DNA from: Notolepis coatsorum
Taxonomy: Eukaryota > Chordata > Actinopteri > Aulopiformes > Paralepididae
Direction of reading: 5' to 3'
DNA: 64,000 nucleotides
NCBI GenBank assembly: GCA_963971535.1
Contig: OZ020589.1
Location: forward strand, 90,332,683 to 90,396,682
Shown: positions 1 to 64,000 of the stretch, piece by piece
How the letters are laid out: every line of letters begins with the position of its first letter
Position numbering within the stretch: position 1 is the first letter of the stretch
The notes under the pieces: model-generated
Told to the model about the DNA's origin: nothing
The model's input: only the letters and a program-made list of their open reading frames with translations
The model's database searches: none
Position numbers and translations under genes: made by a program

Positions 1-63
1 GGTAAAAAAAAAAACGTAAAAAAAAAAAAAATTTTTTTTTTTTTAGATTAATGCGTTAATTAT
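1..63. repeat. A/T-rich low-complexity flank of the first BEL element
   Basis: Runs of A and then T are followed by AGATTAATGCGTTAATTAT. The last five bases (59-63, ATTAT) are the left target-site duplication of the BEL element. The sequence beyond the right end (4224-4290) is also rich in GTTAAC and CGCG palindromes, so the element probably landed in an older repeat with GTTAAC-rich arms. No gene is seen. Confidence 0.5.
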
Positions 64-509
64 TGTAGTGGCCAAAATCCTAACAGGTTTGTCTTATAAC
101 CTATTTGAATCTTCCACTTGTAGGTTGGGAAGCAGTGTCAGACTCGCAGTCGCAGAACAGAAACCACTGCACGCTTTTGTTGTTCCTTTTGCTCTTTTAA
201 TGGTCCAGCAAGAACAAAATACGAAAACAATACCGTACATAGAAATAAAACAAGAGATCCCAATAATCTCAATAACAAAACAAGAGATCCTAATAATCTT
301 AGTAACAAAAAGGTTGCGTCCGCGCTGCGTGTCAATGACAGTATTGCTGCTGCCTGCTGCTCTGCCGTCACACGCCGCACCTGTGGCTTATAGCGTTAGC
401 CCCGCCCCATTCACCTGAGCAAAGCGCCCCACTCACACTGCAACAGAGAAATGTATTAATACAGATTCACAATTAATCAAAACAAATAAGCTTGAATGCG
501 GCTCTTACA
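64..509 (-). repeat. BEL element 1, LTR (3' LTR relative to coding strand)
   Basis: 446 bp with TG...CA ends. It matches 3780-4223 almost base for base; the one clear difference is a 2-bp indel (ACTCACACTG versus ACTCACTG near 430). The 116-aa open frame inside it is present in both LTRs and is not a gene. Confidence 0.9.
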
Positions 510-591
510 CCGGCCCCTAATTGTTCTCTAGGAATCAATTACTCAAACAAAATAAAGAGCCGTAAAACTATCAACAAATTAATTTAGAAAA

Positions 592-966
592 TATAGTATA
601 TACATTACATCCCTTGTTGATGTTGAAAGAAGAACTGTTAGTCTTCATTCTTAACCGTATCCTAGGGCCAGAGGTTACTAGCACATAGCCTTAAGGAGGG
701 ATCTTTATGATCGCTAGGTCAGTCAAATCAGAAAAAACTAAAAACTGTAATCCAAAGTGGCAAAGAGTGTATATCTCCATGTATCAGTCTATGGGTGTAT
801 ATCTATGTATTAGTCTATGGGTGTACGTCTATGTATCAGTCTATGGGTGTACGTCTATATCAGTCTATGGGTGTATGTCTATGCTGTTCGTAACTATCAA
901 CAAAAATATAGTATATACATTACATCCCTTTTTGGCTGTTGAAAGAAGACCTGTTATTCTTCAATC
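592..966. repeat. Short direct duplication flanking the 27-bp array
   Basis: The motif ATATAGTATATACATTACAT, followed by a GTTGAAAGAAGA..CTGTTA block, occurs at about 592-655 and again at about 905-965. It flanks the tandem array and suggests a local duplication within the BEL 3' region. Confidence 0.55.
769..890. repeat. Short tandem repeat, unit about 27 bp
   Basis: Four to five imperfect copies of a unit containing GTATCAGTCTATGGGTGTA lie inside the first BEL element, downstream of its coding region on the minus strand. Confidence 0.6.
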
Positions 967-3044
967 TCCAGGAATGCGGCATAGCTTAGCTATGGGCCTA
1001 TCAATATTGGATGTTTTCGTCTGGAGCTTCACTGCACGGGTCAGACCTCCTGCATCAGGCTTGGTCTCCTGTACTCTGCCTAGTGGCCACGACCCCCGTG
1101 GAGCAGTTGGGTCGACTACCAGGACGACATCTCCAATGTTAAAGTTTTTTCCTTTATTTTTTTTCTCACTGTGCTCCATTTCGGTCTTCCTTGGAGTAGC
1201 AGAAGGTATTCTTGTGTCCTGGCGTAGAGGTCAGATCTCTCGCAGAAGATGGTTTGTAGGCCTTCATCCGGTATAGGATCGATCTTACTGTTCTTCTGCA
1301 CTCTGAATGGAGCGGTTTCCAGCACTGCCATTTCCACTGGGAAGGATTGCTTTTGAACATAGGTGATGACTGACCTCTCTGCCTGTGAGAGGTCTTCCAC
1401 TGTGAGGAGCTGTCCACCAAGTGTGGTCCTGAAAGCGCCTAGCTCAGTGCTCACCTTTTGGCTGCTCGAGTGGGTGTGGCTGTGACCTGGGGAAAGCTCT
1501 TTGCGCTTTTTGACGGTCAACATAAGAGCATTCTTCCTAGTGTGCTCTTTACCAATGTACTTGAGTACTGTTTGGCTATCCCCGGCCCCTATGTGACCAC
1601 ATAACTCTGCTTGGCTATCCCCGGCCCCTATGTGACCACATAACTCTGCTCTCTTCATATCTGCTGGGGTCTTGTCCTCTGCCCTCTTCATGCCTGCTGA
1701 GGTCTTGTCCTCTGCCCTCTTCATATCTGCTGGGGTCTTCTCCTCTGCCCTCTTCATGTCTGCTGAGGTATTGTCCTCTGCCCTCTTCATGTCTGCTGAG
1801 GTCTTGTCCTCTGCCCTCTTCATATCTGCTGGGGTCTTCTCCTCTGCCCTCTTCATGTCTGCTGAGGTATTGTCCTCTGCCCTCTTCATGTCTGCTGAGG
1901 TCTTGTCCTCTGCCCTCTTCATGTCTGCTGGGGTCTTCTCCTTTGCCCTCTTCATGTCTGCTGGGGTCTTGTCCTCTGCCCTCTTCATGTCTGCTGAGGT
2001 ATTGTCCTCTGCCCTCTTCATGCCTGCTGAGGTCTTGTCCTCTGCCCTCTTCATGTCTGCTGAGGTATTGTCCTCTGCCCTCTTCATGCCTGCTGAGGTC
2101 TTGTCCTCTGCCCTCTTCATGCCTGCTGGGGTCTTCTCCTCTGCCCTCTTCATGTCTGCTGGGGTCTTGTCCTCTGCCCTCTTCATGTCTGCTGGGGTCT
2201 TCTCCTCTGCCCTCTTCATGCCTGCTGAGGTCTTCTCCTCCGATGCCAGGCTTCTGGATTTTTCCTCACAGGGACTCTGGACCGGTGTGGTGAGAACAGG
2301 CGCCTCCCTATTGGCTGCTGCGATGGCCTCAGAACCATGTGGCCAAGACACAGGAAGTCCCCGTCTGAAATGCACCTGTGGCTCCTCCCGTTGGGCAGAG
2401 GGGTGGGCTCCGTCCTTCTCTTGCGGCCCGGCTTTTGCGGGAGAAGTGAGGGGCGAGGCCTGTGGCAGAGGGCTGTCGGTGAAAGGACGGGGCCGCTGGT
2501 TGACCATCAAGGTGGAGGACGGGAACTGGGCAGGGGGGTCCCTCGGGAACCGGAACTTCCTAAACGAAGACTGAGGCGACAACATGGGCATGACAGGTCG
2601 AATATTGTGCACTAGTTGGGGCTGGTGCTGGTCATTAATGTCATCTGTCTGAGCATCGGGCCAACTGTGAGCATTACCATCGTTAACATTAAAAAAGGGC
2701 AAGTAATGTGCTCCTGCCTTGCTCCTAACAGCTGGAGCACCTATGTCATATGGATGAATTGAAACATCTGGCTTTGAATATACCAGCGCCCATTTCCACT
2801 GGGAAGGATTGGCTGTGCTGGCTGCTATTTCACCTTGTAATTCTAATGTTTCTCTCCTTTTTTTTAATGTTTCTCTCTTTTTTTTTAACATTTGTTCCTG
2901 TTCTTCAATTGCATGTTTTTCTTGTAACATAGAAGATTTAGCCAATAAATATCGTCTCTCTGCCTCCGCGTTGATGCGTAATCTTGAGGAAGAGGAGGAG
3001 TGGTGGGAGGAAGAGTGAGACCTCGTTGAGCGTGTGTCTGCCAT
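961..3044 (-). pseudogene. BEL gag fused to the C-terminal remnant of pol
   Basis: One open frame runs from an ATG at 3044 down to 1116. Its N-terminus is Ser/Arg/His-rich, followed by a charged predicted coiled coil with KKKRETLKKRRETLE, as in BEL/Pao Gag. The middle is 18 copies of an 11-aa unit (type KTSADMKRAED). The C-terminal third matches the BEL polyprotein after RNase H (LTVEDLSQAERSVITYVQ). It then jumps to the tail (QEYLLLLQGRPKW) and, after a one-base shift in an A-rich run near 1147, to GDVVLVVDPTAPRGSWPLGR in another frame (961-1150). That last block is the typical BEL integrase C-terminal domain. Protease, RT, RNase H and the integrase catalytic core are missing. Family assignment comes from recognised motifs, not a search. 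Confidence 0.75.
1652..2245 (-). repeat. 33-bp coding minisatellite (18 x 11 aa) in BEL gag
   Basis: Eighteen in-frame 33-bp units encode variants of E-(E/D)-(K/N)-T-(S/P)-A-(D/G)-M-K-R-A. Variation is nearly confined to four positions, and composite EDNT/EDKT pairs recur, as expected from unequal exchange. The plus-strand reading (SSALFMSAEVL repeats) is a mirror artefact. Confidence 0.85.
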
Positions 3045-3665
3045 CCTATTTGGATGCGCGCAGCTGCGCCTCATATGTCATTAACGGGCAGGTCTGCCTT
3101 ATCTGAACTCGCCACTTTAATTCAGAATAAACAAATAAATAAATCCACAAGGTCTTCAATGTGTTTAGAAACAGTGGCTGGTTATTTCATTATCATTGTC
3201 TTTCTCGATTGTTTGTTTGGTTACAGCCGCACGCCAGGCCGGCGTTTCCTTGTCTCGATGCGCGCAGCTGCGCCTCATCCATGTCATTAACGGGCGTCTG
3301 AACTCGCCATATTAATTCAGAATAAACAAACAAATGAATCCAAAAGGTCTTCAACAGTGGCTGGTTATTTCATTATCCTTGTCTCTCTTCTTTATCCATG
3401 ATATGTCACCAGCACAAAATAAAATATTCACTGTCCATAAACATCGTTATCAGAGGCGAAGTTTGTTTAATAATAATCCTGGCATTTATTCCAAACGAAT
3501 AATTATTCATGTGGCGTTGGGTTTTGCAAACACATACCTCAATTATTTGTTTGTTTGCTTGTTTACAGCCGTCAGGCCGGCGTTTCCTCTGTTTGTAGCC
3601 GCGCGTCGGGCCGGCGCTTTCCGTTCCAATTTGGACCCGTTTGATCCTCCAATCCTTTTTCGTTC

Positions 3666-3778
3666 CGGATCCCAATAATCCGTGCTCTTCAATCGCAGCT
3701 TGTCATTGACTTGGCTTCAGCCCGTTCCTTCGGATCCCAATAATCCGTGCTCTTCAATCGCAGCTTGTCATTGACTTG
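3666..3778. repeat. 48-bp tandem duplication next to the 5' LTR of BEL 1
   Basis: Two copies (3666-3713 and 3731-3778) begin CGGATCCCAATAATCCGTGC and end TTGACTTG. On the coding strand they lie immediately downstream of the 5' LTR, where a primer-binding site and leader should be. Confidence 0.8.
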
Positions 3779-3779
3779 A

Positions 3780-4223
3780 TGTAGTGGCCAAAATCCTAAC
3801 AGGTTTGTCTTATAACCTATTTGAATCTTCCACTTGTAGGTTGGGAAGCAGTGTCAGACTCGCAGTCGCAGAACAGAAACCACTGCACGCTTTTGTTGTT
3901 CCTTTTGCTCTTTTAATGGTCCAGCAAGAACAAAATACGAAAACAATACCGTACATAGAAATAAAACAAGAGATCCCAATAATCTCAATAACAAAACAAG
4001 AGATCCTAATAATCTTAGTAACAAAAAGGTTGCGTCCGCGCTGCGTGTCAATGACAGTATTGCTGCTGCCTGCTGCTCTGCCGTCACACGCCGCACCTGT
4101 GGCTTATAGCGTTAGCCCCGCCCCATTCACCTGAGCAAAGCGCCCCACTCACTGCAACAGAGAAATGTATTAATACAGATTCACAATTAATCAAAACAAA
4201 TAAGCTTGAATGCGGCTCTTACA
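3780..4223 (-). repeat. BEL element 1, LTR (5' LTR relative to coding strand)
   Basis: 444 bp, TG...CA, nearly identical to 64-509. It is followed by the target duplication ATTAT (4224-4228). The near identity of the LTRs indicates a young insertion. Confidence 0.9.
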
Positions 4224-5379
4224 ATTATATTATCGCGCGATACTAGTATAGCGTTAACGCAGCACGTTAACGCCGTTAACGGCCCAGCTCTAATTTTTAC
4301 ATTGGCTCAACTCTCTTCTCTTCATTTTATGCTTCTATTACCGCCGCCGTCCTACAAACCGTGATGGTTTTTATAAGTAAATAGGTTTTAAGGTGAATTT
4401 AGATACACAACGCAGAGTACAGGTAGTTAAATGGTTTTATAAGATAAAACCCTTATTCCTTTTTACTATAAGGCTCTTTCGGCTTTCGGCCGAAAGGGTT
4501 TTAGCACCGAAAATATATCACCGAATGTCAGGAACAGGGTTACGTAACGTTCGTAAACTAAAGTGTTGTTGTGATGACGTAATCAAAACGTGCAACGTGT
4601 AACGTGAGCAGCTTGGCAGCCTGTGATAACTAACTCCTCTTGGGAGTCGTGCTGTTTCTATAAACTCCGCGAGCAACGCATCCAATAAATGAGTCTTTAA
4701 CATGCTTTATATCCTCGCCATTACTATATGCCCATCGCGGTTAAAACCTTTTGAACTAACGTTAGCGTTAAGCTAGCTAACGCTTCCATTCCTCTTTGAC
4801 CCATCTCTCGTAAGCTACGTCATCCCCCGCTAAGAGTCATGGGAGATGTAGTAAATACAACAGTCCTGTGTATGTCTTTATGCAGATCGTTATGCAGTTT
4901 TAAAGCACCTTGGCAGGTTCACTATATACTTTCGTCAGATTTTTTTGGGGATTTGCAATACTATACATTTTTGGAAATGATATTGTATAAGGATTCAGAA
5001 AATCCATGTTTCCATTTGCCCGGGTGGATTTTCAAAATGGCCGACGTAAAATGTAGGTTTTGTAATATTTCGGCTTCTAAATGAGGTAGAACTCACCAAA
5101 GTGCATGTTAACATAACTTTTATTGAGGACTTAACAGATAATTGACATGAACTGATTGGCAACTGACATCAACTTCAGTATCATGACCACAGAAAAGAAG
5201 CAACCTTCTTCATTAGACTATTATGTGATAGATTATGTGAATGTATACACATCTATACACCATCATCACCATCATCATCACTTTCATCCATCACGGCATA
5301 GGAATCATGGTCATTCTGGCACTGGCTACTGCACTGACACATGTCAGTGTACAGGCTAAGTCCATAGCTCTGCAGGAAC
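4224..5379. other. Non-coding repeat-rich stretch
   Basis: No gene is seen. 4250-4290 is rich in GTTAACGC palindromes. 4480-4505 contains a small hairpin (CTTTCGGCTTTCGGCCGAAAG). 4920-5085 matches 16300-16510 in inverted orientation (see that entry). 5255-5290 is a short CATCAT run that yields a meaningless poly-His open frame. Confidence 0.5.
4920..5085 (+). repeat. Interspersed repeat, copy 1 (ATGGCCG / ACATTTT family)
   Basis: Blocks such as TTTCCATTTGCCC, AAAATGGCCGACGTAAAATG and TAGGTTTTGTAATATTTCGGCTTC recur as reverse complements at about 16300-16510. The two are diverged copies of one dispersed repeat in opposite orientation. Family not recognised. Confidence 0.6.
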
Positions 5380-5555
5380 ATGGGAGGGCGGAGCTAGGCG
5401 ATCATGGAGTAGACGTGTTTCACGTGAGCTCCCTTCTATCGTGCGAAATATACATTTCTCCCCATTAGTCTTTATTTTATTTTTATTTGTTATTTGTCTG
5501 CTTGTTGAGTCGTCGAGTTTCAACTACTGTCGTCGACTTTTTTCAACTTTCTGCG

Positions 5556-6401
5556 ATGTCGGTGGTGGAGACCAGATCCATGAGCACCCCAGCCAGCAAA
5601 CTGCCACCGGGCCTAACCGCGCCGTCGCCCGGTATCAGTGAGATAAGCGAAGCTGTACTCTCGGTCATGACCAAACTCCATGCAGACTTTGAGACACGCT
5701 TCGCTGAAACACAAAGAAAAGTGCAGGCGGAATTTTTTGATAACCTTCATCGAGAGATGTCAGAGGAAATTAGGTTGGCGGTCGACCCGTTGAAAGACGA
5801 GATGGAGTCGCTGCACGTTGTCTCCTCGGCTAATGCTAACGAACTAGCCACGCTAACGACAGAGGTCTCACTACAAGGCGAGAGGATGGCGGGTCTGGAG
5901 ACCTCCCTGCTGGCTAGGCAGGCTGAAGTTGCCAAACTACAGTCGGTAATTGTGGAAATGCAGTCCCGGGAGAGACGCTACAACATCAGAATTGTTGGTG
6001 TACCGGAGGGCAACGAGGGAGGCCGTCTCTCGGAGACCATGCCGGAATTGCTGCAGGAAATACTGGGGAAAGATGTCCTCCCCAGCCCTCCCGTATGTGA
6101 ATAGGCCTAAAGAGCGGGCAGGACCAGTCCTGGAGTGAACAAAGAGCCGAGGCCCATTATTGTCAAGCTGAACAGGCTTCAGCAGAGGGAGCTCATCATG
6201 CGGTCGGCCCGTGCCAGAAGGGGTAAACTAAGTCTTGGCGATCACAAAGTAGCCATTTTCGAAGACTTTACGCCGGAGGTTCAAGCACAGAGAGGCGAAT
6301 ACAAAGTGGTCATGTCCAGGCTATGGAAACTAGGCCTGAGGCCTACGCTATTCGCTCCCACGAAATTATCTGTGCTGGGTAAGGACGATGATCTGCGTTA
6401 A
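5556..6401 (+). pseudogene. L1-like ORF1 (coiled coil + RRM), two in-frame stops
   Basis: The start is the ATG at 5556 (MSVVETRSM), the first methionine after the leader. Residues about 30-145 form a heptad-rich coiled coil. Then comes RERRYNIRIVGVPEGNEGG, the signature at the start of the L1 ORF1p RRM-like domain. The frame meets TAG at 6102 and TAA at 6108. The same frame then continues open from 6111 to 6401 with NKEPRPIIVKLNRLQQRE, the usual C-terminal half. A neighbouring frame carries ERAGPVLE across the gap, so a pair of small indels is as likely as two point mutations. ORF1p binds RNA as a trimer and is needed for L1 mobility in cis. Confidence 0.8.
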
Positions 6402-7798
6402 TTTTGGTCTTTGGCTAAAGCGAAGGAATATCTCGGGGGGATTGCCGAGACTGTAGCTTGATATCTATGTCGGGTGAGTGACTTGGCGGTGTGGGCCTGA
6501 ATACATTGATGGGGCGGACTACTCACAGATGCTTGTTGTCATGCCAGACATGCTAACTGTCCACTGCCCATCCAAACTAGCGGGGCATCCCAATGACTTC
6601 TGTTACTTGCTAATGCTGACCTCATGGTCGTACGTGTGTGTCGCCTCTATGAAAGCTAGCGAGCTAGCCGAACAATGTACAAAACAGATTCTAGCGTGCT
6701 AGCCGGATTCATCACTCGCTTACGCGCTAGCCTCGGGCTAGCTAGCAGGCTGTGTCTATCGCCCGCGCAGAGACACTCGAGACCCGTTAATGTTTACGTA
6801 TTTTGGTTGTTGTTGCTGTTTAAGTGACATCGGTTTGCACAATTCAACGGTGATCGGGTCCTTAACTAACTTCTTGTATGCTTTTATTTTTATATCCAGG
6901 CTGTTTTGAGCTTTGGGCTCCAGTAGTAGAAGGTCGGTTGAATATATATATACAATATATGATAACAGGTTGTGTCAGGTATAGCTTATTACTATTCCCG
7001 GGTTAATGAAGGTGTTTAATTCTATTCTTACATAGGTTATGTCATTCCAGCCGTTGTGCCTGATCAGAGGGGCTGTTACATGCGTGCACTTTGACCATAA
7101 CCCCCTTTTTTCCCTTTCTTCTTATTGTCGATGTTTAAATGACATCTGTTTGCGCAATTTACCTGTGATCCGATCCTGCCTTAGACTATCTGCTGGTATG
7201 CTTTAATTTAATTTTGTTTTGAATTTTCCTTTATCCATTTATGCTATAACATTGCGACATTAATACGCAGACTCGGAAGTAGATGGTTACAGGGTGGATG
7301 TTGAGTTATTATATAATAATGGCTATTTTTTCCATTATAGTTGTCTCATGTTAGGGCCAAGGCTCACGGTGGCTTTCGTCCGATATCTTTATTGAATTAA
7401 ATTTTTATTTTTATTTGTGTTTATTGGACTAGTGGGGGTTTAATCAGGGGTTTATCTAGAGGGGGGTCGGAGTGGAGAGCGTCTTATTGGATCCATGACT
7501 CCAGTGGGAAATGATAGGAAGATGACCATCCTTAGTGGATGGGGCATAGGGAGGGGATTGGAGAGTGGGTATAGGAGGGTTTATAATAGGACGGGTGGGT
7601 TAGGGTTTAGAGTAGAAGGAGGGGGGGTTGTAACTGGGGTGGTATTTTTCTGTGTTTTATGTACTGTTGTCTTATATGTGTGTAATTGTTCCTCCTCTGA
7701 ACTCCTGGGATTGACCGTCTGGGCCCGCCTGGATCAGCGCCTCTGTACCCAGCCTGGCTGCACTGGTATGTTCTCTACGCATTTAGACAAACTCGACC
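6402..7798 (+). other. L1 inter-ORF region with imperfect tandem duplication
   Basis: About 1.4 kb separates ORF1 from ORF2, long for an L1-like element. 6640-6750 is rich in GCTAGC. A block around 6800-6910 (GTTTAAGTGACATCGGTTTGC, GGTGATCGGG, TATGCTTTTATTTTTAT) recurs around 7130-7220 (GTTTAAATGACATCTGTTTGC, TGTGATCCGA, TATGCTTTAATTTAATTTT). This suggests a diverged duplication with a period near 315 bp. No coding sequence is recognised. Confidence 0.5.
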
Positions 7799-10700
7799 AT
7801 GGCTAAATTGAATATTTTAATTTGGAACGCAGGGGGTCTTAACGCCCCACACAAGCGTGCCAGTGTCCTTTGGTTATTGAAGAGAAGAAATATTGACATT
7901 GCTCTCCTTAGTGAGACGCATTTATTGGTGGGTGATGTGTCAAGGCTAGCAAATCGACAATATCACGTTATCTCCTCATCCTCAGCCGATGATAAGACGA
8001 AAGGAGTCGTCATAGTTACAAGACGTAACCTTGATATCAAAGTCCTGGATGTGTGGTCGGACACAGAGGGAAGGATTACTATAGCAAAAGTTGAGTTCTC
8101 TCATAGGAAGATGGCAATAATAGCATTGTATGCCCCTAACACATTTGATTCAGCGTTCTATAATACAATCACGAAGAATATGTTGGAACTTACTGGATAC
8201 GCTCTCATTGTGGGTGGCGATTTTAATGCGTGCTGGGATGCGGAGATGGATAGGTCCGGGTCCTCTGAAACAAGCGACCAAAAACGGTCCTCTAAGGCCC
8301 TCAGGATGTGGGCCCAGGACACGGGGCTCGCAGACCTATGGCGCTTATCCAATCCCACCCTCAAGGATTACTCTCACCTGTCAGCCAGACACAAAACCTT
8401 CTCTCGAATAGACTATGCATTTGCGTCCCCTAATATGTTTGATAGTTTCGACGTCTCATTGGTTCCCCTGGCTCTCTCGGACCACAAGGGGATTTTCCTT
8501 GTGGCAACCTTTGGCAGGCTCTCCACGAGAGCTCCCAGGTGGCGTTTTAACTCAACCTTATTAAAGAACGATGATTTCTGTTCTGAGTTCAGGAGTAAAC
8601 TAGCTGAATTCTTGCAGATCAATGTTGGCACGGTCGATGACCCCAGGGTCCTATGGAACGCATTGAAAGGATTTATCAGGGGTCATGTCACACTTTTCGC
8701 CTCCAATTTGCGTAAATCCCGGTCAAAAAAAATAGAAGGACTGGAAACATTATATGCGGACCTATACGCATCTTTGCAAACTAACTATAGTGAACGACTA
8801 AACACACAACGTAAGATAGTCAAGAAAGAAATAAACTCCATACTTAAACAACAGTCTGAGTTCTTGATACATAGGACAAGGCAAAATTACTACTTTCACG
8901 GCTCCAGGCCTAGCCATCTATTGGCAATGAAAATACGCTCGAATGATCATTTCTCGGATATCCCCTCGATCAAGACGCGACAGGGTACAGTCACTACTGA
9001 TTCGAAAAAGATCAACAACACTTTTAAAGAGTTTTACTCACAGTTATATAGCTCAGAGGTTAATCTCGACGACTCTAAATTTGAATCGTTCATTGGCGGG
9101 CTTGAGATACCCCACATTTCTGAGGAAGAGGCTAAGGAACTGGGGAAACCGATCACTCTTATGGAACTAAGGGAGACGATTGCTGAAATGCAGAGGGGTA
9201 AGGCACCAGGCTGGGATGGTATTCCACCCGAGGTGTATTTAGCTTTCTGGGACCAACTGGGTCCATTGATGCTCGATATGATCAATTACGCTATCGAACA
9301 AGGGGAGTTCTCAAGAGATGTCAACATGGTGTTGATTTCTTTACTTCTCAAGAAGGACAAAGATCCCAATGATTGTGGTAGCTATAGGCCCTTGAGTCTT
9401 CTCTGGGCCGATTTAAAAGTGTTTGCCAAGGTGCTGGCCCGCCGCCTGCAGAGATTTATGACGGTATTGGTACACTGCGATCAAACTGGTTTTATCCCGG
9501 GGCGCCTGGCTGCAGATAATCTTAGGAGGCTGTTGCATGTAGTCGATAACAGTAAAGACAATACAGCTCCGTCCACAGTTCTGTCTTTGGATGCCATGAA
9601 GGCGTTTGACAGACTAGAATGGTCATACCTGTGGAAGGTACTTGAGGTCATGGGTCTTGGAAAGAATTTTATTCATATGATTAAAGTCCTGTATGCCTCG
9701 CCGTCGGCAATGATACTGACAGGCAAAAACTGTTCCACACTTTTCCCAGTCTCCAGATCTTCTAGACAGGGTTGTCCTCTGAGCCCAGGACTATTCGCGC
9801 TTTCCCTCGAACCATTGGCCCAATTTATTAGGCAATCGGAGGACATTGTCCCCATAATGATCAATAATACACCACACAAAATTGCTCTCTATGCGGATGA
9901 CCTACTGATTTTTATGGATGACCCTTCCCGGTCGGCCACAAAATTATTGGGAATAATCGACGACTTTGGTAAATTGTCAGGCTTTAAGATTAACTGGAAC
10001 AAATCAGCCTGCCTACCTCTCAATGAGCTGGCCAAAGCGGTGCGACTACCAGCTGATATCCCCATAGTGGAACATTTTAAATACTTAGGCATAGAGATAT
10101 TCCCCACGCTGAGTCAAACTACTAAGTTCAACTTCACGGGTACTTATGATAAAATACGCCAGGATCTAGACAGATGGTCATCCCTTCCTAACTCCTTACA
10201 AGCCCGAGCTTCCATAATCAAAATGAACGTCCTGCCTAGGATACATTTTGTTAGCTCAATGCTCCCCCTGCCCCCTCCAATAGACCACTGGCGCAAGGTA
10301 CAATTGATGGTATCTAAGTTTATCTGGAATAACAAACGCCCGAGAATCAAAAGAGCTACTACTCAACGTAGGAAACAAGATGGGGGCCTCGCAATCCCTG
10401 ATTTTAAGCTTTATTTCTGGTCCTTTTCATTGAGACCTCTGATGTGCTGGCTAGACCCTGTAGATGCTGTATCTTGGCGCTCCTTAGAAGCGGCGGCGGT
10501 CTCACCGCTAAGATTGCAGGATGTGGTGTACTCCACTGTCCCTATTTCGAAATGCCGACTGAGGTATGGACCGATCATAACTCACGTGATCCAGACGTGG
10601 CGTAATGTACAGAAGTCGTGTGGGGTTAAATGCCCATGGCACCTGGACTCTCCAATTTTTAATAACCAGCAATTACTTGTTGGGCACAAGCCGGTTAATA

Positions 10701-11569
10701 TTCCTCAATGGCAAAGGAGGGGGGTTCATACTCTGGAGGATATTTATGATAAGAACGGCCTCCGTGCGTTTCAGGACTTAAGAGAATTTTATCATCTTCC
10801 CGGCGAGTCCTTCTTTCTTTACCTTCAACTAAGGTCAGCGCAGAGGGCGCATGGCGTGCCGTGGGCTCAAGCTTTGCAACCACACCCCTTCCTCAGGCTC
10901 ATAGTGGACAGGACGACCTCCAGAGGGTTTGTCTCAGACTTTTATACGCTCTTAATTCAGTCCACGTATAAAAATGTATCATTGGATACAATCTGGCGTG
11001 TGGATATCCCGGAGTTGGACCCCGAGTTTGACTGGGATGATGTTTGGGCAAATGTGGCATTGTCTTCCCGCAACCCCAATCACCAGCAAATTAATTTTAA
11101 TTATATTCATAGGACCTATCTTACACCTAGGAAGCTATTTGCTATGGGACTGATAACCGACTCTCGGTGCACTTTGTGCTCTCAAAAGGCCACTGGCACT
11201 TATATGTTTATGTATTGGGATTGCCCACCAGTGGCCCGCTTCTGGAGGTCAATAGCGGACAAACTTTCAGATCTGTGTGGCTTAACTATCCCATTCACAG
11301 CTGTTACGCTACTCCTGAACGATATAACAACACTACCCGCGTCCGTACAACTGAAAAGGGTTGTCCTAGTGGGCGTCACAGCGGCGAAGAAGCTAATAGC
11401 AATGAGATGGAAGGAGCCTGAGAAGCTCACAGTGATTAACTGGTCCCTAACACTGTTGGATGTGATTTATCTTGAGATATCCACGGCGCGGGTGATTGGG
11501 GTGGGGCAGGCTGGGATTGACCTATGGTTCGCAGCAGCTGAGAAGGTTAGGACCGCCGTGTGCGGCTGA
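7799..11569 (+). CDS. L1-like ORF2 protein: endonuclease and reverse transcriptase, intact
   Basis: 1256 aa without a stop, starting at ATG 7799. The APE-type endonuclease fills residues 1-240: LIWNAGGLN, the catalytic SETHL, VGGDFNACWD, RIDYAF and SDHKG. Reverse transcriptase spans about 440-780: YRPLSLL, DQTGFIPGR, SLDAMKAFDRLEW with a catalytic Asp, SRQGCPLSPGLFALSLEP, and the active-site box YADDLLIF. The C-terminal third carries a Cys-rich CTLCSQKATGTYMFMYWDC segment as in L1 ORF2. It would nick target DNA and copy element RNA at the nick. All key residues and the usual length are present, so this protein may be functional and could act in trans. The partner ORF1 is broken. Confidence 0.9.
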   Translation: MAKLNILIWNAGGLNAPHKRASVLWLLKRRNIDIALLSETHLLVGDVSRLANRQYHVISSSSADDKTKGVVIVTRRNLDIKVLDVWSDTEGRITIAKVEFSHRKMAIIALYAPNTFDSAFYNTITKNMLELTGYALIVGGDFNACWDAEMDRSGSSETSDQKRSSKALRMWAQDTGLADLWRLSNPTLKDYSHLSARHKTFSRIDYAFASPNMFDSFDVSLVPLALSDHKGIFLVATFGRLSTRAPRWRFNSTLLKNDDFCSEFRSKLAEFLQINVGTVDDPRVLWNALKGFIRGHVTLFASNLRKSRSKKIEGLETLYADLYASLQTNYSERLNTQRKIVKKEINSILKQQSEFLIHRTRQNYYFHGSRPSHLLAMKIRSNDHFSDIPSIKTRQGTVTTDSKKINNTFKEFYSQLYSSEVNLDDSKFESFIGGLEIPHISEEEAKELGKPITLMELRETIAEMQRGKAPGWDGIPPEVYLAFWDQLGPLMLDMINYAIEQGEFSRDVNMVLISLLLKKDKDPNDCGSYRPLSLLWADLKVFAKVLARRLQRFMTVLVHCDQTGFIPGRLAADNLRRLLHVVDNSKDNTAPSTVLSLDAMKAFDRLEWSYLWKVLEVMGLGKNFIHMIKVLYASPSAMILTGKNCSTLFPVSRSSRQGCPLSPGLFALSLEPLAQFIRQSEDIVPIMINNTPHKIALYADDLLIFMDDPSRSATKLLGIIDDFGKLSGFKINWNKSACLPLNELAKAVRLPADIPIVEHFKYLGIEIFPTLSQTTKFNFTGTYDKIRQDLDRWSSLPNSLQARASIIKMNVLPRIHFVSSMLPLPPPIDHWRKVQLMVSKFIWNNKRPRIKRATTQRRKQDGGLAIPDFKLYFWSFSLRPLMCWLDPVDAVSWRSLEAAAVSPLRLQDVVYSTVPISKCRLRYGPIITHVIQTWRNVQKSCGVKCPWHLDSPIFNNQQLLVGHKPVNIPQWQRRGVHTLEDIYDKNGLRAFQDLREFYHLPGESFFLYLQLRSAQRAHGVPWAQALQPHPFLRLIVDRTTSRGFVSDFYTLLIQSTYKNVSLDTIWRVDIPELDPEFDWDDVWANVALSSRNPNHQQINFNYIHRTYLTPRKLFAMGLITDSRCTLCSQKATGTYMFMYWDCPPVARFWRSIADKLSDLCGLTIPFTAVTLLLNDITTLPASVQLKRVVLVGVTAAKKLIAMRWKEPEKLTVINWSLTLLDVIYLEISTARVIGVGQAGIDLWFAAAEKVRTAVCG

Positions 11570-11729
11570 GCGGGGTTGGGGTGCTTGTTCGGGGGAGTCC
11601 GGCGGTCTCGTGGGAGGGGGAGGAGGAAATGTCTTGTCTGTCTTGTCTTTTGTGATGTCTTGAATTTAACTAGGCATTTTATTGGGGGGCAGCTATTTAG
11701 CTAGTTCTTCGCTATTTGGTCATCTATTA
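11570..11729 (+). other. L1 3' UTR remnant
   Basis: G-rich sequence after the ORF2 stop (GGGGTTGGGGTGC, GTGGGAGGGGGAGGAGG), a usual feature of L1 3' UTRs. No poly(A) tail is seen before the hAT end at 11730. Confidence 0.5.
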
Positions 11730-12900
11730 CAGGGGTTCCCAACCTTTTTTTCCCCAGGGACCCCCAAACATCTCTGATGAAATTCCTGGACCCCCCTCCT
11801 AATAAAATACCATAAAATACTTTTTTTTGTCATTTTAATACTTTTTTTGTCATTTTAATAACAAACTGCTTATACACAGGCATATGCATCATAATTAGAC
11901 CCACTATGCTTCTTTGACTTGTGCCTTCAATCAACAAATCTCATCTTGCACCATATGTATTTCAAAATGTTGGCCAATATTCAAATCCTGTATTCATCCT
12001 CTCAAATCAGGCCCTAATGGTGAACGGTTTGCATTTATGTTGAATGAAGTAAGAATCCACTGCAGTAAAAATATCCTCACCTTGATTGGTGGTAGTAAGG
12101 TTGACTGACATCCTGCTTCAGATCCTCATTTTCGATATACTGCACATAAACGATGAGCACAGCCTCGTCTGCGACAGTTGTAGTTTCATCAAGTTGTATG
12201 GCAAATGGACCCTTTCTAAGCTTTTCTGACAGCTGCTGCTCGCAATCACTTGACATCTTATCAATTCGGTCTTTCACTACATTGTTCGAGAGTGGTACTG
12301 ATTTTAGTTTATCCGCCACCTGTGGGCCGCACAGTTTCTAAACCATTTTGATGCAGGCTGGTTTGATGAGCTGCTCGCCAATATTGTGCGGTTTCTTTGC
12401 TTTTGCAATTAAAAGCGAACACTCAAAGGAGGCTTCGGTAGCCTTCTGTAAATCACTGCCACCCCTGCTCCACGCTACTCTAACATCAACGGGCTTGTTC
12501 GCCTTGAGAGACTGTTCTTTCCTCCGAAAAAAGTCTGGATCCTTCCCAACGGTTTCTGGGTGCTTAGACGCCTGATGTCTCTTCAGCTTGCTGGGCTTCA
12601 GGCTCGAGTTTGCCAATTTTTCTCCACAAATCACACACTCAGGTCGTTTGTCTGGTCCCTCAGTGAAGCCCATGGTGATGTAATTTTCGCGATTGCTGTA
12701 GGTCCTAACTTTTTTTGCAGATGAGCTGCCGTCATCTCCTTTTCGTTTGTCACACATTTTCGCCTCTGGCGGCTGACTGCAGACGAGCCGAGAAAGTTAA
12801 CTAGCGTGCTAGGCTAGCTACGGAAAGTGATACAGTCAACTGATTCGCGTTTTAGCGGCTACCCGGTAGCCTACTGTTAACGTTCAAAAATCATGTCTAG
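11730..12900 (-). mobile_element. Decayed hAT element with BED-finger transposase
   Basis: The left end CAGGGGTTCCCAACC (11730-11744) is a typical hAT/Charlie-type terminus. Minus-strand coding at 12077-12757 is hAT transposase. No matching inverted terminus is visible on the right, so that end is lost or too diverged; the limit near 12900 is a guess. 11745-12076 contains A/T-rich non-coding sequence with the 3' part of the transposase missing. Confidence 0.6.
12077..12757 (-). pseudogene. hAT transposase N-terminus (BED zinc finger, ZBED5-like)
   Basis: Reading starts at an ATG at 12757 with MCDKRKGDDG. CVICGEKLANSSLKPSKLKRHQASKH is a BED-type zinc finger (C-x2-C...H-x4-H) for DNA binding. 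It continues with FFRRKEQ and with LIAKAKKPHNIGEQLIKPAC, typical of the ZBED5/FAM200-like hAT group. An in-frame TAG occurs at 12338-12340. The same frame then resumes with ADKLKSVPLSNNVVKDRID and FAIQLDETTTVADEA, where the DET block matches the start of the catalytic core. Sequence ends at 12077 and the rest of the RNase H fold and dimerisation domain is absent. The element is dead. Confidence 0.8.
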
Positions 12901-13020
12901 ATGTTTATTTATTTATCTTTATTTTTTATTGTAGTGGAGAGACTATTCATGCTTCTGATGATAAACATGTGCTAATTAAATATTTCTCTGAAAGATTTAA
13001 AAAAAAAAAGAAAAAAAAAA
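12758..13020. other. Non-coding stretch between hAT and copia remnants
   Basis: Holds the presumed hAT 5' UTR (12758-12890), then A/T-rich sequence and an A-rich run (12998-13023). Nothing else is recognised. Confidence 0.4.
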
Positions 13021-13021
13021 A

Positions 13022-13295
13022 AACTCAACTGCTCGAAGGGATGGATACCTATGTATATAAGAAGACTGTTGTTTATGAGGACAACCAGGGAACCATTGCG
13101 ATTGCTAGAAACCCTGTGTGTCGGCAGAGATGTAAACATGTCGATATAAAATATAATTTCATTAGATCTGTCATCAGAGAAGAAAGGATGACACTGATGT
13201 ATTGTCCCACGGACGACATGGTAGCAGACGCTATGACGAAACCTGCCTCCAAATTTAAATTGAAGAGATTTGCAGAGGCCATGTTTGGTTTGTAG
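13022..13295 (+). pseudogene. Ty1/copia polyprotein C-terminus (RNase H fragment)
   Basis: The reading frame gives VVYEDNQGTIAIARNP, then CRQRCKHVDIKYNFIRS and DMVADAMTKPASKFKLKRF. These are the last blocks of copia RNase H (catalytic Asp in EDNQG; His in KHVDIKY; the ADAMTKP terminal box). Only about 90 residues of the usual >1000-aa polyprotein remain. The upstream edge is an A-rich run with no LTR. It is followed directly by a matching 3' LTR, so this is the 3' end of a truncated copia element. Confidence 0.85.
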
Positions 13296-13401
13296 ATATT
13301 GACTGCCATGTTCTGTTGATGTTTTTGTGATTATATTATTTCCTTTGTAAAATGTTTTTCCAAGATGTCAGCCAGTGTGCTAATACAAACCTAAGTGGGA
13401 G

Positions 13402-13732
13402 TGTTGAGATCAGAGGTTCTGTGTAGGATTGTTAGTAACTGTCTAACTGTACATATGGCTGTTTGCACTAGCAACTGTTTACCTGCATATATAACTGTCC
13501 CCACCAGTGACTGTCTAGTTGCATATATATCTGTTCCCACTAGAGGGCGCTCTAGGCGGAACCACCCAGGTACACCACCTCGGGGCAAGTATAAAAGTGA
13601 ATGTATCCTCCCACTTCCTTCTCTCCCCCATGTCTCTCAGAGAGAGAAGAACTGTAGAACTGCTGCTGAACATGTGAATAAATAAACCACGCCAGTTTGG
13701 GCTCAAGATAGAAACCATGCATCTTGACCACA
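13402..13732 (+). repeat. Ty1/copia 3' LTR (approximate right edge)
   Basis: A purine tract AAGTGGGAG (13393-13401) is followed by TGTTGAGATC. The stretch contains tandem TAACTGTC/CATATAT-type units, a TATAAAA box near 13592 and AATAAA near 13679. This order (U3 promoter, then polyadenylation signal) is as in an LTR. The right edge is placed at a CA dinucleotide near 13732. No second LTR is found in the window. Confidence 0.6.
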
Positions 13733-13763
13733 TTATTGTCGCCCTATAGCCGAATTCTGTTAA

Positions 13764-14700
13764 CTCTTTCAGTGCCACGCCTGGTTTTCCGTTTTACCGC
13801 TTGAATGCCACCATCGGCGCCAATGTTAACGTTAATATCGCCTAATCTATGTTTTAAATTATGGCTATGTGTCTAATCTGCCCATCGCATTATCAAAGAC
13901 TATTTTCCAGTCAGTGCTGTGAAGGCAGATTGTTTTTTTATCGCGTCGTTTCCGTTTCAGAGCAGTTAGAAAAGCCCCCGTTTTGATATAAAAAACAGCT
14001 CATTCTCGAGCATTCTATGAAAATCGTATTTTAGTGGAATATTCCACAACGTTGATATTCGTCGGCCTTTTTATGAATCGTTTTCAAATAAACGCTAGAT
14101 GATCAATATTATACGTGCACGCAAGCACATTACGGCCGCGCACTGATAATCGCTCCGTTGATTTCCTCACAGACTTTTACAGTGAAACCGAAAGAAGACA
14201 TTTCACAAAACAGCTTATAACTTCATCAAACGTACTCCGATTATCCTACCACTGATAACATAGAGTCCTTACCTGACATCAGATGGTATCCAACTGGTAT
14301 ATTCCAATTCCTGATCACCATTCGAAAAAATTGATACGTGTATGGATCCAACGCGACACTGTAGATCTCCATGATCCGCGGGGATCTGAGGCTCCAGAAT
14401 GAACTGTGGTAACCCCGGCTGGATCAGTGAACTGGAAAATGTGGAGTACCAGATTTTTTCCCCATTCATTTTCATTGAGTCCATTCCAAAATCACTTATG
14501 TCATCTGGGAGACGACAGGGGGCGCTTTTTTCCACAGTGATCACCGGCGCAGCTCGGCTATACTCGGGTAGGCTCGGGTGATGCAATAATTTTTCAGATC
14601 GCAAAAAAATAATAATAATAATAATTCCGAGAAATCTCGTGAGTGGCACGCAACCACCTATAAAAAAATCCGAGAAATCTCGTGAGTGGCACTGAAAGAG
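13764..14700. mobile_element. TTAA-flanked non-autonomous DNA transposon, copy 1 (piggyBac-like MITE)
   Basis: Flanked by TTAA at 13760-13763 and 14701-14704. The ends are perfect 15-bp inverted repeats (CTCTTTCAGTGCCAC). The right subterminal motif CCGAGAAATCTCGTGAGTGGCAC occurs twice (14625-14650 and about 14670-14692). TTAA targets are the hallmark of piggyBac-type elements. No transposase is present; the 126-aa minus-strand open frame has no recognised domain. The internal block around 13825-13890 recurs in the partial copy at 62660-62730. Confidence 0.8.
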
Positions 14701-15111
14701 TTAACAGTCTGGATCATCCATTTCTGTGCTTCCTCTTTTCTGTCCACGCCTTTTGGCAGTGTAGTGTCCTGTGGTAAAAGCGTATGCATTGTGGTCTCTT
14801 GCACGTTGTATTTGGTCCTTGTTTGTTACATTTGAGTGACAGGAGCGATGCCAGACTGCCTGCTCTTTGTACAGTTTTTCTGGTGTGCAGTTCTCCAGTG
14901 GCCTTTGGATTTGGACGTAGTCCCCATCATTCAAACCTCTCCTCTCTTGAACTGCCTGCAGTACAAATCCATAAGACTCTAATTCAGGGTGTTGCACCAG
15001 GACTCTTTTCTTGTCATCAGACTGGCAGAGAATGCACTGCTTCCAGCTAACGGACTCCCAGGCTTGACTTGACGCTTCTCTACCTTGTGACTCTTGACTC
15101 ATGCTTAGAAA
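14701..15111 (-). CDS. Cysteine/histidine-rich exon, probably a TE-related gene fragment
   Basis: An open frame from a splice-acceptor-like TTTGCAG (exon edge 15111), with a first ATG at 15102, runs to a TAA that is formed within the TTAA target site at 14701. It contains CILCQSDDKKRVLVQHPELESY, YVQIQRPLENCT and AVWHRSCHSNVTNKDQIQRARDH. This is the C-x2-C...WH-x2-C pattern I associate with N-terminal zinc-binding domains of large multicopy fish proteins, possibly transposon-encoded. It ends in a basic KRRGQKRG tail. Upstream and downstream exons are not found, and a TTAA element adjoins the stop. Function is unknown; it may be non-functional. Confidence 0.5.
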   Translation of the reverse strand, partial: FLSMSQESQGREASSQAWESVSWKQCILCQSDDKKRVLVQHPELESYGFVLQAVQERRGLNDGDYVQIQRPLENCTPEKLYKEQAVWHRSCHSNVTNKDQIQRARDHNAYAFTTGHYTAKRRGQKRGSTEMDDPDC

Positions 15112-15169
15112 CTGCAAACACAGAACATATTGTCACATATTGATACATGATAAATACTCTACTCATTCA

Positions 15170-15457
15170 AACAATAGTCATGAATGACAAACTATAGCTA
15201 GATTTGTTACAGTAGCAATACTTGCCTTGTTGAAATCTAGCCTGACATATTTTGTTAGGTAAAAAATAAGATAATACTTACTTACTGTATTATATGTATC
15301 AGATGTATGTATCAGATGCTGTGTACAATAATCATTTTGGGATGACACCTCAGAGATTGTAGGGCTGATGTGGTCCACAACAAATATCAGGAGAACATTA
15401 GAAGTCTGAGGGAAAATAAAATATATTGATCTCATGATACTGTACATCACACGCACA

Positions 15458-15545
<88 letters not shown>

Positions 15546-15960
15546 ATATACATATACACACACATATATTATACTATAATACTGTTAGCTAGCTTAGTTA
15601 GTTAGCTAGCTAGCTAGTGTTATGACATACTATCTCAATCAATAGTCATGAATGACACAAACTATACAGTAATGTTAGCTAGCTTATTTAGTTAACTAAC
15701 TAACTAGTGTTAGCAAACTACTGTATTTTATTTTGATGATACATCATGACATGAATGACACAATAGTAATGGTAGCTAGCTTAAATGTGATGTTATAGAC
15801 ATAAAACCTGTTAAAATTGTCTGAGGTAAAAATTTACACAATACTTACTTTACATGTATCAAATGATGTGTAGAATAATGTTGAGGGATGACACTTCACA
15901 TAGTAGGCTATGTGTGGTCCACAACAAATATTATGAGAATATCAGAATTCTGAAGAACAA
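15170..15960. repeat. Imperfect local duplication around the CA repeat
   Basis: Two blocks match. 15170-15405 carries CAATAGTCATGAATGACA, ATGTATCAGATG, GGATGACAC and GTGGTCCACAACAAATAT. 15640-15940 carries the same landmarks in the same order. Between them lies a TTAGCTAGC-rich patch (15580-15780). No gene is seen. Confidence 0.65.
15453..15539. repeat. (CA)n microsatellite
   Basis: An almost pure CA dinucleotide run of about 85 bp. The minus-strand open frame across it (poly Cys-Val) is an artefact. Confidence 0.95.
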
Positions 15961-16299
15961 GGCCGTTGCTAGGGAACAAAACGTGTGGCCTTGCACCTTT
16001 GAGGGCGGGCCTCGCATCAGATTATAATTGTATTGGCCTTTTGCTGAATTTATAGACATTTTATATTTATCTATATACGATAATGATTTATTATTACTAC
16101 TATTTTGAACTGCAACCTCTGTATGAAAAGTGCTATACAAATAAAGTTATTATTATTTGATGAAAGATAATAAAATCAATTTGTTTTTGTATACTTTAAA
16201 AAATCATGCTTTTTGCATTTCTCCCAGTCATTTTCGACCCACTCATGCATTGAAGGGTTAATGTAAAATGTAGAAGCTTTGTAACTACCACCATTGGAT

Positions 16300-16510
16300 T
16301 CCTTGACCCTGAAAATGTAGGTTTAGCAGTTCAAATCAATGTTCTAGCTCATTTAGAAGCCGAGATATTACAAAACCTACATTTTACGGTGGCCATTTTG
16401 GAAATTCCAATATGGCCGCCTTATAGACATCTGGGCAAATGGAAACATGGATTTTCTGATTCCTTATACAATGCCCTTTCCAAAAATGTATAGTTTTGCT
16501 AAATATTTGT
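16300..16510 (-). repeat. Interspersed repeat, copy 2 (inverted relative to 4920-5085)
   Basis: Read on the minus strand, this region reproduces the landmarks of 4920-5085: AAAACTATACATTTTTGGAAA, ATGTTTCCATTTGCCC, AAAATGGCC and AAATGTAGGTTTTGTAATAT. Confidence 0.6.
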
Positions 16511-17804
16511 TCTGAATGCACTTTGTTGTAGTTATCCTACAGAGAAAAGAAAATGCACTTGACTTTAATGCACATTTAGTTGTATGCAAAGAGAAACATT
16601 TTAAATTGTACAATCTTTCAGCAGTCAGCCTGGAATTAATGTATGCATTCAAACGTGCTGAATGAGAGATGAGTGTGTGGCACCACCCCTGCTTATGTAG
16701 GTAAGCGGATGGGGGTGTGGCCAGATGAATGCTGGCATTTAAAGGTACATTTTGAAATTTATTCAGTGTATATACGCTGAAGCGAGATATATGCAATATG
16801 ACGCTGAGCGTGAGCTAGTATGATACAGAACTAAACTTAATTACTAGGTATAGTCAGTTAGTTGAATGAACTAAAATCTAAAAGGTGTCTCTCTGGGAAC
16901 GACAGAGTTTACCAGAGGGCACACACTATGTAAATACAACAGGACTCGGGTCTGCAAGACACAAGAGACCAGAAACTGTATTTAAATCTATAGGAGCTTG
17001 GGTCCAATCTAGTCTACTAAAAGTTAACATTTCAATAGATGGCTTTGTTTACTTTAAGCAGGACCTGAAAAGGGCTTGCTAGGTAAACAGTAAAAACAGT
17101 CGACTAATGATTAAATCTTCTCCCCCGCTCTCTGTAACAGTCAAAGCTATAGAAATCATCTGGGCCCTTTGGTTAGTTGAACAAAGGGCTGGCACAGACG
17201 CCTAACATTAGAATGATAACTTCCCCCAACTGCAAATAACACATTCCTAGGAGACCATCTGCTCCAGCGCTTCAAAGAGCTACTAGGTGGCCCTGAAGGC
17301 ACAGAGCAAATGTCTGTAAGATGGCTCCTCCTAGCCTGGCAAAAGACAGGAAATTAGTTCTGGTTTAAAACGTAGTTATAATGGTATTAGACATTTGAAC
17401 TATACAGGAAAATAACCATAAAGTAGAGATGTTTTAATTCTGGTCAGTTGAAAACAACGTAGGCTGATTTTAGACCCTTTAAAGTATATGTTAGATAAAA
17501 TAACCTATTTGGAGTAAAGACAGAACGGTGGAAATAAACTAAACATAAAAGAATAGTAAAATAACCTTTTACTTGAAATATAGAAAGATATATTCCTTTG
17601 TTCTTGTTAAAACTAGAAAATAGGGCTAAATTCAGTATCTAGAAACCTATAGAAATCAGGAAAAGACTTAAATTCACTGTTTAAATGTAGCCATAACTAA
17701 TCTCTAATCCTTTAGTTAGTAAAATCAAATACAGTATACTTTAAACGCTAAAACTCCAGAACAGTATTTTGTCCTTAAAAATAGAGGGACTGCCTCTTTA
17801 AGAA

Positions 17805-17960
17805 GCAAGATGGCCGCCGACCCTAATTCAAAATGGCCGCTATGAGCTTTAGCCAATCAGGACGTAAAGATCCGCCCTCTGACAAACTAGTTCAACGTTC
17901 TCTCAGAGGCGGGATTTAGCCGTTAAAAGGGGTCTGCACAGACCAGACAAAAAAGGGAAG
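17805..17960 (+). promoter_or_regulatory. Promoter-like patch (YY1-like, CCAAT, GC box)
   Basis: AAGATGGCCGCC (17809-17820) and AAAATGGCCGCT (about 17831) resemble YY1 sites. AGCCAATCAGG (about 17851) is a CCAAT box and GAGGCGGGA (about 17907) a GC box, all within 110 bp. The sequence downstream encodes no recognised protein and is cut by the TTAA element at 18141. AATAAA (about 19173) lies beyond that element, so this could be the promoter of an old LTR or of an unknown non-coding transcript. Inference only. Confidence 0.3.
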
Positions 17961-18140
17961 CTCTTGGAAACATTGTATGCACAGCAAAACGGAGGGAGGA
18001 CTGCTTGAAGACGCTGAGGACGAGAACAAAGATTTCTTTGTCTCCTTGGAAACGGGAATCAACAACCAATGAGACGCAACAACCCAAAGCTCCATTGAAG
18101 ATTATTATTCTTTAACTACTTTGCATTAGACTGATATTAA

Positions 18141-19089
18141 CACTTTGATCGCCGGGGTTAAATTCATAATTTACCATCCCTCGCCAGCCCTATTTAACAT
18201 GGAGAAGTTCCCCTTCTTTGCAGGGCTATAACTTTTTAAATTGTATTGCTAAATTGACATTACTATGGCCCATTCAACGTCCTATATCTATTGTTCAGGG
18301 TGTAGCAACGTTATACTTTATCATTCACATATTCATACTAAAATACGGTCTAAAGTATAAGTATGTTTTTATCGTTTTCTGCAGCTTTCTCCAGAACTTG
18401 ATTTATAGCCCCAAATGCATTATATTGATGATCAAATACAGTTTGATAGGAATCTGTGCGAGATAAAAAATGTCAACTGGACGTGCTTCTAGGAGTTACT
18501 ACTTATCATCTGATGTTGACCGGATGGGCGGGGGGTCGTTTATAATTCCGTGGGCAACGTTATATCATTCATCTAGTGTGGGTGATATGATCATTAGAGC
18601 AGTTAGTAAAGAACACGTTGAAAAATAACGCTGGATCTTACCGTATCTTCCTCGCACCGTTGGACGATGAGCGTGGAACTGAAATATTCCTATTATGGGA
18701 TGTAGAAATACCCGATCCATTTCCAGGTTGTATAATAGTATATACGTCCAAATCATGTTGTTTATCGAGTTATTGGTAACGGATTGCTATCTGTTGTGAT
18801 CAGCTCGAGTCCTGGGACTATTAGCGAGTGATCGGACCGAATTGAAATGAGCACCAGCTTCCACTTCCTGTTTCTGCCCTGGGCGATCCGCCGATCGGCC
18901 ACCAGATGGCGCTCTTGAACCGTTGGAGAGTTGAGAGGGGCTCAACAGTACATCTCATGTCTCCGGGGGAGAAATATGATTTCGATCACAGATTTTTGAA
19001 ATATTGATATCAAAGACGCTGTCCAGCATCTTCGGCAGAATGAGCATGGCGGGGAAAGACGTGTTTCAGCGTTTTCGGCGATTAATGTG
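18141..19089. mobile_element. TTAA-flanked non-autonomous DNA transposon, copy 2
   Basis: TTAA sits at 18137-18140 and 19090-19093. Ends are imperfect inverted repeats (CACTTTGATCGCCG versus CACATTAATCGCCG). Its interior matches 59259-60164 in reverse orientation, for example TTGCAGGGCTATAACTTTTT and GGGTCGTTTATAATTCCGT, so the two belong to one family. No transposase. Confidence 0.8.
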
Positions 19090-19252
19090 TTAATGACTGG
19101 CGGCATAGTGCTTTGTTACATTAATATCATTGCATTTTTCATTGATTGAACCAGATCATTCTTGTACTTTGACAATAAACGAGATCTGGGAAATAGAAAC
19201 CTCTCATTTGATTCCTTTTCTCCGCCGTGCAACAACAGTTTTTAGTAATACG

Positions 19253-20454
19253 TGTAGCGGTGTCCACTTATAGTGCCTATAACATTTACTGTTGGGCGCC
19301 AGACAGGTCTAACCCCTGCCAATGAAGATAATATTACGTTTTTGATTTGATTAATTAGGCCTATAGCTCCGGCATAAGACTGTACCACATAATAGACAAA
19401 TAATATAATAATTTGATTAATAGTAGGTCTGGACTAATGGCCAAGCTAAATACTAGGTTAGTTTGATAACAAAAAAACACTCAGGAGTCATGCTCAATTC
19501 AGTCAAAATGTCCATGTATTGGATATTAGTCAAAATCATAAGAAAACATTTTAGAACACAAAACAATTCATTTTCAGACCAGTCCGTTCACGCAGTTCAG
19601 TGCATTGGGTGAACAGGTATAGGCATTTGCCAATAGTTCCAACTGTCAAGAGTTCGTGATGACCGCAACGCAACTGTGTGAATGAACGAAAAAATAGAAA
19701 GTCTCTAAAGAAAATATGTGTGTGTGTGTGTGTGCGTGTGTGTGTGTGTGGGTGTGTGATGCGAGAGTAGGGGAAAGAGACGGGCGTTGGACTTGGGGCT
19801 GGAGGGTAGAGAGAGATGTTTGGCTTGGGCTGGAGGGGTAGAGAGAGAGATGTTTGGCTTGGGCTGGAGGGGTAGAGAGAGAGATGTTTGGCTTGGGCTG
19901 GAGGGGTAGAGAGAGAGAGGTTTGGCTTGGGCTGGAGATTGCAGAGAGAGATATAGAGGCGCGTTTGGCCTGGGCTATGTGTCGCCGTCGTTAGGAAGCT
20001 TGGAGAGGGGAATGTTTGAGTCGGAGACGCTTGCGTCACAGCCTCGGAACAGGAGCACAACAAACAGTGCAGCGTGTACCCTACCGCACCGAAGTCCGTG
20101 TTGGGTGAAGATGATCAGGTCGTAGACGTCCGGACTATCCACGTTGGTCATCCATCCCGTGTCAGGTAATGTTTACTTGCGCGTTTTCAACTTATCTAAC
20201 TACGGTTCACGTTCTCCTTGCTCTTTAGTTCGGCTGCACGTCTTCCTTCAGTGAAACAACATTCAAACTCGCCGCTCTCACTTCCGCGTCATGACTTCTC
20301 ACGTCTCCTGTCTCACGTCTCACAAGGCCATCCCACCACCGTCTGACATCTCACCTCTTATCCGCTATCAGATCCCAGATGAGCGCATCCGTAATTGACA
20401 GCCATAAAGGGACAGGCGCACTTTTACCAGGCAGGTTAAAGCCGCTCTGTTACA
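19253..20454 (-). repeat. Gypsy LTR (3' relative to coding strand)
   Basis: 1202 bp. Contains a TG-rich run (19717-19758) and a 34-bp GGCTTGGGCTGGAGGGGTAGAGAG minisatellite (about 19800-19935). It differs from the other LTR by a handful of substitutions and small indels, so the insertion is fairly recent. Minus-strand open frames through the minisatellite are artefacts. Confidence 0.9.
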
Positions 20455-20467
20455 CTCTTCCCCCATT
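20455..20467 (-). promoter_or_regulatory. Gypsy polypurine tract
   Basis: On the coding strand AATGGGGGAAGAG lies directly against the 3' LTR. This is the position and composition expected of the plus-strand DNA primer. Confidence 0.75.
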
Positions 20468-20498
20468 GTGAAAAACCACCTTTGGTGGTGAACATCAG

Positions 20499-23400
20499 TT
20501 ACTCGAAACCTAGGAACTCGTCCTCTGAGCTATCTTCATTTAATATCTCCAGGACATCCTTCCTTTCCTGTTCGTCCAAATCCTCCGCTGTAGGGTAGAA
20601 AGGTTTGAGGTTACAGACATGTACTGTTCTCACATCTCCACCAGTGTCCTCTCGTACAACTTGGTAGTTGACGGGACCAGTTTGTTTTATTACGCGATAG
20701 GGTCCTTTCCACTTGCTGGCCAGTTTGGCAGTAAAGTTCTTGGCTGCACTGGACTGTGGAAAGTTCCTTACCCACACCCTTTCTTGGAACTTGAAACTGA
20801 CATCCCTCCTGTTCTTGTTATAGTTCCGTAGCTGTCTCACACGAGCCTTCTTGCTACTTTCCTCGGCTTTGGCGTGGAGAGTCTTCAGCTGATGAACCAC
20901 ATCATACGCTTGAGCATCAGGAGGAAGAGTCTTGCCTCTCAGGACTTTGTCCATTGGACTGTTCAGTTTCCTTCCAAGCTGTAACTCTGCAGGGGTAACT
21001 CCTGTGGTTTCTTGAACTGCCGAATTCAAGGCAAATCTGAACTCTGGTAAGTACTGATCCCACTTCCGGTGGTTGTCTTCCACGTAGGAGGAGATCATAC
21101 ACTTCAGAGTGCGATTCACCCGTTCTGTTATGTTCGTCTGCGGGTGATAGGCTGTCGTAAGTTTGGGTGTCACTGTCCATTTCTCGCAGAGCTCTTTGAA
21201 TAAAGATGACACAAACTGTGATCCTCTGTCTGACAATATAAAATCTGGCACACCCCATCTCGTAAAGATTTCTTTCTTCAGTATGCGGGCGATTGTCTGT
21301 GAGTTTGCTTGTCGCATGGGGAAGAATTCCACCCATTTTGTGAAATAGTCCACTAGGACAAGAAGATATTCATGTTGTTCTGGACTGCGTGGAAAGGGTC
21401 CCATTATATCCACTCCTAGCAACTCATTTGGTCCCTTTACTGAATGTTGCTGAATCATTCCTGCAGGCTTCCTGTTGTCGGACTTCAGGCTCTGACACAC
21501 AGCATTTAACATGTGCCTTGACATCGGTCCACATTCCTGGCCAGAATGCCACTTCCTGAAGCCTCTTGTAGGTTTGAAGATACCCCCATGTCCACATAGC
21601 GGGTTCTCATGGTAAGCCTGGAGGACTTGCGGAATCAGGGTTGCTGGGACATAGACCCGATAATGACACTGTCCATCTTGTCCTTGTGTTTTTCGGTACA
21701 CCTTATCTTCCAGGACTGCGTACTCATTTTTCACAGAACTTCCTTCCTCAGCCAGAGCCTTAAAGATGGTCTCAATCTTGGCATCTTTGTGTTGTTCCTC
21801 CCATATCTGTGCAAGAGATATCGGAAGTGTTCCAGAATCCTTCTTGCCGGAATACAGGTTGCATCCAGCACCTGTTGGAATCCTTGAAAGTGCATCTGGA
21901 GCACTATTCAGTTTTCCTTTTCGATATTCAATGATGAAGTCGAATCGCTGAAGTCGCAGAGCCCACCTGATCAAACGACTTGTAGTCTTCGTGGATCTCA
22001 GGACCCACTGTAAGGCAGAGTGATCAGTGATGACAGTGAAGAGTTGTGGTTCCAGATAGTGCTGCCATTTCTCCAGAGCCCAAATGATTGCAAGGCACTC
22101 TTTCTCTGTTGCAGAATAGTTGCTTTCTGCTCGGTTTAATGTCCGACTTGCGTATGCCAGCACTTCTTCAGTACCACCTTCTTTCTTCTGTGTCAGTATG
22201 GCTCCAAGACCAGTATCACTTGCATCAGTGTACACAAGAAAAGGATGATCTGGGTTGGGGTGACCCAAGATAGGAGGAGATGACAAACATTCCCTCAGTT
22301 TGTTGAATGCATTCTGGCACTCAGGACTCCATATGAATGGTCGCCCTTTCTTTTTTAGATCATTTATCGGCTCAGCAATCTTGGAGAATCCTGGAACGAA
22401 TCTGTGGTACCATCCGGCAAACCCCAGGAACCGCTGAACCTCTTTGATATTCTTTGGAACTGGATAGGTTCGGATGGCCTCAACCTTGTCAGGGTCTGCA
22501 CAAACTCCCTTGGCACTGACGATGTGTCCAAGAAACTTTATTTCCTGGAGGCAGAACTTGGACTTCTTCAGGTTGATGGTCAGATTTGCTTTTGCAAGCC
22601 TCTCTATGACTTGCTGTAGATGCTGGAAATGTTCGGTCACAGACGTAGAATAAACAATGATATCGTCGAGGTAGACGAGACAGATATGACCACGGAGATC
22701 TCTCAAGACAGTCTCCATTAGTCTTTGGAATGTCGCAGGAGCATTTTTCAGTACAAAAGGCATTACGTTGAAGTGGTACAACCCACGAGATGTGATGAAT
22801 GCAGTTTTTGACTTGCTCTCTGGATCCATGGGCACTTGCCAATAGCCGCTGTTGAGATCAATCGTAGAGAAGATCACTGATCCAGAGAGTGATTCCAGGA
22901 TCTCGTTGATGTTGGGTAGCGGATACGCATCAGTTTCGGTCACCGCATTGACCCGTCTGAAGTCCACACAAAAACGGTGACCTCCATCCTTCTTTGGAGG
23001 CAGCACCACTGGGGAGGCCCATCCTGAGTATGATGGTTCGATGATCCCCACACTTAGCATATCCTTCAGTTGTTCCTCCACAATGGCTTGCTTTCCTGGA
23101 GACATCCTGTAAGGCCTTTGTTTGATCGGCACATTGGTGGTGGGGTATATCTTGGGAAGTAGCACATCGGTTCTCCCCGCCTCATTTGTGCACACTTTGG
23201 GGTACGACTCAAGAATTCCTCTTAACTGCTCCTTTTCATCATCTTGCAGTTGCGCTTGTGTGACAGCATTGTGGATATACTCCTTCGCATCCAGGCGTAC
23301 AGGTTCCAGCGTCAACACAGGAGGAGGAAGAGCACTTATCAGGCATAATTTCCTGGGATAGTGTCGTTTCTCCTTCCTAGGACCATTTGCACTACCTGGT

Positions 23401-23882
23401 TGAAATGGAAATACTTCGGCAGGGTTAGATTTGAAACTATACTCCCCGTCTGCCACGTTGATTTGTAGCCCACTGAGAGAAATGAAGTCCAACCCCAGGA
23501 CAACTCCAAAAGCCAGGCCTCTCTGATCCAGCACGACTATTGGTAAGGTGAAGAGTTTCCCGTGAAGGTCGATTTCCAGCTTCCCCCAACCAAGTGGAAC
23601 TTGTGCCTGTCCATTAGCAAGATACAAAGGTCCATCTTCCCAGGGAGTAAGCTCTTCTTTGGCTCTGTTGAGCTCCGCCCATAGATACTCATTGAGAAGG
23701 GTGTAACTTGCACCTGTATCCAAGACAGCCTTTCCCCGCCAGGCTCCCAGAGTGATGGGTACCACCAATAGGGTAGGTGGGCCACAAGGAGAACTTGGTT
23801 TTGAAGTACTCAGAGAGAGGTTCTCCACGGAAGGTTGTGCTGACTTGTCACGTCGTTTTGAGGTGACAGCTGTGGACACCAA
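20499..23882 (-). CDS. pol: Gypsy Pol: protease, reverse transcriptase, RNase H, integrase
   Basis: 1127 codons, open throughout. VLDTGASYTLL (about residue 53) is the aspartic protease site. RT runs about 240-480 with YLDDIIVYS near 402; one conserved position reads FVLKNAP instead of the usual FGLKNAP. RNase H follows with YTDASDTGLGAIL and TDHSALQWVL. Integrase has VDIMGPF (about 823), LSDRGSQF (about 885) and TERVNRT (about 920), the D,D,E residues. Residues about 763-800 (21480-21595), the HHCC zinc-binding part, read as non-family sequence, whereas the neighbouring frame reads as family. Two compensating indels are likely. The frame lies -1 relative to gag and overlaps it, as in many gypsy elements; the annotated start (TTG) is only a frame edge. 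No chromodomain. Confidence 0.9.
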   Translation of the reverse strand: MVSTAVTSKRRDKSAQPSVENLSLSTSKPSSPCGPPTLLVVPITLGAWRGKAVLDTGASYTLLNEYLWAELNRAKEELTPWEDGPLYLANGQAQVPLGWGKLEIDLHGKLFTLPIVVLDQRGLAFGVVLGLDFISLSGLQINVADGEYSFKSNPAEVFPFQPGSANGPRKEKRHYPRKLCLISALPPPVLTLEPVRLDAKEYIHNAVTQAQLQDDEKEQLRGILESYPKVCTNEAGRTDVLLPKIYPTTNVPIKQRPYRMSPGKQAIVEEQLKDMLSVGIIEPSYSGWASPVVLPPKKDGGHRFCVDFRRVNAVTETDAYPLPNINEILESLSGSVIFSTIDLNSGYWQVPMDPESKSKTAFITSRGLYHFNVMPFVLKNAPATFQRLMETVLRDLRGHICLVYLDDIIVYSTSVTEHFQHLQQVIERLAKANLTINLKKSKFCLQEIKFLGHIVSAKGVCADPDKVEAIRTYPVPKNIKEVQRFLGFAGWYHRFVPGFSKIAEPINDLKKKGRPFIWSPECQNAFNKLRECLSSPPILGHPNPDHPFLVYTDASDTGLGAILTQKKEGGTEEVLAYASRTLNRAESNYSATEKECLAIIWALEKWQHYLEPQLFTVITDHSALQWVLRSTKTTSRLIRWALRLQRFDFIIEYRKGKLNSAPDALSRIPTGAGCNLYSGKKDSGTLPISLAQIWEEQHKDAKIETIFKALAEEGSSVKNEYAVLEDKVYRKTQGQDGQCHYRVYVPATLIPQVLQAYHENPLCGHGGIFKPTRGFRKWHSGQECGPMSRHMLNAVCQSLKSDNRKPAGMIQQHSVKGPNELLGVDIMGPFPRSPEQHEYLLVLVDYFTKWVEFFPMRQANSQTIARILKKEIFTRWGVPDFILSDRGSQFVSSLFKELCEKWTVTPKLTTAYHPQTNITERVNRTLKCMISSYVEDNHRKWDQYLPEFRFALNSAVQETTGVTPAELQLGRKLNSPMDKVLRGKTLPPDAQAYDVVHQLKTLHAKAEESSKKARVRQLRNYNKNRRDVSFKFQERVWVRNFPQSSAAKNFTAKLASKWKGPYRVIKQTGPVNYQVVREDTGGDVRTVHVCNLKPFYPTAEDLDEQERKDVLEILNEDSSEDEFLGFE

Positions 23883-25765
23883 GCTGTTACTTGGGTGTTG
23901 ACCTTTCGGCGCAGAATAGGTTTTTGTTGTCGATTGAAAGATTTGGAGTGGTCAGGAGGTATATATTGGGGACAAGATCCAGGAGGATGTTGTCCCTTAC
24001 ATCTCCAACACATCACAGGCGGTCCATCCTGGACTCGATTTTGAACGCTGGGCGTCCTATTCTGAGTTTGAGGAGCCCTTAAGTTGGTCCTCTTGTCATA
24101 CTCAAGTTGGAGCTTGTGATCCCTTTCAAGTTGGATTCCCAGACGCACCAACTCCTCGGTGGTCTAAACTCGCCCTCGGAGTTGACTTGCAAGATACGGT
24201 TTGATGTTTTTCAAAATCATTTTTACTATGAGCTCTTCAGTGAGAGAGGGTTTCCACTTTTTACAAAGAGCCCTATAAGAGAAAGCGAAGTCTCTTATAG
24301 TTTCCTTCTCTCCTTGGATTTTTGTTCTGATTCGGTCTGCTAACTCGTCTTCATAATCATCAGTTAGATAAGCAGACATAAAAGCAGTTTCAAATTGGCT
24401 CCATGTAGTTACAGAGGATCTGGCAATCTCCCACCAGTCACGAGCTGTACCATGAAGCACGGTTCTGAATGTTGCCAGGAGGTCCCAGGAGGATAAGGGC
24501 TGTAGAGCCAGAAAATCATGGCATTTGGTCAGATAATTCAGTGGATCAGGGTCATCATCCAGCTTTCCATAGGTTGGAAAAGTCAGTTTGATACTCTTGG
24601 TGATGACTGATCTTGTAGATAATGTGGTTGGAGCAGTGGTTGGTACCGTGGTTGGTACAGTTCTTGAGCTGGCCGTTGCCAGCGGAGAACCTGTACTGAA
24701 TGCTGAAGGTTGTGTGAAAATAGAGCCTGTAGGCAAAGTTGGTGGATGAAACAGTGAGGTGGGAGGAATGTTAGTGAGTTTTAGATCGAGAGCATCCAGT
24801 TTCTTTTCCATAGAGAGAACTTTGTTCTCGTGGGTATCCGATTGCTCCTTCATCTTTACTCTCATCTCCTCCAGTTGGCTGTTTACCCGAGTCACCTGTG
24901 TAATACAGTATTCCACTCCTTTGGATATCCTATCCACTCCTTCCTGTGTGACTTGTTTCACCTCTTTGATTTCCTTCTGAACTTCTACTTGGGACTGTAC
25001 CACCATGAAATTAATCTGCTGGGTGAGAGTTTGTTCAGATGCCTGATTCTCATCAGCCATTATGATTTTGGTGGTTTTGGCCAGATTATCCATTTCCTTT
25101 AACACATTATCTTGGAGGGTGACTATGCACGTCTTGAGATGATTATAGTTTGCCTCTGACTGATTTCCAATAGCTTGGATTCTTAGGTCAGAGCGGGTAT
25201 TGAAGTCCTGAACATATTTGGTAAATTGTTGCATTGTCAATTTCTGCTGATCCATTGTCTGACACAACTGTAACCAATTTCCCTGAGTTTGGTAAGCCAG
25301 TTGGTTCAAATCCCTTGCCGGGGTAGCCATGACTCCTGGTAAGTCAATTGGGGACAAGGTGTCGGAGTTTGGGGAAGATATGGAGTCTGAAGAGGCAGCC
25401 TTGTGTTCTCCAGAGTCAATTGAGAATTTTCCAGGTTGCAGAAGAACATTGGTTTCCTCTGTTAGCAAAGCAGAGTCCGTTTGGAGGTCGATTAGTGGTT
25501 CCTGAAAATGCACACCATCTTTAGGCTTTGTCGCCGGGAAATGCATTGGAGACTCCTCCCCCTTTCAACGCTGAAAATTCTCAAATCTCATTTGTATAAT
25601 ACCCCTTTGGTCAGGTCTCTCCGTATCAGACTTTAAGGGGGTATCAACATCCGGAGGGTCTGGTCCCTTTAGATCCAACCCTAGACCCTCTGTTTTTGTG
25701 TCTAGGTCTGGTGGGTTTGGAGGCGGGTTGCTTGGTGCAGGTGCAGCCTCTGCGCCATTAGACAT
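23810..25765 (-). pseudogene. gag: Gypsy Gag with two in-frame stops
   Basis: One frame runs from ATG at 25765 (MSNGAEAAPAPSNPPPNPPD) to 23810. It is interrupted by TGA at 25565-25567 and TAG at 24164-24166. The Pro-rich N-terminus is followed by a long coiled-coil region. Then comes a gag/capsid-like block (DDPDPLNYLTKCHDFLAL, WEIARSSVTTWSQFETAF, DFAFSYRALCKKW) and a zinc knuckle, CWRCKGQHPPGSC. Either stop could mark separate proteins, but the TAG sits inside a conserved stretch (RGRV-stop-TTEELVRLG) and looks like a mutated Gln codon. The 3' end overlaps pol by 73 bp in the -1 frame. Confidence 0.8.
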
Positions 25766-25916
25766 TGTGAAATCAGTGGGTGGAATGTGCTTTATGTAAG
25801 GTTATAAACCCAAAATCAATTATTTAGAGCAGCACACAGCACATTAATGAACCCACATAGTCGAGCAATGCTTCAAACCTTCACAATATAATTTGTTTCA
25901 CCTTTCAAAAGTTGTC

Positions 25917-26215
25917 AACTGCACCTTTAAACAAAAGAACATAATGCACCTTTAAAGAAAATAGTGCCATGCACCTTTAAACAAAACAGCGTAATGCACC
26001 TTTAAGGGAGATAGTGCCATGCACCTTTAAACAAAATAGGGTAATGTACCTTTAAAGAAGATAGTGCCATGCACCTTTAAACAAAATAGCATAATGCACC
26101 TTTAAAGAAGATAGTGCCATGCACCTTTCAACAAAATAGCATAATTTACCTTTAAAGAAAATAGTGCCATGCACCTATAACCAAAATAGCATAATGCACC
26201 TTTAAAGAAAACAAC
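25917..26215. repeat. Tandem repeats in the gypsy leader (25/50-bp units)
   Basis: About six copies of a 50-bp dimer combine GCACCTTTAAACAAAATAGC and GCACCTTTAAAGAAGATAGT half-units. They lie between the primer site and gag, where packaging and translation signals would be expected. Confidence 0.85.
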
Positions 26216-26283
26216 TAAGTAACATATATGTATATTTTTTCTTTAACACAGTACCTTTAAACCTTGGTTCAGTTAGGCCATCA

Positions 26284-26301
26284 GCCCCACGTTGGGTGCC
26301 A
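26284..26301 (-). promoter_or_regulatory. Gypsy primer-binding site, tRNA-Lys type
   Basis: On the coding strand TGGCACCCAACGTGGGGC lies five bases after the 5' LTR. It matches the complement of the 3' end of vertebrate tRNA-Lys(CTT), TGGCGCCCAACGTGGGGC, at 17 of 18 bases. Confidence 0.85.
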
Positions 26302-26306
26302 TTTTA

Positions 26307-27512
26307 TGTAGCGGTGTCCACTTATAGTGCCTATAACATTTACCGTTGGGCGCCAGACAGGTCTAACCCCTGCCAATGAAGATAATATTACGTTTTTGAT
26401 TTGATTAATTAGGCCTATAGCTCTGGCATAAGACTGTACCACATAATAGACAAATAATATAATAATTTGATTAATAGTAGGTCTGGACTAATGGCCAAGC
26501 TAAATACTATGTTAGTTTGATAACAAAGAAACACTCAGGAGTCATGCTCAATTCAGTCAAAATGTCCATGTATTGGATATTAGTCAAAATCATAAGAAAA
26601 CATTTTAGAACACAAAACAATTCATTTTCAGACCAGTCCGTTCACGCAGTTCAGTGCATTGGGTGAACAGGTATAGGCATTTGCCAATAGTTCCAACTGT
26701 CAAGAGTTTGTGATGACCGCAACCGCAACGCAACTGTGTGAATGAACGAAAAAATAGAAAGTCTCTAAAGAAAATATGTGTGTGTGTATGTGTGCGTGTG
26801 TGTGTGTGTGGGTGTGTGATGTGAGAGTAGGGGAAAGAGACGGGCGTTGGACTTGGGGCTGGAGGGTAGAGAGAGATGTTTGGCTTGGGCTGGAGGGGTA
26901 GAGAGAGAGATGTTTGGCTTGGGCTGGAGGGGTAGAGAGAGAGATGTTTGGCTTGGGCTGGAGGGGTAGAGAGAGAGAGGTTTGGCTTGGGCTGGAGGTT
27001 GCAGAGAGAGATATAGAGGCGCGTTTGGCCTGGGCTGTGTCGCCGTCGTTAGGAAGCTTGGAGAGGGAAATGTTTGAGTCGGAGACGCTTGCGTCACAGC
27101 CTCGGAACAGGAGCGCAACAAACAGTGCAGCGTGTACCCTACCGCACCGAAGTCCGCGTTGGGTGAAGATGATCAGGTCGTAGACGTCCGGACTATCCAC
27201 GTTGGTCATCCATCCCGTGTCAGGTAATGTTTACTTGCGCGTTTTCAACTTATCTAACTACGGTTCACGTTCTCCTTGCTCTTTAGTTCGGCTGCACGTC
27301 TTCCTTCAGTGAAACAACATTCAAACTCGCCGCTCTCACTTCCGCATCATGACTTCTCACGTCTCCTGTCTCACGTCTCACAAGGCCAACCCACCACCGT
27401 CTGACGTCTCACCTCTTATCCGCTATCAGATCCCAGATTAGCGCATCCGTAATTGACAGCCATAAAGGGACAGGCGCACTTTTACCAGGCAGGTTAAAGC
27501 CGCTCTGTTACA
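26307..27512 (-). repeat. Gypsy LTR (5' relative to coding strand)
   Basis: 1206 bp, TG...CA, matching 19253-20454. It contains the same TG run and 34-bp minisatellite (about 26880-27010). Confidence 0.9.
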
Positions 27513-28958
27513 TACGACATAGAGCAAACAGAACACAACGCAGCAGAATAGATTATATGATCAGGAAGCTCTATTCGATCTTACATTACTACTATTGTCG
27601 TGTCCATAAGTTCCCTGGCATAATACTTGTGAGGACAAAGGTATACAAAGAGGAGAGAACCATTTTAATTCTGGCTTTGTTAGGTGTTTCAAGAACGGCG
27701 GCTACCAAACTAAGCTACGTTAGCTGCTAACGTTGTATACACAATATGTACAATGACACAATGATCAAACACCTTATAACTACTATTGTCGTGTCCATAA
27801 GTTCCCTGGCATAATACTTGTGAGGACAAAGGTATACAAAGAGGAGAGAACCATTTTAATTCGGGCTTTGTTAGGAGTTTCAAGAACGGCGGCTACCAAG
27901 CTAAGCTACGTTAGCTGCTAACGTTGTATACACAATATGTACAATGACACAATGATTTACATTATTACAAATATGGTAATGTGGTTGTGGCTGTTACAAA
28001 TAGTGGTTAGCTTTAGAGATGAATGGCTATGATCACGGAGCAATAATGTTAGGTGAAACACATACATTTTCATTCATCACTCCTCGGCTAGTAGTAGCAA
28101 GGCTCTGCTTCCTGCTACTACCTGCCTGTGACTCTCAGAGCCCCTCGCTGCCCTGCACCTGACGTGACGTCAGCATTAAGATGACACATGCACGCTATGA
28201 AACATGCAATTAAAATATGCATGTGCATGGAGCTTGTGGTTTGGTCAACAAAATGTTTGATAAAAACGCTAAAACTAGGTCAATTTCGAAAGAAAAAAAT
28301 TCCCCCTCTTCATGAAAGTCAGCGTTGGCCTAGTCACATTGTTTATTGAACAAAAATACAACCTGCAAGTTGGCCTTTAAGCTTAGGCCCTCTTTCGAAG
28401 TTGGTTAGAGTTTGGAATCAGGGCTGGTGGTCTGACTATCTATCGCTACCGGGGAACATAGGACCCGGGGAACATAGACATGCTCCCATTTTTTGTACTG
28501 GACTCTGCCATATGTTTTCCCCGTTGGGCTTATGACATTCTATGTTCCTATTTTTCCCTCAAGTGGAGTCTCATAGTTCCGCAGAGCCGCAGAGCCAGAC
28601 TTTGCTATTGACATTCTGCATTCCTATTTTCCCCTCAAAGTGGAGTCGCATCATTCTGCAGAGCCCAACCTTGCTATTACTCTAGTTACTGGACGCTGTT
28701 CCCTCTCCTCTTCCATTTTATCCTCGAATGAACATTCTCGCACAATTCTGTTGTATAAATAAATATGCCCTTTGTTTTTGGCTAACTCTGAATTACCTGT
28801 CTGTGTCATGCTGTTGGGGTCGCATACAAACCATAACAAATTATTTGTTTTGATTTCATATTGTTTGTATTTTTACATGTTCGAAATAAAGATTCAAATC
28901 AAATAAAAAATGTCTGGGTACTTTTTACACCCCTGCCACTGTGTCATTCATGTTTAAT
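27513..28958. other. Non-coding stretch between the gypsy and L1 insertions
   Basis: Contains the 191-bp tandem duplication (separate entry) and then unrecognised sequence. 28300-28920 has paired variants of ATTCTGCATTCCTATTTTCCCCTCAA (about 28527 and 28613) and an AATAAAGATTCAAATC motif (about 28885) that may be the polyadenylation end of an unidentified repeat. No gene is supported. Confidence 0.45.
27587..27957. repeat. 191-bp tandem duplication
   Basis: Two near-identical copies (about 27587-27777 and 27778-27957) each begin ACTACTATTGTCGTGTCC and contain CAAGAACGGCGGCTACCAA and GTTAGCTGCTAACG. Differences are few (TTCTGG/TTCGGG; GGTGTTTC/GGAGTTTC), so the duplication is recent. Confidence 0.9.
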
Positions 28959-29117
28959 TAATGTAGACATTTTTTTTTTTTTTTTTTGATATTTTTTGCA
29001 CAAATCTCTCCAATATTCAACACATATCTTTCCACATCACAATATGCAACGTCCAAGATTTGCCTTTTTCTTTTTTTGTAAGAACATACAAAACATGTAA
29101 AAGACTCATACAAATAC

Positions 29118-30554
29118 TGTAACTGAGGGGTACAATTCCCTGACTGTATTACTAGATATGATACTTACTACCACTACCTTTGTACTTAATATTCGGCCAC
29201 CCAGTACTCGGCATAAATATATTATGATGAACACTGTCACGTAGATGAAACGGATCCAACACAAATGTACGAATTAGAAATAGGTCTTTATTTCTACACA
29301 GCGATGGTGTGTAGAGCAAGCACTTAATCAAATCAATCACATTTATGAATGGGAATTAGTATGCACTTTTATGGCAAGAGTATTCGTCGGTATATCAATA
29401 GAGAATGTCCAATCTCTGAAGGCGCAGGTGGTACATATACGACCTGGAATAGTTAAGGAATAACAGCAATGATACTTTAATGATTATAGACTGGATACAC
29501 TAGGGGGGGTTAATCCGGTCGCTTGTAAGCCGACAGGAGTAGGAAGGGGGGGGGGGTAGAGTCCGGCTGCCTCATCCGGCCAAGGGTATCCCAGGTGAAC
29601 CCACTGTAGTGCCATTCAATGCGCCGGCGATCCTTGGACCACAGATGAAAGCAGGTGGACTCTTTGTGGGCCGGCGTCCTCCGGTCCACGGAGGAGAGAC
29701 GTGAAGCGACCTCGTCTTGCAGAGCGTCTCCTCACCTTGCGTCCTCTCCAGGGGGGGGGTTCCAACACACGGCAGTGTCGGGGGTCTTTATCCATGGAAT
29801 AATCAACGTATACAAAGCATAATCCGTGCCTGGGAAGGCGGGCTGTCGTCGGTAGAATAATCCGGTATACAGGTCCACTCGCTCGTCGGCTCTGGGGCTC
29901 CTCGGGTGCAATCTCACATGGGGTCGATCATCCTGGATAAGCAGCCAGTTCTCTGCCCGAAACGATGGGGTACTGACTACGGTAGTATTCTCACCGCACG
30001 AAGCACTATATATTAACAGACTATTATTAGCTTAATAGACTACGTCCAACTCGACGATATAGTGCCAAATATGACTATTCAAATATTAATATACACGATG
30101 TCTCAATACCGATGGTAGGCCGAACTTGGCCTTACTCCCACACGTGGCGTCGCGGGGAGGCTTTACGTCTGTCACTCTATTGGAGGGTAAGAAACTGGAC
30201 TGAAAAGGAAGTCCTACTTTAGTAGCGCAGTATATATACGCACTATGAACAAATAGTCCCATTAGTGGTGCGGTAGCCAGATTCCTACGCGGAACTAGGA
30301 CTTGTTCGTACATGTTGAGCGGTACGTTTGAACTGGGTCTGGGGGGTATGGCAGCCTGGCACCAAGGTCTCGACCAATAGTAGAATGGAGACTATTATGG
30401 GATGTTCAGTAGGCTAGAATGGATATTCAATGCATATTGTACAAGGAATATACAAGGGATATCAGGGAATATTAGAGAATATACAAATACAATTAAATAT
30501 ATATATATATATAAATAAATATATATATTCGGTTTAATCTGGCCCTTCACAACA
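29118..30554 (-). repeat. BEL element 2 LTR (3' relative to coding strand)
   Basis: Near-identical to 35700-37134. The differences seen are an A/G change in CACTGTAGTGCC(A/G)TTCAATG, G-run lengths near 29545 and 29755, and the AT-repeat length near 30505. Confidence 0.92.
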
Positions 30555-30566
30555 GCCACCCCCTGA
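30555..30566 (-). promoter_or_regulatory. BEL element 2 polypurine tract
   Basis: On the coding strand TCAGGGGGTGGC lies directly against the 3' LTR. Confidence 0.65.
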
Positions 30567-30662
30567 TTGGTCCCAGACCTAATCAGTTAAGCAGAGACAG
30601 ATTAATCGCGTTGTCTATTTACACATAAGGGTTTGCTGTAGGGGTCAGTCAACTTCACAAAG

Positions 30663-32657
30663 TCATAGGGTTATAGGGTCATGGTCATCATCGATTGTGT
30701 CTGGGAGTCGGGGCAGTTCTATGAGCCTCGCCACGGGACGGGTGTAAGTGCGACCCTGGACAAGCACTTCAGCTGCTCGGACCTTGCCGTCGGCACCGGT
30801 GATCACTTTGCTTACGCGGCCGGCCGGCCACATAGCTCTGGGCAGTGATTTATCAATAATCATGACGACTGTTCCTTCTGTCAAATTGTCTCTCTCCTTT
30901 ACCCACTTCTGGCGGGTCTGTAGAGACGGTAGGTAGTGCAGTAGGAAACTGCTCCAAAACTTGTCGGCTAATACTTGGCTGTACCTCCACATTCGTCGGC
31001 CGTTCGCTTCTTCAGGCCGGTACATTGTCTGGGGTAATGCAGGATCTAGCCGCCCCATCAGGAGTGTGTTGGGGGTAACTGGGTAGATAACAGTGCTCAA
31101 TCCACAGAACACAGGCTTCTTATTCTCAGCCTCCTCCTGACTGGCTTCCCTCGGGATAGGCGTGGGCCACTCTCCTTCCGGGAGCTTTAGGAATGCTGGG
31201 CCATCACTGTAGACATTGCGACGGGTGAGGTCATCTAGGGGCATTCCCCGGGTGATGACGTCAGCTGGGTTCTGTTTTGTATCAACGTAGCGCCACTCTG
31301 TTTCTCCGGTTAACTCTTCGGTTAAGTCTTGAATCTCGGTGACTCTGACTCCCACGAAGACTTTGTACTTGCATGAGTCCGATTTGATCCAGGCGAGTAC
31401 TGTCGTGGAATCTGACCACAGGATTGTTCTAGACACCGGTATGGTGAGCTCACGTTGGATGAGCGTGGCTAGGTGCGCTCCGGCTAGGGCTGCGCAGAGC
31501 TCTAGACGTGGGATAGATTGTTGCTTGCGTGGGGCTATTCTCGAGCGGGCGAGGACAAATGCTGTGTAGATCTCTCCCCCCTTTTCTTGGGCCCGCAAGT
31601 AGGCTACTGATCCGTATGCGACCTCTGAGGCGTCACTGAAGACGTGTAAGTCCATTTTACATGTCTCTGGCCTCACCGTGGGTGGGAAGTAGCTTCGGCG
31701 CATATTAACGCCTGGGAGTGAGTGGAGCTCCATCTCCCACTCTCTCCAGGTGGATGCAAGGTGTGCGGGAATGGGGTCGTCCCAGCCCTGGTCCTTGTCC
31801 CACAATGCTCGTACAATCATTTTTGCCCTGGTGGTGTATGGTAGAATACATCCTAGCGGGTCATATTGTCGGGCGAGTGTTGTGTACACACTCCGTCTGG
31901 TGGTCGGCGCCGCCGCCGGCCTTCCCTGCTCCGTAGTCAGGGGCTTGTGTCTGTAGTGAAGCGAATCTGTTTTGAATCGCCACACCAATCCCAGGGTCAT
32001 CTCCTGGGCTTCTCCCGGGATTGTAGCCATCCAGGTCTCGCTGCTGGCTGCCTTGTCCTCGGAGGAGAGGCTGCGCAGTACTTGCGGATCGCTGCTGGCC
32101 CACTGCCTGAGATCAAAGCCGCCTTTGATCAATGAGGCGCGGAGTTTAATCAGGAGAGCCTCGGCTTCTTCCTGGGTTGAAAGGCTTTGTAGACAGTTGT
32201 CTACGTAGAAGCTGTTCTTTACGCTGTGTCGGACCTCTTCGTCCGCTGCTGGGTCCTCTGCTACATGTTTCTGTAGTGCAAATGTAGCACAGCAGGGGCT
32301 GCACGTCGTTCCGAAGGGGAGGACTTTCCATTGGTAGATGGCTGGGTGCTCATCTCCTGGCTTCTCTCTCCATAGGAACCGTAACAGGGGCTTGTCCTCC
32401 TCTACTAATCTCACCTGCAGGAACATTCCTTTAATGTCCCCGCTGATGGCCACCTTTTCCTGGCGGAAGCGGAGTAGAACGCCGAGTAGGGAGGGGCCGA
32501 GTGTGGGACCGGGCAGTAACTCTTTATTCAGATTTTGGGATCCGATCTGGTAGCTGCAGTTAAATACTATGCGGTCTTTACCGTTGTCCATCTTTAATGT
32601 CCATCTTTGTGACGTGTCCCGCTGTGATGAGCTTCTCAATCTCAGCGCGGTATACAC
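30663..32657 (-). pseudogene. pol: BEL Pol remnant: RT, RNase H, integrase C-terminal tail
   Basis: This frame differs from the gag-protease frame and starts inside a short AAAGATGGACA duplication near 32590, where about 25 family residues at the RT entry are missing. RT motifs present: GDIKGMFLQVRL, WKVLPFGTTCSP and the active site FYVDNCLQS (YVDN, as in BEL/Pao). RNase H: VFSDASEVAYGSVAYL, RLELCAALAGAHLA and LWSDSTTVLAWI. After VITRGMPLDDLTRRNVYSDG the sequence jumps to ANGRRMWRYSQVLADKFWSSF. It ends in VMIIDKSLPRAMWPAGRV...YTRPVARLIEL, the integrase C-terminal domain. The HHCC and DDE parts (several hundred residues) are absent although the frame stays open across the junction (about 31095-31200). 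RT may be enzymatically impaired. Confidence 0.85.
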
Positions 32658-35631
32658 TCTCTTGGGCGGGGTTCTTGGCTAAGCGCCGCTCCGTGTTCAG
32701 CAGGTACCGTTCTGTGGCGTCTGTCTTGGCGTGGAAAGTAGGCATTCCTTCTCGCCGCAGGAGTGGCGTGGCGTATCTCAACACGCCGTTGACCGGGACT
32801 CTCTTGGTCCCTGTCTCGAGGAGGTGAATGGCGTAAATGTCATCTTTAGAGCGAATGTCTTTCCTTCCGTTCTTAAAGGGCATTTGTTCCAAGGTCCATA
32901 ACCGCTCTACGTGTTGCAGGAGTGCGGTTTCTCCCTCTGTGACTCGGGAGTGGGGACATCTAGTGGCTGTACTTCGGTTGAGAGATTTGGCGAGCGGGCC
33001 TTGGAGAGTCCATCCCAAACGGGTCTCGACTGCTGCAGGACAGCCTCGGGGTCCGGTATGAACCCGGTCTATCGGGACAATGAGGTCTGCATGGTCGGAG
33101 CCTATCAACAGGGTCGGCATAGCATTGTCTATGAGCGGGATCGGTAACTTGCGCAGATGTGCATATTTCTCCATCAGCTTGGCGACGGGGTATGTGTACC
33201 GCGACAGTCCTATTTCTTGGCTGGTGAAAGCGTCTGTAATCTGGTACCGTCGCTCAGGCTGGCCGCTTGCTGCGATAGAGAATGAGACATTCTCGCCCTT
33301 TATCGTCTTCAAATCTCGTCTTATTGTCCGAATTGTCATTTGGGTTTCGCTTCCCCGCAGCCCTAGCTGGGCCGCAGCGGAGGCGAGCAGAAGGGTCTTC
33401 TCTGACCCGTCATCGAGGACGGCGTAAGTGTCCAGGACTTTATTCTGGTAGCTTAGTGTCACACGCACTACTTTTAGGAGTACTCGGGCTCCACTGCTGC
33501 TGGCGGGATCGATGTACATGACGCTCGCTTTGCTGCTGGATGGTGCGGGTGAAGGGCGCCGTCTGTTACTGTCGTGAAGTATGTCCAGATGGGCTCCATC
33601 GCACTTGGTGCACCTTTTCTTTAAGCGGCATTCGGCTGCCATGTGTGAGCGCGCACAGCGAAAACAGCGCTTGTTGGACTTTATCCATTGACTTGCTTCC
33701 TCCGCGTTCAGCTTGGGGAAGGAGTCACATTGCGCTAGCCAGTGTTCTTTCTCACAGTAGGGGCACACTATCTTCCACTTCTCCGTTCTGGAGGGGGTAC
33801 TGTGGCTCCTGCTGCTCGGTACTGACTCCGATTGGTGCATCACAGTCACCGATCTTCTTCCATCATTTAGTCGTCTGGTTCCTTCTCTGGAGCCAGGGGT
33901 GCTCCGTCCGAATGTATCTAGCCGTAGGCTGCTGACTTCTCTCGCCAGGAAGTCTGCTAGATCGAGGAGGTTCGGTTCGGGGCCATTCGGGTCTCGGTGG
34001 TCTCTCTGCCGCCTAAAACGCTCCTGTCGAGCGGGCGGCAGCTTCTCCAAGATCCTTTCCACATTTGAGTTGGCGTAAAGTTCATGCCTCCCCTTCTCTC
34101 TCTGCGCTCCCAACATCCCTACCAGGGACTGCACTCTGATGGACAGGTCGTCCAGTGCTCGATTGTCTATTGCTGGGGGTAAGCGGTCGATGTGTCGGAT
34201 CTCCTGGATCACGTAATCCCATATGCGCCCATACCTCTGGTCCAATGCTACCAGCGCTGCTGTGTATGGGGTGGTGGAAGTCGCGTAGGCGAGCGCTATA
34301 TTATGTGCGCGGGGTACCTTTAAGTGCTTCAGTAGGATGGCGTATTTATGGCGTTCATCCAATACATCCACCAACATGGTCTCCAGACACATGCGGAGTT
34401 CTGTATACTGGGCCCGGTTCTCTTGGGTGAAGTCGGGTACCATAGGCGTGCCAATGTATGACGCTGACTGTGGATACATCGGCGAGCGTTGGGGGAGAGG
34501 CCTCCTAGGCGAGTCTCCTCCCGCTCCTTGGTATGGGCTGGTACCGGCAGTGTACCATGGCCCGCTTGTCCAGGTGCTGTTCCTCGGTGCGGGTCGTGCG
34601 TCGTGCTCACCCGTGTATAGAGTCGGGGGTCTGTAGCGCAGCTCCGCGGGAGTATAGCCTGGGCTGTACCGGACCTCCTGGTCCGGTAGAGTACTGTGCT
34701 GTCGTCGGGCGTGGTTCTCCTCCTCTTCGTCTTCAGTTAGGTCATCCAGTGCTTGTAGTCTCTGGTTTAGCCTCTCCACAGGATATGCTGCTCCTTCCCG
34801 GTTGCTAGGTCTCGCTTGGACCGGTGGGGGGAGGTGGTCTGTGGGGGGTATAGACCTCGTCTGTTGGTCAAGTTCAGGGTTGTTTACTCGGCTAGGGGAT
34901 GCCGCCCTGGAGGTGTGTCTAGACGAGTTCCTGGAGCCTCTGGCGGAGGGAGAGGGTGTTGTCCGTCTGATCAGCTGTTCTATTAGTTGCGCTTGCTGTC
35001 TGTCGCGCTCTGCGTCCCGTAGAGCACCAGCAGCTGCTCGCTGGCTGTCTGCTCGGTCTCGGGCCACATTCTCTTCCCTCTGAATGCGTCTTATTTCTAG
35101 ACGTATATGTTCTTCTTCGCTCCGCTGCTGGATCTGCAGTCGGTCGCGTTCAGCAGCGGCGTTCAGGCTGATGAGGAAGGCCTGCTGTAGGGTCCTCTCT
35201 GCCTCGCTGGGAGAAGGCGGTTGTATAGGGGAGCCTTCCCTCGGGGTACTCCTTGCGGAGCCTTGGAGCTCTATCTCCACGGTGCTCTCCCCGTCTTCTT
35301 CCGTGCCGAGTTCTCTCTCGGTAGCGTTGTATTCCTCCCGGGACTCATCGGGGACTACTTCTTCAGTACTGGCGGGGTGTGAAGTCATGTCTGGTTCCCA
35401 CTGGTCCCCACCGTGAACTTGGTCAGTTACATTAGAACCCGTAGGGGCCTCTATGGTCGGGGTAGTCTGGGCGTTGGGGTTAGACATACTTTTACTTTCT
35501 AGTTTTACCGCGTTTACTGTTAGTAGAAGACTAGGTTGTTGACTGACAGCGTAAGCCTCTAAGTACTGAGGGAGCCGTCGTTCGCGCTGCGGGCGTTGGT
35601 TAGGAGGATCGTTTCGTGGAGTGTTCATCAT
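32578..35631 (-). CDS. gag: BEL Gag-protease polyprotein fragment
   Basis: Starts at tandem ATGs (35631/35628; MMNTPRND) and stays open for about 1017 codons. The N-terminal half is acidic and Pro-rich, then strongly coiled coil (EEEHIRLEIRRIQREENVAR). A BEL capsid-like region follows (AQYTELRMCLETMLVDVLD, YAILLKHLKVPRAHNIALAY). Two zinc knuckles lie near residue 650 (CFRCARSHMAAEC, CTKCDGAHLDILH). The BEL-type protease lies near 735, with VLDDGSEKTLLLASAAAQLGL and DLIVPIDRVHTGPRGCPAAVETRLGWTLQGP. The end (YRAEIEKLITAGHVTKMD) is the linker into RT, where the frame breaks. It would make virus-like particle proteins but no functional pol fusion. Confidence 0.85.
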   Translation of the reverse strand: MMNTPRNDPPNQRPQRERRLPQYLEAYAVSQQPSLLLTVNAVKLESKSMSNPNAQTTPTIEAPTGSNVTDQVHGGDQWEPDMTSHPASTEEVVPDESREEYNATERELGTEEDGESTVEIELQGSARSTPREGSPIQPPSPSEAERTLQQAFLISLNAAAERDRLQIQQRSEEEHIRLEIRRIQREENVARDRADSQRAAAGALRDAERDRQQAQLIEQLIRRTTPSPSARGSRNSSRHTSRAASPSRVNNPELDQQTRSIPPTDHLPPPVQARPSNREGAAYPVERLNQRLQALDDLTEDEEEENHARRQHSTLPDQEVRYSPGYTPAELRYRPPTLYTGEHDARPAPRNSTWTSGPWYTAGTSPYQGAGGDSPRRPLPQRSPMYPQSASYIGTPMVPDFTQENRAQYTELRMCLETMLVDVLDERHKYAILLKHLKVPRAHNIALAYATSTTPYTAALVALDQRYGRIWDYVIQEIRHIDRLPPAIDNRALDDLSIRVQSLVGMLGAQREKGRHELYANSNVERILEKLPPARQERFRRQRDHRDPNGPEPNLLDLADFLAREVSSLRLDTFGRSTPGSREGTRRLNDGRRSVTVMHQSESVPSSRSHSTPSRTEKWKIVCPYCEKEHWLAQCDSFPKLNAEEASQWIKSNKRCFRCARSHMAAECRLKKRCTKCDGAHLDILHDSNRRRPSPAPSSSKASVMYIDPASSSGARVLLKVVRVTLSYQNKVLDTYAVLDDGSEKTLLLASAAAQLGLRGSETQMTIRTIRRDLKTIKGENVSFSIAASGQPERRYQITDAFTSQEIGLSRYTYPVAKLMEKYAHLRKLPIPLIDNAMPTLLIGSDHADLIVPIDRVHTGPRGCPAAVETRLGWTLQGPLAKSLNRSTATRCPHSRVTEGETALLQHVERLWTLEQMPFKNGRKDIRSKDDIYAIHLLETGTKRVPVNGVLRYATPLLRREGMPTFHAKTDATERYLLNTERRLAKNPAQESVYRAEIEKLITAGHVTKMDIKDGQR

Positions 35632-35680
35632 AGGCCATTTCAATATTAATAACACTATATTAATATTACACTAATTACCC

Positions 35681-35697
35681 TCCGGCTCGAAGGACCA
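35681..35697 (-). promoter_or_regulatory. BEL element 2 primer-binding site, tRNA-Tyr type
   Basis: On the coding strand TGGTCCTTCGAGCCGGA lies two bases after the 5' LTR. It is a perfect complement to the 3' end of vertebrate tRNA-Tyr (TCCGGCTCGAAGGA plus CCA). Confidence 0.85.
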
Positions 35698-35699
35698 AT

Positions 35700-37134
35700 T
35701 GTAACTGAGGGGTACAATTCCCTGACTGTATTACTAGATATGATACTTACTACCACTACCTTTGTACTTAATATTCGGCCACCCAGTACTCGGCATAAAT
35801 ATATTATGATGAACACTGTCACGTAGATGAAACGGATCCAACACAAATGTACGAATTAGAAATAGGTCTTTATTTCTACACAGCGATGGTGTGTAGAGCA
35901 AGCACTTAATCAAATCAATCACATTTATGAATGGGAATTAGTATGCACTTTTATGGCAAGAGTATTCGTCGGTATATCAATAGAGAATGTCCAATCTCTG
36001 AAGGCGCAGGTGGTACATATACGACCTGGAATAGTTAAGGAATAACAGCAATGATACTTTAATGATTATAGACTGGATACACTAGGGGGGGTTAATCCGG
36101 TCGCTTGTAAGCCGACAGGAGTAGGAAGGGGGGGGGGGGTAGAGTCCGGCTGCCTCATCCGGCCAAGGGTATCCCAGGTGAACCCACTGTAGTGCCGTTC
36201 AATGCGCCGGCGATCCTTGGACCACAGATGAAAGCAGGTGGACTCTTTGTGGGCCGGCGTCCTCCGGTCCACGGAGGAGAGACGTGAAGCGACCTCGTCT
36301 TGCAGAGCGTCTCCTCACCTTGCGTCCTCTCCAGGGGGGGGGGTTCCAACACACGGCAGTGTCGGGGGTCTTTATCCATGGAATAATCAACGTATACAAA
36401 GCATAATCCGTGCCTGGGAAGGCGGGCTGTCGTCGGTAGAATAATCCGGTATACAGGTCCACTCGCTCGTCGGCTCTGGGGCTCCTCGGGTGCAATCTCA
36501 CATGGGGTCGATCATCCTGGATAAGCAGCCAGTTCTCTGCCCGAAACGATGGGGTACTGACTACGGTAGTATTCTCACCGCACGAAGCACTATATATTAA
36601 CAGACTATTATTAGCTTAATAGACTACGTCCAACTCGACGATATAGTGCCAAATATGACTATTCAAATATTAATATACACGATGTCTCAATACCGATGGT
36701 AGGCCGAACTTGGCCTTACTCCCACACGTGGCGTCGCGGGGAGGCTTTACGTCTGTCACTCTATTGGAGGGTAAGAAACTGGACTGAAAAGGAAGTCCTA
36801 CTTTAGTAGCGCAGTATATATACGCACTATGAACAAATAGTCCCATTAGTGGTGCGGTAGCCAGATTCCTACGCGGAACTAGGACTTGTTCGTACATGTT
36901 GAGCGGTACGTTTGAACTGGGTCTGGGGGGTATGGCAGCCTGGCACCAAGGTCTCGACCAATAGTAGAATGGAGACTATTATGGGATGTTCAGTAGGCTA
37001 GAATGGATATTCAATGCATATTGTACAAGGAATATACAAGGGATATCAGGGAATATTAGAGAATATACAAATACAATTAAATATATATATATAAATAAAT
37101 ATATATATTCGGTTTAATCTGGCCCTTCACAACA
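35700..37134 (-). repeat. BEL element 2 LTR (5' relative to coding strand)
   Basis: 1435 bp, TG...CA, followed by the target duplication AATAC. Related to, but clearly diverged from, the LTR at 62733-64000. Confidence 0.92.
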
Positions 37135-38020
37135 AATACATTAAAAACTGACATGGAAATTAAAAAAAGACTTACGAAAAAAAATACTATACATTGTGCA
37201 TATATATCCCTGATGCACATACTTTACATGTAGACCGATCTACCTGCGAGCAGGTATGTGCTGCATCTTCTATCGGGAAGCCATCCTTCTCCATATTGCA
37301 TGTGAGAGAATGCGTCTCAGATATATGTAGGTGTGCATGAGAGCATGCATGCATGTGTGTCTCAGATATATGTACGTGGGTACGTGTATCACGTAAGTAT
37401 GTGTGCATGCCTCATACGTGTGTGTGTGTGCATCTTTCTGGTGTGTGACTGTACTCCTACCTCTTGTGTGTGTCTCGTATCCATGTGTGCCTCTGCCCCC
37501 TATGTGAGTTTGTATCTCAGGTATGTATATGTATGTGCGTCTCAGCTACGTATGTGTGTGTCCCCTATGTATGTGTATATCCCCCATATGTGTAAGTGAG
37601 AGCCTATGCTTCAACTATGTGTATATGTACGTGTGTGTATGCCTATTTCCTATAAATGAGTATGTGCATGTATGTGTGCCCCTGGCATGTATATCTCAGC
37701 CTTGTGCATATGAGTGTGTGTAAATCTATTATGTACACATACGAATATGTGTATCCTAGATACGTGTATGCGGCTAAACATGCGCATATGAGAGTGTGAT
37801 AGAGACGTGGCCATTCCATAGATACACCATCCGGACATAAAATCTATGCATACATACATAATACAATATAAAGTACAAGTACCATCAGATCAGATCCCCT
37901 TTTTCACATTCATCCTTGATACCATTGTAATCCCACCTTAATCATTTGTCCCCAGACCGTTCAGTCAGGTGTAGAAAACTGTCCCATACCTCAGCGAAGA
38001 TATCCTCTCTCCCTGCGACT
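37135..38020 (-). other. L1 3' UTR-like, TG-rich degenerate repeats
   Basis: Many diverged units such as TCTCAGATATATGTA(C/G)GTG and GTATGTGTG occur between 37310 and 37760. They lie downstream of the L1 ORF2 stop on the minus strand. The small open frames here are low-complexity artefacts. Confidence 0.5.
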
Positions 38021-41000
38021 CTATGTCACCCTTTCATATGATGCTGTCCGGAACATTAGTTCCATCCATTCTTTAAAAGTAATATCAACGGGTGATTTCC
38101 AATGTCGTAATGCAATTCTACATCCTGATATCATGGCCATTCTATACCACATTCCCCGGTATTTAGGCAGTTTAATCCCTTTCGGTACTATACCCAAAAC
38201 ACATGCCATTGGGGAGTTATTTATCTTCACATTCAGAACCTTACTTAGGAATATCACAATTTGATCCCACATTTTACGGACCTTCTCACATTCGTATAGC
38301 ATATGTAGTAAAGTGCCTGTCTCCTTCTCACATCTCCAGCAGATGTCACTGTCCCTTAATTTTAGTCTGGCCAGTTTACTAGGCGTCCAATAGCTTCTGT
38401 TCAACACTTTGTAAAAGATAAGTTGTGATTGTGCCTCCCGAGAGAATTTACCCCATTTGGACACCAGCTTCTCCCACATTTCCTCAGTAATATCCTCACG
38501 TACATCGTTCTCCCAGCTCAGCCTCAGACCCGCCAACTTGGGTGCATTGTATTCTCTTATAACATCATAGAATCTTGACGCACCGCCTTTCCTACGCCAT
38601 CCTTTATCAAATATTTCTTGAATTGCAGTAATCGGGCCACACTTTGGCCCTCCCATTGATGACGATATACAATGTCTAATCTGTAGGAATTTATAGAAGT
38701 TTTTATTATCTATACCAAAGTCCTCTTTAATATCCTCAAAAGGTAAAACCCCATCTTCCCCGGCTATATCACCTAGTACATGTATCCCCCTTTTAATCCA
38801 GTCGTCCCATATGACTGATTTCTTACCAATCTTTAATTTTTTATTATACCATATAGAGGCTCTTGTAGTTAGATATGGGCTATCACCAGTCAGCCTGTGC
38901 GACTGATTCCAAGTTTCCCTGACAAATGTCATTAGAGGGTTCTTAAAAGGTATAGGTCTGTCTGATTGTGTCAGGAAGGATTCCAGAGATGAGGGATATA
39001 ACATTTCCTCCTCCATCTTGACCCAAGCAGGTGCCTCCTCAGTCGAGTGATTCAATTTGGAGAGCGAGAACGCATAGTGATACCAGTCTAGTTTAGGCAG
39101 GGATAAGCCGCCATTTTCCTTTGCTGAATACATTTTGGCCCGTCCAAATAGCGGCCTTTTTAAGATAAGATAAGATATTCCTTTATTTCCCCCCCACAGA
39201 TATACATTAATGACTTTGTCATATTGTTTGAGTAACTGGGTCGGGAGCATATATAGGATATAATTTAATTTGGGAGCCAATATCATTTTTACTAAGTACT
39301 TTTTTTTACATTTTTACTATCTTCCCCAGGAGGGACATATTCATCTTGGCCCAATTCTGGGTCAGAGCACTAATGTGTTCGATTATAGGGGCAATATTGG
39401 CTTGCACTATCTCTTTCAGACCTGGGATCAGCTTTATTCCTAGGTATATCAACCCTGACGGCATCCATCTGTACTGCCAGCCCCTCCTGATAGCAGGGGG
39501 ACAACATTTAGAGAGAGGCATTGTGACTTCTCCAGTTGATTGTGTATCCAGATATTTCGGAGAAGGACTCGATAATAGTTCCAATGACCCCAGCTGCTGT
39601 TTGGGGATTGCTGGATAACAATAAGATATCGTCCGCATATAAAAATAATTTATGTTCCACCTGCCCCGCTATTACCCCTTTGATGTCTTGATTAGTCCTT
39701 AGTGCGATAGCAAGTGGTTCGAGGAAGAGCGCAAACATTTGGGGAGAAAGCGGAGAACCTTGCCTCGTCCCTCGCCCTAGATTAAAGGGCGAGGATACGA
39801 TCCCGTTGGTCAAGACTGAGGCCATCATATTTGTGTATAACAACTTTACCCACCCAGTAAACGATGGTCCGAACCCGAAGCGCTCTAGCGTGTGAAATAA
39901 GAATGCAAATTCCACCTTATCAAAGGCCTTTTCGGCGTCCAATGAGAAGGCCACTGTAGGTTCTGTATCATCCCTAACCTTCCACATTATGTGTAGGAGT
40001 CTGCGGATATTATCAGCTGAGTTTCTCCCCTTCACAAAACCCACTTGATCTGAGTGCACCAAAGTTGGTAGTACATCTTCTATTCTATTCGCTAGTATCT
40101 TTGCCAATACTTTTTCTTCCAAATTGCTCAGGGATATAGGCCTATAGTTTCCACAGTATTGAGGGTCTTTGCCCTTTTTCTGTAGTAACGTAATAGTGGC
40201 CGATCTCAAGCTAGTGGGCAATCCCCCTTTTAACAGTGAATCTTGATATACTTTCAATAGTCTCGGAGCGATTATATCACTGAATTGTTTGTAGAAATCG
40301 GGAGTAAACCCATCGTCTCCTGGTGCTTTACCCAATTTAAGGCTGTTGATTGCCGCGTGTATTTCCTCTATCGAGAATTTTGTCGAAGAACGCGTCCAGT
40401 TTTACCTGATCCACCGCCGTCTGTGGGGTATATAAATCCTGGTAAAAGCACCTGAAAACATTATTAATTTCCTTTTTGTCTGTAATAATTTTGTCATCCT
40501 TATTACGAATTGAGGATATAATATTTTTATTTTGCATTTGTTTAACCCGATTCGCTAGTATTTTACCCGCTCTCTCCCCTTGTTCATAGTACTTTGGTTG
40601 GTCCTAAATAACGCATATTCGGCCTTCTTTTGATATATGTTGTTCAATTCATATTTGGATTTGTTCAGGTTTCTCCACGTTTCTGGGTCTGGTCTCTGAC
40701 TGTGCTGTTTCGAGAGTGTTTTAATTTCCTCGTCCAATGCTGTCATTTTTTGTTTCTCTGCCCTTTTTAGTATTGCACTGTATTGTATGAGTCGCCCTCT
40801 CATGTAAGCTTTACATGTGTCCCACATTATGCCACTATCATCTATTGACCCTTCATTAAGTTCCCAGAATTCCTTAAATATAGTTCTAATGTATGCACAC
40901 GACCCTTCATCATTTAACATCAGGTTATTGAATCGCCATCTCAGAGATCGTTGCCCTTCCTCCATGGATGTGATCACTAAATCAACCGGAGCATGGTCAG

Positions 41001-41624
41001 ATATTACAATGCTCCCTATCCCAGTATCTGCTATTTGTTCTACCAGTGCGCTAGAGATCAGGAAATAGTCTATTCTAGAGTATGAGGAATGCGGGTGAGA
41101 GTAAAACGTGTAGTCTCTTTCCTGTGGGTTCATAACCCTCCAAATATCCACTAGACCCAATTCCTCTACCAGTACACCAACCGCCAGTCTCCTTGCGTTG
41201 TCAGCGGTCCTGGGTTGATATGATTTGTCCAGCAAGGTGTTTCCAACCAGGTTGAAGTCCCCCCCTATGATTACGTTGCTATTCCCTATTTTCCTGATCA
41301 CCTCACATACTTCATGGAAAAAGTCTGAGGACGACCCGTTGGGCGCATATATTTATTAGCTAAGGTAGTCCTCTGCCCCTCCAAATCAGCATCCAGTATA
41401 ACCCATCTTCCCTCATCATGTGAGAAACTATTGTGCACCTTAACGTCTATGTTTTTTCTCACCAATATTGCCACCCCCCTCTTCCTAGAAGAGAACGTAC
41501 TATAGAATATTTGTCCCACCCAATCCCTCTTAAGCTTGGCCGACTCCTCCTCATTCAGGTGCGATTCCTGAATTAGTGCAATATCCGTCATCGTCGCCAT
41601 CTTTTCCTCCCGTTGCGTCGCCAT
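38021..41624 (-). pseudogene. L1-like ORF2, at least five frame breaks
   Basis: Pieces in consecutive frames, read 5' to 3' on the minus strand, follow ORF2 order. Endonuclease: 41624-41298 (IALIQESHLNEEE) and 41301-40555 (VIIGGDFNLVGN, YSRIDYFLIS, VISDHAPV). Linker: 40537-40337. Reverse transcriptase: 40335-39508 (NYRPISLSN, SDQVGFVKGRNSADNIRRL, SLDAEKAFDKVE, TRQGSPLSPQMFALFLEPLA, YADDILLLS). Then 39638-39306, and the C-terminal region 39286-38021 (YWTPSKLARLKL, CWRCEKETGTLLHMLYEC). The frame changes at each junction. Catalytic motifs survive but the protein cannot be made, so this is an old copy compared with the intact ORF2 at 7799. Confidence 0.85.
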
Positions 41625-41815
41625 TCTCTGCCATTCCGTCGTCCTTTTCAGTTGTAATCGTGTTCGCCCTACGTCTTGTGATAGCCCCTTCTTTCATCCC
41701 TATTAAATATATACCCTGGTGTTGTTAATAAATGTTTTCCGGGGCTATATAATTTTGCTGTCGGGGAGCTCGCGAGTTAGGCTGCCATGTTCTTCCGCGG
41801 TCAAACCGGAAGTCC
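41625..41815 (-). other. L1 5' leader with a possible ORF1 start
   Basis: The 5' edge begins GGACTTCCGGTTTGACC on the minus strand. An ATG at 41697 opens a short basic frame (MKEGAITRRRAN) resembling an L1 ORF1 N-terminus. It runs out of frame before the endonuclease, consistent with an internal deletion that removed most of ORF1. Low certainty. Confidence 0.35.
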
Positions 41816-42084
41816 TAATGTAGACCTTTTTAATAATAATTGTAAGGGTCCACCTGTTCTAGGACCCTCCCCTCCTGTCTGTACTCCTCAACTGCCCCCA
41901 CCTTTGCACATACTCTTCCATGGACTTCCTCCACACATGAACAGTTGTGTCAAGTTCTTAGACAGTGCTCTACTGCCATCAGGTGGCCTACTTCAGTTTG
42001 TGCATCTCTGTTTTTCTGTAGTCTTTGATCTCCTGAATATCATGACTAATCTGCTATCTGTTTTCTGTGTTGTAATTATGATCT
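41816..42084. other. Non-coding flank
   Basis: Begins with the right copy of the L1 target duplication. No gene recognised. Confidence 0.4.
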
Positions 42085-42092
42085 GTCTAGTG

Positions 42093-42426
42093 TAGGGATG
42101 TTCAATATTGGCGCTTTTACAGATACCGATATACCGATATTGTCCAACTCTTAATTTCCGATACCGATATCAACCGATACTGATATATGCAGGGTCCCCC
42201 CCCCCCCAAAAAACAGAATCATTTCAGGTCATTAACATTACATATCTCTTGTTGTGGAATTAACACAACATTATGCATACTTTTGACAATAAATCAAATC
42301 TGAATTTGTTCTTACTTGCTTGCCTGGGTAAATAAAGGTTAAATAAATGTTTAAAATAAAATAGATCATTTCCGATATCACATTTTAATGCCAATATCTG
42401 TAGGCTGATAATATCGGACATCCCTA
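42093..42426. mobile_element. Small non-autonomous hAT element
   Basis: Termini TAGGGATGTTC and GGACATCCCTA are imperfect inverted repeats. A perfect 8-bp duplication GTCTAGTG lies at 42085-42092 and 42427-42434, as hAT transposases make. The interior is rich in CCGATAT repeats with a C-run near 42198. No coding capacity. Confidence 0.85.
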
Positions 42427-42576
42427 GTCTAGTGTTGTCTCAGTGTATTTTTTATTCAGTCTGTTGTTTCCAGTCTAGTCCAGTGTCCCGGTTTGTGTCT
42501 TGATATCCTTGTTAGTCCTTAGTGTGTGTTCCCCAGCTGTCTCTCATTATTAATCAGCCTCTGTATATATTCGTCT

Positions 42577-42619
42577 GGGCAATATGACGTCACAGTGATT
42601 TAGCGCGGCCATCTTTGTG
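42577..42619 (+). promoter_or_regulatory. Left inverted end with CRE and YY1-like sites
   Basis: Contains a perfect CRE palindrome TGACGTCA (42585-42592) and GCGGCCATCTTTG (YY1-like) about 110 bp before the transposase ATG. It probably serves both as transposase binding site and as promoter. Confidence 0.5.
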
Positions 42620-42729
42620 TCCTGTATTGTGTCCGACAGGTGAATGAGGAGAGAGGTACTCCTGCGCGCCACAACTAGAGAAGAGAAGTTGCGCGAAACA
42701 CAACTAAAGTTCATACAACTTCATACAAT

Positions 42730-45700
42730 ATGCCCGGGATATGTTGTGCAGTTGGCTGTAACAACAGTCGTCAGAGAAACCCCGAACTACAATTGTATTC
42801 CATCCCAAAGGAGTTAGATCGGCGCAATAAATGGTTGGCTTCAATCAGAAGGGACCACTGGCAGCCAACATCTAATTCTAGATTGTGCAGTCAACACTTC
42901 GTATCCGGTAAATTTACGTTTGCTTTGCCCTCAACGTATAGTTTCAAGTTTCAAGTTTCTTTAATAGTTGTCATACAGAAGTACAGAATACTTTTGTACA
43001 AAATGCTTCTTACTGTTGCGCTCCAGAGACTGTGCAAGACAAGATAAGTATGAAATAAAAACATAGTAAAATTAGAAGTAAAAAAAGAGGTCACAGTGTT
43101 CAGTTTAGACATATGTACAATGTTCGATGCAGAATAGACGTAGTTACCATACAATACTGTGCAGTGTACTAATATACAATACTATATAGTGCAAGGCAGA
43201 AATGGAGAAATGGGACGAGGTGCAATTTAGGTACAATTCACAGTAGGTGTACGAGTTGTAGTGCAAATCCTTTATCAATAAATATAAAGTGTAAGTGTGT
43301 TTGTGTGATCTAAAGTGTGGAGAGTGGGTGCTGCAGTGTGTTGTTTGTTTGAGTGAGTGTGTGCGTGTGGGTGTGTGTGCTGTGTGCATTTGATGGTTGT
43401 TGCATAGTGATTATTGTTCGTTTAGCGATTATTGTTCGTTTAGCAGCCTGATGGCCTGGGGATAGAAGCTTCTTCTGAGTCTTTCTGTGCTCGCCTTAAG
43501 ACTCCGGTATCGCTTGCCTGACCGCAGCAGTTCAAAGAGGCAGTTGTTCGGGTGGCTCGAGTCCTTAATAATTCTCTTAGCCTTCCCCTTGCACCGCTTG
43601 ATGTAAATGTTCTGGAGGGTGGGAAGCCCCCCTCCAATTGTGCGTTCGGCTGAACGTGTCACTCTTTGTAGTCTGCTACGGTCTTGTGCAGTGCTATTCC
43701 CAAACCAGGAGGTGATGTTGCCGGTCAGGATGCTCTCTATTGTACATGAGTAGAAGTTCCTAAGGATCTTCTGACTGACTTGGAACTTCCTTAGGCGCCT
43801 GAGGAAGTAGAGGCGTTGTCGTGCCTTCTTCACAACACTGTCAATGTGTGTGGTCCATGTCAAGTCCTCGGATATGTGGGCTCCGAGGTACTTGAAACTG
43901 TTCACTCTCTCAACCGGTGCCCCGTCGATGCTGAGGGGGCTGTAGTCCTTGACCCCCGACCTCCTGAAGTCCACAATCATCTCTTTTGTTTTGCTGACGT
44001 TCAGGGAGAGGCAGTTCTCCTGACACCACTGTGACAGGTTCTCTACCTCTTCCAGGTAGGCCCTTTCGTCGTTGGCAGAGATCAGGCCCACCACTACTGT
44101 GTCATCAGCAAATTTGATGATGGTGTTGTTGTTCCGCTGTGCTACGCAGTCATGTGTGTACAGGGAGTAGAGGAGGGGGCTCAGAACACAGCCCTGGGGG
44201 GCCCCTATGTTGAGCGTGATGGATGAGGAGGTGCAGTTGCCGGCTCTTACCACCTGGGGTCTGCCCGTCAGGAAGTCCAAGACCCACTGTCACAGGTCAT
44301 AGTTCAAGCCCAGGTCCCTGAGCTTGGCTATGAGTTTGGAGGGGACTATGGTATTGAATGCTGAGCTGTAGTCGATGAACAGCATTCTCACATAGTTCCC
44401 CTGCCTCTTGTCCAGATGTGATGCTGCTGTGTGCAGCACATGGGCTATGGCGTCCTCCGTGGACCTGTTGGGGCGATATGCAAATTGCAGAGGGTCCAGG
44501 TTGATGGGGAGGGAGGAACAGATGTAGCCCTTCACTAGCTTCTCAAAGCACTTCATGGCTATGGAGGTGAGGGCTACAGGGCGGTAGTCGTTGAGGCAAG
44601 CGGGCGTAGATTTTTTGGGTACAGGGATGATGGTGGACTTCTTCAGACAGGTGGGGATGACAGCCTGTTCCAAGGACAGGTTGAAGATGTCAGTGAATAC
44701 CGGGGCCAGTTGGTCGGCACAGACTTTTAGGACGCGGCCGGGGATGCCGTCCGGTCCTGCTGCCTTCCTGATATTCACTTTTTTAAAGATCCGTCTCACC
44801 TCATGCTCTGTTACCCTGAACACTGAGTCTCCATCAGCAGACCCCCCCCCCCCCATTGCCGTGGTTTGTAGGCTGGTGTTGTTATTCACAGCCTCAAACC
44901 TCGCATAGAAGGAATTGAGATCATTTGCTAAGGAGATGTCACTGTTCAGTTTGAGGGGGGTTCCTTTGTAGTCTGTCATTGTTCTGAGGCCCTGCCACAT
45001 GCCTCTAGAGTCAGCCTGTTCAAACTGAAGTTCAACTTTATCCCTGTAACGCCGTTTTGCCTCTATTACTGCTCTCCTGACGTTGTATCTTGCCATCTTG
45101 TGTTCTTCCATGTTGCCTGTCACCAGCCCGGTGTTGTATGCTGATGTGCGCACTTTCAGAGCCTCACGGACGGATTTGTCTACCCAGGGCTTTTGATTTG
45201 GGTAGATTTTAATTTTGGTGGAGGGGATTGTTTCTTCTACCTGAGTACAGACATAGTCAATCACCGTTTCGGTGTATTCGTTAATATTGGCTGTGTTATC
45301 ACGGAATACACTCCAGTCTGTACTTCCCAGTACAGCTTGGAGTGACTCCTCTGACGTCACGGCCCAACGCTTAACCTCTCGCGAGACCACCGGAGTTCGC
45401 TTGAGACTTTGTTTGTACTTTGGCAAAAGAAATATTGCAGCGTGATCGCTTTTACCGAATGGACTAAGAGCCTGTGACTTGTACCCATTCTTAAATTGCG
45501 AGTATACATGGTCTAATATGTTCTCGCCTCTGGTGGGACAGGTCACATGCTGATAGAAATTCGGCAGCACCTTTTTAAGACGCGCGCTGTTAAAATCACC
45601 CAGAACCAAAATGGCGGCGTCAACATTAGCTGCCTGGAGTTTGTTTACCTCGTCGTGAAGTTTTGAAAGTGCGATCCCAGTGTTCGCGTGTGGTGGAATG

Positions 45701-48084
45701 TACACTCCGATGAGGATGATGGACGTTAACTCTCTTGGGAGGAAGAAGGGTCGACATTTTATCGTGATAAACTCCAGGTCTGGGGAGCAGTGGTTAGACA
45801 GTTCCTTTGTGTTGCCTAAATCGCACCACTCCTCGTTTATCATGAAGGCAATGCCGCCTCCTCTCGTCTTTAGTGACTCTTCTGCCGTCTGGTCCTTGCG
45901 GAGAACGAAGAAGTGGTCTGCCGGTTCTATTGCGTGATTCGGGACATCTGGACTCAGCCAAGTTTCTGTGAAACAGAGGACGTTACAATCCTGAATGTCC
46001 CTCTGGAATTGGATCCGTGCTCTGATGTCATCCAGTTTATTTCCTATCGATTGCACATTGGCCAACAATATGCTGGGCAATGTGGTTCTGTGTCGTTTGG
46101 ACCTCAGTCTGTTTCGGACCCCCGCTCTCTTTCCACGTCTTCGCGGCGGTTTCTCCTCCTGGTCTTGGCCATGATAACAAAGGATCTCGGCGGGCCATTT
46201 CTGCTGTTCAGCGATCCGATCCAGAGAGCAATCCAAACGGTAAGTTTTCCTTAATCCAATGTCAATGATTGACTGACGGTCATACACATATAATGCACCA
46301 ACAGTTGGTGCAAATAAAACTCCTAATACTATAAAAATTAACAAAAGAAAGCACAGTCTCGACGGAGCGATCAGAAAGGCAGCCATCAGAGCAGCGCCAG
46401 TTCAGAGAGATAATAAGTATCTAACGTTAATTATTATTTTAATCTTTTAGCTCAGGGAAACACTTGAAACACTTAAACATAATTAACGTTAGCAGTGTCG
46501 TCCAAACACATAATGCTAATTTGAGATAGATTCAGACTGTGTAGTGGTTAGATTTATTACACTAATCACATACCTAGCTACTTGTCAAAAAGGAAACTGT
46601 TATTAAACCCAGTTGTAAAGCTACTCTTACTTACCTCTGCACTTAATTAAATATACAGTACAATATACTGCAGTATATATGTGAATAAGAGAGAACAAAT
46701 TCTGAGAAAAAGATGGTCAATATTTTGATGGTATGCACTATGCACACATTTAATAGTCTACCATTCTTGTCTCTCTGTCTGCTTAGGCAGAAAAAGTGAG
46801 AACCCCATGAGTCCTGATTATGTACCAAGCCTGTTTGCACACACTTCAGCTGGACAAAGGCAGAAAACCATCTATGCCAACAGTAGGTTTGAGCATACCC
46901 AGCAGATGAAACGGAAAAGGACTGAGACAATGGCCCCTAGCAGTGATGACCATGAGACTGTGGCCCCCTCCAGCACCAGCGATGACACTGAGCATGACAA
47001 CACCATGCAAGTACGGGCAGAATGCATGAAGGATGAGCACAATTACTCCCAAGCCATTCATAGCCCAGGCATCGTGGGACCATGCTCGAATGCAGCCTGC
47101 CAAGCTACAGTCAAGGCATTGACAAATGAGTGTGCACGACTTAGGGCAGAGGTTCATCGTCTAAAAGACAACGTTGATGAGCTGTCTTTGAATGAAGAGG
47201 CCTTTAAAGGAAATGATGACATGGTACTGGAACTCACAGGCCTTCCAAGCTATGCTAAATTAATGGTTGTCTTTACTTTCCTGTCAGGATTTCTGAAACC
47301 TAGTCCAAGACTGACTCCCTTTCATAGCTTTCTGTTAACACTGATGAGAATGAGGCTTAATTTACCTCTATATTTTTTTGTCTATTTATTTCGTATGTCT
47401 AAGACAAGTGTTGGCAGAATATTTAATAGTACATTAGATGTAATGTATGTTAGAATGTCACCACTTATCTTTTGGCCATCAAAAGAACAAATTCAGGTCA
47501 GTCTGCCCATGTGTTTCAGGGATAATTTTAAAAACTGCACCTCTATCATTGACTGTTTTGAAATATTCATAGAGAAGCCAAAAAACTTGAGAGCTCGTGC
47601 ACAAACATACTCTCAGTACAAGCATCACAACACTGTAAAATTCTTGATTTCAATAACACCGCAAGGTGTTATATCCTTTGTGTCAAATGGCTGGGGTGGA
47701 CGCACAAGCGACAAGCACATCACAGAAAACTGTGGTTATCTTGAGAAAATATCACCAGGAGATGTCATTCTTGCAGATAGAGGCTTCAATGTCAAAGATA
47801 CGGTAGGCCTGTATTGTGCACAGTTGAAAATCCCAGCATTCACCAGAGGCAAGCAGCAACTGCACCCCCTGGAACTAGAAGCAACAAGGGGACTTGCTGC
47901 CGTTAGGATCCATGTGGAAAGAGTCATTGGCCTGGTCAGGAACAAATATACCATCCTTCAGACCACCATCCCACTGTCGCTCTGCCAAACAGCCGCTCAA
48001 GGACAACCTACCTCCATTGACAAGATGGTAACAGTTTGCTGTGCTCTTTGTAATATTTGCCCATCTGTGGTGCCCACAGAATAG
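42730..48084 (+). CDS. THAP-DDE_4 transposase, two exons (42730-42907, 46787-48084)
   Basis: Exon 1 starts at ATG 42730 and encodes the first 59 codons of a THAP zinc finger: C-x4-C in CCAVGCNNS, then W and C-x2-H in LCSQHF. A donor GG|GTAAAT follows 42907. The acceptor TGCTTAG ends at 46786. The join is phase 1 and completes the THAP domain exactly ([16 protein letters not shown]). The predicted protein is 491 aa. A coiled coil lies about 173-195 ([18 protein letters not shown]), a helix-turn-helix (HTH_Tnp_4-like) about 215-300, and a DDE_Tnp_4 catalytic core about 300-480. The core has [12 protein letters not shown] (D, about 315), ILADRGFNV (D, about 388) and [13 protein letters not shown] (E, about 434). 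It would bind the inverted ends and cut and paste the element. No stop or frameshift is seen. Confidence 0.85.
43040..43428 (-). other. 3' UTR of the intronic LINE
   Basis: Non-coding, with GTG-rich low-complexity sequence (43340-43390) and a short duplicated GATTATTGTTCGTTTAGC (43410-43443). Confidence 0.5.
43429..46386 (-). pseudogene. CR1/L2-like LINE ORF2 with a single nonsense codon
   Basis: 985 codons in one frame from ATG 46386 to 43429, broken only by TGA at 44290-44292 ([19 protein letters not shown]; family members have a Cys-like codon there). A hydrophobic N-terminal segment and a basic [10 protein letters not shown] linker come first. The APE endonuclease follows ([42 protein letters not shown]). 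RT motifs: [52 protein letters not shown] and FADDTVVVG. The C-terminal [15 protein letters not shown] and [11 protein letters not shown] blocks complete it. One substitution would have disabled it, so the insertion is recent. It lies wholly inside an intron, antisense to the transposase. Confidence 0.85.
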
Positions 48085-48149
48085 ACAGGCAGTAGTTGCT
48101 TACCATGTGAAATGGATCTATTACTGACTGCACTTAGCAAACAGGCAAA

Positions 48150-48277
48150 TAAAAGTAATTTAGTTTAAAGTACAATCTTGGCTGTCTTTTTCTCTCAACG
48201 CTTTAATAGGTAGATCTTGCCTTCACCAAAAAAAAAAAAGTGATCTTGGGCTTAAAAAGGTTGGTGACCACTGATCT
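48150..48277 (-). mobile_element. hAT-like terminal fragment
   Basis: AAAAAGGTTGGTGACCACTG (48258-48277), with upstream AAGTGATCTTGGGC and an A-run, resembles the end of a common fish hAT family whose terminus reads CAGTGGTCACCAACC on the minus strand. The other end and target duplication were not found, so this is a remnant. Confidence 0.45.
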
Positions 48278-48312
48278 ACGGTATTTGAATATATATGATT
48301 CAGTGATGTCAG

Positions 48313-48663
48313 ATGAATGTGTACACATTACACAAATACATGACCAAAAGACAGAATAGTTTCTTTCAGAATTTATTTGACCTTACTCCTAGAACCCACC
48401 TCACCCCTGCCCATTTTGACAACCTAGGATGGCTTAGAGTAGACGACAAAGTACAGCAACTTGCAATGGGCCTGGTCTACAAGATACACTACACGACCAA
48501 TGTACATCGACCAATGTACATGTTCAATCAATCAATCAATAAACTAGATGAATTAGAATTAAATAACACGTTACATCGATTTTTCTATGGCTGTATATGG
48601 AATAATGTATGGAATATCAGCCATTCTAGGGTGAACCCGACTCTGTGGTATCGACTCAATTAA
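48313..48663 (+). pseudogene. Possible LINE ORF2 C-terminal fragment
   Basis: The open frame includes RTHLTPAHFDNLGWLRVDDK and VQQLAMGLVYKIHY. These resemble the C-terminal region downstream of RT in several fish CR1/Rex1-like LINEs (pattern H-x5-LGWL-V--R). There is no catalytic part and no clear limit. Weak assignment. Confidence 0.35.
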
Positions 48664-48714
48664 CTTGTTGAAACCTGCAGATACCCGAAGGGCCTATGTT
48701 ATTATCTGTGGAGC

Positions 48715-51604
48715 TTATTTCTTGTTTGTTTGCTTCTTGCACTCTAAACATTTCCAAGTCTTTGGTACCCTGCTCAGCTTCAGACAAGACTTGTGGAAGT
48801 GTTTTCGCTTACATTGCTCAGATGTGCAAGAGAGGAGGTTGTCTGTGTCACCAGTAGGTTTACCACAGTAACATCCCATTACTGTCTCCTCAGAGGTTGC
48901 AGTGGCTGAGAGGCGTGGCACAGTAAACCATTTACCCAACAGCTCTGGTAGTATCCCTGTTCTAATGAAGTCAACCACCTTCAAATACCCATTATCAAAA
49001 AATTTGCCATCAAACGGGATACGCTGTATAAAAAGTTCTTGAGGTGTCCACACCACAAAATCACAGTATGTTACCTCTGCTACACGCATTTGGGCCTGCA
49101 CTTGATACATGTAACTGTGATCTAGCTTTAGGCTCATCAAACCTTCCTCAGTGACAGTCAAGCAGAACCGTGAGTCTTTGGCACATTCATTTAGAGTGCG
49201 GCCTTTTGCACTGAAAGGACACTTAATCTCTAACATGCCAGGCTCATGGCAAGCACAGGTCACCACGCCATCTGGTGATGCACCCATCCATGGCAGCTCT
49301 GGATTGATGATAAGCCCAGATGCTGCAACGGTGAGGTCTGCATGGCGATCTTGCATCGTCATCAGGTACGACTCTCTGGCAGTGTCCTCGTTTTCTAGAC
49401 CCCATCTGATGAAGATAATGCAAAAGTGAGCCATGTTATTTTGAACATTTGAGAACAACTCCAGACTAGGACCTAAACAAAACAGTGAGGTTCTAACCTG
49501 AGAACACCTGACTGTGGTGAAATGTATTTATTTATTAATTTTTCATCATTAAGCCTTGTGTTTAATTATTTAATTATTGTTTTCATAAGTAAGTGTAATA
49601 AACTGAATCATTCGAAGAGATGTTCATTATTGCAAAATAAACACCAACAGGGTATGGCTCTCTTTACATTATCCCAAACATACTGTAATTAGAATGTTAA
49701 CATTTTGTTTTCCCCACCTAATATATAGTTTCTCAATCCAGTTCTCAATTTTATTTATTCATGATAAAGTAGTGAAAAAAAGGCATGATTTCATATTGCT
49801 TAAAATTATATATATATATATATATACCTGGTCGCTTCAGTCGAAAACTGAGAGGAGCGAGGATAACAAACTCTCTTAATCAAAGATAGAGATTTCTTTG
49901 TCCTGGCTGCCTCATGGAACGACGATGCAGTAACTCTTCCTGCTCTCTGATCAAACCACATCCTCGACTTTCTCTGTTGCCGGGTCTTCTCCTCAACTAA
50001 CAAACACTAAAAAAAGAATTCAACTATCAAAACAGCTGTAATTATCACAAAGGAATTAAGCTATTCTTAATGAATTTGGTGATGTTTATATATTGGGATT
50101 GTGACATTCTTGTTTTAACGAGCCATTCTCATTTCTTACCTGCTCTGGTGTGAGATGCAGCTCATCAAAGATCATGGCACCCTCCTCCAGCAGTGCGGGC
50201 AAATCCATTTCAAGCCTGGTGCTTGCATACAGTGTTGACAGAGGTGTTGGCAGATCCAACTGTACAGTCGTGGGCATGTATCTGAGGGAATGGCCTTCGA
50301 TGACTGACAGGATCGCACTTTTCTTGGGCTTTGCCTCTTGGTCCTCACTTTGGTGGAGCTGTTCACAGAAGAACTTTAACTCATCAGCAGATGGTCTCAT
50401 GTGCTGCAAATAGTCTTTTTCACCTTGCTCTTGGTTAGCAAAGATGTTAGACAACTCAGCATACTCAACTTTTTTCGTGCTTGGCTTGGTCCATGCACAT
50501 GGCTTCTCGGTGCATGTCTGTCCTTCTCTCTTGTCAACAGCAGCCAAAACTGTGAACATCAGTGCAGCAGCGTGGGAACACACCTCGCCCAACCCAGCCA
50601 TACATGTGCAATGTGCCATCACCACTGTCCCTTCCTCCTGCACAACTATCCATGGACATGTTGCCTTTGTGTTCAGAGCCTGGGAATGATTCACCTGTTA
50701 AGTGAAAAATGTGAACGTTAATATACAGTCAAAGCTAAACTCCCCTGAGCTTAAGAAGCCCCAAATGTTAGCTGGGCCATACACAGAAAGCAATAACTTT
50801 TTTAAACAAATAAATAGTGGTTAATTAACTTAGACCTGCCAGTAAAAAATAAATATAGCCTAGAGAACTTTGTATTATTAGAAAACAGAATAAAATATTA
50901 AACTGCCTAATTGATTGATACGTTTATTAACAGATTGCAGAATGGGTACAGTACAGCTAAATACACACAATTGTTAAGGGGATGCAGACCAGAGAAAGAC
51001 TTTCGTCTTGTTTACATCAGGGTCCCCCATTTTCAATTCATCATTTTCACCCCATCATCAATTCACCTAAACTGCAACTGTTAACAAAATTGTTCAAATA
51101 CATAACGATATAATACTTGAACTCGTGTGGTAACGTTAGTCTAACGTTATTGTTTTAAAGACTAGTAAGGCTTAACGTTCTGGCAGTCAACATGGAAAGT
51201 CGCATAACTACTCTCTATAACATTAGCACTCTAGACTTAACGTTAACCACCACCAAAATAACACGGTTGATAATGGTTGTTGAATTACTTACACGTCCTG
51301 TGATTACATATATATTTTTGGTCTCCAGATGCCATATCTTGGTGTCGTTCACCCATCCTGCAACGGAATATTGATAAGCATCGGTGCTCTTGAAAGCCTT
51401 CAGGGTCTCTCCGGTGAATGGGGATGGATTATGTACAAGATAGATGTAGATGTCGGGAAAAGTAAGTTGGGGCAGACGTTCCGCTGATTTTAAGGGACAA
51501 AATAAAGTTGAAGGTAATAAATATGGATCACAACCAATAATCGACGTCTTCTCCAAATATCGCTGTCTTTCGCTCTCATTAAGATGTGCTGTGTTGACTG
51601 CCAT
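48715..51604 (-). CDS. SWIM / YqaJ-nuclease / PHD protein of ISL2EU, four exons
   Basis: Exons on the minus strand: 51604-51293, 50694-50140, 50006-49828 and 49405-48715. Donors are CGT|GTAAGT, CAG|GTAAGA and CCAG|GTATAT; each acceptor ends in AG. Phases 0, 0 and 2 all join cleanly, giving 578 aa. Exon 1 holds the conserved N-terminal region ([18 protein letters not shown]). Exon 2 holds a SWIM zinc finger, [17 protein letters not shown] (C-x-C...C-x-H). Exons 3-4 carry the YqaJ/lambda-exonuclease-like nuclease: [35 protein letters not shown] (D), LEIKCP (E-x-K) and YMYQVQAQM. The C-terminus is a PHD-like finger, [16 protein letters not shown]...FHKSCLKL...WKCLEC. It probably processes DNA during transposition, but the role is not established. 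Confidence 0.85.
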
Positions 51605-51632
51605 GATGGTCAATGTCGCTAAAAAAGTAGGT

Positions 51633-51678
51633 CACAAAGATGGCGGCTGGCATTCCGGAAGTGACGTCTTCGGTACCC
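51633..51678 (-). promoter_or_regulatory. Right inverted end with CRE-like and YY1-like sites
   Basis: AAGATGGCGGC (51637-51647) is a close YY1 match and TGACGTCT (51662-51669) is a CRE half-variant. They lie 30-75 bp upstream of the nuclease ATG (51604), in mirror position to those at the left end. Confidence 0.5.
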
Positions 51679-52281
51679 ATGAATACCTGTGAGCTGTGAG
51701 TTCCTTGTATTCCCTGTGGCGTCATTTAGTTTCCTGCCTTGCTCTGTGTGTTTTGTTCTCCCCATGGTCTATTCCTGCCGTTTGCGGAATAGAGTTCTTG
51801 TTTATCGTGTTGCTCCCTGTGTATCCTGGTTCACTCGCCTGGTAACGTTTTTGCACTGTGCGCCTTACCCAGCTTATCTGTGTTTTTGTTTTCTAGTTTC
51901 TCAGTTTAGTGTCGCTACTGTTTTGCTTTCTTTATTTTGAAGTGTCTCTCCTGCGAGTATTTGCAGCACCGACGTGTTATTGTTTTGTAAGTTTTTGGAA
52001 ACTTGTTCTCGCACCTTGCTTTTCATTTACCAAGTAACTCGAATTAAAGGAGCAGTGCTCATATTCGAGAATCTACCTCTCCTCGTCTCTGTTTTGCGTT
52101 TGGGTCCTCTGCCAACACAATCCCTAACAATAATAATTAAACAAATCTATTCCTCATTTCGGAACTGCCTGAAGGACATGCATTGGCTTATTCCCCCCCC
52201 CCCCCCCCCCCCCCCTCCACCATGAACATTACTGGTGTGTTGAGTATACTTCTGAGCTCATGTCTATGTTGTTACTGTAAC
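51679..52281. other. Right flank of ISL2EU and left arm of an inverted duplication
   Basis: 51679-52130 has no recognised gene. 52139-52281 (ATCTATTCCTCATTTCGGAA ... GTTACTGTAAC, with a C-run at 52193-52215) recurs inverted at 54229-54365. Confidence 0.6.
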
Positions 52282-52960
52282 CAGTGTTGTAGGACCCGAG
52301 GTACTGGACTGATTTTCAGGACTCGTGACTCGACTTGGACTTGAGCACTGATGACTCGGACTTGGACTCTAGCATTGACTGCATTCAGACTTTTATGTAA
52401 TAGGCCCTATCATTTGGCATAAGATATTGATGGCTAGTGCATTTGTTTGGCTATTGTGTCACAAAGTAAATGAACTCCCTTTGAAACGGTGACCGCTGTG
52501 TCATTTATGTTTAATGTATAGACCTTTTTTTATTTGTATGTCCGCTCTTTGAGTGGAGTGAACCTTGATGACTTGGACTCAGACTAGGGTAATGGGGACT
52601 CAACTCAGGCTCTTCTTTGGTGACTCGGACTCGAACACTGGGGCCTCGAGACTTGACTCAAGATTTTAATTTAAATCTTTTACCCAGGGACCGTGCACAT
52701 TAATCAACATCTTCAGTTTCCACATCAATGTAAATTTGCCAGAATTAGCTAATGAGCTAGTTTTCACCTACCAGGCATGTCTTTATGGTGTGGGAGGAAA
52801 CCAGAGTACCTGGAGGAAACTCACACAAACACAGGGAGAACATGCAAACTCCACACAGAAAGGCCCCCTACTGGGGTTCTAACCCAGGACCTTCTTGCTG
52901 TGAGGCAGCAGTGCTAACCACTGTGCCACCCTACTATTTAGTGACTCGACTACAACACTG
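52282..52960. mobile_element. hAT MITE, inverted-duplicated copy, interrupted by a SINE
   Basis: Ends are perfect inverted repeats CAGTGTTGTAG / CTACAACACTG. The interior is GACTCGGACTTGG-type repeats matching 53758-54228 in opposite orientation. A SINE-like insertion occupies about 52665-52935. The flanking 8-mers differ (ACTGTAAC and CTCTATAC), unlike the other copy, so the right flank may have been rearranged. Confidence 0.8.
52665..52935 (-). mobile_element. tRNA-derived SINE-like repeat
   Basis: On the minus strand GGTGGCACAGTGGTTAGCACTG (A-box-like) is followed by CTCACAGCAAGAAGG and GGGTTAGAACCCC (B-box-like). This is the head of a repeat family common in fish, whose tail contains GTTTGCATGTTCTCCCTG and GTTTCCTCC. 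It has no intact tRNA fold, so it is not a tRNA gene. Edges are approximate. Confidence 0.65.
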
Positions 52961-53039
52961 CTCTATACTGTCACTTTCCAGCCATATGTATATTTGTGGA
53001 ATCTTTCCATACCAACCACTATAGCCAGGCAGGCACTCC

Positions 53040-53167
53040 TTTTCAATTTGGGCATAACCCCTTTCTGTCTGTGTTAGTGCTCTACTTGCAAATGTAACTG
53101 GTTTACCTCCTTGTGTGAGAGCAGCGCCAACTCCCATTTCTGAGGCCAGAGTCCCCAAAATACGCAA
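53040..53167 (-). pseudogene. Ty3/gypsy RNase H fragment
   Basis: The minus-strand frame reads ASEMGVGAALTQGGKPVTFA then SRALTQTERGYAQIEKECL, the gypsy RNase H block. It lacks the start of the domain and everything after the catalytic Glu segment (IEKECL). Isolated, with no LTR. It lies between the arms of the inverted duplication. Confidence 0.75.
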
Positions 53168-53749
53168 TACAGAACTACAATTTCATTAGCCTACACGTTT
53201 TCTCCTGCACAACATTGGGATTGTAAGCTAAAACTGTTTGGTAAACTTTGGTAAACATTAGTCTTCTTGGACCCTTATCTTAGTACTAACACATAAGCAT
53301 AAGCATGCTTAGCTATCATTGATTTATTTATTTTGACTGTATTTTTATGAGATGAACTTCACTCCTTACTGATCTATGATCAGTCATACATGGTCAAGCG
53401 CCTTTATCATGTAAAACCACATGGTGGCAGCATAAATCCTTTAAACTCTGGTAAACCCTTTATTTTAACCACCTATTGCTTCTTTCTTGTTTCTGCTTAT
53501 TTCTGGTGTCTTTTGGTCAGTGGAGACACAAGCCTACTGCAGTTTGGTAAAATCCTAACCACATTGGCCCAGTCACACAGGAAACAAAGAGTAAGAGACC
53601 CCAACTGAAGAGAAGAAGACTGTTCCAGGCAGTGTGTGTTTGTATGGGTTTGAGTGTGTGTGAAAGAGAGCGAGCGAGAATTAATGTGCACCGGAGTGGT
53701 TTGAGTTGATAGCAATAAGATATTGGAGGCCTACCATACACTCACATAG
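53168..53749. other. Non-coding spacer of the inverted duplication
   Basis: A/T-rich, with no recognised gene. A purine run with GAGAGCGAGCGAG is at 53666-53680. Confidence 0.4.
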
Positions 53750-53757
53750 GCTACAGT

Positions 53758-54228
53758 CAGTGTTGTAGTAGAGTCACTAAATCTCAAGTCCGAGTTGAGT
53801 CTCGAGTCCCCAGTGTTTGAGTCCGAGTCACCAAAGAAGAGCCTGAGTCGAGTCCCCATTACCCTAGTCCAAGTCATCAAGGTTGAGTCCACTCCACTCA
53901 ATCAAAGAGCTGACGTACAAATAAAAAAAGGTCTACATTAAACATAAATGACACAGCGGTCACCGTTTCAAAGGGAGTTAATTTACTTTGTGACACAATA
54001 GCCAAACAAATGCACTAGCCATCAATATCTTATGCCAAATGATAGGGCCTATTACAAAATAAAAATAAAAAAAAGGATTTACCAATTAACAAGTCAGAGT
54101 CCTCACCTGCACCTCCCGAGTCCTTATGCAGTCAATGCTAGAGTCCAAGTCCGAGTCATCAGTGCTCAAGTCCAAGTCGAGTCATGAGTCCTGAAAATCA
54201 GTCCAGTACCTCGAGTCCTACAACACTG
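53758..54228. mobile_element. hAT MITE with perfect 8-bp duplication
   Basis: Terminal inverted repeats CAGTGTTGTAG / CTACAACACTG. Target duplication GCTACAGT lies at 53750-53757 and 54229-54236. The interior is made of GAGTCC/AAGTCCGAGTC-type repeats. No coding capacity. It is the uninterrupted partner of 52282-52960. Confidence 0.9.
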
Positions 54229-54236
54229 GCTACAGT

Positions 54237-54577
54237 AACAACATAGACACGAGCTCAGAAGTATACTCAACACACCAGTAATGTTCATGAGGGAGGGGGG
54301 GGGGGGGGAATAAGCCAATGCGTGTCCTTCAGGCAGTTCCGAAATGAGGAATAGATTTGTTTCATTATCTATTATTATATGACATTATATCATTGTTTAG
54401 TTCTGGACTTAAAGGAGCAGTTCACAATTAATAAAAAACATTTCCCCCCTTACCTGAAGTGCTATCTATCCATTGATAGTTTCGATCTGGCGTCACTCCA
54501 ATACAAGGCTATTCGTTGTAGACTATCTTGAGTAACCGGGTCATGGTTTTCAAATGTATTTATTTGCCTTCACCTAC
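54237..54577. other. Right arm of the inverted duplication, then unique sequence
   Basis: 54237-54365 is the inverted match to 52139-52270, with a G-run where the left arm has a C-run. 54366-54577 has no recognised feature. Confidence 0.6.
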
Positions 54578-54912
54578 CAGTGAGTTACAGAGCTATGCCT
54601 CCAGCTACCAGTGAATTACAGAGCAATGCCTCCAGCTACCAGTGAATTACAGAGCTATGCCTCCACCTATACCAGTGAGTTAGAGCTATGCCTCCACCTA
54701 CCAGTGAGTTAGAGCTATGCCTCCACCTACCAGTGAATTACAGAGCTATGCCTCCACCTACCAGTGAGTTAGAGCTATGCCTCCACCTACCAGTGAGTTA
54801 GAGCTATGCCTCCACCTACCAGTGAATTACAGAGCTATGCCTCCACCTACAGTGAGTTATATGCCTCCACCTACCAGTGAATTACAGAGCTATGCCTCCA
54901 CCTACCAGTGCA
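54578..54912. repeat. Minisatellite, 28-33 bp units
   Basis: About ten copies of CTACCAGTGA(A/G)TTA(CA)GAGCTATGCCTCCAC. Units alternate between a long (ATTACAGAG) and a short (GTTAGAG) form. Confidence 0.9.
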
Positions 54913-54929
54913 TTTTAATGTTAATGTCG

Positions 54930-55014
54930 ACGGCTCATATCGCTGCGATCGCGGACTGAGCGCTTCAGGCTGTCCTTTGTCCCCACAGCCATCAGACTGT
55001 TCAACACCATTATG

Positions 55015-55051
<37 letters not shown>

Positions 55052-55117
55052 ACCTCTCTCACCCCCCCCCCCCCCCCCCCCCCCACCTCACTCTCTTCTC
55101 TTCATGACCTGGGCAAG

Positions 55118-55150
<33 letters not shown>

Positions 55151-55400
55151 TTGGGACAATGTGCAATTCATTTTAAATTTGTATACTGTCATTTATATAG
55201 CAATTTGATTATTTGACTTAACACTGTGCAATAGTGCTCACCATTTATTTTATTTAATTCATTGTAACTTTTTACTTCAGCGCTGACCTTCATTGTTTGT
55301 TTGTTGTATTGGTTGTCCTTTTTATCGCTCTCTATTGTCTATCAACTGACTGTGCTGCACTGGATACCTGCATTTCCCCAAGGGGATTAATAGTAAGTAA
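54930..55400 (+). mobile_element. CR1/L2/Rex1-like LINE, 3' end only
   Basis: Translates at its start as RFRLSFVPTAIRLFNTI, the conserved C-terminus of ORF2 in this LINE group. The 3' UTR follows and ends TTTCCCCAAGGGGATTAATAGTAAGTAAGTATC before a TATC array, a standard tail for these LINEs. C-runs (55016-55149) interrupt the UTR. 5'-truncated. Confidence 0.75.
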
Positions 55401-55615
<215 letters not shown>

Positions 55616-55949
55616 AATGTATGACAATATTTTTCCTTAAACATTTTACCAACATTTTAGAAAGTGGATTCTCTGAAGTGAATTACAGTAAGCCATGTCT
55701 AATACAAATAGAAGAAGTATGTATAGCGGAGATGCAATCTTCCCAGGGAAAACCAGGAAAAGTTTAGTTGAAGTGGCTTGGTGGCGATAGCCGGTAAACC
55801 AGCTAGTAGCAGTGCATTGCAGTAGTCGAGGTGAGACATGACTGTGTTGATTGCAGGAGGAGTTGAGTGGCTTCTTTTGTCAGGAAGGGGCGATCCTTCT
55901 GACGTTACTCAGGAAGAATCTGCAGGTTTCTGGTTGTTGAGGCGAGCTA
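55616..55949. other. Non-coding stretch
   Basis: No gene recognised. It may include the diverged upstream part of the LINE that follows. Confidence 0.4.
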
Positions 55950-56090
55950 TGATTCAAAGCTGGACATTTGTTTAATGAAGTAGACTGTGAGCATGACTGT
56001 GAAGAGCCTCTCCTGGCGACTGCTATGAGCAAAATGAAGGGCCTGCCACCAGGGCCGCCTCAGGGGGTGTGCGAGCAGTGCGGTCGCACA

Positions 56091-56163
56091 GGGCCTCGCG
56101 GGAAGGGGGCCTCGCACATTTTTTTTTTCTTTTTTGCGATGCCCCCTTCCCGCGAGGCCCTTT
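56091..56163. repeat. Perfect hairpin near the hAT left end
   Basis: GGGCCTCGCGGGAAGGGGG and its exact reverse complement CCCCCTTCCCGCGAGGCCC flank a T-rich loop. It is a 19-bp stem that could fold in DNA or RNA. Confidence 0.85.
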
Positions 56164-56875
56164 TTCACACAGACCTAAAATCTAGTTTGCTTATATGCTT
56201 ATATAATTCACATTAGACACGTTTGTAGAATGTGTCTGACTTGTTCCTGGCTCTGAGGCTCTGCAGGCAGCTCTGAGGCTCTGCAGGCAGCAGAATTGGT
56301 TTCAATGAGGGGAGGGTTACAGGTAAGGTAGCATCTGTTGAGTTCATTGTGTGTGTCTGTGTGCGTGCCGGGGGGGGGGGGGGGGGGGGGGGCGTGAACC
56401 GACTCATTGCCAGACGTGAGCGATTCGACTCACGCTCACTGCAATGAATCGGCTCTTATGAACGAGTCGCTCATGACCGACCCATCACTAGCGTCTGACT
56501 ATTTCGCGCGTGCAGCATTGGAGGTTATGGCAGCCAAGATGAAGAGGACATCGTTCGGCAGATGGACTGAAGATGAAAGTTGTTGCATGTTAGACAGTTC
56601 AGTCAGGCTAGCCATCCCGCTAAAGACAGGGACAGCTAGTTAGCTTTAGCTACGTTATAATATTGAGTGCTAACGTGTGGTTCAGTCGGGATATAGCCAT
56701 GATGATGTCGGCTAGTAGCTAGCTTAGCTAAAGGCTAACTAGCGTGCAGCATTGTTATGCCAAGATGAAGAGGATGGTCGTTCGGCAGATGAACTTCGTC
56801 AACTCCACGCGGTTGTCTCCATCCTCTTGGACGTTTGGTGAGTTTTAATGCACTCTATTCTATTCCCGCCGTGGA

Positions 56876-56925
<50 letters not shown>

Positions 56926-57219
56926 GAGCCAAACGGGCCGACTAGCTGTTGTAGTAGTAGCTAACGGTGTGTGGCCTGGTGTCAGCACCTGGTGTGAGCA
57001 AGGTGAGCTTGGTGTTTCATTATGAGAATATCTAGAGTCCATGCTCAAGTCGGCTATAGTCCGTGAGGGACTTGTTGCCGGCACCACTATGGTAAACACC
57101 ACTCTGTAGTGGGACGTGTATTGCCTTCTTTTTCCCTTCTCTCTTCGTATGAGAAGAGGAAAACGCAGCGGCTGTCTGAAGTGTTGGCCTGTATTGCTTT
57201 TCTCACGTTGTACAGTTTT

Positions 57220-57420
57220 TCAGTGGTAGCCGCATAGCTTGCTTCTGCGTTAGCTAATGGTTAGCGATAGCCGGGTTGAGCTAACTGTTAGCCAGTTAGC
57301 TGTTTAGCTACGACGTTAGCTGCCGGCTGCGCTCGGCTGGGAACGTTAGTTTGATGCTATCAGTTAGCCTAGAGTTAGCTGTTAGCTTGTGCTACGACCA
57401 TTGACATTAGCCGTGAGAAT
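57220..57420. promoter_or_regulatory. GTTAGC/GCTAGC-rich patch inside the hAT
   Basis: More than ten TTAGC or GCTAAC motifs lie in both orientations, in CpG-bearing sequence. Possibly transposase-binding or promoter sequence; function unknown. Confidence 0.3.
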
Positions 57421-58061
57421 AGCAGGGGGCCCTGGCACTCTGACTACGACATCATCTTTGACAGAAGATGTAGTCGGGCCTGCACCATGACAAGGCCCCG
57501 GCCATAGCTTCTTTTTGTCCCGCCAGCGAGAGGCCTTTCGTCAACATGGAGACCTGTGTTGCGGCCTTTCGCCCTGCGTTCCTTGGTGCACGTAAGATGT
57601 CCATTGGACATTACCCCACTCTTCCTTCCTTCCCCTCCCGAATGTTTTGTTAATAACGATGTTTTTTTCCAGGCAAAACATATGTTACTTCACAACATTT
57701 GGAGATACGACATGTGCTGTGTGTGAATTGTCTTGGTCGTTTGTGTAGCTTGGGTAGCGTTGGCCAAAGCTGTGTGTGGCCTGGTGTCAGTACCTGGCTA
57801 CTCTATTTGCAGTTAGCCTATTTAGCTGATGTCGGCCATTGGCTCCTTGATACTTTGTTTTCTCTGGTATAGACCCTCTTCTCTTTGGATTTAAGTGTTG
57901 ATCTTTGTCCTTTTGGATCTATGTATATTCATGTTGCCTTTGTGAAGTTATCTTTTCCTTCTGTTTTGTTCTTCCATTAAAAGTTGAATATCCTTTAGGG
58001 GCTCATCTTTGCTTATCTCTCTCTCATACATGCTCTCTCTCTCTAACACACAAACACACAT

Positions 58062-58122
<61 letters not shown>

Positions 58123-58279
58123 AACACACACAGTCTGCCTATGGCGGCCTTTCTCGATGGCTAGGCTGTGCTCGCTGAGTCTGTACACCTAGTCAAGGAT
58201 CTTCAGTCACAGTGCTCAGGTATTCTGCCACTGTGTACTCTCTGTTTAGGGCCAAATAGCATTTCAATTTCTTTCCAAT

Positions 58280-58369
<90 letters not shown>

Positions 58370-58779
58370 ACATATTGACTGTAGAACAGGGGCGCTCTCT
58401 CGCTCTCTCTCTTGCTATATGTTGACTGTATCATGCCCAGCCTCGGGCAGCGCTATTATTTAAGAATATGTTGACTGTATGAAAAAAAAAAAAAAAAAAA
58501 TTATATATATATATATATATTTTTTTTTTGTACCTTTTTTTACCTTTTGGGGGGGGGGGGGGGGGGGGGGGGGCCTCGCGTTTAAATCTCGCACAGGGCC
58601 TCGCATTTCTCCCAGGCGGCCCTGCCTGCCACCACGTTTTTCTTTGAGCCTATTACTCCTAATGCAGTTTTTAATATGTTGGTGTCTATTGATACCAGAA
58701 AGTCGACTGGGGAGGACAACTTGGACCCTTACTTTCTTAAATTAACTGCTCCTGTAATCACAGAGCAAATAACGTATAT

Positions 58780-59224
58780 ATATATATATATATTTTTTTT
58801 TTGTCCACTTTTTCTCCCATTTTCTATTTTTCTCCCATCCCAATTTCTTGCCCCCCACAAGCCGGCTGCAATGTGGACTAAGTCATACATAGCACGAGTC
58901 CCCTCCGATACTCGAGGTAACAGCAGTCGCATCTTTTCACCTGCACGGCGCGATCTTTCAGCGTCAGGGGTCTGCACTTTGGAGGGGGCCGCCCCCATCG
59001 CTTCCTGATTCTACTGCGCAGGCGCACCAACCGACCTGTAGGAGTCGCTGTCCACAACGCCCGATCCCCACCCATCAGTTTCCCACCCCCTAATACTGCC
59101 AATGTGTATTAGTACGGACGACCAGCTAAACTGAAAGCAATGTGGAGCGCTGGGCTCGAACAGGCGAACCCAGCGTCTCCAGTATTTGTGGTGAGCGCCT
59201 TGCCCACTGCACCACGTAGCCGCC
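58780..59224 (-). mobile_element. tRNA-derived SINE
   Basis: A 14-bp duplication CAAATAACGTATAT lies at 58766-58779 and 59225-59238. On the minus strand the head GGCGGCTACGTGGTGCAGTG (A box) is followed by TGTTCGAGCCC (B box, 59152-59162), and the tail is A/T-rich. It is inserted in the LINE reading frame. No functional tRNA is implied. Confidence 0.85.
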
Positions 59225-59258
59225 CAAATAACGTATATTTTTTATCTCTCTATATTAA

Positions 59259-60164
59259 CACATCCTGCGCCATTCACGTCGTACGACGGGTTTCAAGTTC
59301 ATGCAAATTCTGCCAATAACGGCGTACGACGTGTTTCAAGTTCATATTTCATATTTTCGTCATGGTATTCATATTTCACTCACGGAGCCTTGTCATATGC
59401 TGCGGGAGCCATCACAACTCTGCAACGCTTCAATACTGCCACCTGGTGGCTGATCGGCAAGTTGCAACCGGAAGTGGATCTCTTGTGATACCGGTGCGTC
59501 TCCCTATTCCGTCCGGCCACTCGTTTATCGTCCCTGGACTCAAGACACACACCGTGGATATGAATCTTTGCCATAACTCAATAATCCACATGATTTGGGC
59601 GTATATTAGTATTATACAAACCGGAACTGGATCTCATCGATCCACATCACATAAGTGAATTTCAGCGTTTTTCTTTATCATTTTCGATACAAACTGCTCT
59701 GATCTATATATCAACCATACTACATAAATCATTTAACGTCGGTCACGGAATTATAAACGACCCCCCCCCCCCCCCCCCCCCTCCGTTCACCCGCGGATGA
59801 TCAGTCATAACGCTTAGGACCATGTACAGTTGAAATTTTTTATATAACGTTGATCGTATCAAACGGCATTTGATAATCTAATATATGCATTTATGTCTAT
59901 ATCTCACGTTCTTGGAAATACTGCAGAAAACGATAAAAACATATTTATACTCTAGACGGTATTTTCGTATGAATGTGTGAATAAAAAGTAAAACGTTCCT
60001 ACATCCTGAACGATAGCTAATCGATGTTGAATGGGCCATAGTAATGTCAATTTAGCAATACAATTAAAAAAGTTATAGCCCTGCAAAGAAGGTGAACATC
60101 TCCATAGACTTACAGTACTGGCAGAGAATGGTTTAGGATGATCAAAGTGGTGGCAGAGAATGTG
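59259..60164. mobile_element. TTAA-flanked non-autonomous DNA transposon, copy 3
   Basis: TTAA at 59255-59258 and 60165-60168. Ends CACATCCTGCGCC versus CACATTCTCTGCC are imperfect inverted repeats. The interior matches 18141-19089 in reverse orientation. Joining the flanks at one TTAA restores the LINE codons on both sides. No transposase. Confidence 0.85.
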
Positions 60165-60965
60165 TTAACAGGCATAGTTCCCAGTATTTGTAAAATGGCC
60201 CATGTCTCTCCTTTGCATAAAGGTGGAGACAGAACTGACCTGAACAATTATCGTCCAATTTCCAAGTTGTCCTCCTTAGCTAAAATCCTGGAATCACTAG
60301 TGAATAACCAACTCAAAACATTTCTCTCTAATAACTCTATTCTAAGCCCCCATCAATCTGGTTTCAGAGCCAACCATAGTACAATCTCAGCCACCACTTT
60401 AATTATAAATTATATTGTTTATGCATTGGACAAAAATAAACATTGTGCTGCCCTATTTATAGATGTATCCAAAGCATTTGATACGGTTGATCATTCTCTT
60501 CTGTTGAATAGACTGCATAGTGACTGCATTGTTTGCGGTTGGTTCCAGAACTATTTATCAGGCAGAAACCAATGTGTGAAAGTGGGCAAAACCCAGTCAG
60601 AATGTTTGCCCATTACAAAAGGTGTTCCACAAGGATCGATCTTAGGCCCTGTTTTATTTACTATTTATATTAATGATATTATTCTGTCCTTGAAGGGCTG
60701 TCAAGCCCATTTATATGCGGATGACACAATTATCTATTGTACAGCAGATTCTGTACAATTAGCTACTGACAACTTACAACATGCATTTAATGCTCTGCAA
60801 GATAACCTTATAGGCCTTAAGCTTGTATTAAATGCAAGCAAAACTAAATTCATGGTGTTCTCCCGGGCCAGAAATATAGATCAAAATTATTTACCTATAT
60901 TGACTAGAAATGGGTCTGATATAGAAAGGGTAACTGAATATAAATATCTTGGAATCTGGCTTGAT

Positions 60966-61690
60966 CAGGGACGTGCACAGGACTTTAGAGGGGCAGGTGC
61001 TCAAAGGCTGAAAAGGGCACTACATACCTGTGAGTCTTTTAATCGAGCGCGCGTAGCGTGCAAGCCCGATTTTTAAGGGCCCTTTTCGGGCGGGAGGGCC
61101 CCCTTTTTATGCTTTTTGGGGGGTTTTGGTGATCAAATATTGAATATTGAACTATAATAATCAGTGCAGGAGCTCACTTATCCTTGAAAGACACTTTTAT
61201 CACTGACTTAAAAGGCGCATACATCTCCGTAAATGTTCAGGGGGGAGGGAATAAGTGCTTACCCTACAGACCCCAAGAAGTGCTGTATATTCTGTATTGT
61301 TTAATATAAATGCATTTTTTATTCCAATCCCGATTTGTATTTGAGATTCCCAAATCCCATCGGACTTGACTTCTTCGTGTCCCTCAATGAGTGTAATACC
61401 GGCATTCAACTGTATGCGCCACAGTGGTTTCTCTCATCATCATTAATCACCACCCATGCTATGCATAAAATATATAGGTCCGCGGAGAGGCACGCTGAGG
61501 AGGCCATGCAAACTGCAATGGAATATGGGGCATCTCTCTCTCTTTACCTAATATTTTGAATCTATCCTGACATTTTTCAGTTGGAAGGGCAGTCTATATG
61601 CATAACGCTAAAAGAAAATGGCACTTTTTTATGAGGCTCAAAAGGGCAGGTGCTCAAGCACCCCTTGGGCTCTATGTGTGCACATGCCTG
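60966..61690. mobile_element. Non-autonomous hAT element
   Basis: Ends CAGGGACGTGCACAG and CTGTGTGCACATGCCTG-type (imperfect inverted repeats). An 8-bp duplication GGCTTGAT / GGCTCGAT (one mismatch) lies at 60958-60965 and 61691-61698. It interrupts the LINE between IWLD and DTFLF. The GGGGCAGGTGCTCAA motif appears near both ends (about 60990 and 61640). No coding capacity. Confidence 0.8.
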
Positions 61691-62024
61691 GGCTCGATGA
61701 TACATTTTTGTTTAAATATCATATAAGCAAACTTGCCAGTAAATGGAGGCAAAAAATGTGTTTCCTGTACATAGATCTAGTTTCCCAATGATGTGTAGAA
61801 AGAGGGTTATTGAAGCAGTCTTTCTATCTGTCTTGGATTATGGAGATGTGATTTATAGAAATGCTGCCCCTTCGACTCTCAAACCACTAGATTCTGTTTA
61901 TCGTTCTGTTCTTAGATTTATCACTGGTGACAGATATGATACACACCACTGCATCTTATATGAGAAAATGGGTTGGTCTTCTCTGGCAGATAGGCGAAAT
62001 CAACATTGGTATTTATTTATCCTT

Positions 62025-62573
62025 TTTTTTTTTTTTTTACTTTATTGCCAACAGCAATACAATATGACAGTACAGACAAAATAAAATAAAGTAAACACTT
62101 AAAAATAAATAACCTTGAGATTGGGTCCCTCCTCCAAAGCATTCCCGCCTACACAAATATACCTACACATTTCCACCTCTATATAATACATACCCATAAT
62201 AAATACACACAATTATTTCCCTCCATCCTGTCTCAAAGCAGTGTGTCCCAAGCCTACCCAAGATAGCTAGTAATTTCTTCAGCTGTAGCTGGGCTGTCAT
62301 GTGTTCCATCATATATAACTTTCTGTATCCATTGAGCAATCGTGGGGGGCTCAGGTTTCATCCAATTAATAGTAATAATTTGTTTTGCAATCATCAATAA
62401 GATAATGTAGTATATAGTACTGATCCGTGTCCAACACTCGTTCACGCTGTATTTCTAACAGAAACAACATTGGGTCCATGGGAATGTCCGTTTCCAATAT
62501 TTTCTCCATTTCTTCTTTTATATCATTCCAAAACGTCCGTATTATTGGGCAGTTCCAGAATGTGAGTACGATC
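62025..62573 (-). mobile_element. 5'-truncated L1-like LINE fragment
   Basis: A perfect 18-bp duplication TGGTATTTATTTATCCTT lies at 62007-62024 and 62574-62591. A T-run at the left is the minus-strand poly(A). The minus strand encodes the ORF2 C-terminus (FWNCPIIRTFWNDIKEEMEK, then IITINWMKPEPPTIAQW) with a frame change between. Classic target-primed insertion. Confidence 0.85.
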
Positions 62574-62602
62574 TGGTATTTATTTATCCTTAAGGCCATT
62601 AA

Positions 62603-62732
62603 CACTTTCAGTGCCCAGCAGGGGGCGCACATTTAGTGCTTGAATGCCCACCATCCACTTCAATGTTAGCATTAATATCGCCTAATCTATGTTTTAAATT
62701 ATGGCTATGTGTCTAATCTGCCCGTCGCTTAT
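62603..62732. mobile_element. TTAA element, left part only (related to copy 1)
   Basis: TTAA at 62599-62602 is followed by CACTTTCAGTGCCC. The block AATATCGCCTAATCTATG...TAATCTGCCC is nearly identical to 13830-13885. It is cut at 62733 by an LTR; the remainder, if present, is outside the window. Confidence 0.75.
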
Positions 62733-64000
62733 TGTAACTGAGGGGTACAATTCCCTGACTGTATTAAATAAGTATGGTATCATTAAACCACTACTGTCTT
62801 ATGTACATTACTACTGGCCATACAGTACACAGGTATATCAGATGAACACTTCCCACAATGACACGGTTCCACACAAAACTGGGTTATAATAATATTTATT
62901 AGCAGCAATGATAGTATATAACAATACTTTACGTAGGGTCGCGCTTATAAGGCGAAAGAATGTGCGTGAGTAAATCAATAACGTAAGTCCATTATCATAT
63001 TACGCAGGAGATAATGAATACCACCTGTATCTTAGGAATTATATCTATGGTACACTAGTAAGGCAGCGGGAGATACTGGTAGGGTCCCTCCGGTTGTAAG
63101 CCAGCAAGGGGAGAGGATTTGTCGGTAGCAGAGTCTGGGTCAACGAAGAATAGGGAGACTCCAAGTACAGGAGACGGTGCAATAATCTCTTGATCCGCAG
63201 ACGAATAACAGCTGTTCTCCGGCATGCAGCTCCGCATGGAAGAAAGCTAGCCAGCCTCAGGCTTCTTAGAGGCGGGCTCGACGTTGCTCCTCACAGGGTA
63301 AATCCCACACAATTGTGGGTGTAGACGATTCTCCGCTCCATCAGTTACAGGACCAAAGCAAATATAATCCAGCCGAAAAGGGCTATGTAGTCGTCGGGTA
63401 GGTTATCCAGTGTACATGTCCACACGGTCCTCGTCTAGGGCTCCTCGGGTGAAGGCGCCAGGGTAAGCTGCCCAGCCTGGATAAGCACACTAGCTGGTAC
63501 GAGGAAACGTTGGTGATGCTGGTCACTGTAGAACGGTAGCCGCACGATACACTATACATAAATAGACTATTACTGAATTAATAGAATAGGTCGAACTCGA
63601 CGGTACAGCGTTAAACTCTGATACTTCAGTTATTAATTCGCACGCGGTCTCAATGCTCTATTTGGGGCCAAACAGGCCTTACTTCACCGCACGTTGTATC
63701 GTGGGTGAGGCTTCACTTGGGTAACTCGAACTAGGTTAACTAACTGCTGTATTCACCTGCGCCGTATTTATACGTTAGGTGAACAAACTAGTACCAGCCT
63801 TATTCCTGTCTCGTATTCTTGCGCAGAGCCGTTCATGTCCAGGCATGTCTTTGGCGGTGACTTTGAACTAGACCTTGGGGGTATGGCAGTGGCGCCTAAG
63901 GGACCGCTGTCCAATAAGAGAACGAAATATTATGGTCTGTACTAGGTAAAGGGATATTCCGTGTATATGTACAAGGAATACACAAGGGATATCAAACGAT
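62733..64000 (-). repeat. BEL-family LTR running off the window
   Basis: Starts TGTAACTGAGGGGTACAATT, the same first bases as the LTRs at 29118 and 35700. It follows them with many differences to ACAAGGAATACACAAGGGATAT at the window edge, about 1.27 kb of an expected 1.43 kb. Whether it is a solo LTR or the end of a whole element cannot be seen. The minus-strand open frame at 63055-63237 is not a gene. Confidence 0.8.

Follow-up and report, generated by a model that had tools for sequence, protein, structure and literature searches.

The 64,000-nucleotide stretch of Notolepis coatsorum DNA analysed here (hereafter the window) contains, at 42577–51678, a pair of convergent genes flanked by imperfect inverted ends, an element span of 9.1 kb with a nested LINE counted in (Table 1). 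Gene A encodes a transposase whose two exons join into a stop-free frame of 491 aa, with Pfam matches to THAP (E 7.5e-15), HTH_Tnp_4 (3.9e-12), and DDE_Tnp_4 (1.7e-54). In an alignment of 28 rows the catalytic D315 and E437 are invariant and D390 is nearly so. Gene B, a putative nuclease gene, joins four exons into a stop-free frame of 578 aa that matches YqaJ (1.3e-23) and Viral_alk_exo (2.6e-9), with D394, E408, and K410 invariant in a 21-row alignment. The introns of both genes run from GT to AG throughout and all junctions are in frame. The predicted splicing is further supported because the joined frames of both genes stay in register with their relatives in the alignments. An earlier note, made from the letters of this DNA alone, had described open and in-phase exons, a D,D,E transposase, and a nuclease with a D/E-x-K motif, and these descriptions are borne out by the joined frames and by the residues named above.

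Table 1. Positions of the genes, terminal repeats, and nested features of the element, in window coordinates.
Feature	Position	Strand	Content
Left terminal inverted repeat region	42577..42625	+	GGG end, GACGTCAC block (42586), GCGGCCATCTTTGTG block (42605)
Transposase exon 1	42730..42907	+	Most of THAP domain
Nested LINE frame	43429..46401	-	Endonuclease and reverse transcriptase in one frame, one in-frame stop
Transposase exon 2	46787..48084	+	End of THAP, HTH_Tnp_4 and DDE_Tnp_4; D315, D390, E437
Nuclease exon 4	48715..49405	-	YqaJ core (E355, D394, CxCH 399-402, E408-x-K410, QVQ) and ING-type PHD finger without aromatic cage
CxC[C/H] motif, nuclease residues C399, C401, H402	49246-49257	-	Between catalytic D and E
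Nuclease exon 3	49828..50006	-	YqaJ domain start; R310 aligned with lambda exonuclease R28
Nuclease exon 2	50140..50694	-	SWIM-type motif
Nuclease exon 1	51293..51604	-	Conserved N-terminal part
Right terminal inverted repeat region	51630..51678	-	CCC end, GACGTCAC block, GCCGCCATCTTTGTG block adjoining nuclease start codon

The matching inverted ends that the earlier note placed around the two genes are present, in imperfect form. The best strict local match between them is 17 of 19 positions, a value equalled in 1 of 5000 dinucleotide shuffles, and the score of a looser alignment was equalled in none of 5000. Strong end-to-end matching is limited to two blocks, GACGTCAC and GC[CG]GCCATCTTTGTG. 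Both termini start with GG (GGG at 42577, and GGG on the other strand at 51678), and the looser alignment also pairs a left TATTC with a right GAATA outside the GGG and CCC ends. The AT/AT target duplication reported for ISL2EU elements is not seen at 42577 and 51678, where the flanking dinucleotides are CT (42575–42576) and AT (51679–51680); a further AT pair lies slightly outside these ends, at 42569–70 and 51683–84. The terminal repeats probably double as promoters, since the start codon of the nuclease gene is situated about 30 bases inward of the right block.

The two matching blocks resemble what we take to be CRE and YY1 sites; an additional CCGGAAGTGACGTC at the right end is presumably an ETS site adjoining the CRE. 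Promoter-like motifs were noted at both ends (42577–42625 and 51630–51678), namely a CRE-like TGACGT and a YY1-like AAGATGGC, with CCGGAAGT also at the right end. Over both strands of the 64-kb window, TGACGTCA occurs four times, CCGGAAGT four times, and AAAGATGGC three times.

Intron 1 of the transposase gene is 3879 bases long and consists mostly of an antisense LINE with a frame of about 3.0 kb. This LINE is an insertion and no part of the transposon proper. Neither exact LINE borders nor a target duplication of at least 7 bases was found when 42900–42965 was compared with 46380–46560, and a short repeated stretch of the CTTGAAA type lies near the LINE 3' side, at about 42940. The description of the element as apparently intact thus holds for both coding frames; it left the LINE in intron 1 unmentioned, and it does not extend to the ends, which match in blocks and show no AT duplication at the termini given above. 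The element is a candidate for the autonomy proposed in the earlier note.

The element is a cut-and-paste DNA transposon of the ISL2EU group, coding-complete and interrupted in an intron by a LINE, and its overall layout is the published ISL2EU layout and so of an already known kind. Published ISL2EU coding capacity consists of a THAP/HTH/DDE transposase and a YqaJ protein (PMC4482050, PMC9179366), which agrees with the class proposed in the earlier note. The likeness to ISL2EU of the PHIS superfamily (Han et al., 2015, PMC4482050) extends to terminal inverted repeats starting with GG and to animal hosts, whereas the published mean length is about 4.8 kb as compared with 9.1 kb for the window element including the LINE, and the AT target duplication described for the group (target A|AT|T; PMC4482050) was not seen at 42577 and 51678. 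Earlier work found ISL2EU in teleosts and reported its expression in zebrafish, cod, and medaka (PMC9179366). The closest named relatives of both the transposase and the nuclease are from fish. One transposase relative (P0121, 427 residues, from a contig of 2145 bases) shares 96% identity across 87% of the query.

The pairing of the two genes recurs elsewhere. A contig of 3616 bases deposited as part of a Poribacteria MAG (JAAXGN010000095.1, hereafter L013) carries the same tail-to-tail pair, with the nuclease on the + strand (a relative matched at 57–2042, the last frame ending at 2054) and a DDE transposase frame on the - strand at 3615–2212, the two stops being about 157 bases apart. It was the one relative found among prokaryote genome contigs. 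Because its nuclease frame is broken into exon-like pieces, L013 is probably animal (sponge) DNA that was placed in a Poribacteria bin. Five of 117 transposase relatives sit on contigs exactly as long as those of some of 115 nuclease relatives, in a comparison that drew on the best 120 of 2155 transposase and the best 120 of 352 nuclease relatives, minus any that had no length; a control with every length offset by 1 to 10 in either direction gave 0 to 3 such coincidences. Distances between six transposase/nuclease pairs, the window's included, correlate with an r of 0.97 that was reached in 7 of 720 permutations and is probably driven in large part by one close pair (87% alike). With the tail-to-tail pair in L013, the five equal-length pairs, and the correlation of distances, we reject chance adjacency of the two genes. 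Among viral contigs, the nuclease alignment yielded 12 loci with other YqaJ proteins (23–44% identity), none of which was recognised as the element described here, and the transposase alignment gave no match.

The second protein is, as far as its sequence can tell, a nuclease of the lambda-exonuclease/alk-exo type, with predicted activity and polarity. Its YqaJ core aligns to the solved structures of LHK-Exo and lambda exonuclease, where window K410 falls on lambda exonuclease K131 and R310 on R28 (numbering corrected, by our own reckoning, for 2–3 extra residues in the structure chains), and the K131A crystal 3sm4 has an A at the position of K410. Of 56 relatives, near full-length sequences chosen from the best 120 of 352 nuclease relatives, 56, 56, 55, 56, and 55 retain the equivalents of R310, E355, D394, E408, and K410, respectively. 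In lambda exonuclease, R28 is key to binding of the 5'-phosphorylated end, and K131A or R28A leaves no exonuclease activity (PMC3118119, PMC5758106). An AF2 model of the nuclease relative P0014 (mean pLDDT 85.7, about 97–98 in the nuclease core) gives LHK-Exo as its best Foldseek match in the PDB (E 2.6e-10, TM by target 0.75), and its matches among viral structures are a pandoravirus YqaJ protein and the baculovirus alk-exo. The likeness to lambda exonuclease, LHK-Exo, and baculovirus alk-exo comprises the fold, as modelled for P0014, the D...E-x-K arrangement, and the equivalents of R28 and K131.

The window protein carries further parts that, to our knowledge, are absent from lambda exonuclease, LHK-Exo, and baculovirus alk-exo, namely a SWIM motif and a PHD finger. 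In the 21-row alignment, each Cys and His of the SWIM motif is either invariant or conserved to at least 90%; the label is based on the sequence motif and on the name "SWIM-type domain-containing" that several fish relatives carry in their source records, and the Pfam scan of the gene B product listed no SWIM family. The open literature, with subscription papers and Repbase outside its scope, yielded no description of SWIM or PHD parts of ISL2EU, and the available text of PMC4482050 makes no mention of them.

Between the catalytic D and E, the nuclease also carries a C-x-C-[C/H] motif that lambda exonuclease and LHK-Exo do not have in their aligned stretches; it is likewise absent from all 12 viral YqaJ loci. 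In the 56 aligned relatives its three positions are C in 56, C in 56, and C in 53 with H in the other 3. A looser count over 120 listed relatives found the A/S-S/T-P-D/N start in 114, of which 106 match onward through CxC to E-x-K/H-C. The 8 off-pattern sequences comprise one cut short, one false start match, three that keep CxC and fail elsewhere, and three that lack one cysteine, all three of the last from Antarctic fishes (Pogonophryne, Chaenocephalus). We can only guess that this motif might be a metal site.

The PHD finger of gene B scores 0.0025 in Pfam, below the model cut-off, and is backed by its sequence likeness to ING and YNG2 entries of the PDB, by the ING-like PHD zinc ligands of the window protein, and, for the fold of the relative P0014, by Foldseek matches of its model to ING PHD-H3K4me3 complexes. 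In ING2, Y215 is critical, and H3K4me3 reading strictly requires at least two aromatics (PMC3395697, PMC6534582). The positions corresponding to ING2 Y215 and W238 are G and H in the window copy, neither of them aromatic. Of the 120 listed proteins, 40 were dropped for want of a readable PHD; among the remaining 80 relatives, 55 have both cage aromatics, 8 have one, and 17, including Siphateles and Gadus, have neither. P0014 is one of the caged relatives. With the PHD excluded, a quick-method tree of 82 rows, drawn with a midpoint root and with L013 on a long branch, places the window together with two further cage-less fish copies at an SH-aLRT of 100. Neoarius, another PHD-bearing fish copy, has one cage aromatic, and the sea urchin and L013 rows, across the drawn midpoint root, have both. 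The "neither" state needs 8 changes on this tree, at least 4 of them on starred branches. We are inclined to read the pattern as loss of the cage rather than gain, since the ING fingers that this PHD resembles have it, while the counts themselves fit either direction. The histone-reading part is thus probably disabled in the window's fish clade.

Judging by its family, the THAP-DDE protein would bind the ends of the element, excise it, and join it to new sites. The nuclease would not be needed for the transfer itself, since Spy, reported as the sister clade of ISL2EU, is capable of transposition in human cells and the transposase is the single ORF of most Spy elements (PMC11304231, PMC9179366, PMC4482050). 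Spy has a related DDE transposase, and it differs from ISL2EU in being described without a target duplication and without a nuclease (PMC11304231, PMC9179366). Searches of the open literature returned no biochemical or genetic data on the role of the ISL2EU nuclease. As the best explanation of the whole, which we adopt tentatively and with somewhat less than even confidence, we propose that this coding-complete ISL2EU element uses its lambda-type nuclease for resection at the donor gap. From 5'-phosphorylated double-strand ends the enzyme would degrade DNA in the 5' to 3' direction, and acting at the empty donor site it would leave 3' tails; repair of the gap from a sister chromatid or homologue still carrying the element would then turn cut-and-paste into a net gain of copies. 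The PHD finger, and perhaps the SWIM motif, may recruit the nuclease to chromatin. The repair step would depend on host factors, since neither gene product is a Red-beta-type annealing protein.

A 5'-phosphate-dependent resecting enzyme seems best suited to a double-strand excision gap; points against this assignment are that the same nuclease residues would serve the trimming of ends equally well and that the expected AT duplication was not found at 42577 and 51678. The nuclease could act on the excised ends or insertion joints, trimming flaps or flanking bases there and thereby setting the 2-bp target duplication, a reading that lies near the view of the earlier note and that we consider unlikely. 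The catalytic residues conserved in the 56-relative set are in keeping with it, as is the fact that ISL2EU makes AT duplications and the mostly transposase-only Spy none, with the nuclease as the visible coding difference (PMC4482050, PMC9179366, PMC11304231). However, Harbinger, Nuwa, and Pangu elements likewise create duplications, and the available text of PMC4482050 reports no YqaJ protein there, while a processive exonuclease would probably be poorly suited to a trim of 2 bp. The kept equivalents of R28 and K131 and the lost PHD cage may refine the idea of trimming or resection, short of proof. Another possibility, to which we attach some weight while doubting it, is that the second protein is mainly a DNA- or chromatin-binding partner comparable to the Harbinger Myb-like protein, with SWIM and PHD guiding the transposase either to open chromatin or to the ends of the element and with a nuclease activity of secondary importance. 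The conservation of the SWIM residues and the retention of both cage aromatics in 55 of the 80 readable relatives speak for such a partner, but the window copy and 17 of the 80 relatives lack both aromatics, and the nuclease residues are nearly invariant in the 56-row set, including 11 of the 17 cage-less sequences, so that the catalytic residues are kept better than the cage.

The locus might also be an old immobile copy whose frames survive while its ends have decayed, so that nothing moves now, and the blockwise matching of the ends, the CT and AT flanks that form no duplication, and the LINE inside would all be expected of such a copy. This seems improbable to us, since neither multi-exon frame contains a stop or a frameshift and since P0121 is so close a transposase relative. 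A wider extension of donor-gap resection would be that ISL2EU carries a chromatin-guided 5'-3' exonuclease of the lambda type whose PHD reads H3K4me3 and which steers repair of the excision gap to homologous recombination in active chromatin, with copy gain as the result, some lineages including the window's fish clade having later lost histone reading and kept the nuclease. We regard this as speculative and unlikely to hold in full.

If it did hold, a chromatin-guided resection enzyme would parallel, independently, the combination of RAG1 and the RAG2 PHD. The likeness to RAG1-RAG2 and ProtoRAG is by analogy only, in the pairing of a DDE enzyme with a partner in which a PHD finger may occur; the proteins are unrelated, the RAG2 core is a beta-propeller and no nuclease, and amphioxus ProtoRAG is described without a PHD (PMC8355894). 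A further comparison is offered by KolobokE, also a DDD/E transposon with a lambda-exonuclease-like nuclease, in which the transposase belongs to another superfamily and the nuclease is encoded downstream of the transposase domain (PMC9587614). Should the nuclease bias donor repair towards restoring the element, two superfamilies, ISL2EU here and KolobokE in print, would seem to have acquired a recombination nuclease of phage or virus type for copy gain. The nuclease is the part worth following, with its conserved active site, its extra cysteine motif, and a histone-reader module seemingly lost in the fish clade. The two open genes, the named residues (R310, D394, E408, K410), and the contrast of kept and lost PHD cages make the question of donor-repair bias directly testable.

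In a self-comparison of 42000–52500 with the whole window, no second copy of the element or its nearer flanks was found, and, simple repeats aside, only 52125–52500 recurs, inverted, at 54377–53952. By eye, the flanks at 42440–42576 and 51679–52132 resemble the halves of one LTR-type repeat, divided by insertion of the element. The window (1–64000) is also, by eye, rich in retroelement-like frames, for example at 7787–11569 (+), 20499–23951 (-), 30663–35670 (-), 38021–41352 (-), and 60108–61076 (+).
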